Under the pieces are notes generated by a model. That model was not told the origin of the DNA, ran no database searches, and was given only the letters and a program-made list of their open reading frames with translations. Below are positions 1-64,000 of a DNA stretch of 64,000 bases, one piece after another. The first letter of the stretch is position 1. Each line of letters begins with the position of its first letter. A program made the position numbers and the translations under genes. The DNA comes from Labrys wisconsinensis (GTDB taxonomy: Bacteria > Pseudomonadota > Alphaproteobacteria > Rhizobiales > Labraceae), in contig NZ_JAUSVX010000013.1 in NCBI RefSeq assembly GCF_030814995.1, forward strand, positions 1 through 64,000. Direction: 5' to 3'.

Positions 1-242
1 CCGCGGGGGGGGGCGGCTCGGCCCCGGCGGGGGGCGCCGTGGGGGCGCCCCCCCCCCGCCCCCCCCGCCCCCCCCCCCCCCCCGCCCGCCCCCCCCCCCC
101 CCCCCCCCCCCCGAAACTCTGCTTAGGCCGGGGCCCGGGGTCGGCGCCCATCGCTCCGCTCCCATCCTCCCGTGCTCGTCCCGGGTTGCAATCGCCGCCC
201 TGCTGGTCCACACAGCATGACAGTTCGCTCGTTCCCGGCCCG
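1..242. other. Low-complexity G/C tract at window start, probable assembly artefact
   Basis: The first ~112 bases are runs of G and then C (about 47-112 is almost pure C), ending abruptly at a normal-looking GAAACTCTGC. Such homopolymer blocks are typical of an untrimmed contig end. An open frame runs through the tract into maf and would add a Pro/Arg-rich leader of 68 residues. I reject that extension because the Maf family begins at the Met at 243. Nothing else is recognisable in this stretch. Confidence 0.6.
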
Positions 243-866
243 ATGCCCGACCGCCCCAAGCTCGTCCTCGCCTCCGCCAGCCCCCGCCGCCTCGCCCTCC
301 TGGAGCAGGCGGGCTGCGCACCCGATGCGCTCCTGCCCTCCGACCTCGACGAGACGCCGAAGCGGGGCGAAGCGGCGCGCTCGCTGGTGCAGCGCCTGGC
401 GCGCGACAAGGTGCAGGCGGCCCTCACCACCCTGGCGACGCGGCCGGACCTCGCCGGCGCCTATGTGCTGGCCGCCGACACGGCCGTCTCCTGCACCGGG
501 CGCCTCCTGCCCAAGGCCGAGCGGGTGGAGGAGGCGGATGCCTGCCTGCGCCTGCTCTCCGGGCGCACGCACCGGGTGATGACCGGCGTCGCCGTCGCGG
601 CGCCCGGTGGGGCGGTCCGCACCCGCATGGTCGAGACGCGGGTGCGCTTCAAGCACTTGTCGCGCGACGAGCTCGACAACTATCTCGGCTCGGGCGAATG
701 GAAGGGCAAGGCGGGCGGCTATGCCATCCAGGGCCTGGCCGGGGTGTTCGCGATCAAGCTGGTCGGCTCCTATACCAATGTCGTCGGCCTGCCCCTCTAC
801 GAGACGGTGGCGCTTCTGGAAGGCGAAGGCTTTCCCGTGCGCGCCACCTGGCTGGACGAACGCTGA
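243..866 (+). CDS. maf: Maf family nucleoside triphosphate pyrophosphatase
   Basis: 207 residues, the usual Maf length. Maf proteins hydrolyse non-canonical or pyrimidine nucleoside triphosphates to the monophosphate plus PPi in the cytoplasm and are linked to septum-formation control. The N-terminal SASPRR signature (phosphate binding) sits at about residues 10-15. The acidic active-site segments are visible as DETP near residue 35 and AADTAV near residue 78, followed by the [10 protein letters not shown] block and the [11 protein letters not shown] block typical of the family. The start at 243 is chosen because the protein then opens directly with the conserved [12 protein letters not shown] strand. 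The stop shares one base with the start of yacG (TGATG), so the two are probably co-translated. Confidence 0.93.
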
Positions 867-1078
867 TGGCCCGATCCGTCGAACCGCTGGTGCCCAAGCG
901 CGGCTGCCCGATCTGCGGCAAGCCCCGCGATGCCAGATATGACCCGTTCTGCTCCAAGCGCTGCGCCGAGATCGACCTGTCGCGCTGGCTGAAGGGCGTC
1001 TACGCCATTCCCGGCGCCCCGGCGGACGACGAGGACGAGGCGCCGCCGGCGCCCGACGACGAGACCCGAAAGAGCTGA
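866..1078 (+). CDS. yacG: YacG, small zinc-finger DNA gyrase inhibitor
   Basis: 70 residues. YacG is a small zinc protein that binds GyrB and inhibits gyrase in enterobacteria. The zinc site is clear: CPIC at about residues 13-16 and CSKRC about 15 residues further on (C-x2-C-x15-C-x3-C), followed by the conserved EIDLSRWLKGVYAIPG segment. The tail is acidic (DDEDEAPP). The ATG overlaps the maf stop by one base, and the maf-yacG order is common in Alphaproteobacteria. Confidence 0.93.
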   Translation: MARSVEPLVPKRGCPICGKPRDARYDPFCSKRCAEIDLSRWLKGVYAIPGAPADDEDEAPPAPDDETRKS

Positions 1079-1080
1079 CC

Positions 1081-2148
1081 ATGGCCGAACCGATCCGCTT
1101 CACCGCAGGAAGCCTCGCTCCTTTCGTGGAGCAAGCTCTCATCGCCGGCGGCGCCGACGCCGCCTCCGCCGACGCGGCGACGCGGGCGATGATGCACGCT
1201 TCGCGCCTGGGCGTGGACAGCCATGGCGTGCGCCTCCTGCCCTATTACCTGTCGGTGATCGCCACCGGCGAGGTCAACGGCGCGCCGGAGCTCCGGCTGG
1301 AGCGGGCCGCCGGATCCGCGGCGATCCTCGACGCCGACGGGGCCATCGGCCACCTCGCCTGCTACCGCGCCATGGCGGAGGCGGTCGCCATCGCCAGGGA
1401 GCAGGGGGTGGGCGCCGTCACCATCAAGCGCATGTCGCACATGGGCGCAGCCGGCGCCTATGCGCTGTGGGCGGCCGAGCAGGGCTGCATCGGCTTCCTC
1501 ACCGCCAATTCCGATGCCGCGGTGCGCCTGCATGACGGGCGCGACGCCTTCCACGGCACCAGCCCGATCGCCTGGGGCGCGCCGGTGCCGGGCCAGCGGC
1601 CCTGGCTGCTCGACATGGCGACCAGCGCCATCCCGATGAACCGCGTGCTGCTCTACCGCTCGCTCGGCCGCATCCTGCCGGCGGACGTGGCGGTGGACGA
1701 GGTCGGGCGCGTCACCACCGACCCGCACGCGGCCCGGGTGCTCTCGCCGGTCGGCGGCGAATATGGCTACAAGGGCGCCGGCCTCGCCGGCCTGGTGGAG
1801 ATCCTCAGCGCGCCGCTCACCGGCATGGCGCTCTCCACCGAGCTCAAGCCGATGTACGGCGTCTCGACGGGCCGGCCGCGCGACATGGGCGGCTTCGCCC
1901 TGGCGATCGACCCTTCGGCCTTCATCCCCGCCCCGATCTACGAGGGCATCATGACCCGCTACCTCGAGAGCATCCGCGCCGCCGCCCCGGCCGAAGGCGC
2001 CGCCGGCCAGCCGATGGCTCCGGGCGACCGCGAATGGGCCGTGGAAGCGGAGCGGCTGAAGAACGGCATCCCGGTCGACCCCGACACGGTGGCGGCGATG
2101 GAGCAGCTGTCGGCCACGCACGGCCTGACGCCGCCGGTCAGGGCGTAG
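1081..2148 (+). CDS. Ldh2 family (malate/L-lactate/ureidoglycolate) NAD(P)-dependent dehydrogenase
   Basis: 355 residues, the usual length of the Ldh_2 family. Members oxidise 2-hydroxyacids or related substrates (malate, L-lactate, ureidoglycolate, delta1-piperideine-2-carboxylate) with NAD(P)H. Visible family blocks are RLGVDSHGVRLLPYY near residue 45, KRMSHMGAAGAYA near residue 115 and the GTSPIAWGAP / LDMATSAIPMNRV segment near residues 160-185. A GYKGAGLAGLVEIL helix follows near residue 225. The gene starts two bases after the yacG stop, so it probably shares that transcript although function gives no obvious link. Substrate cannot be assigned. Confidence 0.85.
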   Translation: MAEPIRFTAGSLAPFVEQALIAGGADAASADAATRAMMHASRLGVDSHGVRLLPYYLSVIATGEVNGAPELRLERAAGSAAILDADGAIGHLACYRAMAEAVAIAREQGVGAVTIKRMSHMGAAGAYALWAAEQGCIGFLTANSDAAVRLHDGRDAFHGTSPIAWGAPVPGQRPWLLDMATSAIPMNRVLLYRSLGRILPADVAVDEVGRVTTDPHAARVLSPVGGEYGYKGAGLAGLVEILSAPLTGMALSTELKPMYGVSTGRPRDMGGFALAIDPSAFIPAPIYEGIMTRYLESIRAAAPAEGAAGQPMAPGDREWAVEAERLKNGIPVDPDTVAAMEQLSATHGLTPPVRA

Positions 2149-2239
2149 CGGCGAGCGCCTGAGGCCGTCCGCCGGTTTCGTATGCAGGCAGCCGGGTCGA
2201 GGCAGCGAAGGCCCCGCCCCGGCCGTATTTCAGCTTGCC

Positions 2240-2821
2240 TCAGCGCACCGCCTCGGCAGAGACCAGGGAGCCGCGATAGGTGTTGCAGGCGACCAGGGAA
2301 TTGCGCTGGCCCTGCCTGTAGTAGACGGTGATCGGCACGCGGAAGCGCAGCGAGCCGTCGTCGAGGCGGCGGGTGCGGGAGGGCTCGCCGACGCGCGCAT
2401 CGAAGGCGCCGTAGCGGCGGGCGGCCGTCAGGATGCCGCGGCGGCAGATCTCCACCGAGCGCCGCAGCTCCCGCGGCGCATCATAGCCGGGACCGGGCGG
2501 CGGGTAGCCATAGGCCGGCTGCCGGTCGACATAGCGCGGCGGCGGTGGCGGCGCCGGCTCGTAGCCGTAGTCACGCGGCTGGACATAGACGGGCGCCGGC
2601 GGCGCGGCCTCGGCCGGCTGGGCCATGAGGTTGCCGAGCAGGATGCCGGCGGCGAGGCCGCCGACGGCGCCGGCCGCGGCCGCGGCGTTGCGGCCGTCCT
2701 TGACCTTGATCACCGGGGCAGGCGCGTTCAACACGTGCACCGGACCTGCGGCCAGCGCGCCCCCCGGCGCCGCGAGGCCCATTGCGAGCGCGAGTACCGC
2801 GCCTTTCCACATCAGCGTCAT
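2240..2821 (-). CDS. Secreted protein with Gly/Ala hydrophobic segment, function unknown
   Basis: 193 residues. A signal peptide is evident (MTLMWKGAVLALAMGLAAPG, cleavage probably after ALA near residue 24). A short Ala/Gly hydrophobic stretch (AAAAAGAVGGLAAGILLGN, about 46-65) follows, then a Pro/Tyr-rich linker (about 70-115). The C-terminal ~75 residues have two cysteines (SVEICRRG and LVACNTYRG) that could form a disulfide. A GAGGAG ribosome site lies upstream of the ATG. Similar small secreted proteins with a glycine-zipper-like segment are common in Hyphomicrobiales, but I know no function. Confidence 0.75.
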   Translation of the reverse strand: MTLMWKGAVLALAMGLAAPGGALAAGPVHVLNAPAPVIKVKDGRNAAAAAGAVGGLAAGILLGNLMAQPAEAAPPAPVYVQPRDYGYEPAPPPPPRYVDRQPAYGYPPPGPGYDAPRELRRSVEICRRGILTAARRYGAFDARVGEPSRTRRLDDGSLRFRVPITVYYRQGQRNSLVACNTYRGSLVSAEAVR

Positions 2822-2930
2822 GTCGTCTCCTCAGCCCGGAATTGGGCGTTACGCGACGGCATGAAAGCCTGACGAGGCTGAACAAGGCCTGAATACACCG
2901 TAAACGAAATGTTAAATCCGGAACGAAATA

Positions 2931-4217
2931 TCAGATCCGGTCGCGCAAGGCGTAGTAGCTCATGGCCGCCACCAGCGTCGGCCAGCGCAGCAGCCGCCCG
3001 CCGGGGAAGGGCGGCGTCGGCAGGGCGGCGAGCCGGTCGAACTCGCCGAGCGTGCCGGCGATGGCGTCGGCCAGGATCTTGCCGAAATAGGGCCCGAGCA
3101 TCACGCCCTGGCCGGAATAGCCGGCGGCCGTCAGCACGTTGGGCGCGAGGCGCCGCACGAAGGGCAGGCGCGTGGTGGTGATGCCGAGGGTGCCGCCCCA
3201 GGCATAGTCGATGCCGATGCCGGAAAGCTGCGGGAAGATCTTCAGCATGTGCCCGCGCACGAAGGCCTTCATGTCGGGCGGGAAGCCGGCACGATAGTTC
3301 TCGCCGCCACCGAACAGCAGCCGCCGGTCGGCCGAGAGCCGGTAATAGTTCACCACGAAGCGGCTGTCGGCCACGGCGACGTCGTCGCGAATCAGCGCCT
3401 TCGCCTGCGCCTCGCTCATCGGCGCAGTGGCGAGGATGAAATTGTTGATCGGCATCACCCGCGCCTCGGTGCGGGCATCGAGGCCGGAGAGATAGCCGTC
3501 ACCGGCGAGCAGCAGCCAGTCGGCGGTGACGCGGCCCTGCGCCGTAGCGACGATCGCCTTGCCGCCGGCCTTCTCGTAGCCGAGCGCCTTCGAGCGCTCG
3601 AAGATGCGCACCCCGCCCGCAAGGGCGGCACGGGCGAGGCCGAGCGCCAGGTTGAGCGGGTGCAGATGGCCGCCGTCGCGGTCGAGCATGCCGCCGTAAT
3701 AGCCGGTGGCGCCGAGCATGGCGTCGAGCTCAGGCTTCGACAGCGCCACGGCATGGGGATAGCCGTAGCGGGTGTTGAGCTTCTCGACATAGGCCTGGGA
3801 CAGCGCGACATAATGCGGCTTGTGGTCGGCGCCGAGGATGCCGGGCTTGAAGTCGCAGGCGATGGCATGGTCGGCGATCAGGCGCTTGAGATAGGCCTTG
3901 GCATCCTCGGCCATGCGCCACAGCGCCATCGCCGTATCGAGGCCGAGCTTTTCTTCGAGATAGTCCTGGTCGCGGCGATGGCCGGTATGCACCTGGCCGC
4001 CATTGCGGCCCGACGCGCCGGAGCCGATCTGCGCCGCCTCCAGCACCACCACGCTGAGGCCGCGCTGCGCCAGCGCCAGCGCCGCGCCGAGGCCGGTATA
4101 GCCGGCGCCGACGATGCAGACATCCGCCCGCACGTCCTCCCGCAGCGCCGGCTGCGCCGGCAGCGGCAAGGCGGTGGCGAGGTAGTAGGATTGGGCGGGA
4201 TGGCCGAGATTGTCCAT
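2931..4217 (-). CDS. puuB: FAD-dependent gamma-glutamylputrescine oxidase-like protein (PuuB family)
   Basis: 428 residues. DAO-type flavoprotein with the dinucleotide fold IVGAGYTGLGAALALA near residue 30 and the SGRNGGQVH segment near residue 60. The C-terminal block with GGTLGIT and GYSGQGVMLGPYFGK closes the flavin site. PuuB oxidises gamma-glutamylputrescine to the aminoaldehyde, H2O2 and ammonia. The assignment is supported by a PuuA-like ligase on the same strand 2.3 kb upstream and a PotGHI-type transporter beyond it. The frame is open upstream to 4532 but carries only non-family sequence, so I use the ATG at 4217, just before the conserved N-terminus. Related oxidases act on other amines, so substrate is inferred from context. 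Confidence 0.78.
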   Translation of the reverse strand: MDNLGHPAQSYYLATALPLPAQPALREDVRADVCIVGAGYTGLGAALALAQRGLSVVVLEAAQIGSGASGRNGGQVHTGHRRDQDYLEEKLGLDTAMALWRMAEDAKAYLKRLIADHAIACDFKPGILGADHKPHYVALSQAYVEKLNTRYGYPHAVALSKPELDAMLGATGYYGGMLDRDGGHLHPLNLALGLARAALAGGVRIFERSKALGYEKAGGKAIVATAQGRVTADWLLLAGDGYLSGLDARTEARVMPINNFILATAPMSEAQAKALIRDDVAVADSRFVVNYYRLSADRRLLFGGGENYRAGFPPDMKAFVRGHMLKIFPQLSGIGIDYAWGGTLGITTTRLPFVRRLAPNVLTAAGYSGQGVMLGPYFGKILADAIAGTLGEFDRLAALPTPPFPGGRLLRWPTLVAAMSYYALRDRI

Positions 4218-4524
4218 GATGCGCTCGAACAGGAAAGGTCTTAACCCATAGCCAGATGCCCGCGGCAGCGCCAGCCGGCGGCGGCGTGAGGCCGGTTTCG
4301 CAAGAAGGAGCCGGCGCGGAAACCTCCGCCACGCAACTCGGATCCATTCGACTGGCCCGCCCGAGAGCCGATCTCGGGAACACCCCGGATCGGCGATGCG
4401 AAAGGCGGCTCGGGACGATGGATTGGCTATTTTGTATATAAAATCCATAAAAATAATTGACTTTATGCCTCCGACGTGATCGCCTCGTCCGCCCTGAGCA
4501 TGGGCGGCTCGAATGGAGGCGGCG
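4218..4524. promoter_or_regulatory. Divergent promoter region with A/T-rich palindrome
   Basis: This 307-bp gap separates the divergent PuuB-like gene and carbonic anhydrase. It is mostly G/C rich but contains a sharp A/T island at about 4425-4466. The core 4429-4444 (ATTTTGTATATAAAAT) is a near-perfect 16-bp palindrome, suitable as an operator or as overlapping -10 elements. No regulator gene is adjacent, so the assignment rests on sequence shape only. Confidence 0.45.
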
Positions 4525-5109
4525 ATGTCCAAGATCTACGACGAGGTGCTTTCGGCCAATGCGGGCTATGCCGGCTCGTTCGGCGACAAGGGCTCGCTCG
4601 CCCTGCCGCCCGCCCGCCGCTTCGCCATCCTGACCTGCATGGATGCGCGCCTCGATCCCGCCCGATATGCCGGCCTCGCCGAGGGCGACGCCCATGTCAT
4701 CCGCAACGCCGGCGGCCGGGCCACGGACGACGCCATCCGCTCGCTGGTGATCTCGCACAAGCTGCTCGGCACGCTCGAGTGGTTCGTCATCCACCACACC
4801 AATTGCGGCATGGAGCTCTTCGCCGACGAGGTCATCGCCGATCTCCTCGAGGACGATCTCGGAACGGCGTCGTTCGACGGCAAGGCCTGGACCAACCCGC
4901 ATCACCATGGCGGCCATGCCGCCGGCCATTTCGTCAAATGGCACACGATCGGGGACCAAGCGCGGAGCGTGCTGCAGGACGTCCGGCGCATCCGCGAGCA
5001 TCCGCTCGTGTCCCCGTCCATCCCGATCTATGGCTTCGTCTACGACGTGCGCTCGGGCCGGCTCGACGAGGTGAAGGCGGCGAGCGAGGCGGGCAAGGCG
5101 GCGGCGTGA
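4525..5109 (+). CDS. Beta-class carbonic anhydrase
   Basis: 194 residues. Interconverts CO2 and bicarbonate; cytoplasmic zinc enzyme. The beta-class residues are visible: C38 with the D40/R42 dyad in TCMDARLD, and H91-x2-C94 in HHTNCGM. The zinc ligands are therefore C38, H91 and C94, with D40 as the partner of R42. The [11 protein letters not shown] histidine cluster near residue 120 is unusual and not needed for the family fold. The ATG at 4525 is preferred to one at 4513 because GGAGG lies five bases before it. The gene stands between the polyamine genes, and any link to decarboxylation chemistry is speculative. Confidence 0.85.
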
Positions 5110-5324
5110 CAGCCGCGCGATCGTCCTGTCGGCGAACGGTCGGGGATCCCGACGCCGCGAAAGCACGCTCCGCGAGGCGGCGAAGACCCTCGCGTCCCGC
5201 GCCCAACCCCTCCGGCCGAGCCGCCCGTTAACGGGAAAGAAGGTGATCCGCGCGATACTGCGCCCAAACTCTGATGGCGCCGCAGCGTCCCGCCTGCGGC
5301 CAGATCCATCGCGGAGGGAGCGCC

Positions 5325-6257
5325 GTGCAGCTCACCGTCCAACACGAAGCGGCGATCGACTATGCCGAGACCGCCAGGCTGGCGACGGAAGCCTTCGCTT
5401 CGCCGGACGTGAGCTTCTCGCCGGAGCGGCTGCGCTGGCTCTACGATGTCTCGTTCTCGCACGGCACGACGGTGCTGAGCCTGTTCGCCGGCGCGCAGAA
5501 GGCAGGCCAGGTCGCGCTCGTGCACCAGGCCGTTCGCGTTGAGGGGCGGGCGGAACGCGCCGTGATGCTGTCCGATCTGTTCATCCTGAAGCCGTTCCGC
5601 TCGCGCGCCGCCATCACCGACCTCTACGGCGAGGTCGAGCGCTTCTGCACGGCGCAGGCGATCCGCTTCATCCTGGCCGTCCCCAACGAAAAGGCGACCC
5701 CGGTCAACATCCGCTATCTCAAGCTCGCGCCGTTCATCCGCATGGCCGTGCGCGTCGGGCTGTCGATCCCGTTCGCCCGGTCCGACGTCGCATCGCAGGG
5801 CCTTGCGGGCCTCGGCCGCGACAAGGCCGCCGCGCTGCTCGACCGCTATGTCCGCGCGAGCGATGCCGGCCTGTCCTGGACCGGCGAGTCGCTCTGGTCG
5901 CGGTTCAGCGACAGCAGCCGCGCCTTCGCCGTCCATGCCAGCGACGACGTGCTGGTGATTTCCGCCGCGCGGGTGTCGAGCCACGTGCCGCATACGCTGA
6001 TCTTCGCCATCCTGGTGCACGAGGGCATCGAGGCCACGCGCCGCGACGTCGCCCGCGTCATCGCCGCCGCCTGCGCCTGGCATGGGCGCCCCGTGTTCGT
6101 CTATGCCGGCATGAACCGCCGGATCGCCCTGCCGGGATGGGCCTGCCCCGACCGCCTGCGGCCGTCTCCGATGACGCTCCAGATCCGCGATTTCTCGCCG
6201 GAGTCGGGGCCGGTCTCCTTCGACCGCTTCGAACTGCTGGATTTCGATTTCGCGTGA
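5325..6257 (+). CDS. GNAT-like acyltransferase domain protein, function unknown
   Basis: 310 residues from a GTG start that has GGAGGG six bases upstream; an ATG at 5274 without a good ribosome site would add 17 residues. The first ~150 residues resemble the N-acetyltransferase fold, with strand-like VLSLFAGAQKAGQVALVHQ, a following DLFILKPFRS segment and a helix ITDLYGEVERFC. The remainder (about 170-300) resembles the second half of paired GNAT-like proteins without a diagnostic motif. No signal peptide or membrane segment is seen. The gene is convergent with the PuuA-like gene. Function is not recognised and the fold call is tentative. Confidence 0.55.
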   Translation: MQLTVQHEAAIDYAETARLATEAFASPDVSFSPERLRWLYDVSFSHGTTVLSLFAGAQKAGQVALVHQAVRVEGRAERAVMLSDLFILKPFRSRAAITDLYGEVERFCTAQAIRFILAVPNEKATPVNIRYLKLAPFIRMAVRVGLSIPFARSDVASQGLAGLGRDKAAALLDRYVRASDAGLSWTGESLWSRFSDSSRAFAVHASDDVLVISAARVSSHVPHTLIFAILVHEGIEATRRDVARVIAAACAWHGRPVFVYAGMNRRIALPGWACPDRLRPSPMTLQIRDFSPESGPVSFDRFELLDFDFA

Positions 6258-6269
6258 GAGGCGCCCGCA

Positions 6270-6497
6270 AAGGGATTGTCCGACGTCGGGGTTCTCGCGC
6301 AATACGACTACCCCACCTGCGACCGTCATGGGCGTGCTTGTCACGCCCATCCACGCGAACGCCGACAATTCGGCAAAGGGCGCGACCAATGCCGCGACAA
6401 ACCCTGGCCGATATCGCGTTCGCGTGGATGGACCGATCAAGTCGGTCCATGACGGTGAGGTTCCTGCGCGGGAACCCTCGACGTCGGCAAATCCCTT
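6270..6497. repeat. Complex nested inverted repeat (~228 nt)
   Basis: Three pairs of arms nest in perfect order: 6270-6302 with 6465-6497 (about 28 of 33 positions pair, core CCGACGTCG), 6322-6331 with 6447-6456 (ACCGTCATGG / CCATGACGGT, perfect), and 6349-6360 with 6418-6429 (ATCCACGCGAAC / GTTCGCGTGGAT, perfect). Side hairpins lie between the arms: GGGCGTG/CACGCCC at about 6330-6348, GCCGA/TCGGC at 6361-6374 and TGGACCGA/TCGGTCCA at about 6429-6449. It fills the gap between two convergent genes. It could be a MITE-like element, a structured RNA or a bidirectional terminator. Confidence 0.75.
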
Positions 6498-6506
6498 CGC
6501 AAAGCC

Positions 6507-7910
6507 TCACACGTTCAGCAGCAGATATTCCCGCTCCCAGGGGCTGATCACCTTCATGAAGGTCTCGTACTCCTGCTTCTTGATCGCGGCGTAGGCGGTG
6601 ACGAAGGAGGAGCCCATCACCTGGCGGATCGGCTCGCAGTCCTCCAGCAGCGCCACGGCCGAGAGCAGGTCACGCGGCAGCTCGAAGTCGCGGTTCTTGG
6701 CGTCGGATTCGATCGGCGCCGTGGCTTCGAGCTCCTCGGTCATGCCGAGATAGCCCGACGCCAGCACCGCGGCGAGGGCGAGGTAGGGATTGGCGTCGGA
6801 GGACGGCACGCGGTTCTCCACCCGCCGTGCATCCGGGCCGGAGGGCGGCACGCGCAGCCCGGCGGTGCGGTTGTCGTAGCCCCATTGCACGTTGATCGGC
6901 GCCATGCTGTCGCGCGTCAGGCGGCGATAGGAGTTCACATAGGGCGCCAGCATGCTCATGATAGCCGGCAAATATTTCTGTTGGCCGGCAAGGAACGAGA
7001 AGAACAGCGGCGTCGGCCCACCGGTCTCCGGATCGGAGAAGATATTCTGGCCGGTGGCGGCGTCGACGATCGACTGGTGGATATGCAGGGCCGAGCCCGG
7101 CTCGCCGGCGATCGGCTTGGCCATGAAGGTGGCGTAGATCTTGTGGGCCAGCGCCGCCTCGCGGATGGTGCGCTTGAACAGGAACACCTGGTCGGCGAGC
7201 TCGACGGGATCGCCGTGCAGGAGGTTGATCTCCATCTGCGCCGCGCCGTCCTCGTGGATCAGCGTGTCGATCTCCAGGCCCTGCAGCTCGGAATATTTGT
7301 AGATGTCCTCGAACAGGGCGTCGAACTCGTTCACCGCCGAGATCGAATAGCCCTGGCGCCCGATCTCCGGCCGACCCGAGCGGCCGACCGGCGGCTTCAG
7401 GGGATAGTCGGCGTCGGTGTTGGGCTCGACCAGGTAGAACTCGATCTCCGGCGCCACCACCGGCTGCCAGCCCTTCTTGCGGTAGAGCTCGCGCACGCGG
7501 CGCAGCACCTGGCGTGGCGCCTGCTCGACCGGGCGGCCGTCGCGGGTGACGGCGTCGTGGATCACCTGCGCCGTCGGGTCGCTCGCCCAGGGCACCGAGG
7601 TCAGGGTCGACCAGTCCGGTTGCATGAACATGTCGGTGTCGGCCTCGACCACGTCCACCAGCCCCTCATAGTCGGGATATTCGCCGGTGATGCATTGGAA
7701 GAAGATCGACAGCGGCAGGTTCATCACCGGCGATTTCAGGAACTTCGACACCGGCATGATCTTGCCGCGCGCCACGCCGCCCTGGTCGGGCACCAGGCAT
7801 TCGATCTCCTCGATCGATCGGGCGGCGAGGAAATCCTTGGCCTCGTCCAGCCCGTCCACGCCCCGTGCCGAGGAAATCTCCAGCTTCTCGGCCTTTCGCT
7901 TCTTGCTCAT
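6507..7910 (-). CDS. puuA: Glutamine synthetase family, gamma-glutamylputrescine synthetase-like (PuuA)
   Basis: About 467 residues. Type I glutamine synthetase fold. The catalytic domain shows APEIEFYLVE (metal-binding Glu), HEDGAAQMEINL, the GSALHIHQS block with the metal-binding His, and RVENRVPSSDANPYLA near the C-terminus. PuuA ligates glutamate to putrescine with ATP. The first ~100 residues with FLAARSIEEIECLVPDQGGVARGK are typical of the PuuA/GlnT branch rather than GlnA. An upstream GTG at 7919 is an alternative start. Context (PuuB-like oxidase, PotGHI) supports polyamine use, though close homologues act on other amines. Confidence 0.82.
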   Translation of the reverse strand: MSKKRKAEKLEISSARGVDGLDEAKDFLAARSIEEIECLVPDQGGVARGKIMPVSKFLKSPVMNLPLSIFFQCITGEYPDYEGLVDVVEADTDMFMQPDWSTLTSVPWASDPTAQVIHDAVTRDGRPVEQAPRQVLRRVRELYRKKGWQPVVAPEIEFYLVEPNTDADYPLKPPVGRSGRPEIGRQGYSISAVNEFDALFEDIYKYSELQGLEIDTLIHEDGAAQMEINLLHGDPVELADQVFLFKRTIREAALAHKIYATFMAKPIAGEPGSALHIHQSIVDAATGQNIFSDPETGGPTPLFFSFLAGQQKYLPAIMSMLAPYVNSYRRLTRDSMAPINVQWGYDNRTAGLRVPPSGPDARRVENRVPSSDANPYLALAAVLASGYLGMTEELEATAPIESDAKNRDFELPRDLLSAVALLEDCEPIRQVMGSSFVTAYAAIKKQEYETFMKVISPWEREYLLLNV

Positions 7911-8170
7911 CCTGCACACAAAAGGTTTCCGCTCCGCATTGGCGGAGGGCGACCCGAAACACGCGCCGGCAACCTGTTCGACGCGGCCGGAACGGCCAGT
8001 CCGTCACGCCGTCCGCTCCCCGGTTCGGGCCCTGGTCAGAGGGCGGGGGCGGATGCGCCGCACGCCGCGAGAGGGCGCACAAAAGAGGCATCGGAGGGAC
8101 CGACGCTGGCGCCAGACTGCCCGGGCCGAGGTGGAAATGTCAAATCCGCGTGAAAGAACGGCGCGCCGAG
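7911..8170. other. Intergenic region upstream of puuA-like gene
   Basis: About 260 bases between the PuuA-like start and the dispersed repeat at 8171. It should carry the promoter for the PuuA-like gene. I see no convincing -35/-10 pair and no gene here. Confidence 0.4.
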
Positions 8171-8271
8171 CAGCTTCTCGTGGCTTAGGCCACCAATTGA
8201 TTTTGCATTCTCCATGCAAAATCAATGCTGCTCAGGTTATTGAAGCGTAAGCAGGTTCGGGAGAACCTGCT
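8171..8271 (-). repeat. Dispersed 101-bp three-hairpin repeat, copy A
   Basis: The reverse complement of 61832-61932 matches this stretch at about 93 of 101 positions. It contains a TTGATTTTGCAT / ATGCAAAATCAA hairpin with a five-base loop, a GCAGGTTC / GAACCTGC hairpin and the weaker GTGGCTTAGGCCAC palindrome. It begins exactly at the TAA of the DJ-1/PfpI gene, so it would form the 3' end of that mRNA. Copy B sits the same way round behind its own gene. Confidence 0.85.
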
Positions 8272-8903
8272 TACGCCGCCCGCCGGCGAGGTCGGCGGGC
8301 CAGATGCGGCGACCCTGCGGCATCCTCCCGATGCTCCCTGGCGCACAGGGCCTCGAAGCCGGCGATCGCCTCGCCCTGCTCGGGATACAGCGAGGCCAGC
8401 ACGGCGGCGGCGAAGGTCGCAGGGGCCGAGCCGGGCGCCGAGATCAGGGTGCCGTCCCGGACCGCGCGCGGGCTGTCGACATAGCGCGCCGCTCCGCCGT
8501 AGAAGCCGCCGTGCTCCCACAGGAATTCCAGGCTGTTGCTGGTGTGGGCCCGGCGGTCGAGCAGGCCGGCCCGCGCCGCCGCGAGCGTCGCCCCGCAGAT
8601 CACCCCGACGATTCGGCCGGCCTGCATCGCGGCACGCAACTGCGGCGCGACGTTCGGCGCCCAACGCTCCGTCCATTGCGAAGAGCCGATCACGACGAGG
8701 GCGTCGTAGTCGCGCGGGTCGAGCCCGGCCACGTCGCCCTGCGGGCGCACCCGCATGCCGCCCGCGGAGACCACCTCCCGGGCGCCGGGCGTGACATGGG
8801 CGATATCGGCGTCGAAGAAGGTTCTGGCGGCTGCCGTCAGCAGGGCGGGCTCCCAATCGGCGAAGGCGTCGATCAGGAGGGCGGTGATGCGTTTCGTGGC
8901 CAT
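8271..8903 (-). CDS. DJ-1/PfpI family protein
   Basis: 210 residues. Class I glutamine amidotransferase-like fold of the DJ-1/PfpI superfamily (chaperone, protease-like or glyoxalase members). The N-terminal strand KRITALLIDAFADWEPALL carries the conserved acidic residue. The nucleophile elbow reads GVICGATLAAARAGLL near residue 100 with the expected Cys, followed by RRAHTSN. The C-terminus is short and Arg-rich (ARRPRRRAA) and ends where the dispersed repeat begins, so the last ~20 residues may have been altered by repeat insertion. GAGGACA lies before the ATG at 8903. No specific reaction can be assigned. Confidence 0.75.
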   Translation of the reverse strand: MATKRITALLIDAFADWEPALLTAAARTFFDADIAHVTPGAREVVSAGGMRVRPQGDVAGLDPRDYDALVVIGSSQWTERWAPNVAPQLRAAMQAGRIVGVICGATLAAARAGLLDRRAHTSNSLEFLWEHGGFYGGAARYVDSPRAVRDGTLISAPGSAPATFAAAVLASLYPEQGEAIAGFEALCAREHREDAAGSPHLARRPRRRAA

Positions 8904-9172
8904 GGGCCTGTCCTCATTCCCGTCGCTGATGAGCAGGCTCTCCAGGCTCGCCCCCGGGGGGCGGAGCTCGGAAAGTCTGCCGAAGTCGTGGCCAGGGTTG
9001 TCGCATCCCGCAGTGACAGGACGTGTCAGCAGCGGCAGGGACCGGACGACACGTTTGACGCGAGGGCGAGGGCCTGCCCTCGGAATAGGCAAGTGCCGCA
9101 ATTTCGCCTGTAGACCGCAGCGAAGATCCCGGTTTAGGCTGGGAGCAACGACAACGGCTGACCAGGGGCATC
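8904..9172. other. Divergent intergenic region before potGHI-like operon
   Basis: 269 bases between divergent genes, expected to carry both promoters. G/C rich throughout, and I see no clear operator or terminator. Confidence 0.35.
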
Positions 9173-10366
9173 ATGAGCGTGACCGGGGGAGGCGCCCCGT
9201 CGGCGCCGGCGAGGACGCAGAAGGCCATCGGCGGCGTCCGGCGAAAGTTCATGCCTTGGAACGACCCCGATGCCGTCCCCCTGATCCGCTTCGAGAACGT
9301 CACCAAGCGCTTCGGCGACTTCACGGCCGTCGACAATGTCTCGCTCGACGTGCACGCCCGCGAGTTCTTCTCGCTGCTCGGCCCGTCGGGCTGCGGCAAG
9401 ACCACGCTGATGCGCATGCTCGCCGGCTTCGAGGAGCCGACCTCGGGGCGCATCACCCTGGCGGGCGCCGACCTTGCGGGCGTGCCGCCCTATGACCGGC
9501 CGGCCAACATGATGTTCCAGTCCTATGCGCTGTTCCCGCATATGACGGTCGCCGACAATATCGGCTTCGGGCTCAGGATGGAGGGCATGGCCAAGCCCGC
9601 CATCGCCGCGCGCGTCGCCGAGATGCTGAAGCTGGTGAAGCTGGAGAAATTTTCCGCGCGCAAGCCGCACCAGCTGTCCGGCGGCCAGCGCCAGCGCGTG
9701 GCGCTCGCCCGCGCCGTCGCCAAGAAGCCGAAGGTTCTGCTGCTCGACGAGCCGCTCGGCGCCCTCGACAAGAAGCTGCGCGAAGAGACCCAGTTCGAGC
9801 TGATGGACATCCAGGTCGAGCTCGGCATCACCTTCATCATCGTCACCCACGACCAGGAAGAGGCGATGACGATGTCCGACCGCATCGCGGTGATGGACCA
9901 CGGCAAACTGGTGCAGGTCGCCCCGCCGGGCGAGATCTACGAGCAGCCGAACTCCAAATATGTCGCCGACTTCATCGGCAACATCAATATCCTGGAGGGG
10001 AAGGTCACCGGCCAGTCCGGCAGCGCCGTGAACGTCGCCTCGAGCACGACCGGCGCGACCCTGACGGTCGAGAGCCAGGAGAGCCTGGCGGCGGGCCAGA
10101 CGGTCTATGTCGCGGTGCGGCCGGAGAAGATGCAGATCTCCTTCGACGCGCCGAACGGCAGCGCCAACACCCTGTCCGGCGAGGTGTTCGACATCGGCTA
10201 TCTCGGCGACTGGACCAATTATCTCGTCGACGTCGCGGGCGGCTCGGGCCAGCGCCTGCGCGTCTCCAAGGCCAATATGAGCCGCTTCGTCGAGCGGCCG
10301 ATCACCTGGGAAGACAAGATCTTCGTCTCCTTCGCGCCGGATGCCGGCGTGCTCCTGACGAATTGA
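9173..10366 (+). CDS. potG: Polyamine-type ABC transporter ATP-binding protein (PotG-like)
   Basis: 397 residues. ATPase of a spermidine/putrescine-type (or Fe3+/thiamine-like POPT family) importer. Walker A GPSGCGKTTL near residue 72, Q-loop FQSYALFPHM, signature LSGGQRQRVALARA, Walker B VLLLDEPLGALD and H-loop VTHDQEEAMT are all intact. A C-terminal TOBE-like region (about 270-397) follows. The ~40-residue N-terminal extension ahead of LIRFENVTKRFGDF is also seen in PotG. It is followed four bases later by the permeases. No binding-protein gene is adjacent. Confidence 0.88.
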   Translation: MSVTGGGAPSAPARTQKAIGGVRRKFMPWNDPDAVPLIRFENVTKRFGDFTAVDNVSLDVHAREFFSLLGPSGCGKTTLMRMLAGFEEPTSGRITLAGADLAGVPPYDRPANMMFQSYALFPHMTVADNIGFGLRMEGMAKPAIAARVAEMLKLVKLEKFSARKPHQLSGGQRQRVALARAVAKKPKVLLLDEPLGALDKKLREETQFELMDIQVELGITFIIVTHDQEEAMTMSDRIAVMDHGKLVQVAPPGEIYEQPNSKYVADFIGNINILEGKVTGQSGSAVNVASSTTGATLTVESQESLAAGQTVYVAVRPEKMQISFDAPNGSANTLSGEVFDIGYLGDWTNYLVDVAGGSGQRLRVSKANMSRFVERPITWEDKIFVSFAPDAGVLLTN

Positions 10367-10370
10367 GGCG

Positions 10371-11336
10371 ATGATGGCCGCCGCAAGCCGCAAGGGCTTC
10401 TTCTCCGGGCGGACCGCCGTCATCGCGGTGCCCTATCTCTGGCTGGCGATCTTCTTCATCCTGCCCTTCGTGCTGGTCCTGAAGATCTCCCTGTCGGAGA
10501 CCGACATCGCCATCCCGCCCTACACGCCGACCTTCCCGCTCGGCGAGACCTGGGAGGCGATCAAGGGCTTCGACTTCGGCGCAGCCTGGGCCGCCGTCTC
10601 CGACTACCTCTCCCAGCTCAGCTTCGACAACTTCACGCTGCTGACGCAGGACGCGCTCTACTGGAAGGCCTATCTCTCCAGCCTGTGGATCGCGGCGGTG
10701 TCGACGGTGCTGCTGCTGCTGGTGGGATACCCCATCGCCTACGGCATGGCGCGCGCGCCCAGGACGCTGCGCCCGACGCTCCTGATGCTGGTGATCCTGC
10801 CGTTCTGGACCTCGTTCCTGATCCGCGTCTATGCCTGGATCGGCATCCTCAAGCCGGAAGGCCTGCTCAACCTGGCGCTGGCCAAGATCGGCCTGGTCGA
10901 CATGGCCAATCCGCTGCAGATCCTCAACACCGACATCGCCATCTATATCGGCATCGTCTATTCTTATCTGCCCTTCATGGTGCTGCCGCTCTATTCGGCG
11001 CTGGAGAAGATGGACGAGACGCTGCTGGAGGCAGCGGCGGACCTCGGCTGCAGGCCGGTCAAGGCCTTCTGGCTCGTCACCTTCCCGCTGTCGCTGCCGG
11101 GCGTGGTCGCCGGCTGCATGCTGTGCTTCATTCCCGCCGTGGGCGAATTCGTCATCCCCGACCTGCTCGGCGGCTCCTCGACGCTGATGATCGGCAAGAC
11201 CTTGTGGGACGTGTTCAACCTCAACCGCGACTGGCCGGCAGCCTCGGCCGTGGCGGTGGTGCTGCTGGTTCTCCTGGTGGTGCCGATCGTGTTCTACCAG
11301 CACGTCCAGACCAAGCAGCTGGAGGCCGGCCGATGA
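10371..11336 (+). CDS. potH: Polyamine-type ABC transporter permease (PotH-like)
   Basis: 321 residues, about six membrane helices (for example LWLAIFFILPFVLVLKISLS near residue 20 and VSTVLLLLVGYPIAYGMA near residue 115). The EAA loop reads EAAADLGCRPVKAFWLVTFPLSLPGV near residue 225, the coupling site to the ATPase. The long periplasmic insertion between helices 1 and 2 (IPPYTPTFPLG...) matches PotH. An alternative ATG lies one codon downstream. The stop overlaps the next start by four bases. Confidence 0.88.
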   Translation: MMAAASRKGFFSGRTAVIAVPYLWLAIFFILPFVLVLKISLSETDIAIPPYTPTFPLGETWEAIKGFDFGAAWAAVSDYLSQLSFDNFTLLTQDALYWKAYLSSLWIAAVSTVLLLLVGYPIAYGMARAPRTLRPTLLMLVILPFWTSFLIRVYAWIGILKPEGLLNLALAKIGLVDMANPLQILNTDIAIYIGIVYSYLPFMVLPLYSALEKMDETLLEAAADLGCRPVKAFWLVTFPLSLPGVVAGCMLCFIPAVGEFVIPDLLGGSSTLMIGKTLWDVFNLNRDWPAASAVAVVLLVLLVVPIVFYQHVQTKQLEAGR

Positions 11337-12151
11337 AGAAGGGTCCGACCTGGTTCAACCTGACCTCGATCGCGCTGGGCTTTGCCTTCCTCTACCTGCC
11401 GATCGTCATCCTGATCATCTATTCCTTCAACGACAGCCGCCTCGTCACGGTGTGGGGCGGCTGGTCGACGCGCTGGTACGTCGCCCTGTTCCAGGACGAG
11501 GCCTTCATGAGCTCGGCCTGGATCACGCTCCGGGTCGGCGCCCTGTCGGCGACGCTGGCGACCATCCTCGGCACCCTCGCCGCGATCGTGCTGGTGCGCA
11601 TGGGCCGGTTCCGCGGCCGCATCCTGTTCTCCGGCATGGTCTATGCGCCGCTCGTCATGCCGGAAGTCATCACCGGCCTCTCGCTGCTGCTCCTGTTCGT
11701 GGCGCTCGACATCTCGCGCGGCTTCTGGACCATCACCCTCGCCCATACCACCCTGACCATGTGCTTCGTGGCGGTGGTGGTGCAGTCGCGCCTGCTCACC
11801 TTCGACCGTTCGATCGAGGAGGCGGCGCTGGACCTCGGCTGCCGGCCGTTCAAGGCCTTCTTCCTGATCACGCTGCCGATCATCCTGCCGGCCGTGGTGT
11901 CGGGCTGGATGCTGGCCTTCACCCTGTCGCTCGACGATCTCGTCATCGCCAGCTTCACCACCGGGCCGGGCGCCTCCACCCTGCCGATGCGGATCTATTC
12001 CTCTGTGCGTCTGGGTGTCACGCCCCAGATCAACGCCGCCTGCACGCTCCTGATCGCCATCGTCGCCGTGGGCGTGATCATCGCTTCGATCTCGACCAAG
12101 CGGGCGGAGATGGAGCGCGAGCGGGCGGAACGGCTGGCGGCGCAGGGATAG
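11333..12151 (+). CDS. potI: Polyamine-type ABC transporter permease (PotI-like)
   Basis: 272 residues with six predicted membrane helices. The N-terminus shows LYLPIVILIIYSFNDSRLVTVWGGWS, close to the PotI/PotC start. The EAA loop is EEAALDLGCRPFKAFFLITLP near residue 165, and SLDDLVIASFTTGPGASTLPM follows as in PotC/PotI. The start ATG overlaps the PotH-like stop (ATGA), indicating translational coupling. The C-terminal tail is charged (KRAEMERERAERL). Confidence 0.88.
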   Translation: MKKGPTWFNLTSIALGFAFLYLPIVILIIYSFNDSRLVTVWGGWSTRWYVALFQDEAFMSSAWITLRVGALSATLATILGTLAAIVLVRMGRFRGRILFSGMVYAPLVMPEVITGLSLLLLFVALDISRGFWTITLAHTTLTMCFVAVVVQSRLLTFDRSIEEAALDLGCRPFKAFFLITLPIILPAVVSGWMLAFTLSLDDLVIASFTTGPGASTLPMRIYSSVRLGVTPQINAACTLLIAIVAVGVIIASISTKRAEMERERAERLAAQG

Positions 12152-12152
12152 G

Positions 12153-14030
12153 TCAGGGCGAGATCGCCTGGCCCTTGAGGGGGTTCATCTCGATATGCTT
12201 CTCGCCGTTGCCGGTATCGGCGAAGGCGCTGGCATTGCCCTGCAGCAGCGGCGCCGCCGCGCCGGAGCGGCGGATCAGCGCGTCGGGATCGGGCGAGACC
12301 GAGGGGTCGTCCCATTGGCCGGTGATCTTGAACGGCAGGGTGAAGGGCGGCCCCGCCTCGTTGGAGGAGAAGCTCGCCTCGCCCGCCAAGTCGAAGTCGC
12401 GCGCCTTGACGCCGGCGCTGCCGCCGAGGGCGACCGTCAGGGCGCCCCCGTCGAGCCGGGCGTCGGTGGTGCGGGCGACACCGCCGTCGATGGCGAAGGA
12501 CACCGCCCCGGTCTCGAAGGCGGTGCGGCCGCTGCGCGGCTCCAGCGTGGCGGTGAGCGGGCGACGCTCGATGCGGCGCATCACGTCGGCGAGATCGACG
12601 CCGATCAGCGCGCCGTTGCGCACGGTGAAGCTGGCCTGGCCGACCAGGGAGGCGGCGAGATCCTCGATGGAGCGGCCGACGGCAGTCACCTCGATGCTGC
12701 CCTTGCCGATGCCCTCGAGCCGGTGGAAGGCGAGGAAGTCGCCGAGCGCCCGGCCCATCTCGACCTCCTCGAAGCTGAGATTGGCGCCGACCCTAGGCAC
12801 ATCGCCGGTGAGCGCCATGGTGAGGCGGCCCTTGAGCGTGCCGCCATAGGCCGCCACCTCGCCCAGCGACAGCTCCATCAGGCCCTTGCTGGCGACGATC
12901 GCCGCCGCGATATGGCCGAGCCGGACCTTGTCCATGACGGCGTCGCCCGCCGACAGCCTGAGGTCGATATCGGCGAGCGCAAGGCTGGCGAGGTCGATCG
13001 GCTCGCGCCGCCAGCGCCCGGGGCTGCTGTCGACCAGCGCCCATTCGGAGGAATAGGAGGAGATGTCGAGCGTGTCGGCGGCCAGCGTGCCGCTGATCTT
13101 CGGCCGCGGCCCGTCGAACCGCACGTTGAGGGCGCCGTCGGCCTGGTTGCCGTCGAGCTCGAGCTGCACCGCGGACAGGGCGATGCTCTTGGCGTCGATC
13201 ACCGCCGGCGATTGCAGCTTGAACTCGCCGATCGACTTGCCCTCGCCGAGGCGCAGGCCGAGCCAGCGCACCATCTGGCGCAGCGAAGGGCCGGTGGCGT
13301 TGAGGCTGCCCTCCAGGCGCCCGTCGCTCGAAAGGGCGCCGCGCACGGCAAGGTTGACGAGATCCCCGTTCAGCTTGCAGCGGATGTCGGACTGGCCGCC
13401 CGCGACCAGCACGGCCGCATCGGCGATCTTGGCGAAGAGATCGAGGGAATGGCCGCCCCAGGAGACCATGCCGACCAGGGACATGTCCCCCTGCGGGGAC
13501 GGCCAGTCCAGCGTGGCGTCGGGCACGTCGATCCGCGCCGTGCGCCCGGAGCCGAGATCGATATAGGTGATGGTCCCGTTCAGGAGCCGGATCGAGGACA
13601 GGGGCAGGCGCACGTTCGGGTTCTTCGCCGCGATCTCGGCCAGCGCGCCGGTGTGGAAGCCCCAGGAGGAGTTGCCCTTGTCGTCGGCGACCAGCGCGAT
13701 GTGCGGCCCGAACAGGGTGAGGTCGGCGACGCGGACGCGGCCGGTGAGCAGGGCGGCGAAATCGAGCGTGCCCACCGCGGCGTCCGCCTCGAGCAGCGGC
13801 GGCGTGCCGGGCAGGCCGGGGATGGCGATCTTCTCGACGCTGATGCCTGGCACCGGCACGAAGACCAGCCGCACCGGCCCGTCGATCACCGGGCTGCGAC
13901 CGGTCAGGGCCTCGATCTGTCCCGAGACGGCGCGGCGCAGCGCATCCTCCGGCACCGCCCAGGCGATGACCGCGGCGAACGCCACGAGAGCGGCGGCGAT
14001 GGTCGCCAGAGCCAGCCCGATACGCTTCAT
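12153..14030 (-). CDS. AsmA family inner-membrane/periplasmic protein
   Basis: 625 residues. One N-terminal membrane anchor (IGLALATIAAALVAFAAVIAWAV, about 4-26) is followed by a large periplasmic part. The segment ALTGRSPVIDGPVRLVFVPVPGISVEKIAI (about 42-72) is the AsmA N-terminal signature. The C-terminal part repeats short beta-like units (GTLKGRLTMAL, IDGGVARTTDARLDGGALTV) as in AsmA/TamB relatives, which form lipid-conducting beta-grooves. The gene is convergent with the PotI-like gene, with one base between the stops. The exact role is not known. Confidence 0.82.
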   Translation of the reverse strand: MKRIGLALATIAAALVAFAAVIAWAVPEDALRRAVSGQIEALTGRSPVIDGPVRLVFVPVPGISVEKIAIPGLPGTPPLLEADAAVGTLDFAALLTGRVRVADLTLFGPHIALVADDKGNSSWGFHTGALAEIAAKNPNVRLPLSSIRLLNGTITYIDLGSGRTARIDVPDATLDWPSPQGDMSLVGMVSWGGHSLDLFAKIADAAVLVAGGQSDIRCKLNGDLVNLAVRGALSSDGRLEGSLNATGPSLRQMVRWLGLRLGEGKSIGEFKLQSPAVIDAKSIALSAVQLELDGNQADGALNVRFDGPRPKISGTLAADTLDISSYSSEWALVDSSPGRWRREPIDLASLALADIDLRLSAGDAVMDKVRLGHIAAAIVASKGLMELSLGEVAAYGGTLKGRLTMALTGDVPRVGANLSFEEVEMGRALGDFLAFHRLEGIGKGSIEVTAVGRSIEDLAASLVGQASFTVRNGALIGVDLADVMRRIERRPLTATLEPRSGRTAFETGAVSFAIDGGVARTTDARLDGGALTVALGGSAGVKARDFDLAGEASFSSNEAGPPFTLPFKITGQWDDPSVSPDPDALIRRSGAAAPLLQGNASAFADTGNGEKHIEMNPLKGQAISP

Positions 14031-14219
14031 GTGGACTGCGCGCCCCGTTTGCGTGAATGCTGCCAGCGCCCGGCCCGGCGCCTGCTGGGATTGCCTGAAT
14101 CGAAAGCCGTGCGGACTATAGTTGGCGCGCCATCATGGTCAAACAGAGGCCGCCCTGCGACGGCCGCGGGGAGCGCATCATCCCGCTTGTTTCCGGCCGG
14201 AGCTTCCTCGTAAGACTCC

Positions 14220-16214
<1,995 letters not shown>

Positions 16215-16336
16215 GCAGAAGCTTCTCACGACGCAGCGGGGGCGGCTGAAGGAAGAGAGCGGGGCCTCTCCGAGCGTAGCGCTTCCAGATGCCTCGTGCA
16301 CCCCAAATGCGGGTCCAGTCACTTTATGGGCTTGAT

Positions 16337-16358
16337 GATATAGTGAAATCACCATATA
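16337..16358 (+). promoter_or_regulatory. Putative promoter/operator of the toxin-antitoxin pair
   Basis: An A/T-rich imperfect inverted repeat (TATAGTG, four-base spacer, CACCATATA at 16339-16358) lies 13-35 bases before the toxin ATG in an otherwise G/C-rich gap. Such a site fits autoregulation by the HTH antitoxin. It also contains a -10-like TATAGT. Confidence 0.4.
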
Positions 16359-16370
16359 CACTCGGAACGA

Positions 16371-16736
16371 ATGGTGAAGCCACGGATCAAACCGCTCGTC
16401 TGGATCGGCTCCAGTTACAGGGATTTTTGCGAATTGCCCGAAGAGGTCCGTTCGCACATGGGCTATGCTCTCTATGTCGCGCAACAAGGCGGCAAACACC
16501 GAGATGCCAAGCCGCTCAAGGGGTTCGGCGGCGCCGGCGTCGTCGAGATCGTCAGCAGTCAGCGCGGCGACACATTTCGCACGATGTATGCCGTGCGCTT
16601 TGCAGAGGCGGTTTGCGTGCTTCACGCGTTCCAGAAGAAATCGAAATCCGGCCGCGAGACGCCGAGGTCCGACATGGATCTCGTCGAGAGGCGGTTGCAT
16701 GAAGCGGAAAAGCTTATGCGAGGAGAGACCCGATGA
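16371..16736 (+). CDS. higB: HigB-type toxin (phage Gp49-like, RelE superfamily)
   Basis: 121 residues. Host-inhibition toxin fold related to ribosome-dependent mRNA interferases. Gp49-like blocks are visible: PLVWIGSSYRDFCELPEEVR at the N-terminus, GYALYVAQQGGKHRDAKPLKG in the middle, and the core VVEIVSSQRGDTFRTMYAVRF, VCVLHAFQKKSK. The final lysine-rich FQKKSKSG is typical of Gp49/HigB. The toxin precedes its antitoxin, the reversed order characteristic of higBA. The stop overlaps the next start by four bases (ATGA). Confidence 0.85.
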   Translation: MVKPRIKPLVWIGSSYRDFCELPEEVRSHMGYALYVAQQGGKHRDAKPLKGFGGAGVVEIVSSQRGDTFRTMYAVRFAEAVCVLHAFQKKSKSGRETPRSDMDLVERRLHEAEKLMRGETR

Positions 16737-17056
16737 ACGACACGGAGTATTTCACGGGATCTGGGAATGTCTTCGCCGATATCGGACTTCCGAATGCCGA
16801 CGAACACCTGATCAAGGCGCAGCTCGTCTACAAGATCGATCATATCATGAAAAGCCGTCGCCTGAAGCAAGTCGATGCCGCTGCCATGCTCGGCGTGAAA
16901 CAGCCGGACGTGTCAAAAATGCTGCGCGGCGACTTTCGCCAGTTCTCGGTCGAACGGTTGATGCGATTTCTCGTCGCTCTCGGGCAGGATGTGGAAATCG
17001 TCGTGAAGCCGGCTGTCCCGCAAGGCGCAGCACATGGTCATTTGTCGGTGAGTTGA
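16733..17056 (+). CDS. higA: HigA-type XRE-family antitoxin
   Basis: 107 residues. Helix-turn-helix protein that should neutralise the upstream toxin and repress the operon. The HTH is visible as KSRRLKQVDAAAMLGVKQPD followed by VSKMLRGDFRQFSVERLMRF (about 40-80), the pattern of HigA2-like antitoxins (DUF-type XRE, with VEIVVKP near the end). The ATG overlaps the toxin stop. The C-terminal ten residues run to a stop at 17054-17056. Confidence 0.85.
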   Translation: MNDTEYFTGSGNVFADIGLPNADEHLIKAQLVYKIDHIMKSRRLKQVDAAAMLGVKQPDVSKMLRGDFRQFSVERLMRFLVALGQDVEIVVKPAVPQGAAHGHLSVS

Positions 17057-17130
17057 CCGGCCTCCGGACGTTTCCGCCTCGGGCGGTCCGTCCCGATTCC
17101 TTGGATCGATCGTTTCGGTTGGACGTGAAC

Positions 17131-17847
17131 ATGCGCATCCTGGTCCTGCAGCACCTCGCCTCCGAGCATCCCGGCGTCTTCCGCGCCTTCATGGCCGCCG
17201 ACGGCGTCGCGTGGGACGCGGTCGAGCTCGACGAGGGCGGCGTCATCCCGCCGCTGGAGCCCTATGACGCGCTCTGGGTGATGGGCGGGGCGATGGACGT
17301 CTGGGACGTCGACGCCTATCCCTGGCTGATCGAGGAGAAGCGCGTCATCCGCCGCTGGGTGCGCGAGCTGAACCGGCCCTTCCTCGGCGTCTGCCTCGGC
17401 CACCAGCTGCTCGCCGACGCGCTCGGGGGCACCTGCGGCCCGCAGCGCCCGCCCGAGGTCGGCGTCTTCGACATCGAGCTGACGGCCGAGGGACGGGAGG
17501 ATCCGCTGTTCGCCGGCCTGCCCGCCCGGTCCAAGGCGCTGCAATGGCATTCTGTGCGCGTCGCCCAGCCGCCGGAGGGCGCGCGGGTGCTCGCCAGCTC
17601 GTCGCTCTGCCGCGTCCAGGCGATGCAGGTGGCGGACCGGGCCTGGGGCCTGCAGTACCATGTCGAGGCGGAAGCCGGCGTGGTGCGGGACTGGGCCTGC
17701 GTGCCCGAGTACCGCCGCGCCCTGGAGGAGACGAACGGCCCGGGCGCCATGGAACGGCTGCAGGACGACATGGCCACGAACGCCGCCGATTTCGCGGCCA
17801 ATGCCGCGATCCTCTGGCGCAACTTCGCGCGCCTGGCGCGGGGGTAG
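17131..17847 (+). CDS. Class I glutamine amidotransferase (GMP synthase-like)
   Basis: 238 residues. Stand-alone GATase domain. The oxyanion and nucleophile strand reads FLGVCLGHQLLADALGG with the catalytic Cys near residue 90. The catalytic His-x-Glu appears as GLQYHVEAE near residue 180. The N-terminus MRILVLQHLASEHPG and YDALWVMGG are family blocks. The in-frame GTG at 17125 is an alternative start. Stand-alone members act in varied amide-transfer or gamma-glutamyl hydrolysis reactions; with a polyamine region nearby, a gamma-glutamyl hydrolase role is conceivable but not shown. Confidence 0.82.
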   Translation: MRILVLQHLASEHPGVFRAFMAADGVAWDAVELDEGGVIPPLEPYDALWVMGGAMDVWDVDAYPWLIEEKRVIRRWVRELNRPFLGVCLGHQLLADALGGTCGPQRPPEVGVFDIELTAEGREDPLFAGLPARSKALQWHSVRVAQPPEGARVLASSSLCRVQAMQVADRAWGLQYHVEAEAGVVRDWACVPEYRRALEETNGPGAMERLQDDMATNAADFAANAAILWRNFARLARG

Positions 17848-17855
17848 CGGGCACT

Positions 17856-19283
17856 CTACGCCGGGCCGGCGCCGTCCGCCGCGTCGGCGAGGTCGCCGGC
17901 GAGGCGAAGGATCAGGGGCTTCAAGGCGAGGCGCTCGAGCCATTCGCCGGGAATCCCGGAAAGTCCATAGACGGCGCCGGCGATCTGGCCGGCGACGGCG
18001 GCCGTGGTGTCGGCGTCCTCGCCGAGATTGGCCGCCAGCAGGATCGCCGACCGGAAATCCGTCGTCCGCGACACGGCCCAGACCGCCGCCTGGAGGGTAT
18101 GGACGACATAGCCGGACCCGCGGATATCCTCGCGCGCAAGGCCGCGCCAGCCGCCCTTGATCCGCAAAGCCGCCGGCCCGTCCAGGATATCGGCCAGGGG
18201 CTTGCCGGCGATCGCGTCGGCGAGAAGGTCGGCGAGGATGCCGGAGGCCTCGATGCATTCGTCGGCCGCGTGCGTGGTGATGGTCTGTGTCCTGGCGACG
18301 TCCTGGAGCTTCGATCGATCGTTCCAATGCCGGATCGCCACCGGCGACAGCCGCATCAGCGCGCCATTGCCCGCGGTCCCCGGATCCCTGGAGCCGGCGA
18401 GCGGATTGCCCGTCCGCTTGAAGTGCAGCAGGGCCTGCAGCGTCGTGCCGCCGATATCGAAGCACCAGCCCGTGCAGGAATATCGCCCGTTCTCATGCCA
18501 CTCGACGAAGCGGGTCATCAGCGCCGCCGGATCGAGATCGGGGTTCTCGCGGAGGCTGTCCGCGAGAGCGAGCGCCATGGCGGTGTCGTCCGTCCATTCC
18601 CCCGCCGCAAGCTGAAAGGGACCGCCGCCGATCATGTCCGTCAGCAGCGCATGGGCCGGCTTGGCTTGAAATTCGATGGTGGTGCCGACCGCATCGCCGG
18701 CAGCCAATCCGACGAGGGCGCCGACGGCCCTGTCGCGAATCGACGCGCCGTCATCGCGTCTCCCGACCGGCGGCGTCCTCCCGCCCTCCTCGCGCCAGGC
18801 CTTCAGCAGGCCCTGCCGGGACACGACGGGACCGACGGCCTCGAGGACGCGGCGAATGGCGATATCCGGGCCGAGCCCCATGTCCGCGAGCAGGCACGCC
18901 GCAACCATCGCGGCCTCGTCGGGCCCGCCCTCGCACGCGACGGCGAGATGCGCGCCCCTTGCCAGAAGCGCCGCGAGCGTCGCCGAGAGCTCGGCGGCGC
19001 CCGGCCCGGCGCCGTCGCCCTCCGGCCAGGCGTGCCACTCCATGAAGCGGCGACGGATTTCCGAGGCTGCCTCGATGCTGTCCCGGCCGAAAGGGCGCTC
19101 GGCCAATGTGACGACTGCGGCTGCATTCCACCGGGCGAGAGCATCGAGATCTCCGGTCCAATCGCGACCTCCAGATCGAACCTCGACATCGGATCGCCCC
19201 CGGCCCGCGAAGGGCCAAAGGCCGATTCGACCGCCGCTCGCCACGGTCTCGATCTCCACGATGCCGGCACGCCCATGGCCCAT
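17856..19283 (-). CDS. ADP-ribosylglycohydrolase fused to a degenerate dual-specificity-phosphatase domain
   Basis: 475 residues, two domains. Residues ~1-165 resemble a Cys-based phosphatase: ARWNAAAVVTLAE near residue 50 and a P-loop-like VACEGGPDEAAMVAACLL with C117. In active relatives this reads CxGGLGR, so the phosphate-binding Arg is missing and the domain is probably catalytically dead. Residues ~185-475 are a DraG/ARH domain that removes ADP-ribose: GAASGD-like GLAAGDAVGTTIEF, GEWTDDTAMALALADSL, GNGALMRLSP and LGEDADTTAAVAGQIAG, carrying the paired-magnesium acidic residues. The GGAAGGA site precedes the ATG. Seven-plus bases separate it from the convergent amidotransferase. Confidence 0.85.
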   Translation of the reverse strand: MGHGRAGIVEIETVASGGRIGLWPFAGRGRSDVEVRSGGRDWTGDLDALARWNAAAVVTLAERPFGRDSIEAASEIRRRFMEWHAWPEGDGAGPGAAELSATLAALLARGAHLAVACEGGPDEAAMVAACLLADMGLGPDIAIRRVLEAVGPVVSRQGLLKAWREEGGRTPPVGRRDDGASIRDRAVGALVGLAAGDAVGTTIEFQAKPAHALLTDMIGGGPFQLAAGEWTDDTAMALALADSLRENPDLDPAALMTRFVEWHENGRYSCTGWCFDIGGTTLQALLHFKRTGNPLAGSRDPGTAGNGALMRLSPVAIRHWNDRSKLQDVARTQTITTHAADECIEASGILADLLADAIAGKPLADILDGPAALRIKGGWRGLAREDIRGSGYVVHTLQAAVWAVSRTTDFRSAILLAANLGEDADTTAAVAGQIAGAVYGLSGIPGEWLERLALKPLILRLAGDLADAADGAGPA

Positions 19284-19469
19284 GTCGCGATATCCTTCCT
19301 TCGGAGACGAGTCCGGCGATGCCCCGGAGGGCGGTTCCGGCCGGCGAGTTTATACTTGCGCCGGCGCCCTCAACCATGATGAACAACCCGTGCTCGACAT
19401 CGACGCGAGACCAGGCCTCGTGGAAGACGTAAGATAGGGCCGAGGAAACAGGCCGAACGGGGGAGGCTG

Positions 19470-20948
19470 ATGCCCGACGGACAGACCCACAGCACCACCG
19501 GCATCCCGATGCCGGCGCCCGATCCCGGGATCCTGGCCCGGCGCCAGCGCATCGTCGACGGGCTGTCGGCGCTGCTGCCGGGCGAGCAGGTGATCGCGAG
19601 CGAGGACGAGCGGCGCGCCTACGAGACCGACGCCTTCACCGCCTATCGGCAATTGCCGCTGGCGGTGGTGCTGCCGCAGACCACCGAAGAGGTCGCGGCG
19701 GTGCTGAAATTCCTCAACGCCGAGCGCGTGCCGGTGATCCCGCGCGGCGCCGGCACCTCGCTCTCCGGCGGAGCCCTGCCGCAGGCCGACGCCGTGGTGG
19801 TGGGCCTCGCCAAGATGAACCGGGTGCTGGCGCTCGACTTCAAGGACCGCACCGCCCGCGTCCAGGCCGGCATCACCAATCTCGGCATTTCCGGCGCCGT
19901 GGCGCACGAGGGCTTCTTCTATGCGCCGGATCCCTCCAGCCAGCTCGCCTGCACCATCGCCGGCAACATCGCCATGAACTCGGGCGGCGCCCATTGCCTG
20001 AAATACGGCGTCACCACCAACAACATCCTCGGCGTGCGCCTGGTGACGCTGGAAGGCGACATCCTCGACATCGGCGGCGACGCGCTCGACGCGCCGGGGC
20101 TCGACCTGCTCGGCATCGTCATCGGCTCGGAGGGCCAGTTCGGCATCGTCACCGAGGCGGTGGTGCGCATCCTGCGCGCCGCCGAAGGGGCGCGGCCGAT
20201 GCTGGTCGGCTTCGCCGCGCCCGAGGATGCCGGGCGCTGCGTCGCCGAGATCATCGGCTCCGGCATCATCCCGGTGGCGATCGAGTACATGGACCACCTC
20301 GCCATCGAGATCACCGAGGGCTTCGCCCATGCAGGCTATCCCCTCGACGCGGCGGCGATGCTGATCATCGAGGTGGAAGGGAGCGAGGAGGAGATCGACC
20401 GCCTGCTGGAGCGGATCAGCGCCATCGCCCGCCAATGCGGCGCCCGCACCCTCAAGGTGTCGACCTCGGAGGCCGAGAGCGCCGCCATCTGGAAGGGCCG
20501 CAAATCCGCCTTCGGCGCCACCGGCCGCATCGCCGACTATATCTGCATGGACGGCACCATCCCCACCGGCAAGCTGCCGATGGTGCTGACCCGCATGGGC
20601 GAGATCGTCCGCGGCTACGGCCTGCGCGTCGCCAATGTCTTCCACGCCGGTGACGGCAACCTGCATCCGCTGGTGCTCTACAACGTCAACGACGCCGGCG
20701 AGCGCGAGAAGGCGGAGGCTTGCGGCTTCGACATCCTGCGGCTGTGCGTCGAGGCCGGCGGCTGCCTCACCGGCGAGCACGGCGTCGGCATCGAGAAGCG
20801 CGACCTGATGCGCGAGCAGTTCGACGAGACCGAGCTCGCCCAGCAGATACGGCTGAAGCTCGCCTTCGATCCCCACTGGCTCCTGAACCCCGCCAAGGTG
20901 TTCCCGCTCGACCTGCGGCCGGCCGGCGACCTCCCGGCTGCGGCATGA
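19470..20948 (+). CDS. glcD: Glycolate oxidase subunit GlcD
   Basis: 492 residues. FAD-linked catalytic subunit of glycolate oxidase (glycolate to glyoxylate, electrons to the membrane chain through GlcE/GlcF). The PCMH FAD-binding part shows VIPRGAGTSLSGGALP near residue 95, SSQLACTIAGNIAMNSGGAH near residue 155 and IGSEGQFGIVTEAVV near residue 215. The C-terminal oxidase part ends with NVFHAGDGNLHPL and GGCLTGEHGVGIEKRD. GGGAGG lies before the ATG. The stop overlaps glcE (ATGA). The three genes form an operon. Confidence 0.94.
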   Translation: MPDGQTHSTTGIPMPAPDPGILARRQRIVDGLSALLPGEQVIASEDERRAYETDAFTAYRQLPLAVVLPQTTEEVAAVLKFLNAERVPVIPRGAGTSLSGGALPQADAVVVGLAKMNRVLALDFKDRTARVQAGITNLGISGAVAHEGFFYAPDPSSQLACTIAGNIAMNSGGAHCLKYGVTTNNILGVRLVTLEGDILDIGGDALDAPGLDLLGIVIGSEGQFGIVTEAVVRILRAAEGARPMLVGFAAPEDAGRCVAEIIGSGIIPVAIEYMDHLAIEITEGFAHAGYPLDAAAMLIIEVEGSEEEIDRLLERISAIARQCGARTLKVSTSEAESAAIWKGRKSAFGATGRIADYICMDGTIPTGKLPMVLTRMGEIVRGYGLRVANVFHAGDGNLHPLVLYNVNDAGEREKAEACGFDILRLCVEAGGCLTGEHGVGIEKRDLMREQFDETELAQQIRLKLAFDPHWLLNPAKVFPLDLRPAGDLPAAA

Positions 20949-22123
20949 GCGGACCCATCCAAGCCCCCGCCGACGAGGCGGAGCTGGCGCATGTCGTCGC
21001 CGAGGCCTTTGCCGCCCGCACGCCGCTCGACATCCGCGGCGGCGGCTCCAAGCGCGACGTCGGCCGCCCGGTGCACGGGGCAGCGGTCGGGACGGGCGGG
21101 CTTTCCGGCATCACCCTCTACGAGCCGGCCGAGCTGGTGATCGGGGCGAGAGCCGGCACGCCGCTCGCCGAGCTCACCGCCGCGCTCGACGCCAACGGGC
21201 AGATGCTGCCCTTCGAGCCGGCAGACTGGCGCGGCCTGCTCGGCTCGGGCGAGGCGCGGCCGACGGTCGGCGGCACGGTGGCGGCCAACCTCTCCGGCCC
21301 GCGCCGCCTGATGGCCGGCGCCTGCCGCGACGCGCTGATCGGCGTGCGCTTCGTCAACGGCCGCGGCGAGACCATCCGCAACGGCGGGCGGGTGATGAAG
21401 AACGTCACCGGCTACGACCTGGTCAAGCTGATGGCCGGGTCCTGGGGCACGCTCGGCATCGTCACGGAGGCGATCTTCAAGCTGCTGCCGAGGCCCGAGA
21501 CCTCGGCCAGCCTGGTGTGGAGCGGGCTTACCGACGAGGATGCGGTGGCGCTGATGTCGGCGGCCGCCGGCAGCCCCTACGAGATCTCGGCGGCGGCGCA
21601 CTGGCCGGCCGGGGACGGCATGCCGGCCCGCACGGTGCTGCGGCTGGAGAATTTCGCGCCCTCGGTCGCCTATCGCGCCGAACGCCTTGCCCGCGAGCTC
21701 AAGCGCCACGGCGCGCCCGACCGGCTGGACGAGGCGGCTTCGAGCGCGCTCTGGCGCGACATCCGCGACGCGGCGCCGCTGCGGGATGCGGCCGGTGCCG
21801 TCTGGCGGGTGAGCGTCGCGCCGTCCAGGGCCCCGGCCGTGGCGCTGGCCCTGCGCCAGGCCGGCGGCGCGGCGCGCCTGTTCGACTGGGGCGGCGGGCT
21901 CGTCTGGGCGGCGGCGCCGGAGACGGCGGAGGCCGCCGCGGCGATCCGCCGAGCCGCGGCCGCGCAGGGCGGCCATGCCACGCTGGTGCGCGGCAGCGAA
22001 GCCCTGCGCCTGGCGGTCCCGCCCTTCACCCCGCCCGCCGGGCCGCTCGCCGCCCTGACGGCGCGCATCCGGGCGGCGTTCGACCCCGCCGGCATCCTCA
22101 ACCCCGGCAAGATGGGCGAGTGA
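20945..22123 (+). CDS. glcE: Glycolate oxidase FAD-binding subunit GlcE
   Basis: 392 residues. A shorter PCMH flavoprotein than GlcD. Visible blocks are DIRGGGSKRDVGRP near residue 30, ARPTVGGTVAANLSGPRR near residue 105 and NGGRVMKNVTGYDLVKLMAG near residue 145, with AGSWGTLGIVTEAIFKLLP after it, all typical of GlcE. The C-terminus ends with DPAGILNPGKM. The ATG overlaps the glcD stop, and a one-base gap separates it from glcF. Confidence 0.94.
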   Translation: MSGPIQAPADEAELAHVVAEAFAARTPLDIRGGGSKRDVGRPVHGAAVGTGGLSGITLYEPAELVIGARAGTPLAELTAALDANGQMLPFEPADWRGLLGSGEARPTVGGTVAANLSGPRRLMAGACRDALIGVRFVNGRGETIRNGGRVMKNVTGYDLVKLMAGSWGTLGIVTEAIFKLLPRPETSASLVWSGLTDEDAVALMSAAAGSPYEISAAAHWPAGDGMPARTVLRLENFAPSVAYRAERLARELKRHGAPDRLDEAASSALWRDIRDAAPLRDAAGAVWRVSVAPSRAPAVALALRQAGGAARLFDWGGGLVWAAAPETAEAAAAIRRAAAAQGGHATLVRGSEALRLAVPPFTPPAGPLAALTARIRAAFDPAGILNPGKMGE

Positions 22124-22124
22124 C

Positions 22125-23438
22125 ATGCAGACCGATTTTTCGCCGGCGCAGCTCAGCGACCCGCAGATGCGGGAATCCGAGACAATCCTGCGCAGCTGCG
22201 TGCATTGCGGCTTCTGCACCGCCACCTGCCCGACCTATGCGCTGCTCGGGGACGAGCTCGATTCGCCGCGCGGGCGCATCTACCTGATCAAGGACATGCT
22301 GGAGGGCGGCAAGCCGGCCACCCCCGAGGTGGTCAAGCACATCGACCGCTGCCTCTCCTGCCTCTCCTGCATGACGACCTGCCCCTCCGGCGTGCACTAC
22401 ATGCACCTGGTCGACCACGCCCGGGCCCATATCGAGACGACCTATCGCCGGCCCCTGAGCGAGCGCATGGTGCGCGGCATCGTCGCGACGGTGCTGCCGA
22501 ACCGCCGGCTGTTCCGCCTGGCCCTGGTCCTGGCGCGGCTCGGCCGGCGCGCCCTGCCGCTGGTGCGGCGCCTGCCGCAAGGCGAGCGCCTGGCGGCCAT
22601 GCTGGCCCTGGCGCCCGCAGCGCTGCCCGCCGCGGCGACCCCGGTGCGCCCCGGCCGGTTCCCGGCCGAGGGCGAGCGCCGCGGACGGGTGGCGCTGCTC
22701 AGCGGCTGCGCCCAGCCGGTGCTGGCGCCCGGCATCAACGAGGCGGCGATCCGGCTGCTGAACCGCCACGGCGTCGAGGTGGTGCTGCCGTCCGGCGAAG
22801 GCTGCTGCGGTGCCCTTGTCCATCATATGGGCCGGGAGCACCGGGCGCTGGAGCAGGCGCGGCGCAACGTCGATGCCTGGACGGCCGAGATCGAGCGCGG
22901 CGGGCTCGACGCCATCCTGGTCACCACCTCCGGCTGCGGCACCACGATCAAGGACTACGGCTTCATGCTGCGCGAGGACGCCGCCTATGCCGCCAAGGCC
23001 GCCCGCGTCGCCGCCCTGGCCAAGGACGTCTCGGAATATCTGGCCACGCTGTCGCTGCGCCCGGCGCGCGCGCTCGACCAGACCGTCGCCTACCATTCCG
23101 CCTGCTCGATGCAGCACGGCCAGAAGATCGTCGCCGAGCCCAAGACCCTGCTCAAGCGCATGGGCTTCACGGTGAAGGATCCGCCGGAGGGGCACCTGTG
23201 CTGCGGCTCGGCCGGCACCTACAACATGCTGCAGCCGGAGATCTCCGGCCGGCTGCGGGCCCGCAAGGTGGCGAATATCGAGAAGACCGGGCCCGACCTG
23301 ATCGCCACCGGCAATATCGGCTGCATCACCCAGATCGCGCAGGGCACCGCCATCCCCATCGTCCATACCGTCGAGCTGCTGGACTGGGCGACGGGCGGCC
23401 CGAAGCCGGGGGCGCTGGAGGGCATCGGCCCGGCCTGA
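22125..23438 (+). CDS. glcF: Glycolate oxidase iron-sulfur subunit GlcF
   Basis: 437 residues. Two 4Fe-4S motifs, CVHCGFCTATCP near residue 26 and CLSCLSCMTTCP near residue 75, followed by two CCG-type domains. The first CCG domain includes GCCGALVHHMG near residue 225, and the second includes CCGSAGTYNM near residue 360. GlcF passes electrons from the flavin subunits to the respiratory chain. It is the last gene of the operon and is convergent with the FolD-like gene, 17 bases apart. Confidence 0.94.
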   Translation: MQTDFSPAQLSDPQMRESETILRSCVHCGFCTATCPTYALLGDELDSPRGRIYLIKDMLEGGKPATPEVVKHIDRCLSCLSCMTTCPSGVHYMHLVDHARAHIETTYRRPLSERMVRGIVATVLPNRRLFRLALVLARLGRRALPLVRRLPQGERLAAMLALAPAALPAAATPVRPGRFPAEGERRGRVALLSGCAQPVLAPGINEAAIRLLNRHGVEVVLPSGEGCCGALVHHMGREHRALEQARRNVDAWTAEIERGGLDAILVTTSGCGTTIKDYGFMLREDAAYAAKAARVAALAKDVSEYLATLSLRPARALDQTVAYHSACSMQHGQKIVAEPKTLLKRMGFTVKDPPEGHLCCGSAGTYNMLQPEISGRLRARKVANIEKTGPDLIATGNIGCITQIAQGTAIPIVHTVELLDWATGGPKPGALEGIGPA

Positions 23439-23455
23439 GAGGCCGGAGCGCGAGA

Positions 23456-24364
23456 CTACCGCCCGACGTCCTCGCGATAGGCAGTCTCGTAGAGCGTGCG
23501 CTGGCGCTTCAGCGCCGTCAGCGCGTTGCGCAGCAGGATGGCGACGGTGACCGGGCCGACGCCGCCCGGGACCGGCGTGATCCAGGCGGCGACCTCGCGC
23601 ACCGAATCGGTGTCGACGTCGCCGATCACGCTCTCTCGCCCCTCGGCGTCCTTGACGACGTTGATGCCGATGTCGATCACCGCCGCCCCCGGCTTCACCA
23701 TCTCGGCGGTGATCAGCCTGGCCTTGCCGACCGCGACGAAGAGGGCATCGGCGCGCCGGGCATGGATCGCCACCGAGCGGGTCATGTGGTGGCAGACCGT
23801 GACTGTCGCCCCCTCGCTCATCAGAAGGAAGGCGATCGGCTTGCCGACGATCTCGGAATGGCCGACCACCACGACCTCGAGGCCCTCCAGCTTCAGCCCG
23901 GTCGCCTTGAGCAGCTCCACCGACGCTGCGGCCGTGCAGGGCGCGAGGTCGAGCTGGTTGTAGACGATGTTGCCGATCGAGGCGGGGTGCATGCCCTCCA
24001 CGTCCTTCATCGGGTGCACCGCCCCTTGCAGCGCCTTCAGCGCGATATGTGCCGGGGCCGGGCGTTGGATGATGATGCCGGTGACGCGCGGATCGGCATT
24101 CATCGCCCTGATCGCCACCTCGAGCTCGGCCTGGGTGATGGAAGCGGGGAAGTTGCGCTCCTCGAAGGCGATGCCGGCGCGCTCGGCCTGGCGCTTCTGG
24201 TTGCGGATATAGACCGCCGCCGCCTCGACGTCGCCGATGCTGATCGACAGGAGCCGGGGATGCCAGCCGGCGGCAGCGAGCATCTCGGTCTCGCGGCGGA
24301 CCTCGGCGATGATGGCGTCGGCGATCGGCTTGCCGCGAAGGTCGTGGGGGTGGCTCTGGACCAT
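23456..24364 (-). CDS. folD: FolD-like methylenetetrahydrofolate dehydrogenase/cyclohydrolase, divergent
   Basis: 302 residues. The canonical enzyme converts 5,10-methylene-THF to 10-formyl-THF in two steps. The fold is clear: NADP-domain VVVGHSEIVGKPIAFLLMSE near residue 170, TPVPGGVGPVTVA near residue 268. Active-site residues deviate. The conserved Tyr is Y52 in VYIRNQKRQ, but the position four residues on, normally catalytic Lys, is Gln56. The motif normally VQLPLP reads IIIQRPAP, DVDG reads DVEG, and PCTPxG reads PCTAAA. Loss of the catalytic Lys should disable cyclohydrolase activity while dehydrogenation could remain. It is probably a second FolD paralogue. The position beside glcDEF and malate synthase suggests one-carbon/glyoxylate coupling. 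Confidence 0.82.
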   Translation of the reverse strand: MVQSHPHDLRGKPIADAIIAEVRRETEMLAAAGWHPRLLSISIGDVEAAAVYIRNQKRQAERAGIAFEERNFPASITQAELEVAIRAMNADPRVTGIIIQRPAPAHIALKALQGAVHPMKDVEGMHPASIGNIVYNQLDLAPCTAAASVELLKATGLKLEGLEVVVVGHSEIVGKPIAFLLMSEGATVTVCHHMTRSVAIHARRADALFVAVGKARLITAEMVKPGAAVIDIGINVVKDAEGRESVIGDVDTDSVREVAAWITPVPGGVGPVTVAILLRNALTALKRQRTLYETAYREDVGR

Positions 24365-24579
24365 GCTTTGCTTCCGCCGACGAGGATATAATTATTCATA
24401 CAGGGAAAAATATCTCCGCCAAGGGCGTGCTGCCAAGCGTCGCAGGCGGGCTCGCGCCGGGCAGGAGCACGGCTGCGCGTCCCGTGTCAATGCGCACGGC
24501 AGCGGCCGGCGGGGCGGCTATCCTGTCCTCATCGATCGAGCGCAACACCGCGGCGATCCCAACCCAGAGGACGATACCG

Positions 24580-24834
24580 ATGATCCGCAAGCTCGTGTCC
24601 GCCACTCTCGTCGCCGCCACCCTCGCGGGTGGGGCTCTCGCCACCACCACCTCCGCCCAGGCCGGCGGCTATGGCTACGGTGGCGGTTATGGCGGTGGCT
24701 ACGGCGGTGGCTATGGCTACTCCTATCAGCCCAGCTACAGCTACACCTACCAGCCGACCTGCTACTACGAGACGCGCCGCGTCAACGACGGCTACGGCTA
24801 CTATCGCTATGTGCGCGTGCGCGTCTGCCGCTGA
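24580..24834 (+). CDS. Small secreted Gly/Tyr-rich protein
   Basis: 84 residues. A signal peptide (about 1-28, ending TTTSAQA) is followed by a GYGGGYGGGYGGGYGYSY-type repeat and a C-terminal part with two cysteines (TCYYETRRV and VRVCR) that may pair. An AGAGGA ribosome site precedes the ATG. It is monocistronic and ends 29 bases before a strong terminator. Such GY-rich small proteins are frequent in Hyphomicrobiales; function is unknown to me. Confidence 0.72.
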   Translation: MIRKLVSATLVAATLAGGALATTTSAQAGGYGYGGGYGGGYGGGYGYSYQPSYSYTYQPTCYYETRRVNDGYGYYRYVRVRVCR

Positions 24835-24863
24835 GCGCAGCCGCTCCACCTGCCATATCTCCG

Positions 24864-24889
24864 GAAAACCCCGCCTCGGCGGGGTTTTC
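24864..24889 (+). terminator. Rho-independent terminator after the Gly/Tyr-rich gene
   Basis: AAAACCCCGCC pairs perfectly with GGCGGGGTTTT across a minimal loop (24865-24875 with 24878-24888), an 11-bp stem with a U-tract on the 3' side. It can act in both directions. Confidence 0.85.
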
Positions 24890-25052
24890 TGCGTTTGCGC
24901 CCCGGACCGCGCCTCGCCCCCACCCGTCGTCGGGGGCCGCGCAGCAGCCGGCGGCGCTTTACACTGCAACGCGGGATAAATAGGGTCCTGCCCGCAAGTG
25001 CCGCCGGCCGCTCTTTCCCACCGTGGCGCCGATCCCAGATGGAGACCAGCCA

Positions 25053-26648
<1,596 letters not shown>

Positions 26649-26706
26649 CGACGCCGGATCCCGCCCCCGCCGCAGAGGGCCGGGCGCCCCTGCCGCGCGG
26701 CGCCCT

Positions 26707-29700
26707 CTATTCCGCCAGCACCCGCATGGGCGGGAACACCACCTCGACGATCGTGCCGGCATTCTTGGCGGACTGGATGGAGAAGGTGGCGCGGTTGGCC
26801 TCCACCAGCGCCTTGGTCAGCGGCAGGCCGAGGCCGGTGCCGCGGGCGCTCGCGCTGGCGGTGGCGACCTGGCGGAACGGCTCCAGCGCCACGGCCAGCT
26901 CCTTCTCGGTCATGCCCTCGCCGGTGTCGCGCACGCGCAGCACCGCCTCGCCGCGCTCGGACAGGGTGGTGGAGACGATGATCTGGCCGGCGGGCGGGGT
27001 GAACTTCACCGAGTTCGACAGGAGATTCAGGACGATCTGGCGCAGGCTCCGGCCGTCGGCCACCACATTGGGCAGCCGGGGGGCCAGGGCGCTGCGGATG
27101 ATGATCCGGCCGCCATTGGCCTGCGGCTGCATGATCGCCACCGCCTGCTGCACGACCTCGTTGAGGTCGACGCTGGCGAAGGAGAGCTCCATCCGCCCCG
27201 CCTCGATCTTGGAGAGGTCGAGCAGGTCGTCCACCAGGCTGATGACATGGCCGCCGGAGGCGTGGATATCGCGGGCATAGGCACGGTAGCGGTCGTTGCC
27301 GAGCGGGCCGAAGCGCTCCTCCATCATCAGCTCGGCGAAGCCGACGATGGCGTTCAGCGGCGTGCGGATCTCGTGCGAGATCTTGGCCAGGAAGTCCGAC
27401 TTCTGCGAGGAGGCGTCCTCGGCCCGACGCCGGGCATCGGTGAGCTCGGCCTCGGCCTTCTTGAAGGTGGTCATGTCGCGCAGCACGGCGCAGAACCGGC
27501 TGCCGTCCGCCTCGCCGATCCGCCCGAGCGTCATGGAGAGCGGCACCAGCCCGCCCTGGCGCACCCGGCCCGTGACCTCGCGGCCGTCGTTGAGCACGCT
27601 GGCGACGCCGTTCCGGCGCAGGCTGTCGAGATAGTCGAAGGCAGCCCGATGGCTCTCCTGCGCCAGCAGCATGGCCAGGCTCTTGCCGGCGATCGCCTCG
27701 GTCTCGTAGCCGAACAGCGCCTCGGCGCTGCGGTTGATGCCGACGATGCTGCCGTCGGCGTCGAGAATGATGACGCCGTCCGTGGCGGTGTCGAGCACCG
27801 CCTGCAGCTCGTCGGCCCGGCGCCCGGCGGCAAGGGCCGCCTGTCGGGCATCCTCGGCCGAGGTATCCCCTGGCGGCGGCGCCGCCGGGGGCTCGACCGG
27901 CAGCACCAGGCGCCGCCGGATCGAGATCAGCAGCGCGCTCTCCCCGTTCCAGGGCGTGGTCTGGACGCGCCCGTCGACCGCGATGGTCTCCTCGTCGGCG
28001 CGGCGCAGCAGCACGCCCGCGCCGGCGGCGTCCTCGTCCGGCCGGCCGAGCGGGCCCGGACCGGCGAACAGCCGCTCGAGGCCGCCGGCCCGGCGCATGG
28101 CCTCGATATCGGCATAGCCGGTGAGATCGAGCAGGGTGCGGTTGGCGAAGAGCAGGTCCTCGCCGCGCGCCACCAGGATGCCGAGCGGCAGGCGGTCGAT
28201 GAAGCCGAGCGGCACGTATCCCTGCGGAGCCTGGTCGGGCGAGTCCCGGTCGGACAGGGCGTGGACGGGCGTCTCCGGTGGCGCGCCCTCGCGCGCCGGC
28301 TCGGCGCTCTCGGCCGACACGGCCTGCGGCGGGGCGGACGGCTCCGCCTGGGCGAGCTGCCGGCGCACCGCCTCGACCAGCGCCTTGGCCTTCGCCCCGG
28401 CAACATCGTCGTCCGCGCTCCAGCGCGCCTCGTCGGCGACGGCGCTCGGCCGGTCCGCCGGGGCCTCGACCGTCGGCGAGGCCGCGTCGACGGCACCGGC
28501 CGGCGCCTCGGCTCGCTCCGCCGTGCCGGCGGCATCCGCCGGGGGCTGCGGCTCCGCGGGCGCATCCGGCACGCGCTGGCCGGCGGATGCAGGCGGCCCC
28601 TCCTCGTCGCCCTCGACCCGGGCGCCGAGGGCGCGGGCGATCTCGCGAAAAGCATTGCGCTCGGACGGCGAGAGCGCCGGCCGGTCGAGCGCGACCGGGC
28701 GGCCCTGGTGCAACCGCACCACGTTCGAATCGCTCAGGGCACGCGCCTCGCGCGCCGCGGCCAGGGGAATGACCGGCGTCGTGCCGGCATCGGTCGCAGG
28801 CTCCCGGCGGTCCGCGGCGGCCTGTTCCGAAACGGGCCGCGCCTCCTCGGTGGCGGTGCTCGCGACCGGCGGCTCCGCCTCGGGCGGGACCGGTGCGGCA
28901 GCTTCGCCGGCCGGGTGCTCCGCCTCGGCATGGATGCCGCCAACCGGCTCCACCACGGCGTGCAGCGGCCGCTCCGCCTCCGCCGGGACCGGCGCGGCGC
29001 CTTCGCCGGCCGGGGGCTCCGCCTCGGCATGGACGCCGCCAACCGGCTCCGCCACGGCATGCAGCGGCGGCTCAGCCTCGGCGTGAACCGGCGCGGCGCC
29101 TTCACCGGCCGGGTGCTCCGCCACGGCGTGGATGCCAGCTCCCGGCTCCGCCACGCCGGGCACCGCCTCCTCCGGCCCGACCATTGTCGCCGGCGAGATC
29201 GGCAGCTCCGCCTCGGCCGGGACCGGCGCGGCGGCCTCGCCGGCGGGGGCGGCCCCCTCGGCCTGGATGCGGGCCTCCGGCGCCGTTGCGCCGTCCATCG
29301 GCTGCTCCGGTTCGGCCGCGGCGACCGGCGCGACCGGCGGATCGGGGACGATGGCCGGCGGCGACTGTTCCGCCTCGGGGGAGGCCGCGGCGGACGGAGC
29401 CGGCGTGGCTTCCCCAGCCGCCTCGCCGGCATCCGGCATGATGGTGGGCGGACGGCAGATGCCGAAGCCGCGGAAACCCTGGAAGGCGCGGTTGCGGTCG
29501 AACACCGGCAGGGCGCTCATCTCGATGGCGGTCAGCGTGCGCGCCGCCGGGTCCGGCCAGGTCACGCCGAGGCCGGTCCAGGTGGCCTGGCCGGCAAAGG
29601 CGCGGGCCAGCGGGCCGTCCGGGTCGAGGCCCGCCTCCGCCGCGACCTCGGCGAAACGCCGGCCGTGCCATAGCGTCGCAGCCTCGCCGATGCCGGTCGC

Positions 29701-30609
29701 CAGCTCGGGCGAAACCGAGACGAAGCGGCCGTCGGCCGCGGTCTGGAACACGAAGCGGATCGGCGCCGTGCGTAGCGGCAGCCGTTCGGGCACCGGCACG
29801 GCCGTCTCCGCCTCAGGCTCGGCGGCCGGGGATGCGGGCGGCTCGGGCTGCCCGCCGGCCGCCAGATCCGGCGGGGTGCCGGCGGCCTCGCCGGCAACGG
29901 CGAGATCCGGAGCCGGGCCGGCGCTCGGTTCGGCGAAGGCAGGCTCCGCCGCCGCTTCCGGCGGCGGCCCGGCCTCAGCCTCGGCCCGGTCTGCCGGGCG
30001 ATCGCCGTCCGCCGATCCTTCCGGCTGGAGCACGGGCGCAGCCGGGGCCGCATCGGCGGAGATCGCCGCCGGGGGCGCAGGGCTCTCCGAGGCGGCCGGT
30101 GCGGTCTCTGCGGCCGGACCGCCCGGCCGCAGGGGAGCGGCGCCCTCCTCGTTCGGCAGCCAGCGCCAGGTCGGCGGCTCGGCGGTCTCCGGCGCGGGTT
30201 TCGGCAGGCCCGCGGCCGGCTCCGCCGCCGGCCCACGCCGCAGCCAGCGCGGCACCTCGGTCGCGGTCATCAGCAGCACGGCGGCGCCGTCCGGCGCCTC
30301 GAGCCGGCGGCAGGCGCAGGCGACCGGCGCCAGCCGGCCGAGACCGGGGAAGCGCAGCCGTTCGATCCTGGCGGCCCCGCCGCCCTGGACGACGCGGGCG
30401 ATGCGCGCGGCATCTCCGGCGAGAGCGCCCGTCGCGGCCCGACCGCCCGCGACGTCCGCGACCGTGACGCCCAGGGCGCTCGCGCCCGCCGCATTGGCCC
30501 ACAGCAGCCGTCCCTCGACGCTCCACACGAAAGCCGGGCGCGGATCGGCCGCCAATCCGTCCAGCCGGCGATCGCCCGCAAAGGCGGAGAACAGCGTCGC
30601 GTCGGTCAT
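26707..30609 (-). CDS. PAS-domain sensor histidine kinase of the PdhS/PleC type
   Basis: 1300 residues. N-terminal PAS-like segments (about 15-130 and 275-400) are separated by very long Ala/Pro/Glu-rich low-complexity stretches (about 130-270 and 400-830). A PAS domain near 930-1060 contains TDGVIILDADGSIVGINRSA. The HisKA domain has KISHEIRTPLNAIVGFAELM with the phosphoacceptor His1079, followed by ERFGPLGNDRY and DDLLDLSKIEAGRMEL, the signature of the PdhS/PleC/DivJ group that acts on DivK in alphaproteobacterial cell-cycle control. The ATPase domain shows NLLSNSVKFTP, VRDTGEGM and GTGLGLPL. No membrane segment is seen, so it is probably cytoplasmic. ATG at 30609 is preceded in frame by a GTG. 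Confidence 0.85.
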   Translation of the reverse strand: MTDATLFSAFAGDRRLDGLAADPRPAFVWSVEGRLLWANAAGASALGVTVADVAGGRAATGALAGDAARIARVVQGGGAARIERLRFPGLGRLAPVACACRRLEAPDGAAVLLMTATEVPRWLRRGPAAEPAAGLPKPAPETAEPPTWRWLPNEEGAAPLRPGGPAAETAPAASESPAPPAAISADAAPAAPVLQPEGSADGDRPADRAEAEAGPPPEAAAEPAFAEPSAGPAPDLAVAGEAAGTPPDLAAGGQPEPPASPAAEPEAETAVPVPERLPLRTAPIRFVFQTAADGRFVSVSPELATGIGEAATLWHGRRFAEVAAEAGLDPDGPLARAFAGQATWTGLGVTWPDPAARTLTAIEMSALPVFDRNRAFQGFRGFGICRPPTIMPDAGEAAGEATPAPSAAASPEAEQSPPAIVPDPPVAPVAAAEPEQPMDGATAPEARIQAEGAAPAGEAAAPVPAEAELPISPATMVGPEEAVPGVAEPGAGIHAVAEHPAGEGAAPVHAEAEPPLHAVAEPVGGVHAEAEPPAGEGAAPVPAEAERPLHAVVEPVGGIHAEAEHPAGEAAAPVPPEAEPPVASTATEEARPVSEQAAADRREPATDAGTTPVIPLAAAREARALSDSNVVRLHQGRPVALDRPALSPSERNAFREIARALGARVEGDEEGPPASAGQRVPDAPAEPQPPADAAGTAERAEAPAGAVDAASPTVEAPADRPSAVADEARWSADDDVAGAKAKALVEAVRRQLAQAEPSAPPQAVSAESAEPAREGAPPETPVHALSDRDSPDQAPQGYVPLGFIDRLPLGILVARGEDLLFANRTLLDLTGYADIEAMRRAGGLERLFAGPGPLGRPDEDAAGAGVLLRRADEETIAVDGRVQTTPWNGESALLISIRRRLVLPVEPPAAPPPGDTSAEDARQAALAAGRRADELQAVLDTATDGVIILDADGSIVGINRSAEALFGYETEAIAGKSLAMLLAQESHRAAFDYLDSLRRNGVASVLNDGREVTGRVRQGGLVPLSMTLGRIGEADGSRFCAVLRDMTTFKKAEAELTDARRRAEDASSQKSDFLAKISHEIRTPLNAIVGFAELMMEERFGPLGNDRYRAYARDIHASGGHVISLVDDLLDLSKIEAGRMELSFASVDLNEVVQQAVAIMQPQANGGRIIIRSALAPRLPNVVADGRSLRQIVLNLLSNSVKFTPPAGQIIVSTTLSERGEAVLRVRDTGEGMTEKELAVALEPFRQVATASASARGTGLGLPLTKALVEANRATFSIQSAKNAGTIVEVVFPPMRVLAE
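28860..29240 (-). repeat. Imperfect coding repeat in the kinase linker
   Basis: Residues ~457-584 of the kinase consist of about three imperfect copies of a ~34-residue unit resembling HAEAEHPAGEGAAPVPAEAE followed by RPLHAVVEPVGGI. The DNA repeats accordingly (for example the CCGGCTCCGCCACGGC blocks). The sequence is acidic, proline-rich and probably disordered. Copy number may vary between strains. Confidence 0.75.
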
Positions 30610-30876
30610 CACAATATCCCGCAGCGGTCGTGACGGGTGCCAACAACCCTAACAAAGTATGAATATAGATGGAAAATAAAACGGTAAATGCGAGACGGGC
30701 CGGTTAACACAGGGAGTGTCCGGCATGGTTAAAATGCTGCGCCGGCGCTATGCTCAGGGGGCGGATCCGGCTCGGCGGGGGCCCGGTCCAGCCTCGTCCG
30801 GCTGCCGGGCGTGGCCAGCCCTCGCGCGAGCGGCGATGCGAGTCCGGGCCTTACAGCGCCCCATGGAGAACGCGGC
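30610..30876. promoter_or_regulatory. Divergent promoter region kinase/phasin
   Basis: 267 bases between the kinase start and the first phasin. An A/T-richer patch at about 30650-30690 (TATGAATATAGATGG...) probably holds promoter elements for one or both directions. The ribosome site for the phasin (GGAGA, 30864-30868) is clear. No gene is seen. Confidence 0.45.
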
Positions 30877-31254
30877 ATGGTCGCCAAGCCTTCTTATGAA
30901 ATCCCGACGGAGATGCGGGACTTTGCGGAAAAGAGTGTCGATCAGGCGCGCAAGGCGTTCAACGGCTTCATGGGCGCTGCCCACAGGGCCGCGGACACGC
31001 TGGAGGGATCGACCCAGTCGGTGCAGTCCGGCGCCACCGACATCGGCCGCAAGGCGATGGGCTATGCCGAGCAGAACGTCTCCGCCGCGCTCGACTTCGC
31101 CTCGCGCCTCGTCCACGCCCAGGACGCCGAGGAGATCCTGCGCCTGCAGAGCGAATTCATCCGCAGCCAGATTCAGAGCTTCGGCGAGCAGGCCCGCGAC
31201 ATCGGCACCGCCACCTCCAAGCTGGTGGCCGGCGTGACCCGGCCGAAGGAGTGA
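30877..31254 (+). CDS. Phasin family protein
   Basis: 125 residues. Phasins coat polyhydroxyalkanoate granules. The phasin_2 pattern is visible: YEIPTEMRDFAEKSVDQARKA at the N-terminus, then amphipathic helices with SGATDIGRKAMGYAEQNVSA, FASRLVHAQDAEEILRLQSEF and IRSQIQSFGEQARDIG. The start at 30877 has GGAGA eight bases upstream; longer in-frame starts lack a ribosome site. A second phasin follows in the same direction. Confidence 0.88.
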   Translation: MVAKPSYEIPTEMRDFAEKSVDQARKAFNGFMGAAHRAADTLEGSTQSVQSGATDIGRKAMGYAEQNVSAALDFASRLVHAQDAEEILRLQSEFIRSQIQSFGEQARDIGTATSKLVAGVTRPKE

Positions 31255-31287
31255 CGGGCTGCAATCTGAGGGGTATTGGTATGAACA

Positions 31288-31320
31288 TTGTGCATCGCAA
31301 CATGATGTTGCGTTGCACAA
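31288..31320. promoter_or_regulatory. 33-bp near-perfect palindrome between the phasin genes
   Basis: TTGTGCA, then CGCAACAT, then the mirrored ATGTTGCG and TGCACAA make a 33-bp palindrome with only the centre base and one symmetric pair unmatched. It overlaps a candidate promoter (TTGCGT at 31309-31314, 16-base spacer, TATAGG at 31331-31336) for the second phasin. It is a good candidate operator. PhaR, the PHA-granule repressor that binds TGC/GCA-rich dyads at phasin genes, would be the obvious ligand, but that is inference. Confidence 0.65.
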
Positions 31321-31460
31321 GAAAATGACGTATAGGGCGGGCCTGGACGTAGGGAGCGGGCACGGTAGCCCGCCGCCCCAAGAATGCGTAGAGCCGGTCT
31401 GGAATGTTCGGGCGGCGGACCGGCGCTCGACTCATGCCGCCTTTCCCCAAGGAAACAGAA

Positions 31461-31913
31461 ATGGCCCAGCCGAAACCCAAGTCCGATTCCATCGAAACGC
31501 CGTTCGAGACCGTCGCCAAGCTCGAAGTGCCCGCCGCCGTGCGCGACTTCGCCGAGAAGGGCGTGGCGCAGGCCAAGGACGCCTATGCCAAGTTCAAGCT
31601 CGCCGCCGACGAGACCTCCGACCTGATCGAAGGCACCTATTCCACCGCCTCCAAGGGCGTGACCGCCCTCGGCCAGAAGGCGCTGGAGACGGCTCGCACC
31701 AACACCAACGCGTCCTTCGACCACGCCCTGTCGCTGCTCGGCGTCAAGACGCTGTCGGATGCGATCGAGCTCAACACCGCCTTCCTGCGCAAGCAGGCCG
31801 AGACGGCGACGCAGCAGGTCAAGGAGTTCGGCGAGCTGGCGCAGAAGCTCTCGACCGAGGCGGCCGGCCCGATCAAGGCCCAGTTCGAGAAGGCCCTGAA
31901 GTTCCAGGCCTGA
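31461..31913 (+). CDS. Phasin family protein (second copy)
   Basis: 150 residues, paralogous to the upstream phasin: VPAAVRDFAEKGVAQAKDAYAK corresponds to its PTEMRDFAEKSVDQARKAF. Helical blocks LIEGTYSTASKGVTALGQKA and LGVKTLSDAIELNTAFLRKQ follow, ending with AGPIKAQFEKALKF. AAGGAAAC precedes the ATG. It probably has its own promoter at the palindrome and ends at a terminator. Confidence 0.88.
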   Translation: MAQPKPKSDSIETPFETVAKLEVPAAVRDFAEKGVAQAKDAYAKFKLAADETSDLIEGTYSTASKGVTALGQKALETARTNTNASFDHALSLLGVKTLSDAIELNTAFLRKQAETATQQVKEFGELAQKLSTEAAGPIKAQFEKALKFQA

Positions 31914-31936
31914 TCCACCCGCTCGACACATGCCCC

Positions 31937-31963
31937 AGGCCCGGACCCGCTCCGGGCCTTTTT
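31937..31963 (+). terminator. Rho-independent terminator after second phasin
   Basis: AGGCCCGGA pairs with TCCGGGCCT around a CCCGC loop, followed by a T-run (31959-31963). Confidence 0.88.
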
Positions 31964-32033
31964 CATGGCTGCTTTCTCGGCAGCATCGCTCTTGAAATGC
32001 CCGGGCGTTCCGCGTAAACGTCCGCCCGCGGAT

Positions 32034-32110
32034 GCAGTTGTAGCTCAGTTGGTTAGAGCGTCGGATTGTGGCTCCGAAGGTCGGTGGTTCGAGTCCACCC
32101 AACTGTACCA
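32034..32110 (+). tRNA. tRNA-His (GTG), alphaproteobacterial type without G-1
   Basis: A complete cloverleaf with encoded CCA (32108-32110). Acceptor GCAGTTG pairs with CAACTGT, D arm GCTC/GAGC, anticodon stem TCGGA/TCCGA with loop TTGTGGC (anticodon GTG), T arm GGTGG/CCACC. Position 1 is G and pairs with U72, the discriminator is A73, and the base before position 1 is T. The usual extra G-1 opposite C73 is thus absent. This matches the aberrant tRNA-His of one group of Alphaproteobacteria that co-evolved with its histidyl-tRNA synthetase. An A/T-richer island starts directly downstream. Confidence 0.95.
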
Positions 32111-32470
32111 CGCAAGCTTTTGATCAGGCTTGCCATTGCCGCAACCGTCCGGATGACGCCCGTCATGGCTTGGCGCTTTCCCGGGAAGGTTTGACAGCTT
32201 TCGTCCGCTGTCTGTTCGGTTCGGCGTCGAAGGATTCGACAACCCCGCGCATCCCTGCCTTGAGAGTGGCATCGTGCTTCGGCGTCTTCGCCAGCGCGCC
32301 CCGCAACTCGGGCCGGCCGGCCAGAAGACGGGTTCGCCTGTCTTCGAAAAGCGGATCGAGAGTTCGCCGCTCCGACATGCCGTTCGCGGCAAAGCCGATT
32401 TTTCAGCCGTGCATGACACATATCCCTTCGGGCAGGACGAGATCGCACGCGCTGGAACGCGCGGACCACC
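32111..32470. other. Island sequence with no confident gene
   Basis: 360 bases between tRNA-His and the brnT operator. Short open frames exist on both strands, the most protein-like being 32163-32378 on the minus strand (71 residues, Arg-rich), but none has a ribosome site or recognisable motif. I do not call a gene. Confidence 0.4.
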
Positions 32471-32514
32471 AGTAGCTACAATCTGCTCGACAGAAGGGGC
32501 AGTCTGTAGCTACA
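32471..32514 (+). promoter_or_regulatory. Duplicated operator of the brnTA locus
   Basis: The palindrome TGTAGCTACA at 32505-32514 is preceded by AGTAGCTACA at 32471-32480, each followed by a near-identical ATCTGC/CTCTGC tail, forming a direct repeat with a 34-base period. It lies nine bases before the brnT start. A tandem site of this kind suits cooperative binding by the ribbon-helix-helix antitoxin BrnA; that is inferred from position. Confidence 0.6.
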
Positions 32515-32522
32515 CTCTGCCC

Positions 32523-32776
32523 ATGATCGAATTCGATGCGGGCAAGAGCGCGAGCAACCTCGCCAAGCATGGCGTCCCGCTGGAAGCTGCGAGCCGGTTC
32601 GATTGGGAAACTGCCATCGTCACGATCGACGATCGCGAAGACTACGGCGAGTTGCGCTAGACGGCCCTCGGCTTCATCGACGCCACCTTACATCAGAGCG
32701 GAGCGGCATCATTCGCGTCATCAGCCTGCGCAAGGCCACAAGCAAGGAACGCAGATACTATGCCGAAAACATCTGA
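32523..32776 (+). pseudogene. brnT: BrnT toxin remnant (nonsense codon plus frameshift)
   Basis: The first 45 codons encode the BrnT N-terminus (IEFDAGKSASNLAKHGV, then FDWETAIVTIDDREDYGELR) and end at a TAG at 32658. The same frame then gives TALGFIDATLH. About 35 bases on, another frame gives RSGIIRVISLRKATSKERR and YYAENI up to a TGA at 32774, the normal BrnT C-terminus. The gene thus has a premature stop, probably from a Trp codon, and a small deletion that removed several residues and shifted the frame. BrnT is a RelE-fold ribonuclease; this copy cannot be active. Confidence 0.85.
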
Positions 32777-33050
32777 GGAACTGCGCGCTATGGCGCTCGC
32801 CTCCGCCGAGGCCGTGACGCCGGAAGAGGAAGCTGCGATCCAGGCGGGAATCGCCGCGGACCCCGACACGTTTGAATGGACGGAGCAGCATTTCGCGAAG
32901 GCGCGCCGCTTCCGGGGCCCGCAGAAAGAGCCCCGTAAGGTGCTCGTCTCGCTCCGTCTTGACGCCACCGTGATCGAGCGCTTCAAGGCTGTCGGCCCCG
33001 GCTGGCAGAGCCGCATGAACGAAGTCCTCAGGAAGGCGGTCGGCGTGTAG
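32760..33050 (+). CDS. brnA: BrnA antitoxin
   Basis: 96 residues. BrnA antitoxins have an acidic N-terminus and a C-terminal ribbon-helix-helix fold for DNA binding. Here MPKTSEELRAMALASAEAVT begins the protein, and the DNA-binding end is visible as KVLVSLRLDATVIERFKAVG then GWQSRMNEVLRKAV. The start lies inside the 3' end of brnT, as in intact brnTA pairs. The frame is whole although the toxin is dead, so it is an orphan antitoxin that may still bind the duplicated operator and could protect against related toxins. Confidence 0.85.
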   Translation: MPKTSEELRAMALASAEAVTPEEEAAIQAGIAADPDTFEWTEQHFAKARRFRGPQKEPRKVLVSLRLDATVIERFKAVGPGWQSRMNEVLRKAVGV

Positions 33051-33340
33051 CCAGCCGTCGATGAACTCAAGCTTGGGGCGGCCTGTCGCGGCCTCGGCCG
33101 GAAACGTGTGGGCACCATGACCACACCTTCTGAGAGGATCGGATCGCGCCTCGCGCGCCGAACCTGCGCGGACCGGCTGCGGTCGATGCCGCCGAGCATT
33201 TGTCGTCACCGAAGCATTCGGCGGTCCTGTTATGTGTCGACCAGCGCACGGGCAAAATATCCCTTCTCCAAAGGAAGATCCGTTCACTTGTTTCCGGGAC
33301 CTGTTAAAATTCGCCGCTCATGATTCGAAAAGGCGCGTGA
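33051..33340. other. Island gap without a recognisable gene
   Basis: 290 bases between brnA and the parA-like gene. The left part is G/C rich, and from about 33240 the composition turns A/T rich (CAAAATATCCC...GTTAAAATTC), probably the parA-like promoter. Short frames on both strands look unselected. Confidence 0.4.
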
Positions 33341-34375
33341 ATGGCAAAATTCATCAGCACATTCAACAACAAGGGCGGCGTTGGAAAGACCACTCTAACT
33401 TGGAATCTTGCGGACGCTCTGGCCGAGAGGGGAGAACGAGTCCTACTTATTGATTTTGACCCACAATGCAATCTATCTATTGCAATGCTTGGTGGAAATT
33501 CATTCAAAGATATCGTAAGCGATGTTGTCTCTGGCAAAACAATACGCGCGTTCTTGCAAGGTTATTTGCAAAACACAGGTCCGGGCCCTATTTAGACGCA
33601 TACAGGACCGAATACAAATCAAAACGTCAAGATCGTCGCCGGATATTTTTGGCTCAATGTGTATTCTGACGCGCTCAGCGTAGGTAGTGACTTACTAACT
33701 GGAAACGGCATTGCGAAATTCACAGCAATACGCATGTTAGAAGCCAAATTGAAGCAAGCTGGCGAGGAGTTTGACTATGTCATGGTCGACCTACCTCCTT
33801 CTTTCGGAGGACTTGTTAGATCAGCCCTATATTCGTCCGACTACCTTATTATTCCATGCACATCAGATCCATTTAGCGAATATTGTATCAGCCTGATCGC
33901 GCAAATGTTGCCTCAGTTCGTGGCGGATTGGGCAAACGGCGTGGCGCGCTTCAAGCAAAATAATTATGGATCTAAAGAATATGACGATCTTGGCAAACCT
34001 GTATACGCTGGTTGGATTTTTAATGGATTCGATACTCGATCTGATAAGATGTTGAGAGCCGACCAAGCTCACTACCAAAAAATTGATGAGGCGAATTCAA
34101 ATCTTGCCGGGGAATTACTTTTGAATATCGAAAAATATACTCCTGTTCGAAATACAGGAGGAGCGAGCTTTAACATTGGCAGAGTTGAGGACATGAATGT
34201 TCTTATCCAAAACAGTTTATGGCTGAACGTTCCTGCGGCAAAGTTAGACCAGCACCAGCAGGTGAAGGGCTTGTCAGGAGACAAGCAGAAATGGTCCGCC
34301 GCACAGCTCGCATTGATCAGAAAGATACAGACCCAGATCAACGGAGTGGCGGACTCGATCATCGCAACTCTATGA
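33341..34375 (+). pseudogene. ParA/MinD-type ATPase gene interrupted by one in-frame amber codon
   Basis: The frame opens with FISTFNNKGGVGKTTLTWNL (deviant Walker A, KGGVGKTT) and VLLIDFDPQCNLS (Walker A'), meets TAG at codon 85 (33593-33595) and continues in the same frame for 260 codons. The later part has YVMVDLPPSFGGLVRSAL (Walker B) and SDYLIIPCTSDPFS, so the ATPase core is spread over both sides. Downstream parts resemble stand-alone ParA-like proteins of mobile elements. A single C-to-T change from CAG would explain the stop. Codon use is A/T rich, unlike the chromosome. An internal ATG at 33659 could restart, but would lack the P-loop. No partner parB is seen. Confidence 0.8.
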
Positions 34376-34578
34376 AGGCACGAGACGGAGACTCGCCTTC
34401 AGGCGCAGCCAAGGGGGGAAGGGGGCCTGCAATGCAGACACCCCTTGATCATCGCCCAGCGTGAGTGAAGCCTCGCCGGACGACGATGAAGGGGGTCCGT
34501 GCACCGCGCCCGCCCCTTCCTTATGGCTGTCGGCATCCCTACGGGCAAAGGTTCAGCACGGGCTGCCAGAAGAGGGCT
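34376..34578. other. Short intergenic stretch in the island
   Basis: About 200 bases between the parA-like gene and a convergent small gene. Nothing recognisable. Confidence 0.35.
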
Positions 34579-34908
34579 TCACCGCGGCAGCAGTTTCACA
34601 GTCGTGAACGAGCGGAAGCTGCCCATGCTCTCGCCTTCACCGCTAAGTTGCACACCCTTTCCGAGCGTCACGGAGACGCCACGGCCGATCAGGTTTTTCG
34701 GGATCTCCGTCGCCTCGTTCCAGGGGTCGCAGGTCTTGGCCACACACAGGCCGACGATCTCCTTGCCTGCGGCCGTGGCGATGGTCAGATAGCAGTTGTC
34801 GCCGCACTGGAAGGCCTTGATTGTGCCGACGATCTTTGCCGGATCCTTCGCAAGGACCGGAAACGCGCTGCAGGTCGCAAGCGCAACGACGGTTGCAATC
34901 CGAATCAT
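34579..34908 (-). CDS. Small secreted protein, function unknown
   Basis: 109 residues. A signal peptide (MIRIATVVALATCSAFPVLA, about 1-20) precedes a compact domain with cysteines in FQCGDNCYLTIAT and LCVAKTCDPW that could form two disulfides. The part GKEIVGLC...IPKNLIGRGVSVTLGKG resembles an OB-like small periplasmic domain, without a name I can give. AGGAG lies 11 bases upstream. It is divergent from another secreted-protein gene. Confidence 0.6.
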   Translation of the reverse strand: MIRIATVVALATCSAFPVLAKDPAKIVGTIKAFQCGDNCYLTIATAAGKEIVGLCVAKTCDPWNEATEIPKNLIGRGVSVTLGKGVQLSGEGESMGSFRSFTTVKLLPR

Positions 34909-35006
34909 TGGAGAAGTCACTCCTGGCGAGTGCCGCTGGTTGCATTTCGTTGTAACTTTCCGCCATGATTGCCGCAACGGCAAGCTTCCGAGGCAAGGGG
35001 GATTTG

Positions 35007-35465
35007 ATGGTCCGGTGGCTGTTTGTGGCGGCCATGGTCGCAGCGCCATTCGACAGCGCTGCGAGCCAGTCCCAAGGGCTGCTCGTGCTCACCGGCCAGT
35101 GCACCAAGCTGATTATCGCTGGATCCAACCGGACCAGTTCGTGTCTCAGCAGGGTGGGAAGCGAGACCTATGGTGACGGCACCGTTGTCTTCACGTTCCG
35201 GGCGAAGGACACCGTGCTTGCCTTCGTCGGCAGCGGACCTGGCCTTGGACCACGCAAAGGGGACGCCTTCCTGCCGGTTTCATCCGTCGGGTTGCAGATC
35301 GATGGAAGCGGGCGCGCGCCATTTCGAGCCGCAGCGCGGGGAACCTGCCGGTTCACAGACCCATGGAAGGGAAAACCCGCAACCGTCTCGTGCTCGGCGG
35401 CGATCGCAAAGGAGAGCTTCTCGGCGACCTTCAGATCAGACGGGGCGCCTCCAATGGCTCGGTAG
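35007..35465 (+). CDS. Secreted protein, function unknown
   Basis: 152 residues. A signal peptide (VRWLFVAAMVAAPFDSAASQ, about 2-21) and a mature part with TGQCTKLIIAGSNRTSSCLS, FTFRAKDTVLAFVGSG and CRFTDPWKGKPATVSCSA. Four cysteines suggest two disulfides. AAGGGGGA precedes the ATG. Homologues occur as orphan secreted proteins in Hyphomicrobiales; no function is known to me. Confidence 0.6.
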   Translation: MVRWLFVAAMVAAPFDSAASQSQGLLVLTGQCTKLIIAGSNRTSSCLSRVGSETYGDGTVVFTFRAKDTVLAFVGSGPGLGPRKGDAFLPVSSVGLQIDGSGRAPFRAAARGTCRFTDPWKGKPATVSCSAAIAKESFSATFRSDGAPPMAR

Positions 35466-35508
35466 CATCATCCCTACTGGCACGATCTCATCCCTCTGGA
35501 GCTTGCCT

Positions 35509-35772
35509 ATGCGACGTTCCAACAAGCCCGATGGCTCGACGGACTATCGCTCCATGATCACCTGTTTCCTCTGCCGTGGCCGGTTCCAGCATGGCCAGCA
35601 TGTCTATGACGGGCGGCTTCAGTCCTGGAACGAGGCAATTTGCAAGCGATGCGAGGCCGGCAATTGGGACGACATCATCTCAGGCACGTTTCCGCACCTC
35701 GAGCAATCGCTGGCGGCGAAGGGCATGCCTGTCGCGCTCAACAGTAAGGGATGGATCAACATCCCGCAGTGA
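35509..35772 (+). CDS. Small zinc-ribbon-like protein
   Basis: 87 residues. Two CxxC pairs (CFLCRGRF near residue 19 and CKRC near residue 46) separated by HGQHVYDGRLQSWNEAI suggest a zinc ribbon. The C-terminus WDDIISGTFPHLEQSLAAKG is helical. Small proteins of this type are scattered in Alphaproteobacteria. No clear ribosome site; the start is the first ATG ahead of the motif. Confidence 0.6.
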   Translation: MRRSNKPDGSTDYRSMITCFLCRGRFQHGQHVYDGRLQSWNEAICKRCEAGNWDDIISGTFPHLEQSLAAKGMPVALNSKGWINIPQ

Positions 35773-35803
35773 CCGTTGGCAAGAAAGACGCCGGTGGAAC
35801 CAG

Positions 35804-36034
35804 ATGCTCAAGAAATCCGAATGCAAGAAGGCAATCCGCCATTTGACCCACCGGTGGGCGGCCGAGACCGGGCTCGGTCCGGCATCGGGCGAGATATCCA
35901 GTTTCAGCGCCTTCAAGGCGTGGCTCCTGGAGATAGGACATTCTCAGTATCTGAGTTTTCGATCGAAAGGCGACCCGGACTACGATGCCGAAATGTGGTT
36001 CGATCAGGAGCTGAAGCAAACTTGGCGCAATTAA
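35804..36034 (+). CDS. Small conserved-looking protein, function unknown
   Basis: 76 residues. Contains AIRHLTHRWAAETGLG, SFSAFKAWLLEIGHSQYLSF and DYDAEMWFDQELKQTWR, well-formed helices with many aromatic residues and normal codon use. It starts 31 bases after the zinc-ribbon gene on the same strand. I do not recognise a family. Confidence 0.5.
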   Translation: MLKKSECKKAIRHLTHRWAAETGLGPASGEISSFSAFKAWLLEIGHSQYLSFRSKGDPDYDAEMWFDQELKQTWRN

Positions 36035-36085
36035 ACATTCGCCGGATGCAATAGCTGTAAGACAATTCTGCATCGCGGGTGGACG

Positions 36086-36844
36086 ATGAAAAACCACGGT
36101 CATATATGGTCTCTTATTGCTATTGTTCTTACGCTTATCGCAGGCTACTTTCTGGGTATCGCTGCCGCGGACAAAAATGCGGTCGATTGGGCATTTAAGT
36201 GGCAGTCAATATTCGGTACGATATTGACGATGGCCGTTACCGGTGTTGGCGCGGTTTTGTTGTACACCCAGATCAGCCAAGATCGAAGAATTGAAAATGA
36301 ACGTCGACAACAACGAAACTATGCCAATCGCGCATCCCTGTCGCTCGCCCTGAGTTCCATCAGCGAATATTGTGAACATAATGTTGGAGTGTTAAGAAAA
36401 CTTATTACTCAGTGCGCAGACGGCGTGCTTTCAAACAGAATAGCCGCGAAAACCAATTTCCCGACCATTTCTGACGGCACCGTCAGTTTTCTTCGAGATT
36501 TTATTGAATACTCAAATTTTAATCAAAGTCGCCCAATAGTTAAAATATTGGCCGAGCTTCAAGTACTTGACGCGAGACTTAAATCCATGCACGTAAGATC
36601 AAATTCATTAGATCGGAGAGAGTTGATTCTTAAAATTAATATCGAGCAATACATCATTAGCAACTGTGAAATATACACATACGCTTCTAAACTCTATGAT
36701 TTCGCGCGAGAACATACCGATGAAATTTCTGAGGATTTGACGACAGACGAGATGATGAGTTCACTCAACAATCTTGGATTTCTCGGTGATGAGGCACCTG
36801 AGATCCGCGCAGCGATCCAGAGACTGTACGGAAATGTAGAGTAA
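36086..36844 (+). CDS. Two-helix membrane protein, function unknown
   Basis: 252 residues. Two N-terminal membrane segments (WSLIAIVLTLIAGYFLGIAA at about 8-27 and IFGTILTMAVTGVGAVLLYT at about 42-61) are followed by a cytoplasmic, largely helical part starting with a charged coiled-coil-like QDRRIENERRQQRNYANRA. Strongly A/T-rich codons mark it as foreign to the chromosome. This architecture is common among island proteins of unknown function. GGTGGA precedes the ATG. Confidence 0.7.
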   Translation: MKNHGHIWSLIAIVLTLIAGYFLGIAAADKNAVDWAFKWQSIFGTILTMAVTGVGAVLLYTQISQDRRIENERRQQRNYANRASLSLALSSISEYCEHNVGVLRKLITQCADGVLSNRIAAKTNFPTISDGTVSFLRDFIEYSNFNQSRPIVKILAELQVLDARLKSMHVRSNSLDRRELILKINIEQYIISNCEIYTYASKLYDFAREHTDEISEDLTTDEMMSSLNNLGFLGDEAPEIRAAIQRLYGNVE

Positions 36845-37044
36845 ATTCCGTTCCTTGCGCGGTGAACGCCTTGCTGTCTATGGGAGTATTGGAATTTCGC
36901 AGGTTTCTCGCTCGACGCCTGAAAGGTACCTGTATGACACAGGTGGGGACGCCTCGGCGTCCCAAGAGTCGACATTGGGATGCCTGGTCGGCACATAGGA
37001 TGCGCACCCGAAAGCCGGAGCAACGCGCTAGGCCGCCGTCGCCC

Positions 37045-37167
37045 AGATCCGATCGCCTTCTGGTCACAGAGCACGTCATACTGCTCCGGGCAGGCCCGGC
37101 ATGTCGGCACCAGCCGATAGCCGTCGATCGTCAGCTCCTCCACCTGGCCCGTGTCGAAACTCATCAT
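37045..37167 (-). pseudogene. Truncated small gene translationally coupled to rtcB
   Basis: The first ~40 codons (MMSFDTGQVEELTIDGYRLV then PTCRACPEQYDVL) look like a real small protein with a CxxC-type segment, starting in an ATGA overlap with the rtcB stop. Beyond about 37045 the frame runs on for over 110 codons into Arg/Ser-rich sequence and then antisense through the two-helix membrane gene, which is not protein-like. I infer that the 3' half was lost when the island arrived or rearranged. A frameshift is a possible alternative. Confidence 0.6.
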
Positions 37168-38534
37168 CCCCTCCCCTTCCGGCGCCAGGGCGCGTCCTGC
37201 TCCCAGTCGCCGGCCATGATCGAGCCGTAGGGGTCGACATGGTCGGTCACCTCGGCCAGGTCGTATGCGGCGATCTGGGCCTGGACTGCCGCAGCGCTCT
37301 TGTAGGCGCTCGGCAGCTCGGAATGGTCCGGGATGCCGCAGAAGCTGCGGATATCGAGACCGCGCCCCGCGAGCCCCGCCAGCTCCCCCGCCAGCGAACC
37401 CGCGTTCTGGCGGGAATGCTGCGCGCGGCTGAGGTTGCGCCCGGCCCCGTGCGGCGCGAAGCCGAGCGCATCCCGGCGATCCCTATGGGCGGCGATCAGG
37501 ATCGGCTCGGCCATGTTCATCGGGATCAGCGTGCGGCCGTCGTCGTCGGGCGAAAAGCCCCTCCAGGAAGGCGTGGCGCCCTTGCCGTGGTAGTAGAGCC
37601 CGTCGTCGCGTCGGAAGACGAAGTTGTGCTCGTTCCAGAAGCGGTCGGCGATCCGGTTGCCGAGCCTGCGGGCGGCGAGGTCGTGAATGGCGAAATGGCT
37701 GTCGCGCGTCCACAGGCGCACGAGCTGCAGCGCGTCCCAATAGGCCCTGCCCTCCTCGCTCGAGGCCTGGAGCCAGGCATTGTGCGCGGGCACCCGGGGC
37801 GCGACGATCGCGGTGTGCCGCTTCGCCGCCGCCATGCCCTTCTTGTAGAGCTGGGCGCCGAGGCCGCGCGAGCCGTGATGGGTGACGAGCACGGGGCTGC
37901 CGGTCGAGCGCAGGTGGCCGACATAGGCGAAATGGTTGCCGTCGCCCTGCGTGCCGAAATGATGCACCGCAAAGCCGGCGAGGTCGCGCAGGAAGGAATT
38001 GTCGCGCATGCGCTCGAGATGGGCCGGCGGCGCGAGCGGGGTCTCCCGCCCGCCCGGACCGAAATGCGTCACGGCCTGAACCGCGTCCAGGATCGCCTTC
38101 GGGTCGTCCCGGCGGTTGAACACCGAGATCGCCATCGAGCAGCAGATGTCGGCGGAATGGAAGCCGGGATGGATCGCGTCCTCGCAGGCGACCGCGCCGC
38201 CGACGGGAATCGTGCCCGGCGCCGAGCCCGAAGGGCAGGCGTCGGGCATCACCGCGCCGGCGACGATGGTCGGCACGCGCATCAGGGCGTCCATATGCGC
38301 GGTCACGGCCGCCAGGTTCTCGCGTTCGAGCTCGGTCTGCGGGTCGAGGAAGACGCCGTAGGACAGAGCATTGGTGCGCAGCAGGGTCTCGACGGGCGCC
38401 AGGCGCTGGGCCAGCTCGAACAGCCCCTGCTCGTCCATGCCGCCGGCCCGGGCCGCGTTGAGCGCCTCGATCGCCGGCTTGAACCACTTGCCCGGCTTGA
38501 AGCCCCAGGCGATCAGCGTGTTGCCGTCGATCAT
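37164..38534 (-). CDS. rtcB: RtcB family RNA ligase
   Basis: 456 residues. RtcB joins 2',3'-cyclic-phosphate or 3'-phosphate RNA ends to 5'-OH ends with GTP and Mn2+. Metal and GMP residues are visible: HSADICCSM (Asp and Cys ligands; canonical DIGCGM), FGTQGDGNHF, THHGSRGLG, and the guanylylated-His motif PHGAGRNLSR near residue 370. SGSAPGTIPVGGAVA near residue 105 is also family-like. The DICCS and GTQGDG changes place it in a divergent branch. GAGG lies before ATG 38534. In bacteria it serves RNA repair, for example of cleaved tRNA. Confidence 0.88.
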   Translation of the reverse strand: MIDGNTLIAWGFKPGKWFKPAIEALNAARAGGMDEQGLFELAQRLAPVETLLRTNALSYGVFLDPQTELERENLAAVTAHMDALMRVPTIVAGAVMPDACPSGSAPGTIPVGGAVACEDAIHPGFHSADICCSMAISVFNRRDDPKAILDAVQAVTHFGPGGRETPLAPPAHLERMRDNSFLRDLAGFAVHHFGTQGDGNHFAYVGHLRSTGSPVLVTHHGSRGLGAQLYKKGMAAAKRHTAIVAPRVPAHNAWLQASSEEGRAYWDALQLVRLWTRDSHFAIHDLAARRLGNRIADRFWNEHNFVFRRDDGLYYHGKGATPSWRGFSPDDDGRTLIPMNMAEPILIAAHRDRRDALGFAPHGAGRNLSRAQHSRQNAGSLAGELAGLAGRGLDIRSFCGIPDHSELPSAYKSAAAVQAQIAAYDLAEVTDHVDPYGSIMAGDWEQDAPWRRKGRG

Positions 38535-38718
38535 GTGCCGCCTCACATCCGTCCCCGCTCAGTGATAGCGCGACCGGAGGCAGGCGCCAGGCGCAATCGC
38601 ACACGGCGGCCGTCGCCATTTGCTGCCGGCCGGCGACTCGGCCACCATGCCGGCGAGTCGACGGCTGCGTCCGCGGCTCGGCCGATCCCCCCAACGCATC
38701 ATCCTTCGCGAGGTCACG

Positions 38719-39495
38719 ATGACGGGTCACGCCAAGCGGCTCTGGGCGCTCAACGGGCCGACGCTGACGGATCCGCGCCACGTCCTCGTCGTCGGCGAGA
38801 CCGGCACGGTGACGATCCCGGTTCCCGTGTTCCTGATCGAGCACGAGCGCGGGCTGGTCCTCATCGACACCGGGCTCGTGCCCGCGGCCGCCGTCGATGC
38901 CCGCGCGGTCTATGGGGCGCTGGCCGACAAGTGCCGGATCGACTTCAAGCCCGAGCAGGCCGTCGACCGCCAGCTCGCCCTCATCGGCTACGACGTGACC
39001 GACGTCACCCATGTCGTCATGTCCCATGCCCATTGGGACCATACGGGGGGCATGTATCTCTTCCCGCACGCCCGGTTCGTCATCGGCGAGGGCGAGCTGC
39101 AATACGCCTATTGGCCGATGCCGGCCGCGCCGCTGTTCCGCCGGGAGGACCTCGAGCCGACGCGTGGCTTCGACTGGCGCTTCTTCACCGGCGACTACGA
39201 CCTGTTCGGCGACGGCAGCATCGTCATCCTGCACATGCCCGGCCATACGCCCGGCAACAGCAGCGTCCTGGTGCGCCTTCCGAGCCGCACCTTCCTGCTC
39301 GCCATCGACACCGCGCACCTGCGGTCGGGCTATGTGGGCGAGCGGCCGATGCCGTCCGACTGGAACACGCTGCTCTCGGTGCAGTCGATCCGCCGGCTGA
39401 AGCAGCTCGAAGAAAGCCTGCAGGCGACGCTGTGGATCTCGCACGATCCGGACGATTGGGCCTCGTTCCGGCACGCGCCGGACTTCTACGAGTGA
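38719..39495 (+). CDS. Metallo-beta-lactamase fold hydrolase, N-acyl-homoserine lactonase-like
   Basis: 258 residues. The di-zinc motif HAHWDHTGG lies near residue 100, with further ligands in MPGHTPGNSS, AIDTAHL and WISHDPDD, the arrangement of AiiA/AttM quorum-quenching lactonases. VVMSHAHWDHTGGMYLFPHA followed by GEGELQYAYWP is close to the AttM pattern. GAGG lies five bases before the ATG. Related enzymes also open other lactones, so the AHL substrate is an inference. The gene is convergent with the phosphoesterase gene. Confidence 0.78.
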   Translation: MTGHAKRLWALNGPTLTDPRHVLVVGETGTVTIPVPVFLIEHERGLVLIDTGLVPAAAVDARAVYGALADKCRIDFKPEQAVDRQLALIGYDVTDVTHVVMSHAHWDHTGGMYLFPHARFVIGEGELQYAYWPMPAAPLFRREDLEPTRGFDWRFFTGDYDLFGDGSIVILHMPGHTPGNSSVLVRLPSRTFLLAIDTAHLRSGYVGERPMPSDWNTLLSVQSIRRLKQLEESLQATLWISHDPDDWASFRHAPDFYE

Positions 39496-39501
39496 GGCGG
39501 C

Positions 39502-40311
39502 TCAGGCGGGGCCCGGCTCGCGCAGCGAGCGGCCGCTATAGGCGATGCAGGGATAGGGCTCGAGACTGTCCTGGAAATGCAGGACGCTCTCGCCCCCGTC
39601 GAGGAGAAGGACGCCGATCTGGGCCGGGCCGCCCCGATAGTTGGGCTTGGCGGGGAGAAGCTCGAAGTCGTTCTGATAGGCGATGCCGTGCAGGGTCGAC
39701 CAGGCCAGGCCGTTCCAGCACCCCGATGCCGCCCGGTGCGTATGGCCGGCGAAGACGTGGCGGACGGTGCCGGCGTCCGTCATCGCGCGGACGAGCGCCT
39801 CGGGCGCTTCGAGCCCGGCATGATCAATGAAGAACCCGGTCCTGAACGGCGGATGATGCATGAAGACATAGACCGGCTTCCGGCCCGCCTCGCGCAACGT
39901 CCGCCGGAACCAGGACAATCGGCGCGCGCAATATTCGCCGGCTTCGGAACCGGGCTTGTGGGTGTCGAGGAAGACGAGGACGCAGGCGTCCGTTTCGATC
40001 GTGCTCTGCACGAAGCCGTGCTCGTCGCAGGGCAGGTCCGGCTGCACCGTGCGGAAGATCGCCCGGTCGTCGTGATTGCCGAGGAGGCAGCGGACCGGCA
40101 TCCGCAACGGCCTCAGGCCGTCGAGAAAGGTGCGGTAGGCGGCCTCGCTCGGGACGTCGACATTGTCGCCCATCACGACGCACAGGTCGGCATCGCCGGC
40201 GATCGCGTTGATGCGGGCGACGCAGGTGTCGAGCCGTCCGGCGGAATCGATGCCGCGCACGCGCTCGCCCCGCACCCTGACGTGCGGATCGCCGATCAGG
40301 ACGACCTTCAT
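39502..40311 (-). CDS. Calcineurin-like metallophosphoesterase
   Basis: 269 residues. Binuclear metal phosphoesterase with GDPHV (D-x-H) at the N-terminus, VVMGDNVD, LLGNHDD, VFMHHPPF and FAGHTH in order, similar to CpdA/GpdQ-type phosphodiesterases. It starts five bases after the fold-III PLP-enzyme gene and is surely cotranscribed with it. A second enzyme of this superfamily lies at 59.7 kb. Substrate (cyclic nucleotide, glycerophosphodiester or other) is open. Confidence 0.85.
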   Translation of the reverse strand: MKVVLIGDPHVRVRGERVRGIDSAGRLDTCVARINAIAGDADLCVVMGDNVDVPSEAAYRTFLDGLRPLRMPVRCLLGNHDDRAIFRTVQPDLPCDEHGFVQSTIETDACVLVFLDTHKPGSEAGEYCARRLSWFRRTLREAGRKPVYVFMHHPPFRTGFFIDHAGLEAPEALVRAMTDAGTVRHVFAGHTHRAASGCWNGLAWSTLHGIAYQNDFELLPAKPNYRGGPAQIGVLLLDGGESVLHFQDSLEPYPCIAYSGRSLREPGPA

Positions 40312-40316
40312 GGCGA

Positions 40317-41486
40317 TCACCGCTCGATGAACAGGAGAGGGGTTCGTCCCCGCATCATCAGCAGCACGTCGTTCATCGACGAGCCTTGCCAGCCGGCAAG
40401 ATCGGCGAGCGTGATCGCGAGCCCTCCATCCGCGCCGAGAATGGTGACCTCGTCGCCCACCGCCGGATACGGCACGTCCGAAAGATCGAGCACGGCCTGC
40501 TCGGACGAGACCGACAGGACCGGCGCCTTGACGCCCTTGACGAGGGCGAAGGCGGATCGGCCCGGCGCCGCGACGGGATGGCCGTCCGCGCGGCCGAAGG
40601 GGACGACGCCGGTCGGGCCGGTGACGAGATCGGCATAGCGCAGGGCCGTGCCGGGCGTCCGGTCGGCAGCGTCCGCCGACAGGTGGATGATGCGGGTGCG
40701 CACGGCGGACAGCACGGGACGGAGCCCGGACACGTCGGCCATGGCGAGGGGAAGCGAGGTCTTGCCGAAGAGGAGGCTGCCGGGGGCGACCGCGTTGCAG
40801 CCGTCCTCGATGCCGTACAGGATTCCGGAGCTGGAACGCGCCTGCGTGACCGGGATATCCAGGCCCCTCGCGCGCAGCCTCCCGACGAGATCGCCGAAGC
40901 GCCGCGTGCGCTCCCGGGCAAAGGCGGCCCCTTCGGCGTCGGCGAAGGGCAGATGGGTGTAGAGGCCCTCGATGACGATGTTGGGCATGCGTGCGATCGA
41001 CAGGATCGTGTCCTCCGCCGTGCGGATCGGGAGGCCGAGCCGGCCCCGGCCGGAATCGACCTTGACATAGACCCGGGTCGGCCCGGTCGCGGCGGACGAG
41101 ACGGCCTCGGCCAATTCGAGCTGATGCACGGTCGGGATGAGGCCGAGCCGGAGGAGCGCCGGAATGCCCGCGGGCAAGGTGCTGCCGAAAATGACCAGGT
41201 CGGGCCGGTCCAGGCCGGCGCGGCGAAGCATCCCGGCGTCCGCGCAGGAGCCGCAGAAGATCGTCCGGGCGCCGAGCTCGACGAGCCGCTGCGATAGTTC
41301 GACGAGACCGTGGCCGAAGGCCGCGCTCTTCACGCAGGGGATGATCCTGACATCGGGACCCACCATCGCCCGGATCACCCCGAAATTGTGATCGAGCGCC
41401 CGGAGGTCGATCTCCATCCAGTTCGGACGCGTCGGATCGATCGACCGCCTGTCGGGAATGACCCGCTCGTCCATGGCATCGTTCAT
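40317..41486 (-). CDS. Alanine racemase-like fold-III PLP enzyme lacking the racemase Tyr
   Basis: 389 residues. N-terminal TIM-barrel part with the PLP lysine K53 in CVKSAAFGHG (canonical VVKADAYGHG), VKVDSGRGRLG and a C-terminal beta-domain. The second catalytic base of alanine racemases, Tyr in GYADG, is replaced by Arg (R299 in FGRADGHP), and the ICMDQ loop is SVSSEQ. It is therefore unlikely to be a normal alanine racemase. It could be a racemase or another PLP enzyme for an unusual substrate. AGGGA lies upstream of ATG 41486. The neighbour downstream is a phosphoesterase five bases away. Confidence 0.75.
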   Translation of the reverse strand: MNDAMDERVIPDRRSIDPTRPNWMEIDLRALDHNFGVIRAMVGPDVRIIPCVKSAAFGHGLVELSQRLVELGARTIFCGSCADAGMLRRAGLDRPDLVIFGSTLPAGIPALLRLGLIPTVHQLELAEAVSSAATGPTRVYVKVDSGRGRLGLPIRTAEDTILSIARMPNIVIEGLYTHLPFADAEGAAFARERTRRFGDLVGRLRARGLDIPVTQARSSSGILYGIEDGCNAVAPGSLLFGKTSLPLAMADVSGLRPVLSAVRTRIIHLSADAADRTPGTALRYADLVTGPTGVVPFGRADGHPVAAPGRSAFALVKGVKAPVLSVSSEQAVLDLSDVPYPAVGDEVTILGADGGLAITLADLAGWQGSSMNDVLLMMRGRTPLLFIER

Positions 41487-41588
41487 CGCGCTTCCCTGCC
41501 TGTGAGGTCCATGGCGCCTGCCGGACATGCCGGCGAAGGCACCGGTCTCGCGGCAATCGCAGCCGCCGCCTTCGCTCGCCTCAGAGAT

Positions 41589-41618
41589 ATCCTAGTTGTC
41601 TATGTTTGAGGGTGTCAA
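41589..41618 (-). promoter_or_regulatory. Sigma70-like promoter for the PLP enzyme/phosphoesterase operon
   Basis: On the minus strand TTGACA (41618-41613) is followed by an 18-base spacer and TAGGAT (41594-41589), 103 bases before the start at 41486. TTGACA is a perfect -35 in a G/C-rich background. Confidence 0.6.
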
Positions 41619-41687
41619 GCCGATCGCGGACGATCGCCCGGCCGCCATCGTCGGCTCAGGAGCGTCGAACCCGGCCGCAGGTCCCGA

Positions 41688-42605
41688 TCAGGCTTCGGCC
41701 CCGGCGGACTCCAGCGCCGTCACCTTCCGGCACAGCCTCGAAAGCCATCGGCAGAAGGCCCGGGCGAGGTCCGGATTGTGGCTGCGGTCGACGGCATAGG
41801 CCCGGTACTGCATGCCGCTGGGAGCCCGCGAGCCCGGCAGGACTTCCAGAAGCCCCTTGCCGATCAGATCGGCGACGACGATCTGCGGCGTCACCAGCAG
41901 GGCCTGCCCGGTCGTGACCGCCGGCAGCGCGAGATAGTGATGGTCGTAGCGCGCGCCGGAGATGATGTCCGCGGTCTTCATGTCCATCCCGCGCAGCCAG
42001 GCCGGCAGGATGTCGGGCCGGGAGGTGACGGCGAGGACCGGCGTGGTGCGCAGGGCCTCGAGCCCGCGCCCGGCGACGCAGTCCGGCGCCCCGACGCAGA
42101 CGAGCTGCTCGTCATAGATGTCCCAGCGATCCGCCGGCTCGGTCAGCACCAGGTCGCGCGTCACCAGCACGTCGAAACTGTCGGTCGAGACCGGCGCCGA
42201 GAGCGCGCTGATGACGTCGACGACCACCCCGCCCATCTCCTGGGAAAAATCCCGCAGGTTGGGGATGAGCAGCGTATAGGCGAAGGTCGACAGCGACGTG
42301 CGCACCACCAGGCGGCTCGTCCCGGCCCGGTCGTTTCGACGCATCCGCTTGGCGGTGAACAGGATCGATTCCAACGGCTCGGTGACGGCGTCGGCGAACA
42401 GGCGCCCGAAATCGGTCAGCACGCTCTGGCGCCCGCGCCGCTCGATCAGCTTGGTTCCGAAATAGGCTTCGAGGACGGCAAGGTGGCGGCTGATCGAGCT
42501 CTGGGTGATGCCCAGGCTTCGCGACGCCCGCGTCACGCCGCCGTCCCGGGCGATCTGGACGAAAGCGCGCACGGCATTGAGCGGCAGGTCGCCATTGTCC
42601 GGCAT
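41688..42605 (-). CDS. LysR-family transcriptional regulator
   Basis: 305 residues, normal LysR length. The N-terminal winged HTH is visible as LNAVRAFVQIARDGGVTRAS then RSLGITQSSISRHLAVLEAY and the LTDFGRLF wing. The rest is the effector-binding domain (TTPVLAVTSRP, LALPAVTTGQALLVTP). It is divergent from the ABC/M24/phosphonopyruvate-hydrolase genes, the normal position for their regulator, with an inverted repeat between them. In Variovorax a LysR regulator likewise accompanies phosphonopyruvate hydrolase. Confidence 0.88.
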   Translation of the reverse strand: MPDNGDLPLNAVRAFVQIARDGGVTRASRSLGITQSSISRHLAVLEAYFGTKLIERRGRQSVLTDFGRLFADAVTEPLESILFTAKRMRRNDRAGTSRLVVRTSLSTFAYTLLIPNLRDFSQEMGGVVVDVISALSAPVSTDSFDVLVTRDLVLTEPADRWDIYDEQLVCVGAPDCVAGRGLEALRTTPVLAVTSRPDILPAWLRGMDMKTADIISGARYDHHYLALPAVTTGQALLVTPQIVVADLIGKGLLEVLPGSRAPSGMQYRAYAVDRSHNPDLARAFCRWLSRLCRKVTALESAGAEA

Positions 42606-42674
42606 GGATCGCCCTCCCCCGCGCTGCGCTCGGTCAATCCGGAATCATCGCATTCATATCGAGTTATGCGATGG

Positions 42675-42705
42675 TTGCGACGGATTTGTAATTGATCGGT
42701 CGCAA
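42675..42705. promoter_or_regulatory. Candidate LysR operator
   Basis: TTGCGAC (42675-42681) and GTCGCAA (42699-42705) form a perfect 7-bp inverted repeat around an A/T-rich centre, in the 200-bp divergent region between the LysR gene and the ABC ATPase. Dyads of this spacing are typical LysR recognition sites. Confidence 0.55.
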
Positions 42706-42805
42706 AGATCGCCGATACATCCCGTCATACTAAAATCTGCGTGAACGCAAACCTTTCATCGTCGATCACGGGGCGGTCTCAGAGTCGCCGATAGAGGACC
42801 ATGCC

Positions 42806-43981
42806 ATGGCGACGATTTCCATCCAAGGAATACAAAAGTCGTTCGGCGCGACGACCGTGCTTCGCGATGTCTCTCTGGAAATCGCCGACGGCGAATTTCT
42901 GACGTTGCTTGGCCCCTCCGGCTGCGGAAAGTCGACCTTGCTTCGAATTCTCGCCGGGCTGGAGATCCAGACCGGCGGCACGGTGTCGATCGGCGAGCGC
43001 AGCGTGGACGGGTTGCGGCCGAAGCGGCGCGACGTCGCCATGGTGTTCCAGTCCTATGCCCTCTACCCGCACATGACGGTCGCCGCCAACATGGCGCTGC
43101 CGCTGCGCATGCGGCGCCTGTCCTCCTGGCAAAGGCTTCCCCTGGTCGGCCGGCTGCTGCCCGGCACGCGCCGGGCGGCGGCGGAGATCGAGGCGGACGT
43201 CGTGCGCACCGCCCGGGCGCTCGACATCGGCCATCTCTTGGCCCGCAAGCCCGGGCAGCTCTCCGGCGGCCAGCGCCAGCGCGTCGCGGTGGGCCGGGCC
43301 ATGGTGCGCAGCCCCGCGGTGTTCCTGATGGACGAGCCTTTGTCCAACCTCGACGCCAAGCTGCGCGTCCAGATGCGCGCCGAGATCAAGGAGCTGCACC
43401 GGCGCCTCGGCGTGACCTTCGTCTACGTCACGCACGACCAGTCGGAAGCGATGACGATGTCGGACCGCGTCGCGGTCATGCTGGACGGCGATCTGCTGCA
43501 GGTGGCGCCGCCGCAGGAGATCTACGCCGATCCGAACGACCGGCGCGTGGCGGAGTTCGTCGGCTCGCCGCGGATCAACATGCTGGCCGGGACGGTGCGC
43601 GACAAGGGCACCGTCGATGCGGCCGGCACGGCATTCGCCGTCGACGCCGATGCCCCGCCCGGAACGGCCGTGAGCCTGGGCATCCGCCCGGAGGCGTTCC
43701 GTCCGGCGGATGCGGGCGGCCCGAACACGCTGACCGGCTCGGTCCGGCTGATCGAGCACATGGGCTCGGACCTTTTCGTCCATCTCGACGTGCCGGGGTG
43801 CGAGGCCCCGGTCATCGCCCGCCTGCTGGCCGAGCGGGCGCCGCACATCGAGGTGGGGCAGGTCCTGCATCTCGGCCTTCAGCCGGAGCGTGTCCTCGTC
43901 TTCGCCGCGGACGGCCGGCGCCTGCTCCCGAACGGCGCTCATCGCGCCACGGTCGTCAGGATCCGGGGGACCGGGCGATGA
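42806..43981 (+). CDS. Carbohydrate-type (UgpC/MalK family) ABC transporter ATPase
   Basis: 391 residues. Walker A GPSGCGKSTL near residue 37, Q-loop FQSYALYPHM, signature LSGGQRQRVAVGRAMV, Walker B VFLMDEPLSNLD, H-loop VTHDQSEAMT. The C-terminal MalK-like part (about 240-391) shows GSPRINMLAGTV and LGIRPEAF. A ~22-residue insertion (RMRRLSSWQRLPLVGRLLP) sits in the helical domain. Its permease partners have been deleted downstream, so it probably cannot work with its own operon unless other permeases substitute. Confidence 0.85.
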   Translation: MATISIQGIQKSFGATTVLRDVSLEIADGEFLTLLGPSGCGKSTLLRILAGLEIQTGGTVSIGERSVDGLRPKRRDVAMVFQSYALYPHMTVAANMALPLRMRRLSSWQRLPLVGRLLPGTRRAAAEIEADVVRTARALDIGHLLARKPGQLSGGQRQRVAVGRAMVRSPAVFLMDEPLSNLDAKLRVQMRAEIKELHRRLGVTFVYVTHDQSEAMTMSDRVAVMLDGDLLQVAPPQEIYADPNDRRVAEFVGSPRINMLAGTVRDKGTVDAAGTAFAVDADAPPGTAVSLGIRPEAFRPADAGGPNTLTGSVRLIEHMGSDLFVHLDVPGCEAPVIARLLAERAPHIEVGQVLHLGLQPERVLVFAADGRRLLPNGAHRATVVRIRGTGR

Positions 43982-44159
43982 CCGGCACGGCATCGACGGC
44001 GCCGCTATCCGGCCCGCGCCCCTGCAGGCCGTGATCCTGCCCGTGCCCGGCCCGGTCTTCGTGCCCGTCGCGCCGGGGACCTTCATCGCCTTCCCGGGCG
44101 CCCGGCACCGGTTCGTCGAAGGCCTGACGGGCGGCGCAGCGAAACAGGCCCTTCTTTAA
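43978..44159 (+). pseudogene. Fused remnants of two deleted ABC permease genes
   Basis: An ATG overlapping the ATPase stop (ATGA) starts MTGTASTAPLSGPRPCRP, a plausible N-terminus for the expected first permease, but stops after 18 codons. In another frame the next ~40 codons end with ARHRFVEGLTGGAAKQ, the characteristic C-terminus of a MalG/UgpE-type permease (FVxGLTAGAVKG). The typical operon order ATPase-permease-permease-binding protein is thus collapsed to a ~180-bp scar. I infer one deletion of about 1.7 kb removing nearly all of both permeases. Confidence 0.65.
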
Positions 44160-44188
44160 GACCGTTTCAGACCCGAGGGAATCGATCC

Positions 44189-45442
44189 ATGCCCAGGCTG
44201 TTCAGCGTCACCGCGGCGATGTTCCTATCTCTGCTCGGCCCCGCCCTCTGCGCGGCCGACGCCGGGGCTGCCGACCTCGATGTCCTCTACTCGGCGTCCA
44301 ACCTGATCAATCCGGTGCAACGGGCGTTCAAGCAGCGCTTCGAGAGCACCCATGCCGGCGCCCGGGTCAGCCTCGAGCCCACGCTCGAATACAACGACAC
44401 GCTCGCCATCGCGCTCCGGCAATCCCTGATCGGCGCGGGCCACGACGTCGGCTATTACGGCGTCTCCGACCTCTGCCTCCTGGCGGAGCGCGGCATCGCC
44501 AAGCCGATCGACGCGCTGATCGAGAGCGACCCGCAATGGCGCACGCTCGGCATTCCCGAGAAGCGGCTCGGCGTCACCCGCTGCAACGGCGCCACCTACG
44601 GCATCCCCTTCAGCGCGTCCTTCATGGTCGTTCTGTTCAACAAGACGCTGGTCGCGCAGGCCGGCGGCGATCCCGCCAGGTTTCCCAGGACCTGGCCGGA
44701 CATCCTGGATCTGGCCAGGAAGATCAAGGCCAGGAGCGGCGGGATCGCCATGAACTACGAAGGCTCCTCGAGCTGGAGCTTCATGACCCTGGTGCTGAGC
44801 CGCGGCGGCAGCATCCTGAGCGCGGACGGCAAGGACATCGCGTTCGACTCCAAGGAAGGTCTGGAGGCGCTGCAGATCCTGGCGGGTGCGGGGGCCGCGC
44901 GAGACCACGCCGATCTGACGAAATCCCAGGCGCGCCAGGCCTTCGTCTCGGGCGCCCTGGGCATCCTCGTCGATTCGTCGAGCGGCATCGCCGAGTACAA
45001 GAAGAACATCAACGGCGTCTTCGAGATGGGCATCGTGCCCTATCCGGTTGCGCCGACCGGCGGGATTCCGGCGTCGGGCATGGCGAGCGTCCTGCAGGCC
45101 TCCTCTCCCGAGAAGCAGAAGCTGGCGTGGGACTACATGAAGGACTCCGCCTCTCCCGACGGGCAGACGGTCCTCGGCAAGATGACCGGCTTCCTGCCGT
45201 TCAACGAGATCGCCATCCAGGCGCCGGACAAGCTGGGCGACTACTACGCGCAGAATCCGGAAATCAGGGTCGCCGCCGAGAGCCTCGACAATGCGGTGGC
45301 CTGGCCGAGCTTTCCCGGCCCCAACGGCCTGAAGATCCATCAGATCATCATGGGCTACATGCAGAAGGTCTACAACGGCGCCATGGCGCCGGATGCCGCC
45401 CTTGCCGGCATGGCCCGGGACACGAGGGCGCTGCTGAGATGA
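44189..45442 (+). CDS. Extracellular solute-binding protein, family 1
   Basis: 417 residues. Signal peptide (LFSVTAAMFLSLLGPALCAA, cleavage near 23-28). Mature part DLDVLYSASNLINPVQRAFKQ at its start, GIPFSASFMVVLFNKTLVAQ and TWPDILDLARKIK are hallmarks of the sugar/glycerol-phosphate-type binding proteins (UgpB group). The Asn/Trp-rich hinge residues and AFVSGALGILVDSS follow. GAGGGA precedes the ATG. Members of this group bind sugars or glycerol-3-phosphate. Here the permeases are missing, so the protein may be orphaned. Confidence 0.85.
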   Translation: MPRLFSVTAAMFLSLLGPALCAADAGAADLDVLYSASNLINPVQRAFKQRFESTHAGARVSLEPTLEYNDTLAIALRQSLIGAGHDVGYYGVSDLCLLAERGIAKPIDALIESDPQWRTLGIPEKRLGVTRCNGATYGIPFSASFMVVLFNKTLVAQAGGDPARFPRTWPDILDLARKIKARSGGIAMNYEGSSSWSFMTLVLSRGGSILSADGKDIAFDSKEGLEALQILAGAGAARDHADLTKSQARQAFVSGALGILVDSSSGIAEYKKNINGVFEMGIVPYPVAPTGGIPASGMASVLQASSPEKQKLAWDYMKDSASPDGQTVLGKMTGFLPFNEIAIQAPDKLGDYYAQNPEIRVAAESLDNAVAWPSFPGPNGLKIHQIIMGYMQKVYNGAMAPDAALAGMARDTRALLR

Positions 45443-45494
45443 GGCGGCCTCGCTCACCCCTCCCCGTCCGAGCGACCGCCGGAAGGAGCCGATC

Positions 45495-46784
45495 ATGAAC
45501 GGTGGCAGCCATGCGGGCGCGGGACACGCACCGCGGCAGGACGGCCTCGCCTCCTCGTCGGTCGGGGATATCCATCCGCCCTCGCGGCCGGGCCGATATG
45601 ACTTGGACATCGAGCGCCTGCATCGCTACCGCGTGGCGCGGCTGCACGGCGAGATGGACAAGCGCGCCTGCGACGCGCTGCTGCTCTTCGATCCCGTCAA
45701 CATCCGCTATGCGACGGGCGCCCGCAACATGCAGATCTGGACCATGCGGCACCCCGCCCGCTATTGCCTCGTCCTCCGATCGGGGACGATCGTCCTGTTC
45801 GAGATCGGCGGCCGGGCCCACCATGCCGCCGGCCTGCCCCTGATCGACGAGGTGCGCGTCGCCCGGCCGTGGTTCTACTACTATGCCGGCCCCGGCGCCC
45901 CGGACCACGTCCGGGAGTTCGCCGGCGAGATTGCCGATCTCACCGGGTTCCCCCGAACGAGCCTCGCCAAGCCGCGCCTCTATGTCGATCGGTGCGACCG
46001 GCAGGGGATGCGGGCGCTGGAGGATCAGGGGCTGATCGTGCTCGACGAAGCCCAGGAGCTGATGGAGCAGGCCCGGTCGATCAAGTCGGAAGACGAGATC
46101 TCGGCCATACGCATGGCGATCGACGTCTGCGAGACCGGCATCGCGCGGATGAAGGCCGAGCTCCGCCCGGGCATCACGGAGCTCCATCTGTGGTCGAAGC
46201 TGCACCAGGCCAATATCGAGCTCGGCGGCGAATATATCGAGACGCGTCTGCTCACCTCCGGGCCGCGCACCAATCCCTGGCACCAGGAAGCGAGCCAGAA
46301 GGAGATCCGGGCCGGCGAGCTCGTCAGCTTCGACTGCGACCTGATCGGACCGCTGGGCTACGGAGCGGACCTGTCGCGCGCCTTCGTCTGCGCGGACCGG
46401 CCCTCGCCGGTGCAGAAGGGCCTGTATCGGCTGGCCTATGATCAGATCGCCTTCAACACCGCGCTGCTGCGCGTCGGCACGTCGTTCGCCGAGATCATCG
46501 AGAAGGCGCGATACCTGCCGCAGGACTATCGGCAATGGCACCGTGTCGCCCATGGAAACGGCATGAGCACCGGGGAATTCCCGGCCATCGGACGGCGCCC
46601 CGGCTATGCCGAAGGCTCGATCCATCAGGGCCGGATCGAAGAAGGCATGGTGTTGTGCGTCGGCACCTTTGCCGGGCGCCGCGACGGCGGAGAAGGCGTC
46701 AAGCTGGAGCACCAGCTCGTCATTCGGGCCAACGGCCCGGAGCTCCTGTCTTCGTCGCTCGACGATCCCGACTTCTGCACCTGA
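45495..46784 (+). CDS. M24 (pita-bread) family protein, DddP/creatinase-like, lacking one metal ligand
   Basis: 429 residues. N-terminal creatinase domain followed by an M24 domain. Residues align by spacing with the iron ligands of the DMSP lyase DddP: D280, D282 (FDCDLIG), D292 (GADLSR), H353 (AHGNGM) and E405 (KLEHQ). The remaining ligand position, normally Glu in VES/VEP, is Gly390 (LCVGTFAG). The family includes X-Pro aminopeptidases, creatinase (metal-free) and DddP. With one ligand lost a peptidase or lyase reaction is uncertain. GGAAGGAG precedes the ATG. It lies 89 bases before phosphonopyruvate hydrolase, so a role in the same pathway is likely. Confidence 0.78.
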   Translation: MNGGSHAGAGHAPRQDGLASSSVGDIHPPSRPGRYDLDIERLHRYRVARLHGEMDKRACDALLLFDPVNIRYATGARNMQIWTMRHPARYCLVLRSGTIVLFEIGGRAHHAAGLPLIDEVRVARPWFYYYAGPGAPDHVREFAGEIADLTGFPRTSLAKPRLYVDRCDRQGMRALEDQGLIVLDEAQELMEQARSIKSEDEISAIRMAIDVCETGIARMKAELRPGITELHLWSKLHQANIELGGEYIETRLLTSGPRTNPWHQEASQKEIRAGELVSFDCDLIGPLGYGADLSRAFVCADRPSPVQKGLYRLAYDQIAFNTALLRVGTSFAEIIEKARYLPQDYRQWHRVAHGNGMSTGEFPAIGRRPGYAEGSIHQGRIEEGMVLCVGTFAGRRDGGEGVKLEHQLVIRANGPELLSSSLDDPDFCT

Positions 46785-46873
46785 TCATCGCCGAGATCGG
46801 CAGATACCGGGCGCAGGACGCGCTGCGAGCGCCGCATCTTCCGTATCCGTCGAACGTTGCGAAGGACAACAGA

Positions 46874-47746
46874 ATGGGCCAAGGCAGGACACTCAAGGAC
46901 GGGTTGGCCGAGCGCGGCCTGCTCCACGTCATGGCGGCGCATTCGCCGCTGTCGGCGCGGCTGGCGGAGGAGGCCGGATTCGACGGGGTCTGGGCCTCGG
47001 GCTTCGAGCTCTCGGCGCTCTACGGCCTGCCCGATGTCAGCCTGATCTCGATGACCCAGCATCTCGACATGGTGCGCGCCATCGCCTCCCAGTCGGCGCT
47101 GCCGATCGTCGCCGACATCGACACCGGCTTCGGCAACGCCCTCAACGTCATCCATGCCGTCGAGCACTACGAGCGCGCCGGCGCCGCCGCCGTCGTCATC
47201 GAGGACAAGACCTTTCCGAAGGTCACCAGCCTCGTGGCCGGCGGGCGCCAGGAGCTGCTGCGCATCGAGGAGTTCCAGGGCAAGATCGAGGCGGCGGTGG
47301 CGACCCGCCGCGACCGGGACTTCCTCGTCATCGCCCGCACCGAGGCGCTGATCGCCGGGCGCGGCCAGGAGGAGGCCCTGACGCGGGCGGCGGCCTATGC
47401 GGCGGCCGGCGCCGACATGATCCTCGTCCATTCCAAGCAGAGGACACCCGACGAGATCGAGCGCTTCGTGCGCGCCTGGACCGGCGCGGCGCCGCTCGTC
47501 ATCGTGCCGACCGCCTATCCCGACATGAACGAGGCGCGCATCCGGGCGCTCGGCGGGATCGCCATGGTGATCTACGGCAATCACGCCCTGCGAGCTTCGG
47601 TGACGGCGATGCAGGACGTGTTCGCCCGCATCCGCCGGGACGGCGGCATCCACCATGTCGACCGCGACATCGTGCCGGTCGAGGAGATCTTCCGGCTGCA
47701 GGGGATGGACCGGGTGAAGGACGACGAGGCGCGCTTCCTGCGCTGA
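46874..47746 (+). CDS. pphA: Phosphonopyruvate hydrolase (PEP mutase/isocitrate lyase superfamily)
   Basis: 290 residues, the length of the Variovorax enzyme. Splits phosphonopyruvate to pyruvate and phosphate. Superfamily blocks: IVADIDTGFGN near residue 78 (metal Asp), EDKTFPKVTSL near residue 112, RQELLRIEEFQGKIEAA, VIARTEALIAG. PEP mutases have Asn-Ser after EDKx5; here Thr-Ser, as in phosphonopyruvate hydrolase. FARIRRDGGI and VPTAYPDMNEA also resemble that enzyme. GAAGGA lies seven bases before the ATG. An aminotransferase that would feed phosphonoalanine into the pathway is not found nearby. Confidence 0.85.
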   Translation: MGQGRTLKDGLAERGLLHVMAAHSPLSARLAEEAGFDGVWASGFELSALYGLPDVSLISMTQHLDMVRAIASQSALPIVADIDTGFGNALNVIHAVEHYERAGAAAVVIEDKTFPKVTSLVAGGRQELLRIEEFQGKIEAAVATRRDRDFLVIARTEALIAGRGQEEALTRAAAYAAAGADMILVHSKQRTPDEIERFVRAWTGAAPLVIVPTAYPDMNEARIRALGGIAMVIYGNHALRASVTAMQDVFARIRRDGGIHHVDRDIVPVEEIFRLQGMDRVKDDEARFLR

Positions 47747-47797
47747 GCGATCCGCCCGGACAGGCCGGTGAAGGCCTCGCCGGGCATGGGGCTGCCG

Positions 47798-48934
47798 TCA
47801 CAGAAGCCGGCGCCCGGCGATCCAGATGGCGCGGATCGTCGGCACGCCGCCGACCAGCCGCACGCGCAGGAGGTCGGCCCTGAGGCCCGGCGCGATCCGG
47901 CCGCGGTCGCCGAAGCCCAGAACATCGGCCGGATTGGCGGAGACCATCGCGATCGTCTGGGGAAGATCGAGCCCCAGGGCGGTGAGCTTGAAGGCGGCGT
48001 CGAGCAGGCTGCCCGGCACATAGTCCGACGTCAGGACGTCGAGCAGGCCCCGCTCGGCCAGCTCGATGGCGCTGACATTGCCGGAATGGGAGCCACCGAG
48101 GACGACGTTCGGCGCGCCCATGACGATGGTCATGCCGAGCTCGCGCGCCCGCCGGGCGGCGGCGGCCGTGGTCGGGAATTCGCTGATGCCGACGCCGTTG
48201 GCATGCGACTCCTCGACATCGGCCACGGTCGTGTCGTCATGGCTGGCGATCGGGATGTTGCGGCCGTTGTAGATCTCGCCGAGGCGGGCGCGGCTCGGCG
48301 GCACGAGCTGGCGCTGATTGGCCTGCCGCTCGGCGAGATAGAGCCCGAACTCCTCGTCGCTCCACACCCGGGCGCTCTTCTTGCGGCGGAACTCGCGGAA
48401 GAGCGCCAGGTCGTGCCATTGGCGCTGTCCGGGCGTGTGGTCCATCAGGCTCACGAGCCTGACCTGATCGTTGTCGACGTGGCGATCGAGGATCGGCATC
48501 AGCCCGGGATCGGACAATTCGCAGCGGAAATGCAGGTAGTGGTCGGCGCGGAGCAGGCCGGCGGACCGGGCCTGGGTCAGGGCCCCGATCACCCCATCGA
48601 GCATGGCGGTCCGGGCGCCGGCGCTGTCGTAGTCGCCGAGCGAGAGGGCGTCGAGCACGGTGGTGACGCCGGCGCCGAGGACTTGCCAGTCATGCGCGAG
48701 CACCGCCGAAAGCATGGACGGCCATCGCACCGCCGGGCGCGGATGGGCGTGATGCTCCACATTGTCGGTGTGGAGATCGACCAGGCCGGGAATGAGGAAA
48801 TCGCCTTCGCAATCGATGGTGTCGCGGTCCGCGCCCGCGACGGCCTCGGCGAACAGGCCGTCGCGGATGGCCAGGCTATCCTCGACGACGGCGTCGGTGC
48901 GCACGATGCGGGCATTGGCGAGCAAAAGGGTCAT
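47798..48934 (-). CDS. phnM: PhnM-family amidohydrolase (RPn-triphosphate diphosphatase)
   Basis: 378 residues. PhnM hydrolyses alpha-D-ribose 1-methylphosphonate 5-triphosphate in C-P lyase pathways. Family marks: LIPGLVDLHTDNVEHHAHPR near residue 55 (metal His; the DNVE motif is PhnM-specific), DHTPGQRQ near residue 165, ASHDDTT near residue 230 and VMGAPNVVLGGSHSGNVSA near residue 275, TSDYVPGSL after it. None of phnG-L is visible, so it is an orphan. The ATG overlaps the DeoR stop (ATGA), so the two are translationally coupled. Confidence 0.88.
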   Translation of the reverse strand: MTLLLANARIVRTDAVVEDSLAIRDGLFAEAVAGADRDTIDCEGDFLIPGLVDLHTDNVEHHAHPRPAVRWPSMLSAVLAHDWQVLGAGVTTVLDALSLGDYDSAGARTAMLDGVIGALTQARSAGLLRADHYLHFRCELSDPGLMPILDRHVDNDQVRLVSLMDHTPGQRQWHDLALFREFRRKKSARVWSDEEFGLYLAERQANQRQLVPPSRARLGEIYNGRNIPIASHDDTTVADVEESHANGVGISEFPTTAAAARRARELGMTIVMGAPNVVLGGSHSGNVSAIELAERGLLDVLTSDYVPGSLLDAAFKLTALGLDLPQTIAMVSANPADVLGFGDRGRIAPGLRADLLRVRLVGGVPTIRAIWIAGRRLL

Positions 48935-49803
48935 CGGCTTGCGGTGCTCTCGGAATCGGTTCCATCTGCGGTGCTGTTTTCGCTCTGCCGGGGTAACAGA
49001 ACGGTGACATTCGCCCGATCGAGCGCCGCCGCCAGGTCCCGGGGCGGCGGCGCGTCGGTCGCGAGGACGTCGATCGCGTCGAGCGGCAGCACGACGTGGG
49101 CGTCGCGCCGGCCGAACTTGGCGCTGTCCGCGACGACGGCGATCCGGTGGGACCGGTCGCACAAGGTCCGGACCAGCACGTTGTGGCCCATCGTCGGCCC
49201 GAGGACGCCGTGGGTCGCGCTCACCGCGCTCGCGCCGAAGACGTAGAGATCGAACAGCCGATGCTCGAGGCTCTTCAACAGCTCGAAGCCGCCGACCGTG
49301 CGGGTCTGCGGGTTGACCACGCCGCCGAGCAGGGTCACGGCACACCGGCCGGACGCGGCCGTCACCATCGCGATGTCGATCATGTTCGTGGTGATCGTCA
49401 GCGTCCTCTCGCTGCGGGCGAGCTCTTCGGCGACCATCAGCATGGTCGAGCTCGCGCCGAGATAGACGCTCATCTCGTCCTCGAACAGCGCCAGCGCCGC
49501 CCTGGCGGCGCGCTGCTTGGCCTCGCGGTCGACGGCGAGGCGTTCGACCACCGGGCGCCGGGCGGTGAGATCGAAGGTGCGCTTGGGCGCGGCGCCGCCA
49601 TGCACCCGGCGCAGACGGCCGGCGTCCTCGAGGCTGCGGATGTCGCGCCGGATGGTCTCCTGCGAGACGCCGAACCGGTCGGCGAAGTCGCCGACGGAGA
49701 CGATCTCGCCGCGGTTGATCAGCTCCAGGATGACGCGCTGGCGCTCCGCGCCGATGACGGGTCCGCCCCGGCCCGCCGCTGAGCCCCCGTTCCGGCCGGC
49801 CAT
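48931..49803 (-). CDS. DeoR-family transcriptional regulator (copy 1)
   Basis: 290 residues. N-terminal DeoR HTH: RQRVILELINRGEIVSVGDF, FGVSQETIRRDIRSLEDAG, LRRVHGGA. C-terminal DeoRC sugar-phosphate-sensing domain: GASSTMLMVAEEL, TTNMIDIAM, GGVVNPQTRTVGG and DSAKFGRRDAH. DeoR proteins usually sense phosphorylated sugars or similar phosphates. It is cotranscribed with phnM and divergent from the peptide-type ABC operon. A paralogue lies at 57.3-58.0 kb in the same layout. Confidence 0.9.
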   Translation of the reverse strand: MAGRNGGSAAGRGGPVIGAERQRVILELINRGEIVSVGDFADRFGVSQETIRRDIRSLEDAGRLRRVHGGAAPKRTFDLTARRPVVERLAVDREAKQRAARAALALFEDEMSVYLGASSTMLMVAEELARSERTLTITTNMIDIAMVTAASGRCAVTLLGGVVNPQTRTVGGFELLKSLEHRLFDLYVFGASAVSATHGVLGPTMGHNVLVRTLCDRSHRIAVVADSAKFGRRDAHVVLPLDAIDVLATDAPPPRDLAAALDRANVTVLLPRQSENSTADGTDSESTASR

Positions 49804-50107
49804 GGCCCTCCCTTTCCCGTTCGGCGCGATGGGAATCGCCGATCTCGCGGCGGCTAGCTACGGCGGCGATTGCGACATCAATGTGAAAGTCTGAGAGAAT
49901 TTGTTTCTTCTTGATGCTGGTTGTGACCGTCTTGGCGCCGACACAAACCCTGCACAGCTTCGGCAACCCATACTGGCTCATTTCGTCTCAGGGTTGCCGG
50001 AAGTTACAACAAAAACCATCAATATAGAACTCAAACCCTCAAGAACGGTCACATGCGTTTCATGCGCAGCCTCTACCAGTTCCGGCACAGGGGTAGAGGA
50101 GACGGAC
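49804..50107. promoter_or_regulatory. Divergent control region of the DeoR-phnM and ABC operons
   Basis: 304 bases, A/T richer than the flanks (49880-50050). A perfect 9-bp inverted repeat TGTGACCGT (49922-49930) and ACGGTCACA (50045-50053) brackets it, 114 bases apart. A GTTGCCGGAAGTTACAAC segment (49993-50010) and a CATCAATATAGAAC stretch may hold promoter elements. These are candidate DeoR sites. Ribosome site AGAGGAG is at about 50095-50101. Confidence 0.45.
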
Positions 50108-51676
50108 ATGGCGGACTTTTCCGTGACGAGGCGACAGGCGGTCATCGGCGGCCTGGCCGGCGGCCTGCTCGGCGCCGCCGGCGTGAGAGCTGCGCCCGCC
50201 AGGGAATCGCAGCGCCTCACCGTCGCCATGTCCGGCTTCCCGCCGGCGGTGGAGCCCGCCCTGTTCAACCACACGGCCACCCGGCGGGTGGTGCCGCAGA
50301 TGTTCGACACGCTGATCGCCTTCGATCAGACCGCTGGCATGGGGCTGCGTCCGGCGCTGGCGGAACGCTGGCAGCGGCTGGACGATCGCTCGCTGCGCCT
50401 GTTTTTGCGCCGCGGCGTGACCTTCCATGACGGCAGCCCGTTCACGGCTGAGGATGTCGCCTTCTCGCTCGGGCCCGATCACGTGCTCGGACCGAAGCGG
50501 TCCGGCCAGGCGACGGCGATCCAGACCCTCGACACCATCGACCGGGCCGAGATCGTCGACGACCATACCGTCGTGGTGCACGCCAAGGCCAACGATGCGC
50601 TGCTGGAGCAGCGTCTCGCCTCGTGGGGGGCGGAGATCGTCGGCAGCCGCGCCTTCCAGGCCGCCGGCTCCTGGGACAAATGGACGGCCGCGCCGGTCGG
50701 AACCGGGCCCTATCGCATCGTCGGCCAGCGGCTCGACATCGACGTCACCCTCGCCGCCCATGACGGCTATTGGGGCGGCCGCCCCGCTTTCCGCAGCATC
50801 GAATACCGCATCGTTCCCGAGCTCGCCTCGCGCATCAACGCGCTGGTGACCGGCGAGGTCGACCTCATCACCGACCTGCCGCCGGACCAGTTCGCCGACA
50901 TCGCCGGCCGGCCGGGGCTGGAGGTGGTGGGCGGCGCGGTGCAGAACATCCGCTCTCTCGGCATCGACCAGACAGCGCCCGTGTTCAGGGATCCGCGCCT
51001 GCGCCGGGCCCTGAGCCTGGCGCTCGATCGCAAGCTCTTCGTCGACGCGCTCTGGGATGGCCGCGTCCCGGTCCCCAACGGCTTCCAGCTGCCGAGCTTC
51101 GGCGCCGGCTATATCGAGGACTACCCGGCGCTCGCCTATGATCCGGAGCTCGCCCGCCAGCTCGTGCGCGAAAGCGGCTATGGCGGCGAGCCGATCACCT
51201 ACCGGCTGCTCAACAACTATTACACCAACCAGGTCTCCGGGGCCCAGACGATGCTCGAGATGTGGCGGTCCGTCGGCCTCGACGTCAGGATCGAGATGGT
51301 GGAGAACTGGACGCAGATCTACCGCAAGCCGGTGAATGCGATCTACGACAATTCCTGCACGGCGATCTTTCCCGATCATCTCGGGCAGGCCTGGCGGGTG
51401 TTCGGGCCGAACGGCGAGATGCCCAGGCAGAACGGCATCTGGAAGAACGACGAATATTTCGGGCTGGGCACGCGCCTCAAGGAGAGCACGGACGTGGCGG
51501 AGCGCCGCCGCATCCTGCGCCGGATGCTCGAGATCATCGATCGCGACGATCCGCCCTGCGTCATCCTGCACGTTTCGGGACAGTTCTACGGCAAGCGCCG
51601 CGACCTGCCCTGGGTGCCGGGGCAGACGCTCGATCTGAATTTCGGGCCGTCCAACCAGGCCTTCGCCCAGAACTGA
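50108..51676 (+). CDS. Peptide/nickel-type ABC transporter substrate-binding protein (family 5, copy 1)
   Basis: 522 residues. Tat-like signal (VTRRQAVIGGLAGGLLGAAG with a twin Arg, about 6-30). SBP_bac_5 blocks: LAERWQRLDDRSLRLFLRRG, VTFHDGSPFTAEDVAFSL, VGTGPYRI and DGYWGGRPAF, ending with a conserved LNFGPSNQAF. It is closely paralogous to the protein at 58.2 kb (both have VPNGFQ and a WRSVG/WRTVG-type segment). First gene of the dppA-D-F-B-C-like operon. The ligand is unknown; the group binds peptides, nickel-opines, glutathione, oligosaccharides and others. Confidence 0.88.
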   Translation: MADFSVTRRQAVIGGLAGGLLGAAGVRAAPARESQRLTVAMSGFPPAVEPALFNHTATRRVVPQMFDTLIAFDQTAGMGLRPALAERWQRLDDRSLRLFLRRGVTFHDGSPFTAEDVAFSLGPDHVLGPKRSGQATAIQTLDTIDRAEIVDDHTVVVHAKANDALLEQRLASWGAEIVGSRAFQAAGSWDKWTAAPVGTGPYRIVGQRLDIDVTLAAHDGYWGGRPAFRSIEYRIVPELASRINALVTGEVDLITDLPPDQFADIAGRPGLEVVGGAVQNIRSLGIDQTAPVFRDPRLRRALSLALDRKLFVDALWDGRVPVPNGFQLPSFGAGYIEDYPALAYDPELARQLVRESGYGGEPITYRLLNNYYTNQVSGAQTMLEMWRSVGLDVRIEMVENWTQIYRKPVNAIYDNSCTAIFPDHLGQAWRVFGPNGEMPRQNGIWKNDEYFGLGTRLKESTDVAERRRILRRMLEIIDRDDPPCVILHVSGQFYGKRRDLPWVPGQTLDLNFGPSNQAFAQN

Positions 51677-51737
51677 CCATCGACTGCATTGGGACGAGGC
51701 GGCCTTTGCCCTGGCCGCCGGAACAGCGGCTGCCGTG

Positions 51738-52970
51738 ATGCCCCATTCGACGCCTCGCCACAACATGCCGGCGCGCACGGTCCCGGCCGGCAGCGCCGCG
51801 CCGCCGCTCCCACCAGAGGCCGCTCCGCGGCCTCCCGCACCAGAGGCCACTCCGCGGCCTCCCGCACCAGAGGCCACTCCGCGGCCTCCCGCACCAGAGG
51901 CCGCTCCGCGGCCTCCCGCACCAGAGGCCGCTCCGCGGCCTCCCGCACCAGAGGCCGCTCCGCGGCCTCCCGCACCAGAGGCCGCTCCGCGGCCTCTGGT
52001 GGAGATCGCCGATCTCTCCGTCGCCTTCGACGGCGTGACCGTCCTGCACGGGATCGACCTGACGGTGGCGCGGCGCGAGACGCTCGGCCTGGTCGGCGAA
52101 TCCGGCTGCGGCAAGTCGGTGACCTGGCTCGCCGCGCTCGGGCTGCTGCCCCGCAGCGCCGGGGTCACCGGCAGCGTCCGCCTCGACGGCCGGGAGCTGA
52201 TCGGCGCGCCGGCGGCGGACCTCGACCGCGTCCGCGGCGGGCGCATCGCCATGATCTTCCAGGACCCGGCGAGCTCGCTCAATCCGGTCATCCCCATCGG
52301 CCGCCAGGTCGGCGAGGCCCTCGCGCTGCACCGCGGCCTGTCCGGCGGCGCGGTCCGCGCCGAGGCCAGGCGGCTGTTCGATCTCGTCGGCATTCCCGAT
52401 GCGGCCCGCCGTCTCCACGCCTTTCCGCACGAGCTCTCCGGGGGCCAGAACCAGCGGGCGATGATCGCCATGGCGCTGGCCGGCCAGCCGGACCTGCTGG
52501 TCGCCGACGAGCCGACGACCGCGCTCGACGCCACGATCCAGGCGCAGATCCTCGATCTCATGGCCTCGATCCGCCGCGAGACCGGCATGGCGATCGTGCT
52601 GATCAGCCATGACCTCGGCATCATCTCCGAGACCTGCGAACGCGTCCTGGTGATGTATGGCGGCCGCATCGTCGAGGCGGCGACCGCCGAAGCGCTGTTC
52701 GCCGCGCCGCTGCATCCCTATACGCGCGGCCTGCTCGCCGCCCTGCCACCCCTGGAGGGCGCGCGCCGTCGCCTGGAGCCGATCGAAGGCCAGGTGCCGG
52801 GTCCGCTGGACATGCCGCCCGGCTGCGCCTTCGCGCCGCGCTGCCCGCACCGTCTCGGCGTGTGCGAGGCCTCGGTGCCGCGGCTGGCCGAAATCGCGCC
52901 GGGGCGCCTCGCCGCCTGCGTCCTGTCGGAGAGCCGCATGACGATGCCGGCCAAGGCGGCGACGGCATGA
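51738..52970 (+). CDS. Peptide-type ABC ATPase (DppD-like) with repeat-encoded N-terminal extension
   Basis: 410 residues from ATG 51738. Walker A GESGCGKSVT, Q-loop FQDPASSLNP, signature LSGGQNQRAMIAMALA, Walker B LLVADEPTTALD and the DppD/OppD C-terminus with the PPGCAFAPRCPHRLGVCE iron-sulfur-like cysteines. The first ~88 residues are a 9-residue Pro/Ala repeat (APEAAPRPP) not found in the family. A GTG at 51999, right where the ATPase domain starts (VEIADLSVAF), is an alternative start. No strong ribosome site marks either. The stop overlaps the next start by four bases. Confidence 0.85.
   Translation: MPHSTPRHNMPARTVPAGSAAPPLPPEAAPRPPAPEATPRPPAPEATPRPPAPEAAPRPPAPEAAPRPPAPEAAPRPPAPEAAPRPLVEIADLSVAFDGVTVLHGIDLTVARRETLGLVGESGCGKSVTWLAALGLLPRSAGVTGSVRLDGRELIGAPAADLDRVRGGRIAMIFQDPASSLNPVIPIGRQVGEALALHRGLSGGAVRAEARRLFDLVGIPDAARRLHAFPHELSGGQNQRAMIAMALAGQPDLLVADEPTTALDATIQAQILDLMASIRRETGMAIVLISHDLGIISETCERVLVMYGGRIVEAATAEALFAAPLHPYTRGLLAALPPLEGARRRLEPIEGQVPGPLDMPPGCAFAPRCPHRLGVCEASVPRLAEIAPGRLAACVLSESRMTMPAKAATA
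51813..51996 (+). repeat. 27-bp hairpin tandem repeat (six full copies plus one partial)
   Basis: Units start at 51813, 51840, 51867, 51894, 51921, 51948 and 51975. Each holds GAGGCCGC-TCC-GCGGCCTC, a perfect 8-bp hairpin. Units 2 and 3 differ only by G to A (GAGGCCAC). The length is a multiple of three, so the frame stays open and encodes a 9-residue Pro/Ala unit. It lies between the binding-protein gene and the ATPase core. Confidence 0.95.
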
Positions 52971-53956
52971 CCGAGGTCCTGCTCGAGCTGCGCGACGTCT
53001 CGCGGCGCTATGCGATGCGGCAGGGGATATTCGGCCGCACCGCGTCCGTCGGCGCCGTGGACGGGGTATCTCTCTCGGTCGAGCGCGGCCTGACGCTCGG
53101 CCTCGTCGGCGAATCCGGCTCGGGCAAGTCGACCACCGGCCGCCTCGCCCTCGGTCTCGAACGGCCCGACGGCGGCGACGTCCTGTTCCGCGGCGCGCCG
53201 TTGCCGACGGCGGGAAGCGCGCGCTGGCGGCGGCTGCGCGCCGACATGCAGATGATCTACCAGGATCCTCTCGGCGCGCTCGACCGCCGGCTTTCCATTC
53301 TCGAGCAGGTCCGCGAGCCCCTGGACGTGCATCGGATCGGCGACGCGCGGGGACGGGAGGCGAAGGCGCTGGCGGTGCTGGACGCGGTGCGCCTCGGCGC
53401 CGACCACGGCCGCCGCTATCCCCACGAGCTGTCCGGCGGCCAGCGCCAGCGTGCCGTCCTCGCGCGCGCCCTGGTCACGGATCCCGATCTCCTGGTGTGC
53501 GACGAGCCGGTCTCGGCGCTCGACGTGTCGATCCAGGCCCAGGTGGTCAACCTGCTGCTCGACATCCAGCAGGCGGCCGGCCTCGGCCTCCTCTTCATCA
53601 GCCACGATCTCCGGGTGGTCCGCCATGTCAGCCACCGCCTGGCGGTGATGTATCTCGGCCGCATCGTCGAGGCCGGCGAGACCGACCGCGTGCTGTCCGC
53701 CCCGGCCCATCCCTACACGGAAGCGCTGGTCTCGGCCGCTCCCGTCCCCGGGCGCCGGGCGCGGCGCATCATCCTGGACGGCGATCCGCCGAATCCGGCG
53801 GCGCGGCCCCCGGGCTGCGCCTTCCATCCGCGCTGCCGCGCCGTTCGCGAGCGCTGCAGGGTGGAGAGCCCGGCCCTGCTGGCGCTGGCGGACGGGCGCC
53901 TCGCCGCCTGTCACGTGGCCCATGAGCAGGCCGGCTTGCGGAAGGCGGCCGGCTGA
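52967..53956 (+). CDS. Peptide-type ABC ATPase (DppF-like)
   Basis: 329 residues. Walker A GESGSGKSTTGRL, Q-loop YQDPLGALD, signature LSGGQRQRAVLARAL, Walker B LLVCDEPVSALD, H-loop ISHDLRVVRHV, and the C-terminal PPGCAFHPRCRAVRERCRVE of OppF/DppF-type proteins. It forms the second nucleotide-binding subunit with the upstream DppD-like protein. ATGA overlap upstream, TGATG overlap downstream. Confidence 0.9.
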   Translation: MTEVLLELRDVSRRYAMRQGIFGRTASVGAVDGVSLSVERGLTLGLVGESGSGKSTTGRLALGLERPDGGDVLFRGAPLPTAGSARWRRLRADMQMIYQDPLGALDRRLSILEQVREPLDVHRIGDARGREAKALAVLDAVRLGADHGRRYPHELSGGQRQRAVLARALVTDPDLLVCDEPVSALDVSIQAQVVNLLLDIQQAAGLGLLFISHDLRVVRHVSHRLAVMYLGRIVEAGETDRVLSAPAHPYTEALVSAAPVPGRRARRIILDGDPPNPAARPPGCAFHPRCRAVRERCRVESPALLALADGRLAACHVAHEQAGLRKAAG

Positions 53957-54888
53957 TGGTGCGCTTCCTGCTCATCCGTCTCGGGCGCGCCCTGCTGACC
54001 ATCGCGCTCGTCGTCACCTTCGCCTTCGTGGTGTTGCGGCTGTCGGGCGATCCTGCCCTCATCATCATGAGCAACGAAGCCCCGCCGGAGGCGATCGCGG
54101 CCTTCCGCAAGGCCTGGGGCCTCGATGACCCGATCTGGCTGCAATACATCCATTATTTCGGCGCCATCGCCCAGGGCGAGCTCGGCCGCTCGATGCGCGA
54201 CGGCCGCCCGGCCCTGGAGATCGTGCTGGAACGCGTGCCGGCGACGCTGGCGCTGACCGTGCCGGCGCTGATCCTCAAGATCGGCATCGGCGTGCCGGCG
54301 GGCATCCTGGCGGCGCTGCGCCGGGGCAGCACCGTCGACCGCCTGGTGATGATGGCCGCGGTCGCCGGCTTCGCCGTGCCGAGCTTCGTGCTCGGCCTCG
54401 TGCTCGTCCTGGTCTTTTCCGTGCAGCTCGGCTGGCTTCCCTCCGGCGGGCAGGAGAGCTGGATCCATGCCCTGCTGCCGGTCGTCACGCTGGGCATCGG
54501 CGGCGCGGCCGTGCTGGCCCGCTTCACGCGCAGCGCCATGCTCGAAGTGCTCGGGCAGCCCTATATCCGCACCGCCAGCGCCAAGGGCGTGCCCTGGCCG
54601 GCGGTCGTGCGCGGCCACGCGCTGCCGAATGCGGCGATCCCCACCGTCACCATCATCGGCTTCATGGTCGGCAACCTGATCGCCGGCGCCGTGGTGGTCG
54701 AGAGCGTGTTCTCCTGGCCCGGCGTCGGGCGGCTGCTCGTCGTCTCGGTCGCGAGCCGCGACCTGGCGGTGGTGCAATGCATCCTGCTGCTCGTCGCCTT
54801 CACCATGGTGATCTCGAACCTGGCGGTCGACCTGCTCTACGGCGCGCTCGACCCGCGCCTGCGCGGCGGCGCCGCCGGAGCCCATTGA
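53956..54888 (+). CDS. Peptide-type ABC permease (DppB-like)
   Basis: 310 residues, six membrane helices. MVRFLLIRLGRALLTIALVV is the DppB/OppB start, then LSGDPALIIMSNEAPPEAIA and the ATPase-coupling loop YIRTASAKGVPWPAVVRGHA near residue 200. GAVVVESVFSWPGVGRLL follows near residue 240. The start shares one base with the preceding stop. One base separates it from the next gene. Confidence 0.9.
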   Translation: MVRFLLIRLGRALLTIALVVTFAFVVLRLSGDPALIIMSNEAPPEAIAAFRKAWGLDDPIWLQYIHYFGAIAQGELGRSMRDGRPALEIVLERVPATLALTVPALILKIGIGVPAGILAALRRGSTVDRLVMMAAVAGFAVPSFVLGLVLVLVFSVQLGWLPSGGQESWIHALLPVVTLGIGGAAVLARFTRSAMLEVLGQPYIRTASAKGVPWPAVVRGHALPNAAIPTVTIIGFMVGNLIAGAVVVESVFSWPGVGRLLVVSVASRDLAVVQCILLLVAFTMVISNLAVDLLYGALDPRLRGGAAGAH

Positions 54889-54889
54889 C

Positions 54890-55762
54890 ATGGCCGGGAT
54901 CGAGGCCGCGCCCGCCGCAACGCCCGCGCCGGACAGGCGTGCGCGACGCCGCCGGACCATGCCGGCCCTGGTCCGGCTCGGGCTCGGCTGGATCGCGCTG
55001 GTGATCGCCGTGGCGCTGCTCGCGGACGTCGTCGCGCCATACGGCTTCACCACGCCCGACCTGCGCAACCGGCTCGCCGCGCCCTTGCACCTGCCGCACC
55101 TCATCGGCACCGACGAGCTCGGCCGCGACGTGCTCTCGCGCCTGATCGTCTCGATCCGCGTCTCGCTGCTGGTCGCCTTCGGCGCAACGCTGCTTTCCGC
55201 GGGCTTCGGCACGACCATGGGCTTCCTCGCCGCGCATTTCCGCGGCCGGGTCGAGCAAGTCGTGCTGATGCTGGCGGATTTCCAGGCGGCGATGCCGTTC
55301 CTGATCCTGGCGCTGGCCGTGCTCGCCTTCTTCGGCAACACGCTGACGCTCTTCGTCGGGCTGATGGGGCTCTACGGCTGGGAGCGCTATGCCCGCATCG
55401 CCCGGGGCCTCGCCGTCGCGGCGGGGGCGCAGGGCTATGCCGGCGCCGTCCGGCAGATCGGTGCGGGTCCGCTCCGCGTCTACATCAGGCACATCCTGCC
55501 GAACATCGCCTCGACCCTGATCGTCTCGATGACCCTGACCTTCCCCGAGATCATCCTGATGGAGAGCGGCCTGTCCTTCCTCGGCCTCGGCGTGCAGCCG
55601 CCGATGACGAGCCTCGGCAACATGGTCGGCTATGGCCGCGACTATCTCACGCGCGCCCCCTGGATCATGCTCGCGCCCGCCACCACCATCGTCGTGACCA
55701 CGCTCGCCGTCAGCATCGTCGGCGACTGGCTGCGCGACCGCCTCGACCCCACCCTGCAGTGA
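54890..55762 (+). CDS. Peptide-type ABC permease (DppC-like)
   Basis: 290 residues. A short cytoplasmic N-terminus (about 1-27) precedes LGLGWIALVIAVALLADVVA. LIGTDELGRDVLSRLI near residue 80 is diagnostic for DppC/OppC. The coupling region reads GYAGAVRQIGAGPLRVYIRH near residue 185, and GLSFLGLGVQPPMTSLGNM near residue 225. Last transporter gene; the following phosphohydrolase overlaps its stop if the GTG at 55759 is used. Confidence 0.9.
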   Translation: MAGIEAAPAATPAPDRRARRRRTMPALVRLGLGWIALVIAVALLADVVAPYGFTTPDLRNRLAAPLHLPHLIGTDELGRDVLSRLIVSIRVSLLVAFGATLLSAGFGTTMGFLAAHFRGRVEQVVLMLADFQAAMPFLILALAVLAFFGNTLTLFVGLMGLYGWERYARIARGLAVAAGAQGYAGAVRQIGAGPLRVYIRHILPNIASTLIVSMTLTFPEIILMESGLSFLGLGVQPPMTSLGNMVGYGRDYLTRAPWIMLAPATTIVVTTLAVSIVGDWLRDRLDPTLQ

Positions 55763-55770
55763 GCCCAGCC

Positions 55771-57213
55771 ATGGCCGAAGCCGGCGCCGATCGCATCGTC
55801 ATCTGTGTCTTCGACGGCCTCCGGCCCGATTTCGTCACCCCGGAGCGGATGCCGCATCTTGCCCGTTTCGCCGCCGGCGCGAGCTGGTTCCGCGAGGCGC
55901 GCGGCGTGTTCCCCTCGGTGACGCGCCCGTCGACCGCCTCCATCGCCACGGGCGCGCCGCCGGCCGTGCACGGCATCGTCGGCAACAGCTTCCTGTTCCC
56001 GTCGGTGACCCGCGAGCGGGTGCTCGATCTCGGCCGCGCCGAGGATATCGCCCTCGCCGAACGGGCGACCGGCGGCCGGCTGGTCGATGCCGAGACCTTC
56101 GGCGACGTCCTGGCGCGGGCAGGCCGCCGGCTCGCGGTCGTTCACACCGGCTCGGCCGGCGCCACCCACTGCATCAATCCCCGCGCCCGCGCCAACGGGC
56201 ACTGGACCTTCTCGGTGCTGGGACGCGACTCCTCCCCGACGCCGGAGGCCGTCGACGAGATCGTGGCGCGCTTCGGGCCGCTGCCGCCGCGCACCCTGCC
56301 CCGCTTCGAGGAGACCGACTACGCCGCGCGGGTCTTCACCGAGCATGTGCTGGCCGTGCGCCAGCCGGACGTAGCGCTGATCTGGTTCAACGAGCCCGAC
56401 ACCTCGTTCCATTACCGCTTCCTCGGCTCGCCGGAGACGCTTGCCGTGATCGCGGCGGCCGACGCCGCCTTCGGGCGCATCCTCGACTGGCTCGAGGCGC
56501 AGGCGGACGCAGACCGCACCACGGTGATCGCGATGTCCGACCACGGCCAGATCACCATGGGCGCGGAGCTGGCCTTGTCCGACATGCTGGAGGCCGCCGG
56601 ACACCCCGGCGGCGCCAGCTTCGCCATGACCGGCGGCGACATGGGCGAGATCCGCATCCTGGAGGGCGGGACCGCGCGCCGGGACGCGATCGCGCATTGG
56701 CTGATGGCGCAGGATTTCACGGGCATGCTGTTCTCGCCCGGCCGCAACGAGGTCGAGGGCGTCATTCCCGGCACGTTCGCGCTCTCGCTGGTCGGCCTCG
56801 ACCATGCGCGCGCGCCGGAGCTGGTCTATGTCCTGCGCTCCGACGACCGTCCCGACCGCTTCGGCAATCCCGGCATCGGCATCGTCACGGCCGGCGACGT
56901 GCCGGTCGGCGGCGGCATGCATGGCGGGCTCAATCGCCACGAGCTCAACACCGTCCTGATCGCGCGCGGCCCGGGCTTTGCCGCGGGTGTCCGGGACGGC
57001 CGCCCCTGCGGCATCGTCGACATCGCCCCCACCGTGCTCGACGCCTTCGGCCTGCCGGCCGCGGCGACCATGACCGGGCGCTCGCTGCTCGGGCCCGCAC
57101 CGGAGCCGGCCTTGCCGCGCATCCACGAGACCGGCCAGGGCGGGTTCCGCCAGCAGCTCGCCGTCGCCGAGCGTCCGGGCTCGCGCATCCTGCTCCACGG
57201 CGGGCGCCTCTGA
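55771..57213 (+). CDS. Alkaline phosphatase superfamily phosphohydrolase (NPP/phosphonoacetate-hydrolase type)
   Basis: 480 residues. Bimetal site: D15 in VFDGLRPDF, nucleophile T51 in PSVTRPSTASIATGAPP, D210 and H214 in NEPDTSFHYRF, D257-H258 in SDHGQ, and His384/His390 in MHGGLNRHE. This is the nucleotide pyrophosphatase/phosphodiesterase branch, which also contains phosphonoacetate hydrolase. No signal peptide, so it acts on imported substrate. The GTG at 55759 overlaps the permease stop and would add four residues. Being last in the transporter operon suggests that it processes the imported ligand. Phosphodiester, pyrophosphate or phosphonate cleavage all remain possible. Confidence 0.85.
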   Translation: MAEAGADRIVICVFDGLRPDFVTPERMPHLARFAAGASWFREARGVFPSVTRPSTASIATGAPPAVHGIVGNSFLFPSVTRERVLDLGRAEDIALAERATGGRLVDAETFGDVLARAGRRLAVVHTGSAGATHCINPRARANGHWTFSVLGRDSSPTPEAVDEIVARFGPLPPRTLPRFEETDYAARVFTEHVLAVRQPDVALIWFNEPDTSFHYRFLGSPETLAVIAAADAAFGRILDWLEAQADADRTTVIAMSDHGQITMGAELALSDMLEAAGHPGGASFAMTGGDMGEIRILEGGTARRDAIAHWLMAQDFTGMLFSPGRNEVEGVIPGTFALSLVGLDHARAPELVYVLRSDDRPDRFGNPGIGIVTAGDVPVGGGMHGGLNRHELNTVLIARGPGFAAGVRDGRPCGIVDIAPTVLDAFGLPAAATMTGRSLLGPAPEPALPRIHETGQGGFRQQLAVAERPGSRILLHGGRL

Positions 57214-57250
57214 GACGCATCGCCGACGCCGGACCGGCGCGCTCGCGCCC

Positions 57251-58024
57251 TCATTCGCGCCGGCCGCGGGCGACGACCAGCTGCACCCCGGCGGCCGCGA
57301 GGCGCGCGGGAAAGGGCTCGGGCGGCGGCCGGTCGGTGACCAGCACGTCGATCTCGGCGAGGTCGCCCTGGCCGTAGCGGTCGCTTCGGCCGAATTTCGA
57401 ATGATCGCTCAGCACCATCCGGCGCCGCGCCCGCCGGCGCAGGATCTCGGTGATGGCGGCATGGGCCGCCGTCGGTCCCATCACGCCGTGCTCGGCGTCG
57501 ATCGCCGCCGCCCCGGTGATGGCGAGGTCGAAGAGCCGCCGCTCCAGGAACCGCAGCGCCTCCGGCCCGCCGACGGCATGGGTGTCCGCGTCCACCTCCC
57601 CGCCCGTCAGATGCACCTCGTGCACGCCCCGCCGCAGCGCGACGGCGATGTCGATCATGTTGGTCACGAAGGTCGTGCGCACCGGCAGGTCGGCGAGGCG
57701 GGCCGCCAGCGCCAGCATGGTCGATCCCGCCCCGAGGAAGACATGCGCGCCGGCCGGAACCAGCGGCAGCGCCGCCTCGGCGATGTCGGCCTTCGCGGCG
57801 CCGGCGCGGTCGATGCGCGAGCGCACCGGCGGCAGGGCGGGAGAGGGCAGCGCCACGGCGCCGCCATGGACGCGGCGCAGCAGCCGGCGCTGCTCCAGCG
57901 CGGTGAGGTCGCGCCGGGCGGTCTCCACCGAGATGCCGAGCTCCGCGGCAAGCCCGGCGACCTCGACTTCGCCGCCCCGGGCCAGCCGTTCGAGAATGCG
58001 CTGCCGTCTGGCCGGGGGCAGCAT
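57251..58024 (-). CDS. DeoR-family transcriptional regulator (copy 2)
   Basis: 257 residues from ATG 58024, which has AGGGAGG six bases upstream; an in-frame ATG at 58084 would add 20 residues. HTH: RQRILERLARGGEVEVAGLA, LGISVETARRDLTALEQ, LRRVHGGA. Sensing domain: GAGSTMLALAARL, VTNMIDIAV, GGEVDADTHAVGG and SDHSKFGRSD. It parallels copy 1 block by block and likewise diverges from a family-5 binding protein gene. Confidence 0.9.
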   Translation of the reverse strand: MLPPARRQRILERLARGGEVEVAGLAAELGISVETARRDLTALEQRRLLRRVHGGAVALPSPALPPVRSRIDRAGAAKADIAEAALPLVPAGAHVFLGAGSTMLALAARLADLPVRTTFVTNMIDIAVALRRGVHEVHLTGGEVDADTHAVGGPEALRFLERRLFDLAITGAAAIDAEHGVMGPTAAHAAITEILRRRARRRMVLSDHSKFGRSDRYGQGDLAEIDVLVTDRPPPEPFPARLAAAGVQLVVARGRRE

Positions 58025-58168
58025 GCCGGGCCTCCCTGAGCATTTCCGCCTGCCTGGCCGCCGGCCGGGCGGCAAAGCGGTCATCAGACGGCACGATCAG
58101 TCACATTCTGTCATCCCGGGGTCAAGGGCTCTTCGTACCCCTCTGCCTGTCTGCCAGGGGAGGCCGCG
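58025..58168. promoter_or_regulatory. Divergent control region DeoR copy 2 / binding protein copy 2
   Basis: 144 bases. GATCAGTCACATTCTGTCAT (58099-58118) is the only A/T-richer stretch and a candidate operator/promoter. A loosely similar TCACATT...TGTC order occurs on the minus strand at about 49871-49887 upstream of copy 1. GGGGAGG before 58169 is the ribosome site. Confidence 0.35.
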
Positions 58169-59728
58169 ATGCATCGCATCTCACGACGTACAGTCCTTGC
58201 CGCCGGTGCCGGGGCGGCGGTTCTCGCAGCCGCGCCGGCCGCCGGCGCCGATCCGCGCCGCATCGTCACCGTCGCGTCCCAGTCGCTGCCGCCGACGATG
58301 GAGCCGATGGACACGCCTGGCACGACCTCGGTCTGGTACCGGACCGAGTACAATGTCTTCGAGGGGCTGCTCGGGCTCGACTATCGCAACGCGATGGCGG
58401 TCCGCGGCGCCCTGGCGGAGCGCTGGTCGCGGGTCGACGGCCGCACCTGGGAGTTCGTGCTGCGCCAGGGCGTGGTCTTCCACGACGGGCGCGACCTGAC
58501 GGCGGACGACGTGGTCTTCTCCCTCGGCGAGGAGCGGCTGCTGGGGCCGAATGCCCCCGGCCGGGCAGCGGCAACGGCCTTCCTGCCGACGCTTCAGCGG
58601 GCGGAGAAGATCGATGCCCGCACGGTCCGCCTGATCGCCAACACCGACGATCCGGTGTTCGACCGGCGCATCGCCGCCTGGGGCGGCCAGATCGTCAGCG
58701 CCGCCGCCTTCCGGGCCGCGCCGAGCTGGCAGGCCTGGGCCATGCGGCCGATCGGCACCGGCCCCTACCGGGTCGAAGAGATCCGGCGCGACTACGGCAT
58801 CTCGCTCGCGGCGCACGACGCCTATTGGGGCGGACGGCCGGCCCTGGCCGGGGTGCGCTTCCGCGCCGTGCCGGAGATGGCCGGACGCATCGCCGGCCTC
58901 CTCGCCGGCGACTGGGATATCGCCACCGACATCGCGCCCGACCAGATCCCCGACATCGAGGGCCGGCCGGGCTTCAAGGTGGTCGAGGCGGGCTCGAACG
59001 TGACGCGCATGGTCGTGCTCGACGTCAGGCACAACCCGCAGCTCAAGGACGTCAAGCTCCGCCGCGCCCTCAGCCTCGCCGTCGACCGCAAGCTCCTCGT
59101 CGACTCGATCTGGCTCGGGCGGACCACAGTGCCGAACGGCTTCCAGTCCCCCAGCTACGGGCCGCTCTACGATCCGAAACGACCGGCCCCGGCCTTCGAC
59201 CCCGACCAGGCCAGCCGGCTCGTCCGGGAATCGAGCTATCGCGGCGAGCCGATCGCCCTGCGCATGACCGGCACCTACTACCTCGCCGAGCGGCCGACGA
59301 CGGAGGCGCTGGTGGAGATGTGGCGCACCGTCGGCATCAACGTGACCATCGAGATTGTCGAGAACTATGCCCAGTGGTACCGCCGCCCGGGCTCGGGCAT
59401 GTACAATTATTCCTCCGTCACGCTCTATCCCGATCCGCTCGGCGGCATGATCCGCAATTTCGGTCCGACCGGCGCGGTGCAGACGACCGAGGAAAGCTGG
59501 TCCAACGAGGAGTTCAACGCCCTCGCCCGGGCCATGGCCGCCACCTCCGACGTTGCCGAGCGGCGGCGCATGCACACGCGCATGCTCGACATCCTGGAAT
59601 GGGAGGATCCGCCGATGGTCCTGCTGTTCGAGCAGAACATGTTCTACGGCATCCGGTCCGATCTCGACTGGCGCCCCTATCCCGCGCATCAGATGGATTT
59701 CGGTCCCGGCAACATGAGGGCGTCGTGA
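58169..59728 (+). CDS. Peptide/nickel-type ABC substrate-binding protein (family 5, copy 2)
   Basis: 519 residues. Twin-Arg signal (ISRRTVLAAGAGAAVLAAAP, about 4-25). SBP_bac_5 blocks LAERWSRVDGRTWEFVLRQG, VVFHDGRDLTADDVVFSL, IGTGPYRVEEI and YWGGRPAL. It shares with copy 1 the IVENYAQWYR / MVENWTQIYR region and the ending MDFGPGNMRA. No permease follows, so it probably delivers to the transporter at 52-56 kb. The stop overlaps the next start (TGATG). Confidence 0.88.
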   Translation: MHRISRRTVLAAGAGAAVLAAAPAAGADPRRIVTVASQSLPPTMEPMDTPGTTSVWYRTEYNVFEGLLGLDYRNAMAVRGALAERWSRVDGRTWEFVLRQGVVFHDGRDLTADDVVFSLGEERLLGPNAPGRAAATAFLPTLQRAEKIDARTVRLIANTDDPVFDRRIAAWGGQIVSAAAFRAAPSWQAWAMRPIGTGPYRVEEIRRDYGISLAAHDAYWGGRPALAGVRFRAVPEMAGRIAGLLAGDWDIATDIAPDQIPDIEGRPGFKVVEAGSNVTRMVVLDVRHNPQLKDVKLRRALSLAVDRKLLVDSIWLGRTTVPNGFQSPSYGPLYDPKRPAPAFDPDQASRLVRESSYRGEPIALRMTGTYYLAERPTTEALVEMWRTVGINVTIEIVENYAQWYRRPGSGMYNYSSVTLYPDPLGGMIRNFGPTGAVQTTEESWSNEEFNALARAMAATSDVAERRRMHTRMLDILEWEDPPMVLLFEQNMFYGIRSDLDWRPYPAHQMDFGPGNMRAS

Positions 59729-60591
59729 TGACGCGCTCCGTCCTCGCGCTGATCTCCGACCCGCATCTGTCCGGACGGCGCGCCTATGCCCAGCCGGCCT
59801 GGGACCATCTGCGCGGCACGCTGGCCGAGCTCGCGCCGGCCGCGGTGGTCCTCGCCGGCGACCTCGTGCTCGACGACTGCGACGACGCCGACGACCGCGC
59901 CTTCGCCGCCGAGGCGGTGCATGCGCTGGCACCGACCGTGCTCGCCGTGCCGGGCAACCACGATGTCGGCGACAATGTCGCCGAGCCATGGATGGAGCAA
60001 GCGGTCACATCAGCGCGGGTCGAGGCCTATCGCGCCGCGCATGGGCACGACCGGTTCGCGACCGATCTCGCCGGCTGGCGCATCATCGGGCTCAACGCCC
60101 AGCTGTTCGACACCGGCCTTCCCGGCGAGGGCGAGCAATGGTCCTGGCTCGAGGAGGCCGCGCGCGATGCCGGACGCCGGCCGATCGCCCTGGTGCTGCA
60201 CAAGCCCTTCGCGATCTGGTCGCGATCCGAGGCGGACCAGCCCAATCTCGTCTGCCGGGCGGCGCGCTCACGGCTCGCGGCGGCCATCGGGCCAGCCCGG
60301 CTGCAGCTTGTCGTCTCCGGCCACCTCCATCACCATCGCACGCTCGTGCTGGACGGGACCACCCATGTCTGGCTGCCGAGCGCCACGATGATCGGGCGCG
60401 CCAGCCACGGGCTCGTGCCGTTCGCGCAGCGCGGCCCCGGCTATCTCGCCCTGGCCCTCGACGGAGAGGATGCGAGCTTCGCCCTGGTCGCGACGCCGCC
60501 GGAGCTCGCGGTCGATCCCGAACGGCTCGCCGAACGCTTCGGCGAAGCGCCGCGGACATGGCCGGAACGGCCGGCAGGGAGGGTCCCGTGA
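59728..60591 (+). CDS. Calcineurin-like metallophosphoesterase (second)
   Basis: 287 residues. Motifs in order: ISDPHLSG (D-x-H), LAGDLVLDD, VPGNHDVGD, VLHKPFAIW, VSGHLHHH. Closest in style to GpdQ/CpdA-like phosphodiesterases. The C-terminal ~60 residues (PELAVDPERLAERFGEAP) are an extra helical tail. It is coupled to the binding-protein gene upstream (TGATG) and to the ammonia-lyase downstream (GTGA). It probably removes phosphate or splits a phosphodiester of the imported compound. Confidence 0.86.
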   Translation: MTRSVLALISDPHLSGRRAYAQPAWDHLRGTLAELAPAAVVLAGDLVLDDCDDADDRAFAAEAVHALAPTVLAVPGNHDVGDNVAEPWMEQAVTSARVEAYRAAHGHDRFATDLAGWRIIGLNAQLFDTGLPGEGEQWSWLEEAARDAGRRPIALVLHKPFAIWSRSEADQPNLVCRAARSRLAAAIGPARLQLVVSGHLHHHRTLVLDGTTHVWLPSATMIGRASHGLVPFAQRGPGYLALALDGEDASFALVATPPELAVDPERLAERFGEAPRTWPERPAGRVP

Positions 60592-61814
60592 AGATCAGCG
60601 AGGTGCGCTTCGCCAAGGGCAGCGCCGGCCATTTCCACATCGATGCCGCGGCAATCCGGGCCGGCGCCGTGCCGGACGGCTTCGACTGGCGGGGCGCGGC
60701 GCTGACGCCGGGCTTCTCGCGCATCGTCGAGCCCGCCGAGAGCCTCTCGGTCCTGCTCGTGCTGGAGGACGGCCTGGTCGGCTTCGGGGATTGCGTCGAC
60801 GTGGCCTATGCCGGCTCGGGCGGCCGCGAGCCGCCCTTCCTTCCCGACCGCGTGCTGCCGCGGCTCGGCGCCACCCTGCGCGAGCGTTTCATCGGCGCGG
60901 AGATTGCGGCGTGGCGGGCGCTGGCGACGGGCTTCGATGCCGCCGACGCCGACGGCGCCCGCTGGCCGGCCGCCGTCCGCTACGGCGTGGGCCAGGCGCT
61001 GCTGCATGCCGCGTCGCTGGCGCAGCGCCGGCCGATGGCCGGCCTGATCGCCGAAGCTTATGGCCTGGCGCCGCCGCGCGAAGCGCCGCCCCTGCTGGCC
61101 GCCGCCGGCCTGGACGACCGGGACACGCTGGACCGCCTGATCCTCAAGCGGGTGGAGGTGCTGCCGCACAGCTTCGTCACCGATCTCGACCGGCATCTCG
61201 GACCGGGCGGGGACGCGCTCGTCGGGCATGTCGGCCGCGTCGCCGCGCGCGTGGCGCAGCTCGGCGGCGAGGCCTATCGGCCGACCCTGCAGTTCGACAT
61301 GAGCGGCCATCTCGGACGGCTGTTCCCTGCGCCGGACGGGCGGCTCGCCGACTTCCTCGAGCGCCTCGCCGACGCCGCCGCTCCCCTGGCGCTGCGGATC
61401 GAGTGTCCCTGGCTGGCGGCGAGCCGCGCCGCGCAGATCGAGATCTATGCCGAGCTGACCGCGACAATGCGCCGGCGCGGGCGTGCGCTGCGCATCGGCG
61501 CCGACGAATGGTGCAACACGCTCGACGACTTCGCGGCCTTCGCCGCGGCCGGCGCCGGCGACTATCTCCACGTCAAGATGCCGGATCTCGGCTGCATCAC
61601 CAACAGCATGGCGGCCGTGTCGACCTGCCGCGACAGGGGCATGGAGGTCTTGCTGGGCGGCAGCGCCAACGAGACCGACCAGTCGGCCCGCGTCAGCGCC
61701 CATATCGGGCTGGCGTTCCGCCCCGAGGTCATGCTCGCCAAGCCCGGCCTGGGCGGGGACGAAGCGCTGACGATCATGCGCAACGAGATGGCAAGGGCGC
61801 TGGCGCTGGGGTGA
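60588..61814 (+). CDS. mal: 3-Methylaspartate ammonia-lyase (enolase superfamily)
   Basis: 408 residues. Converts L-threo-3-methylaspartate to mesaconate and ammonia. N-terminus ISEVRFAKGSAGHFHIDAAA and LVLEDGLVGFGDCV, VAYAGSGGREPPFLPD match methylaspartase. Catalytic and metal residues fall within one position of the clostridial enzyme: H194 (LPHSFV), D237 (FDMSG), E272 (RIECPW), D306 (GADEWCNT) and K330 (HVKMPDLG). GTG start at 60588 overlaps the phosphoesterase stop, with GGGAGGG upstream. No glutamate mutase gene is nearby, so its substrate source is unclear and it may act on another amino acid. The stop is followed 17 bases later by the dispersed repeat. Confidence 0.9.
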   Translation: MKISEVRFAKGSAGHFHIDAAAIRAGAVPDGFDWRGAALTPGFSRIVEPAESLSVLLVLEDGLVGFGDCVDVAYAGSGGREPPFLPDRVLPRLGATLRERFIGAEIAAWRALATGFDAADADGARWPAAVRYGVGQALLHAASLAQRRPMAGLIAEAYGLAPPREAPPLLAAAGLDDRDTLDRLILKRVEVLPHSFVTDLDRHLGPGGDALVGHVGRVAARVAQLGGEAYRPTLQFDMSGHLGRLFPAPDGRLADFLERLADAAAPLALRIECPWLAASRAAQIEIYAELTATMRRRGRALRIGADEWCNTLDDFAAFAAAGAGDYLHVKMPDLGCITNSMAAVSTCRDRGMEVLLGGSANETDQSARVSAHIGLAFRPEVMLAKPGLGGDEALTIMRNEMARALALG

Positions 61815-61831
61815 GCGGGTTCGCGCCGCTG

Positions 61832-61932
61832 AGCAGGTTCTCCAGAACCTGCCTACACGTCAATAACCTGAGCAGCGTTGATTTTGCATGGAGAATGCAA
61901 AGTCAATTCGTGGCTTAAGCCACGAGAAGCTG
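61832..61932 (+). repeat. Dispersed 101-bp three-hairpin repeat, copy B
   Basis: Inverted relative to copy A (8171-8271) with about eight differences. Hairpins: GCAGGTTC/GAACCTGC, TTGATTTTGCAT/ATGCAAAGTCAA and a GTGGCTTAAGCCAC palindrome. It lies just behind the ammonia-lyase stop. The same hairpin faces the gene as in copy A. Confidence 0.85.
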
Positions 61933-61979
61933 GTTAGGCGTCGTCCACAAATAAGTGCTTCAGATGATATGGGCGCGAT

Positions 61980-62128
61980 CCCCTCTCCCGGCTGGGAGAG
62001 GGGCAGGGGTGAGGGTCTGAACGCATCACCAACAAAATGCAGGCTCAAGCAACGGCAGGTAAAACGCTCCACTCTTTCTGGTAAAGCTCAGTCCCTCACC
62101 CCTGCCCCTCTCCCAGCCGGGAGAGGGG
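61980..62128. repeat. Perfect 36-bp inverted repeat pair
   Basis: 61980-62015 is the exact reverse complement of 62093-62128, with 77 bases between. Each arm contains its own palindrome CCCCTCTCCC-GGCT-GGGAGAGGGG followed by CAGGGGTGAGGG. This CCCTCACCCCTGCCCCTCTCCC motif is a widespread intergenic repeat in proteobacterial genomes. The pair can form one large stem-loop or two small ones. Confidence 0.95.
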
Positions 62129-62179
62129 TTCCCCGCGCTACTTCGATTCAGTTATTCGCCAACGCTTCCTTAGGGCCGC

Positions 62180-63154
62180 TCATCCCTGGCTCCCATTGCT
62201 TGGAGCGTCGCCCGTTTCACCGTCCCATTCCAGGGAGGCACTCCATTCCCCACCTGCCGTCATCGCCACCTTGGGGCGTTCCTTCCAGCGGAGACCCTCT
62301 ATCGCCGATTTCACCCTTCTCAGGGCCGTCGCGGCGACGGGCAGCTGGTCCGGCGGCCGCTCCGCCGCCTGTCTTGGCGTTGAAGCGCTATCGTTCAGCC
62401 GCTCACGCAGCGCACGATGTCGGCGACGGAGGCTTGCGTGTTGACGCCGCAGCCCTTCATGCTGCTCCACAAGATAGTCCAGGCGATCCATGGCGCGACT
62501 ATCTGCAATATCATCGTAATATCCGAAAAATTGCCGGATAATGAATTGCCATGCTGCCGTGTTGCCGTGCCATGTTTCGGTATTATGCTCGATTATATAA
62601 CCACGAGAGTTGCCGACAACCTGCGGCACATGTCCGATATCGGGATTTGTTATGAACAGAAACCGACATTCGGCATCAAAGTAACGCCCGACAACTCCTA
62701 TGATCTCTTCGACATCACGCTCATGGATACGTAGATTGAGGCCTTCGATCTCGCGCGACAGTCCAGATAGATTATTCTGCGTATTTGAAATGATGAATAC
62801 GATATTCTCAACCGAATGCAATAATTTTATTGTCTTTCTCAACAAATATGTGTATTTACTCGATAATATATCTCTGTCTCACTGTTCATGCCAAAAGAAT
62901 AAACCGTGATTACTCCATACAACGCGCTGGTACATGCCAATTTCTTCGGCACGAACTTCAGAAATGTCTCCGGACGAAAACAGGGAGACCACCGCGGAAG
63001 GTGGCGTTATCAGGTTATCGAAGAATGATGATTGCCATTTGAGATCTTGATCATTGAGCGCCGTGGCGATCAACCGGTGATGTCGGCGGATCTGATGGGC
63101 TGTCTGACAAGATACTCCCAAACTCACAACGGCGTTCTTCGCAGAAACGAGCAT
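62180..63154 (-). pseudogene. Putative papain-like cysteine peptidase gene (DUF1796-like) with in-frame TGA
   Basis: From ATG 63154 the frame encodes LVSAKNAVVSLGVSCQTAHQ with the candidate catalytic Cys and WQSSFFDNLITPPSAVVSLF, typical of DUF1796. It stops at TGA (62879-62881, codon 92) and continues in the same frame for 232 codons (KTIKLLHSVENIVFIISNTQ, FDAECRFLFITNPDIGHVPQ, DYLVEQHEGLRRQHASLRRR). One substitution (for example TGG or CGA to TGA) explains the break. A/T-richer codons suggest a foreign origin. The C-terminus has a coiled-coil-like segment and a Pro-rich tail. Confidence 0.65.
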
Positions 63155-63461
63155 TGCGAGGCCCCTGCCCAAGTGCCAGGGACCATACGCCTTTCTTCGT
63201 GAGAACGGCAAGTGACCGAGCACGGTCCAACTGTTTCGGGCGAACCCCACGCGCCGCCTGCGGGGCGGCCTTTCATTGCGGCTCCCCACGGCCGATTTCA
63301 GGCTCCTCGACGCGGCATTCGCGACACGGGCGGAGCTGCATGCCAGCCTCGATGGCGCCACCGGCGCGCCTGGAGAAGCCCGACGCCGGCAACTGCGCCA
63401 TGCCTCGCCGATGCCGTGCAAGGGCGCGGAGCGGTTCACCAAGCAATTCCAGGGAGATAGA
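63155..63461. other. Intergenic region between broken peptidase gene and tRNA-Thr
   Basis: 307 bases. No convincing gene on either strand; short frames are shadows with biased composition. It should contain the promoter of the broken peptidase gene. Confidence 0.4.
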
Positions 63462-63536
63462 TGGTGCTGCCAGACAGGATTGAACTGTCGACCTCTCCAT
63501 TACCAATGGAGTGCTCTACCACTGAGCTACGGCAGC
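63462..63536 (-). tRNA. tRNA-Thr (GGT)
   Basis: On the minus strand: acceptor GCTGCCG/TGGCAGC (one G-U), D arm GCTC/GAGC, anticodon stem CTCCA/TGGAG with loop TTGGTAA (anticodon GGT), T arm GACAG/CTGTC, discriminator A and encoded CCA (63464-63462). 75 nt, complete. Confidence 0.95.
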
Positions 63537-63609
63537 GCCCGCGCGGTTGCGCTTTGCGGGGCCCTAGTGCCACAAGGGGGCGTGCTGTGCAAGCCTATTG
63601 GTGAAGGCG

Positions 63610-63789
63610 ATGCGGGATAAGGCGGACAAGCCGGCCGGCGAGGCCGATGCCCGGGCCGAGCGCCTGGCCAAGGCGCTGCGGGCCAACCTCGCCCGGCGCA
63701 AGGGCCAGGCGCGGGCGCGCGCGGCGGCCCGGCAGGAGCCGGAAGAGGCGCCGGGCGATGCGCAAAAGCCACAAGAACGCGACACCTGA
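63610..63789 (+). CDS. Small basic protein upstream of murA
   Basis: 59 residues, highly charged, mostly helical: ERLAKALRANLARRKGQARA near the middle, acidic/polar C-terminus EEAPGDAQKPQERD. Small proteins with a RLAxALRxNLxRRKxQ core are often found just before murA in Hyphomicrobiales. In-frame GTG at 63601 is an alternative start. Function unknown. Confidence 0.6.
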   Translation: MRDKADKPAGEADARAERLAKALRANLARRKGQARARAAARQEPEEAPGDAQKPQERDT

Positions 63790-63942
63790 GGCCGGTCGCG
63801 GCTTCGCCCTTGTCCGGCCTTTGTGCTTCATTTACTCGGAAGGGTTAACCGTGTTGCAGCGTAGCCTGCCGCCCCGCCCCTCGCCGCCCCTTCCCCCGGA
63901 CGGTTGCGTCGCCGGGCGGGCCGTTCCCGTGAAGGATGTCCA

Positions 63943-64000
63943 ATGGACCGTATCAAGATCGTCGGCGGCGCGCCGCTCAACGGCGTGATCCCGATCTCCG
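63943..64000 (+). CDS. murA: MurA, UDP-N-acetylglucosamine 1-carboxyvinyltransferase (5' end only)
   Basis: The first 19 residues, MDRIKIVGGAPLNGVIPIS, are the conserved MurA start (canonical DKxxIxGGxxLxGxVxISGAKN). MurA transfers enolpyruvate from PEP to UDP-GlcNAc, the first committed step of peptidoglycan synthesis. GAAGGA lies six bases before the ATG. The gene runs off the window. Confidence 0.9.
   Translation, partial: MDRIKIVGGAPLNGVIPIS

Follow-up and report, generated by a model that had tools for sequence, protein, structure and literature searches.

What compound is broken down by a gene group in which a phosphonopyruvate hydrolase (PPH) gene lies among transporter genes, with no aminotransferase gene beside it? 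In the window, the whole stretch of 64,000 nucleotides of Labrys wisconsinensis DNA that was analysed, the original prediction had recognized a LysR regulator gene, ABC transporter genes, a gene for an M24-fold protein and a PPH gene, and all of these were found where it had put them. From 42806 to 47746, all on the forward strand, the genes for a UgpC-type ATPase, a substrate-binding protein, the M24-fold protein and PPH follow one another, while the LysR gene on the reverse strand diverges from that of the ATPase. We favour, as reasonably probable on the gene content, the reading that the region from 39.5 to 57.2 kb represents, in rearranged form, an alphaproteobacterial system for the catabolism of phosphonoalanine compounds, with a phosphonate ester as its most likely substrate; it is probably a gene set, reshuffled and partly decayed in this genome, for the uptake and breakdown of phosphonoalanine (probably an ester) in soil bacteria.

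The protein encoded at 46874 to 47746 on the forward strand is, in its predicted activity, a PPH of the PalA type. It scores 410.2 bits against the curated phosphonopyruvate hydrolase model TIGR02321 (cut-off 374.4) and stays below the cut-offs of the PEP mutase model (292.2 bits, cut-off 319.6) and the PrpB model (173.7 bits, cut-off 354.4). The EDKx5-TS signature on which its identification had been based is present as EDKTFPKVTS; Thr-Ser occurs at this place in 88 of 122 aligned rows, 2dua included, and EDKx5-NS in 22 of the 122, including 1m1b and 5unc, a difference that we take to distinguish hydrolase from PEP mutase activity. The protein is 61% identical to one of Variovorax paradoxus VAI-C, which is itself nearly identical to the solved 2dua chain. 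The phylogeny proposed as a check placed it with other TS-motif proteins, outside the PEP mutases and methylisocitrate lyases, in a quick tree with moderate support, in which it falls inside a group of 90 rows (SH-aLRT 85) and the PEP mutases form a group of 27 rows (SH-aLRT 83); Variovorax PalA branches apart from both groups, so that the tree alone does not join it to the window protein.

It is highly improbable that the phosphonate reading is wrong and that the true substrate of this protein is a different 2-oxo acid among those handled by the isocitrate-lyase superfamily. Such a reading would find some support in 23 of 80 fetched PPH loci, mostly from Reyranella and Enhydrobacter kin, where a 68-72% identical protein of the TS-motif clade lies beside a carboxyltransferase subunit (identified through locus L074) and where none of the phosphonate genes probed for was present. 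However, the regulator, transporters and phosphodiesterase that accompany the window protein have kin common to PalB-PPH loci, and 7 of the 80 have, near PPH, a relative of a Na/Pi symporter (identified through L005), as would be expected of a reaction that yields phosphate. Across these loci, PalB was found in 33, a LysR of the window kind in 31, UgpC in 20 and OppA in 9, and the gene-neighbourhood survey that had been suggested recovered counterparts beside PPH elsewhere, with identities reaching 83% for LysR, 79% for UgpC and 68% for OppA.

The LysR regulator (41688 to 42605, reverse strand) is PalR-like, its identity to regulators that lie beside both PalB and PPH in other loci reaching 83%. 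In the region between the LysR and ugpC genes a putative LysR operator, ATCG-N7-CGAT, occupies positions 42658 to 42672. Among the fetched loci, those with a LysR of 72% identity or more have the same pattern at -59 to -91 in 12 of 13 cases, and those with a less similar LysR in only 1 of 17. The pattern alone is not rare within the window, and in the same PPH loci 58 of 501 gene calls have it upstream; being common upstream of genes, it supports an operator only through its fixed position.

The original prediction further held that no aminotransferase was present, and this is correct for the window, in which a PalB query found no match. Matches do occur elsewhere in the genome, and a PalB ortholog (69-70% identity) lies on contig C11 together with orthologs of a phosphodiesterase (66%) and a substrate-binding protein (59%) typical of PPH loci. 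PalB is also not universal beside PPH, since the 33 loci with it, counted at a minimum of 45% identity within the fetched flanks, leave others without. We therefore weighed whether no aminotransferase is used at all, the M24-fold protein and an alanine-racemase-like PLP protein making phosphonopyruvate from another phosphonate, for instance a peptide or a phosphonoalanine that carries an N-substituent. The arrangement of the genes speaks for this to some extent, as the M24 gene lies directly between those of the substrate-binding protein and PPH, on the same strand and 89 bases before PPH, and as the racemase-like gene follows LysR, a position taken by PalB in many relatives; both proteins are changed at key residues, which a new reaction would require. 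Other partners of PPH are also found elsewhere, namely a CoA-transferase and a citryl-CoA-lyase-like protein in loci L021 and L025 and a MocR-like protein with an aminotransferase domain in L010. Nevertheless, the presence of PalB in the same genome, together with the distribution of the two candidate enzymes described below, makes this route quite unlikely.

The racemase-like PLP gene that had been noted just past the regulator was found at 40317 to 41528 on the reverse strand (PF01168/PF00842), directly followed by a gene for a calcineurin-like metallophosphoesterase (39502 to 40311, reverse strand, PF00149). The encoded protein keeps the PLP lysine; the tyrosine of two aligned PDB racemases, presumably the catalytic tyrosine of alanine racemase, is an arginine here and in two PPH-linked orthologs, and neither tyrosine nor arginine in 11 further relatives. 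Only two plasmid matches were obtained for it (63% and 53% identity, at E 1e-40), both on PPH plasmids, and on one of them the gene sits in the transporter operon. The metallophosphoesterase is likewise 60% and 57% identical to those beside the racemase-like genes of PPH plasmids of P. zundukense and S. meliloti. The genes on S. meliloti pRRI128_3 run as follows: metallophosphoesterase, alr, substrate-binding protein, UgpE, UgpA, UgpC and phosphodiesterase, then divergent LysR, PalB and PPH. Both genes are taken to belong to the system, because the only two plasmid records that match the racemase-like protein carry PPH, and to be rare partners of it, because they are nearly absent from the 80 loci (no counterpart of the racemase-like gene at E 1e-15 and a single match, of 36%, for the metallophosphoesterase). 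In S. meliloti and P. zundukense the racemase-like orthologs coexist with PalB and so are no substitute for it there; because both genes co-occur in L172 and L173, the idea that the racemase-like gene stands in for PalB was set aside. The ‘alanine racemase’ of pTi_CFBP1905 has no significant similarity to the window protein.

The M24-fold protein (45495 to 46784, forward strand, PF00557) has DddP as its best NCBIfam match, although at 286.3 bits it remains far below the cut-off of 600 of that curated model, and its best solved relative is 4s01, an M24 protein. Among what we assume to be the metal-binding residues of the fold, two aspartates, the histidine and one glutamate are kept, while the other glutamate, present in 49 of 49 other distinct aligned relatives, is replaced by glycine, which also sets the protein apart from the M24 lyase DddP and its relatives. 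No other PPH was found to have it nearby: at E 1e-15 the 80 PPH loci gave no counterpart, the plasmid PPH loci compared gave no relative, and a search through 72,556 plasmid records, 100 relatives and 385 genomes of the class yielded, itself excepted, no kin above 52% identity. Its isolation from other PPH genes and the loss of a metal-binding glutamate render a peptidase role doubtful, and a peptide substrate, as had been proposed, was set aside on the lost ligand and on the absence of a counterpart from the 80 loci. Nothing else was found in favour of the peptide proposal, and phosphodiesterases, not peptidases, recur beside PPH on the plasmids examined, an arrangement that points to an ester substrate. 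The earlier interpretation was half right: the hydrolase, a regulator and transporters of types that occur with PalB and PPH elsewhere, and a racemase-like enzyme at home in such loci are supported, but a route without an aminotransferase is not.

Of the Ugp-type transporter, the window holds the ATPase and a binding protein, with no permease genes beside them. The UgpC/MalK-type ATPase (42806 to 43981, forward strand) is up to 79% identical to its counterpart in PPH loci and scores 399.8 bits against NF008653 (cut-off 432). It is followed at 44067 to 44144 (forward strand) by a C-terminal remnant of a UgpE-type permease, about 25 codons that reach 8.2 bits at the last 25 positions of a UgpE profile (best of 2000 shuffles, 4.0) and that give weak blastp matches, in one frame, to UgpE C-termini of five loci (E 0.003-0.010). 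The Ugp importer in the window is thus broken, with a scar of the lost permease genes left behind. The SBP_bac_8 substrate-binding protein beside the M24 gene (44189 to 45442, forward strand, PF13416) shares no more than 38% identity with any binding protein from PPH loci and plasmids, a divergence from which it follows that its ligand may differ. The scar raises the question of whether the whole locus is a decaying remnant, its permeases deleted, its aminotransferase separated and this copy of the pathway nonfunctional. The PalB, substrate-binding protein and phosphodiesterase relatives on C11 and a UgpA relative at the extreme end of contig C14 are consistent with such decay, as is the finding that a search of four genomes of the same genus gave PPH no match better than 39% identity, which suggests that the locus was probably acquired and reshuffled. 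We nonetheless consider loss of function unlikely, given that the genes for LysR, UgpC, the substrate-binding protein, the M24-fold protein, PPH, the racemase-like protein and Opp are open frames with high third-position GC, that the putative operator is kept and that a second transporter is complete.

This second importer, absent from the original prediction, is of the Opp type and extends from 50108 to 55762 on the forward strand; transporters of this kind accompany PPH elsewhere. It comprises an OppA-type binding protein (50108 to 51676, PF00496), which shares 61-68% identity with the OppA proteins of nine PPH loci, followed by OppD, OppF, OppB and OppC (51735 to 55762; PF00005, PF08352, PF00528); identities to counterparts in PPH loci reach 79% for OppB and 75% for OppC. 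Next to it lies the gene of a phosphodiesterase of the alkaline-phosphatase superfamily (55759 to 57213, forward strand, PF01663), whose identity to the phosphodiesterases carried by four PPH plasmids, on three of which they adjoin ugpC, is 35-37%; enzymes of this kind were found in 5 of the 80 PPH loci. Convergent with PPH is a gene for a PhnM-like amidohydrolase (47798 to 48934, reverse strand; TIGR02318, 478.9 bits, cut-off 390.6), with a DeoR-family regulator beside it (48931 to 49803, reverse strand, PF00455 and PF08220). The membership of these two in the system is uncertain: at E 1e-15 none of the 80 PPH loci gave a PhnM relative, and the DeoR protein has one match among them, of 30%. 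AHL-lactonase-like and RtcB-like genes at 37-39 kb were rejected as members, with no counterpart in the 80 loci (E 1e-20) and none of at least 35% identity in the plasmid stretches compared.

Under the favoured reading of an ester-degrading phosphonoalanine system, the LysR protein would sense phosphonoalanine or phosphonopyruvate, by analogy with the Variovorax regulator. The compound would be imported by the Opp-type transporter, and formerly also by the Ugp-type one, and the phosphodiesterases at 39502 and 55759 may release free phosphonoalanine from it. The racemase-like enzyme lacking the tyrosine could also take this amino acid as its substrate and perhaps set its configuration. PalB encoded on C11, as its orthology suggests, would transaminate phosphonoalanine to phosphonopyruvate, which the hydrolase at 46874 is expected from its family to split into pyruvate and phosphate. 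The M24-fold protein would be a private addition.

To our knowledge, the PalAB route has been studied in very few strains. The locus resembles the pal genes of Variovorax sp. Pal2 (PalA, PalB, PalR and a transporter) in its hydrolase family, LysR regulator and ABC importer. It differs in that PalB is supplied in trans and does not adjoin the hydrolase, that the importers are of the Opp and Ugp types and not of the type annotated in VAI-C, that the phosphodiesterases, the racemase-like protein and the M24-fold protein are additional, and that its LysR is only 37% identical to that of VAI-C. With the rhizobial plasmids S. meliloti pRRI128_3, S. medicae pMl2 and P. zundukense p_unnamed3 it has the LysR, UgpC and PPH orthologs in common, and with two of these three also the racemase-like and metallophosphoesterase genes; unlike the window, those plasmids have at least one full permease set annotated and PalB between LysR and PPH, and no M24 relative was found on them. 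Both the PalAB pathway and its LysR-dependent induction are described for Variovorax in a review (PMC10574752).

No clear source of phosphonoalanine on land is known to us; the linkage of PPH loci to phosphodiesterases, and to a synthesis cluster on plasmids of root-nodule bacteria, now suggests a specific candidate, together with a substrate open to testing. PPH and a PEP mutase gene lie at most 33 kb apart in 14 plasmid records; where the PEP mutase gene was examined, it belongs to a synthesis cluster of the phosphonoalanine type. Many of the plasmid relatives come from nodules according to their source lines. The present genome also holds such a cluster, on contig C7, with PEP mutase and PPH on different contigs. 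Tentatively, and as a possibility well short of probable, the window genes could serve the consumer side of an economy built on a phosphonate ‘rhizopine’ or opine-like compound, whose maker would be the PEP mutase, aminotransferase, cytidylyltransferase and CDP-alcohol transferase cluster of rhizobial and related bacteria. A phosphonoalanine ester would be synthesized, by some strains in nodules and under the control of NifA, and consumed by the same or neighbouring bacteria through the importer, phosphodiesterase, PalB and PPH, and private genes such as those of the M24-fold and racemase-like proteins would fit a tailoring of each strain's compound.

In the rhizopine (mos/moc) and agrocinopine systems the compound is an inosamine or a sugar phosphodiester. 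The likeness is that in relatives of the window locus, plasmids from nodule isolates carry, at short distance from one another, genes for the synthesis and for the breakdown of possibly a single unusual compound; the differences are that the compound would be a phosphonate and that here the two halves are on different contigs, in a genome in which no nifH was found over the cut-off. If true, this would be, as far as we know, the first carbon-phosphorus compound in such a role. No proposal of this link was found in the accessible portions of the literature on PPH, phosphonoalanine, rhizobial phosphonates and rhizopines or opines, and two nodule transcriptome papers, in their accessible parts, interpret induced phosphonate or glycerol-phosphate transporters as phosphate limitation.

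A promoter scan found no NifA-type promoter upstream of the PEP mutase gene of this genome. In its control, R. gallicum nifH showed a UAS but no good sigma-54 site, and a nearby ferredoxin gene a good sigma-54 site without a UAS, so the scan can overlook real promoters. NifA/sigma-54-like sites were detected upstream of aepX in 5 of 21 clusters, all from Mesorhizobium (five of the six of that genus). The rhizopine reading, if true, would account for the strong expression of pepM of M. loti in nodules although nitrogen fixation does not require it; in strain R7A, one report describes its expression in nodules as nifA2-dependent (PMC3538637).

The gene at 46874-47746 encodes a phosphonopyruvate hydrolase (PPH) of the PalA type, which in profile searches scores 410.2 bits against TIGR02321 (cut-off 374.4) and falls below the cut-offs of the PEP mutase and PrpB models, and whose top solved relative is the phosphonopyruvate hydrolase 2dua. 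The EDKx5-TS motif read in this protein by the original prediction was confirmed in an alignment of 122 family proteins, 88 of which carry it (the window protein and 2dua included); EDKx5-NS is found in 22, among them the PEP mutases 1m1b and 5unc, EDKx5-SS in four and other forms in eight. The phylogeny proposed as a check, a quick maximum-likelihood tree, placed the window PPH in a group of 90 rows (SH-aLRT 85), apart from methylisocitrate lyase and from the PEP mutases, which form a separate 27-row group (SH-aLRT 83). The Variovorax PPH lies outside both groups on its own branch, so that the tree by itself gives no link between it and the window PPH, the closest relative of which shows 82% identity over 277 residues.

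Profile searches likewise bore out the gene content originally described, namely a LysR regulator (41688-42605, minus strand), a UgpC-type ATPase (42806-43981), an SBP_bac_8 protein (44189-45442) and an M24 protein (45495-46784) ahead of PPH, with a racemase-like PLP protein (40317-41528) beyond the regulator, followed there by a calcineurin-like phosphoesterase (39502-40311), both on the minus strand. On the 3' side of PPH, and convergent with it, lie a PhnM-like gene and a DeoR regulator (47798-49803), past which an Opp-type importer (50108-55762) is encoded together with a PF01663 phosphodiesterase (55759-57213). The PhnM-like gene scores above the curated cut-off, and no other C-P lyase gene was found among the window genes scanned. 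A methylaspartate ammonia-lyase (TIGR01502, above cut-off) is located 3' of an Opp-type binding protein, in an open frame (59988-61814) with about 200 additional residues ahead of the enzyme domain. The 252-residue open frame at 36086-36844 has a G+C content far below that of the following genes at every codon position and is perhaps foreign.

The window represents a reshuffled PPH system, whose substrate is probably a phosphonoalanine ester. Relatives have the gene order UgpC, UgpA, UgpE, SBP; the UgpA and UgpE permease genes are absent from the Ugp-type set of the window, and a stretch in the gap 3' of ugpC, first detected by blastp, matches the last 25 positions of a UgpE profile (8.2 bits versus 4.0 for the top of 2000 shuffles, six frames). 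A UgpA relative (78%) is present at the extreme end of another contig of this genome (C14), truncated by the contig end and immediately preceded by a xylose-isomerase-like TIM barrel gene (L158:8182-9997). The idea of a route lacking an aminotransferase was not supported, since an ortholog of the phosphonoalanine aminotransferase PalB (69% identity) occurs on contig C11, adjoined by a phosphodiesterase 66% identical to that of the Sinorhizobium meliloti operon and by a binding protein sharing 59% identity with its counterpart in a PPH locus; judged from sequence, the aminotransferase step is retained in trans. Four genomes of the same genus have no match to PPH above 39% identity.

Neighborhoods were surveyed for the best 80 of 200 relatives from one genome-contig scan, some with short flanks, using preset identity thresholds. 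A PalB-type aminotransferase was counted in 33 of these 80 PPH loci, a window-type LysR in 31, UgpC in 20, UgpA and UgpE in 19 each, OppA in nine and a PF01663-type phosphodiesterase in five. Maximum identities of window proteins to such counterparts reach 83% for LysR, 79% for UgpC, 68% for OppA and 79% for OppB, the last three indicating that both PPH-associated importer types are represented in the window. A putative LysR operator, ATCG-N7-CGAT, is found at -67 in the LysR/ugpC intergenic region, within -59 to -91 in all but one (L048) of the 13 fetched loci whose LysR is at least 72% identical, and at that place in one of 17 fetched loci with a less similar LysR; it also occurs at -73 in the S. 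meliloti plasmid pRRI128_3 and at -68 in the Phyllobacterium zundukense plasmid p_unnamed3. The pattern is common as such (5 in the window versus 3.58 expected; 58 of 501 upstream regions of the same loci), and the case for an operator therefore relies on its fixed position.

Of the originally proposed variant route, only the part played by the racemase-like gene still stands: this gene is a member of the PPH system, and where found elsewhere it stands alongside PalB, which it supplements and does not replace. It has matches in only two of 72,556 plasmid records (E <1e-40), both with PPH. On pRRI128_3 the run metallophosphoesterase - alr - SBP - UgpE - UgpA - UgpC - phosphodiesterase is divergent from LysR - PalB - PPH, and in P. 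zundukense the gene lies about 17 kb from PPH, adjacent to UgpE fragments and among many binding proteins and transporter fragments. Identity of the window proteins to the two plasmid pairs is 53-63% for the racemase-like protein and 57-60% for the phosphoesterase; the gene's absence from all 80 PPH loci, within the flanks, counts against a wide link. Its PLP lysine is conserved, and the Tyr of two aligned PDB racemases is Arg in all three PPH-linked proteins, whereas 11 relatives drawn from 372 sampled genomes have neither residue there; the protein is thus not a standard racemase, and its Arg may meet the phosphonate group. The M24 gene is private to the window locus: its DddP-like product (286 bits, cut-off 600; solved relative 4s01) has Gly where all 49 other distinct aligned relatives have Glu, and no relatives were found in the 80 PPH loci, nor did 385 genomes of the class, 100 relatives or the plasmids yield any above 52% identity.

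The most interesting outcome, and a testable one, is the tie between PPH loci and phosphonate-making clusters of symbiotic plasmids. About 19 kb from PPH, the S. meliloti plasmid carries aepX (PEP mutase), an aminotransferase, a phosphocholine-cytidylyltransferase-like gene, a CDP-alcohol transferase and an SDR gene, whose orthologs occur on contig C7 of Labrys wisconsinensis (73, 58, 58, 53 and 51% identity), followed, as in M. huakuii, by two methyltransferase genes. In Streptomyces, phosphonoalanine is reported to be made by PepM and an aspartate-aminotransferase-like partner (PMC11867202). PPH was found at ≥60% identity in 35 plasmid records and PEP mutase in 84 (60 listed); among the matches listed, at least 15 records hold both, 6-33 kb apart in 14 and 110 kb in the fifteenth (hypergeometric for 42 and 84 of 72,556, 2e-34, the records being related and non-independent). 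Across 397 genomes of the order (E 1e-95), PPH is present in 11, PEP mutase in 14 and both in five, Labrys wisconsinensis included (hypergeometric 1e-5, uncorrected for kinship); in three of these five the two genes share a contig and lie no more than 31 kb apart. The Ti plasmid pTi_CFBP1905 (L194:6941-12149) also has aepX - aminotransferase - cytidylyltransferase - CDP-alcohol transferase, and 14 Agrobacterium plasmid records have PEP mutase matches among those listed.

A sigma-54-like site (≤1 mismatch) with a NifA-type UAS 40-200 bases before it precedes aepX in five of 21 upstream regions, all from Mesorhizobium (six tested), compared with seven in 1873 gene calls (all loci ≥8 kb), five being the same aepX sites; four of the five are similar in sequence, so that the set weighs little more than M131 and a single further case. 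For M. loti R7A, Sullivan et al. (2013) reported high nodule expression of pepM, aatA and asnB, which was poor when nifA2 was mutated (pepM, 827 versus 7.7 units), and that mutants in these genes remain symbiotically effective; they classed the genes as lacking a NifA promoter and judged direct activation by NifA very improbable, which argues against the promoter reading for R7A, and the available text does not contain the word "phosphonate" (PMC3538637). Three observations speak against extending this wider picture to the window: no nifH over cut-off in the Labrys wisconsinensis genome, no NifA/sigma-54-type promoter upstream of its PEP mutase, and the location of PPH and synthesis halves on different contigs. 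On R. tropici CIAT 899 pRtrCIAT899b, a PEP mutase relative (L196:5986-6849) lies near nifQ and rpoN, and its upstream region has a sigma-54-like site with two mismatches as well as a NifA-type UAS.

Other contexts were also observed. In 23 loci (L035, L041, L052, L055, L056, L058, L059, L063, L064, L067-L069, L071, L073-L076, L078-L083), from which the probed phosphonate genes are absent, PPH-like genes adjoin what in L074 was identified as a methylmalonyl-CoA-decarboxylase-like carboxyltransferase subunit. PPH-like proteins of four Bradyrhizobium loci (L010, L014, L017, L044) have EDKx5-SS instead of TS; they lie beside a protein whose similarity, in L010, to the MocR-like regulator EhuR is confined to the aminotransferase part, and a PhnF-type regulator was also identified in L010. 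In L021 (8014-10873) and L025, with the same gene clusters, a family III CoA-transferase and a citryl-CoA-lyase-like gene directly precede PPH, an arrangement that would be consistent with phosphonopyruvate being released from a phosphonomethylmalate-like acid; in L025 a PEP mutase is encoded about 4 kb past PPH as well.
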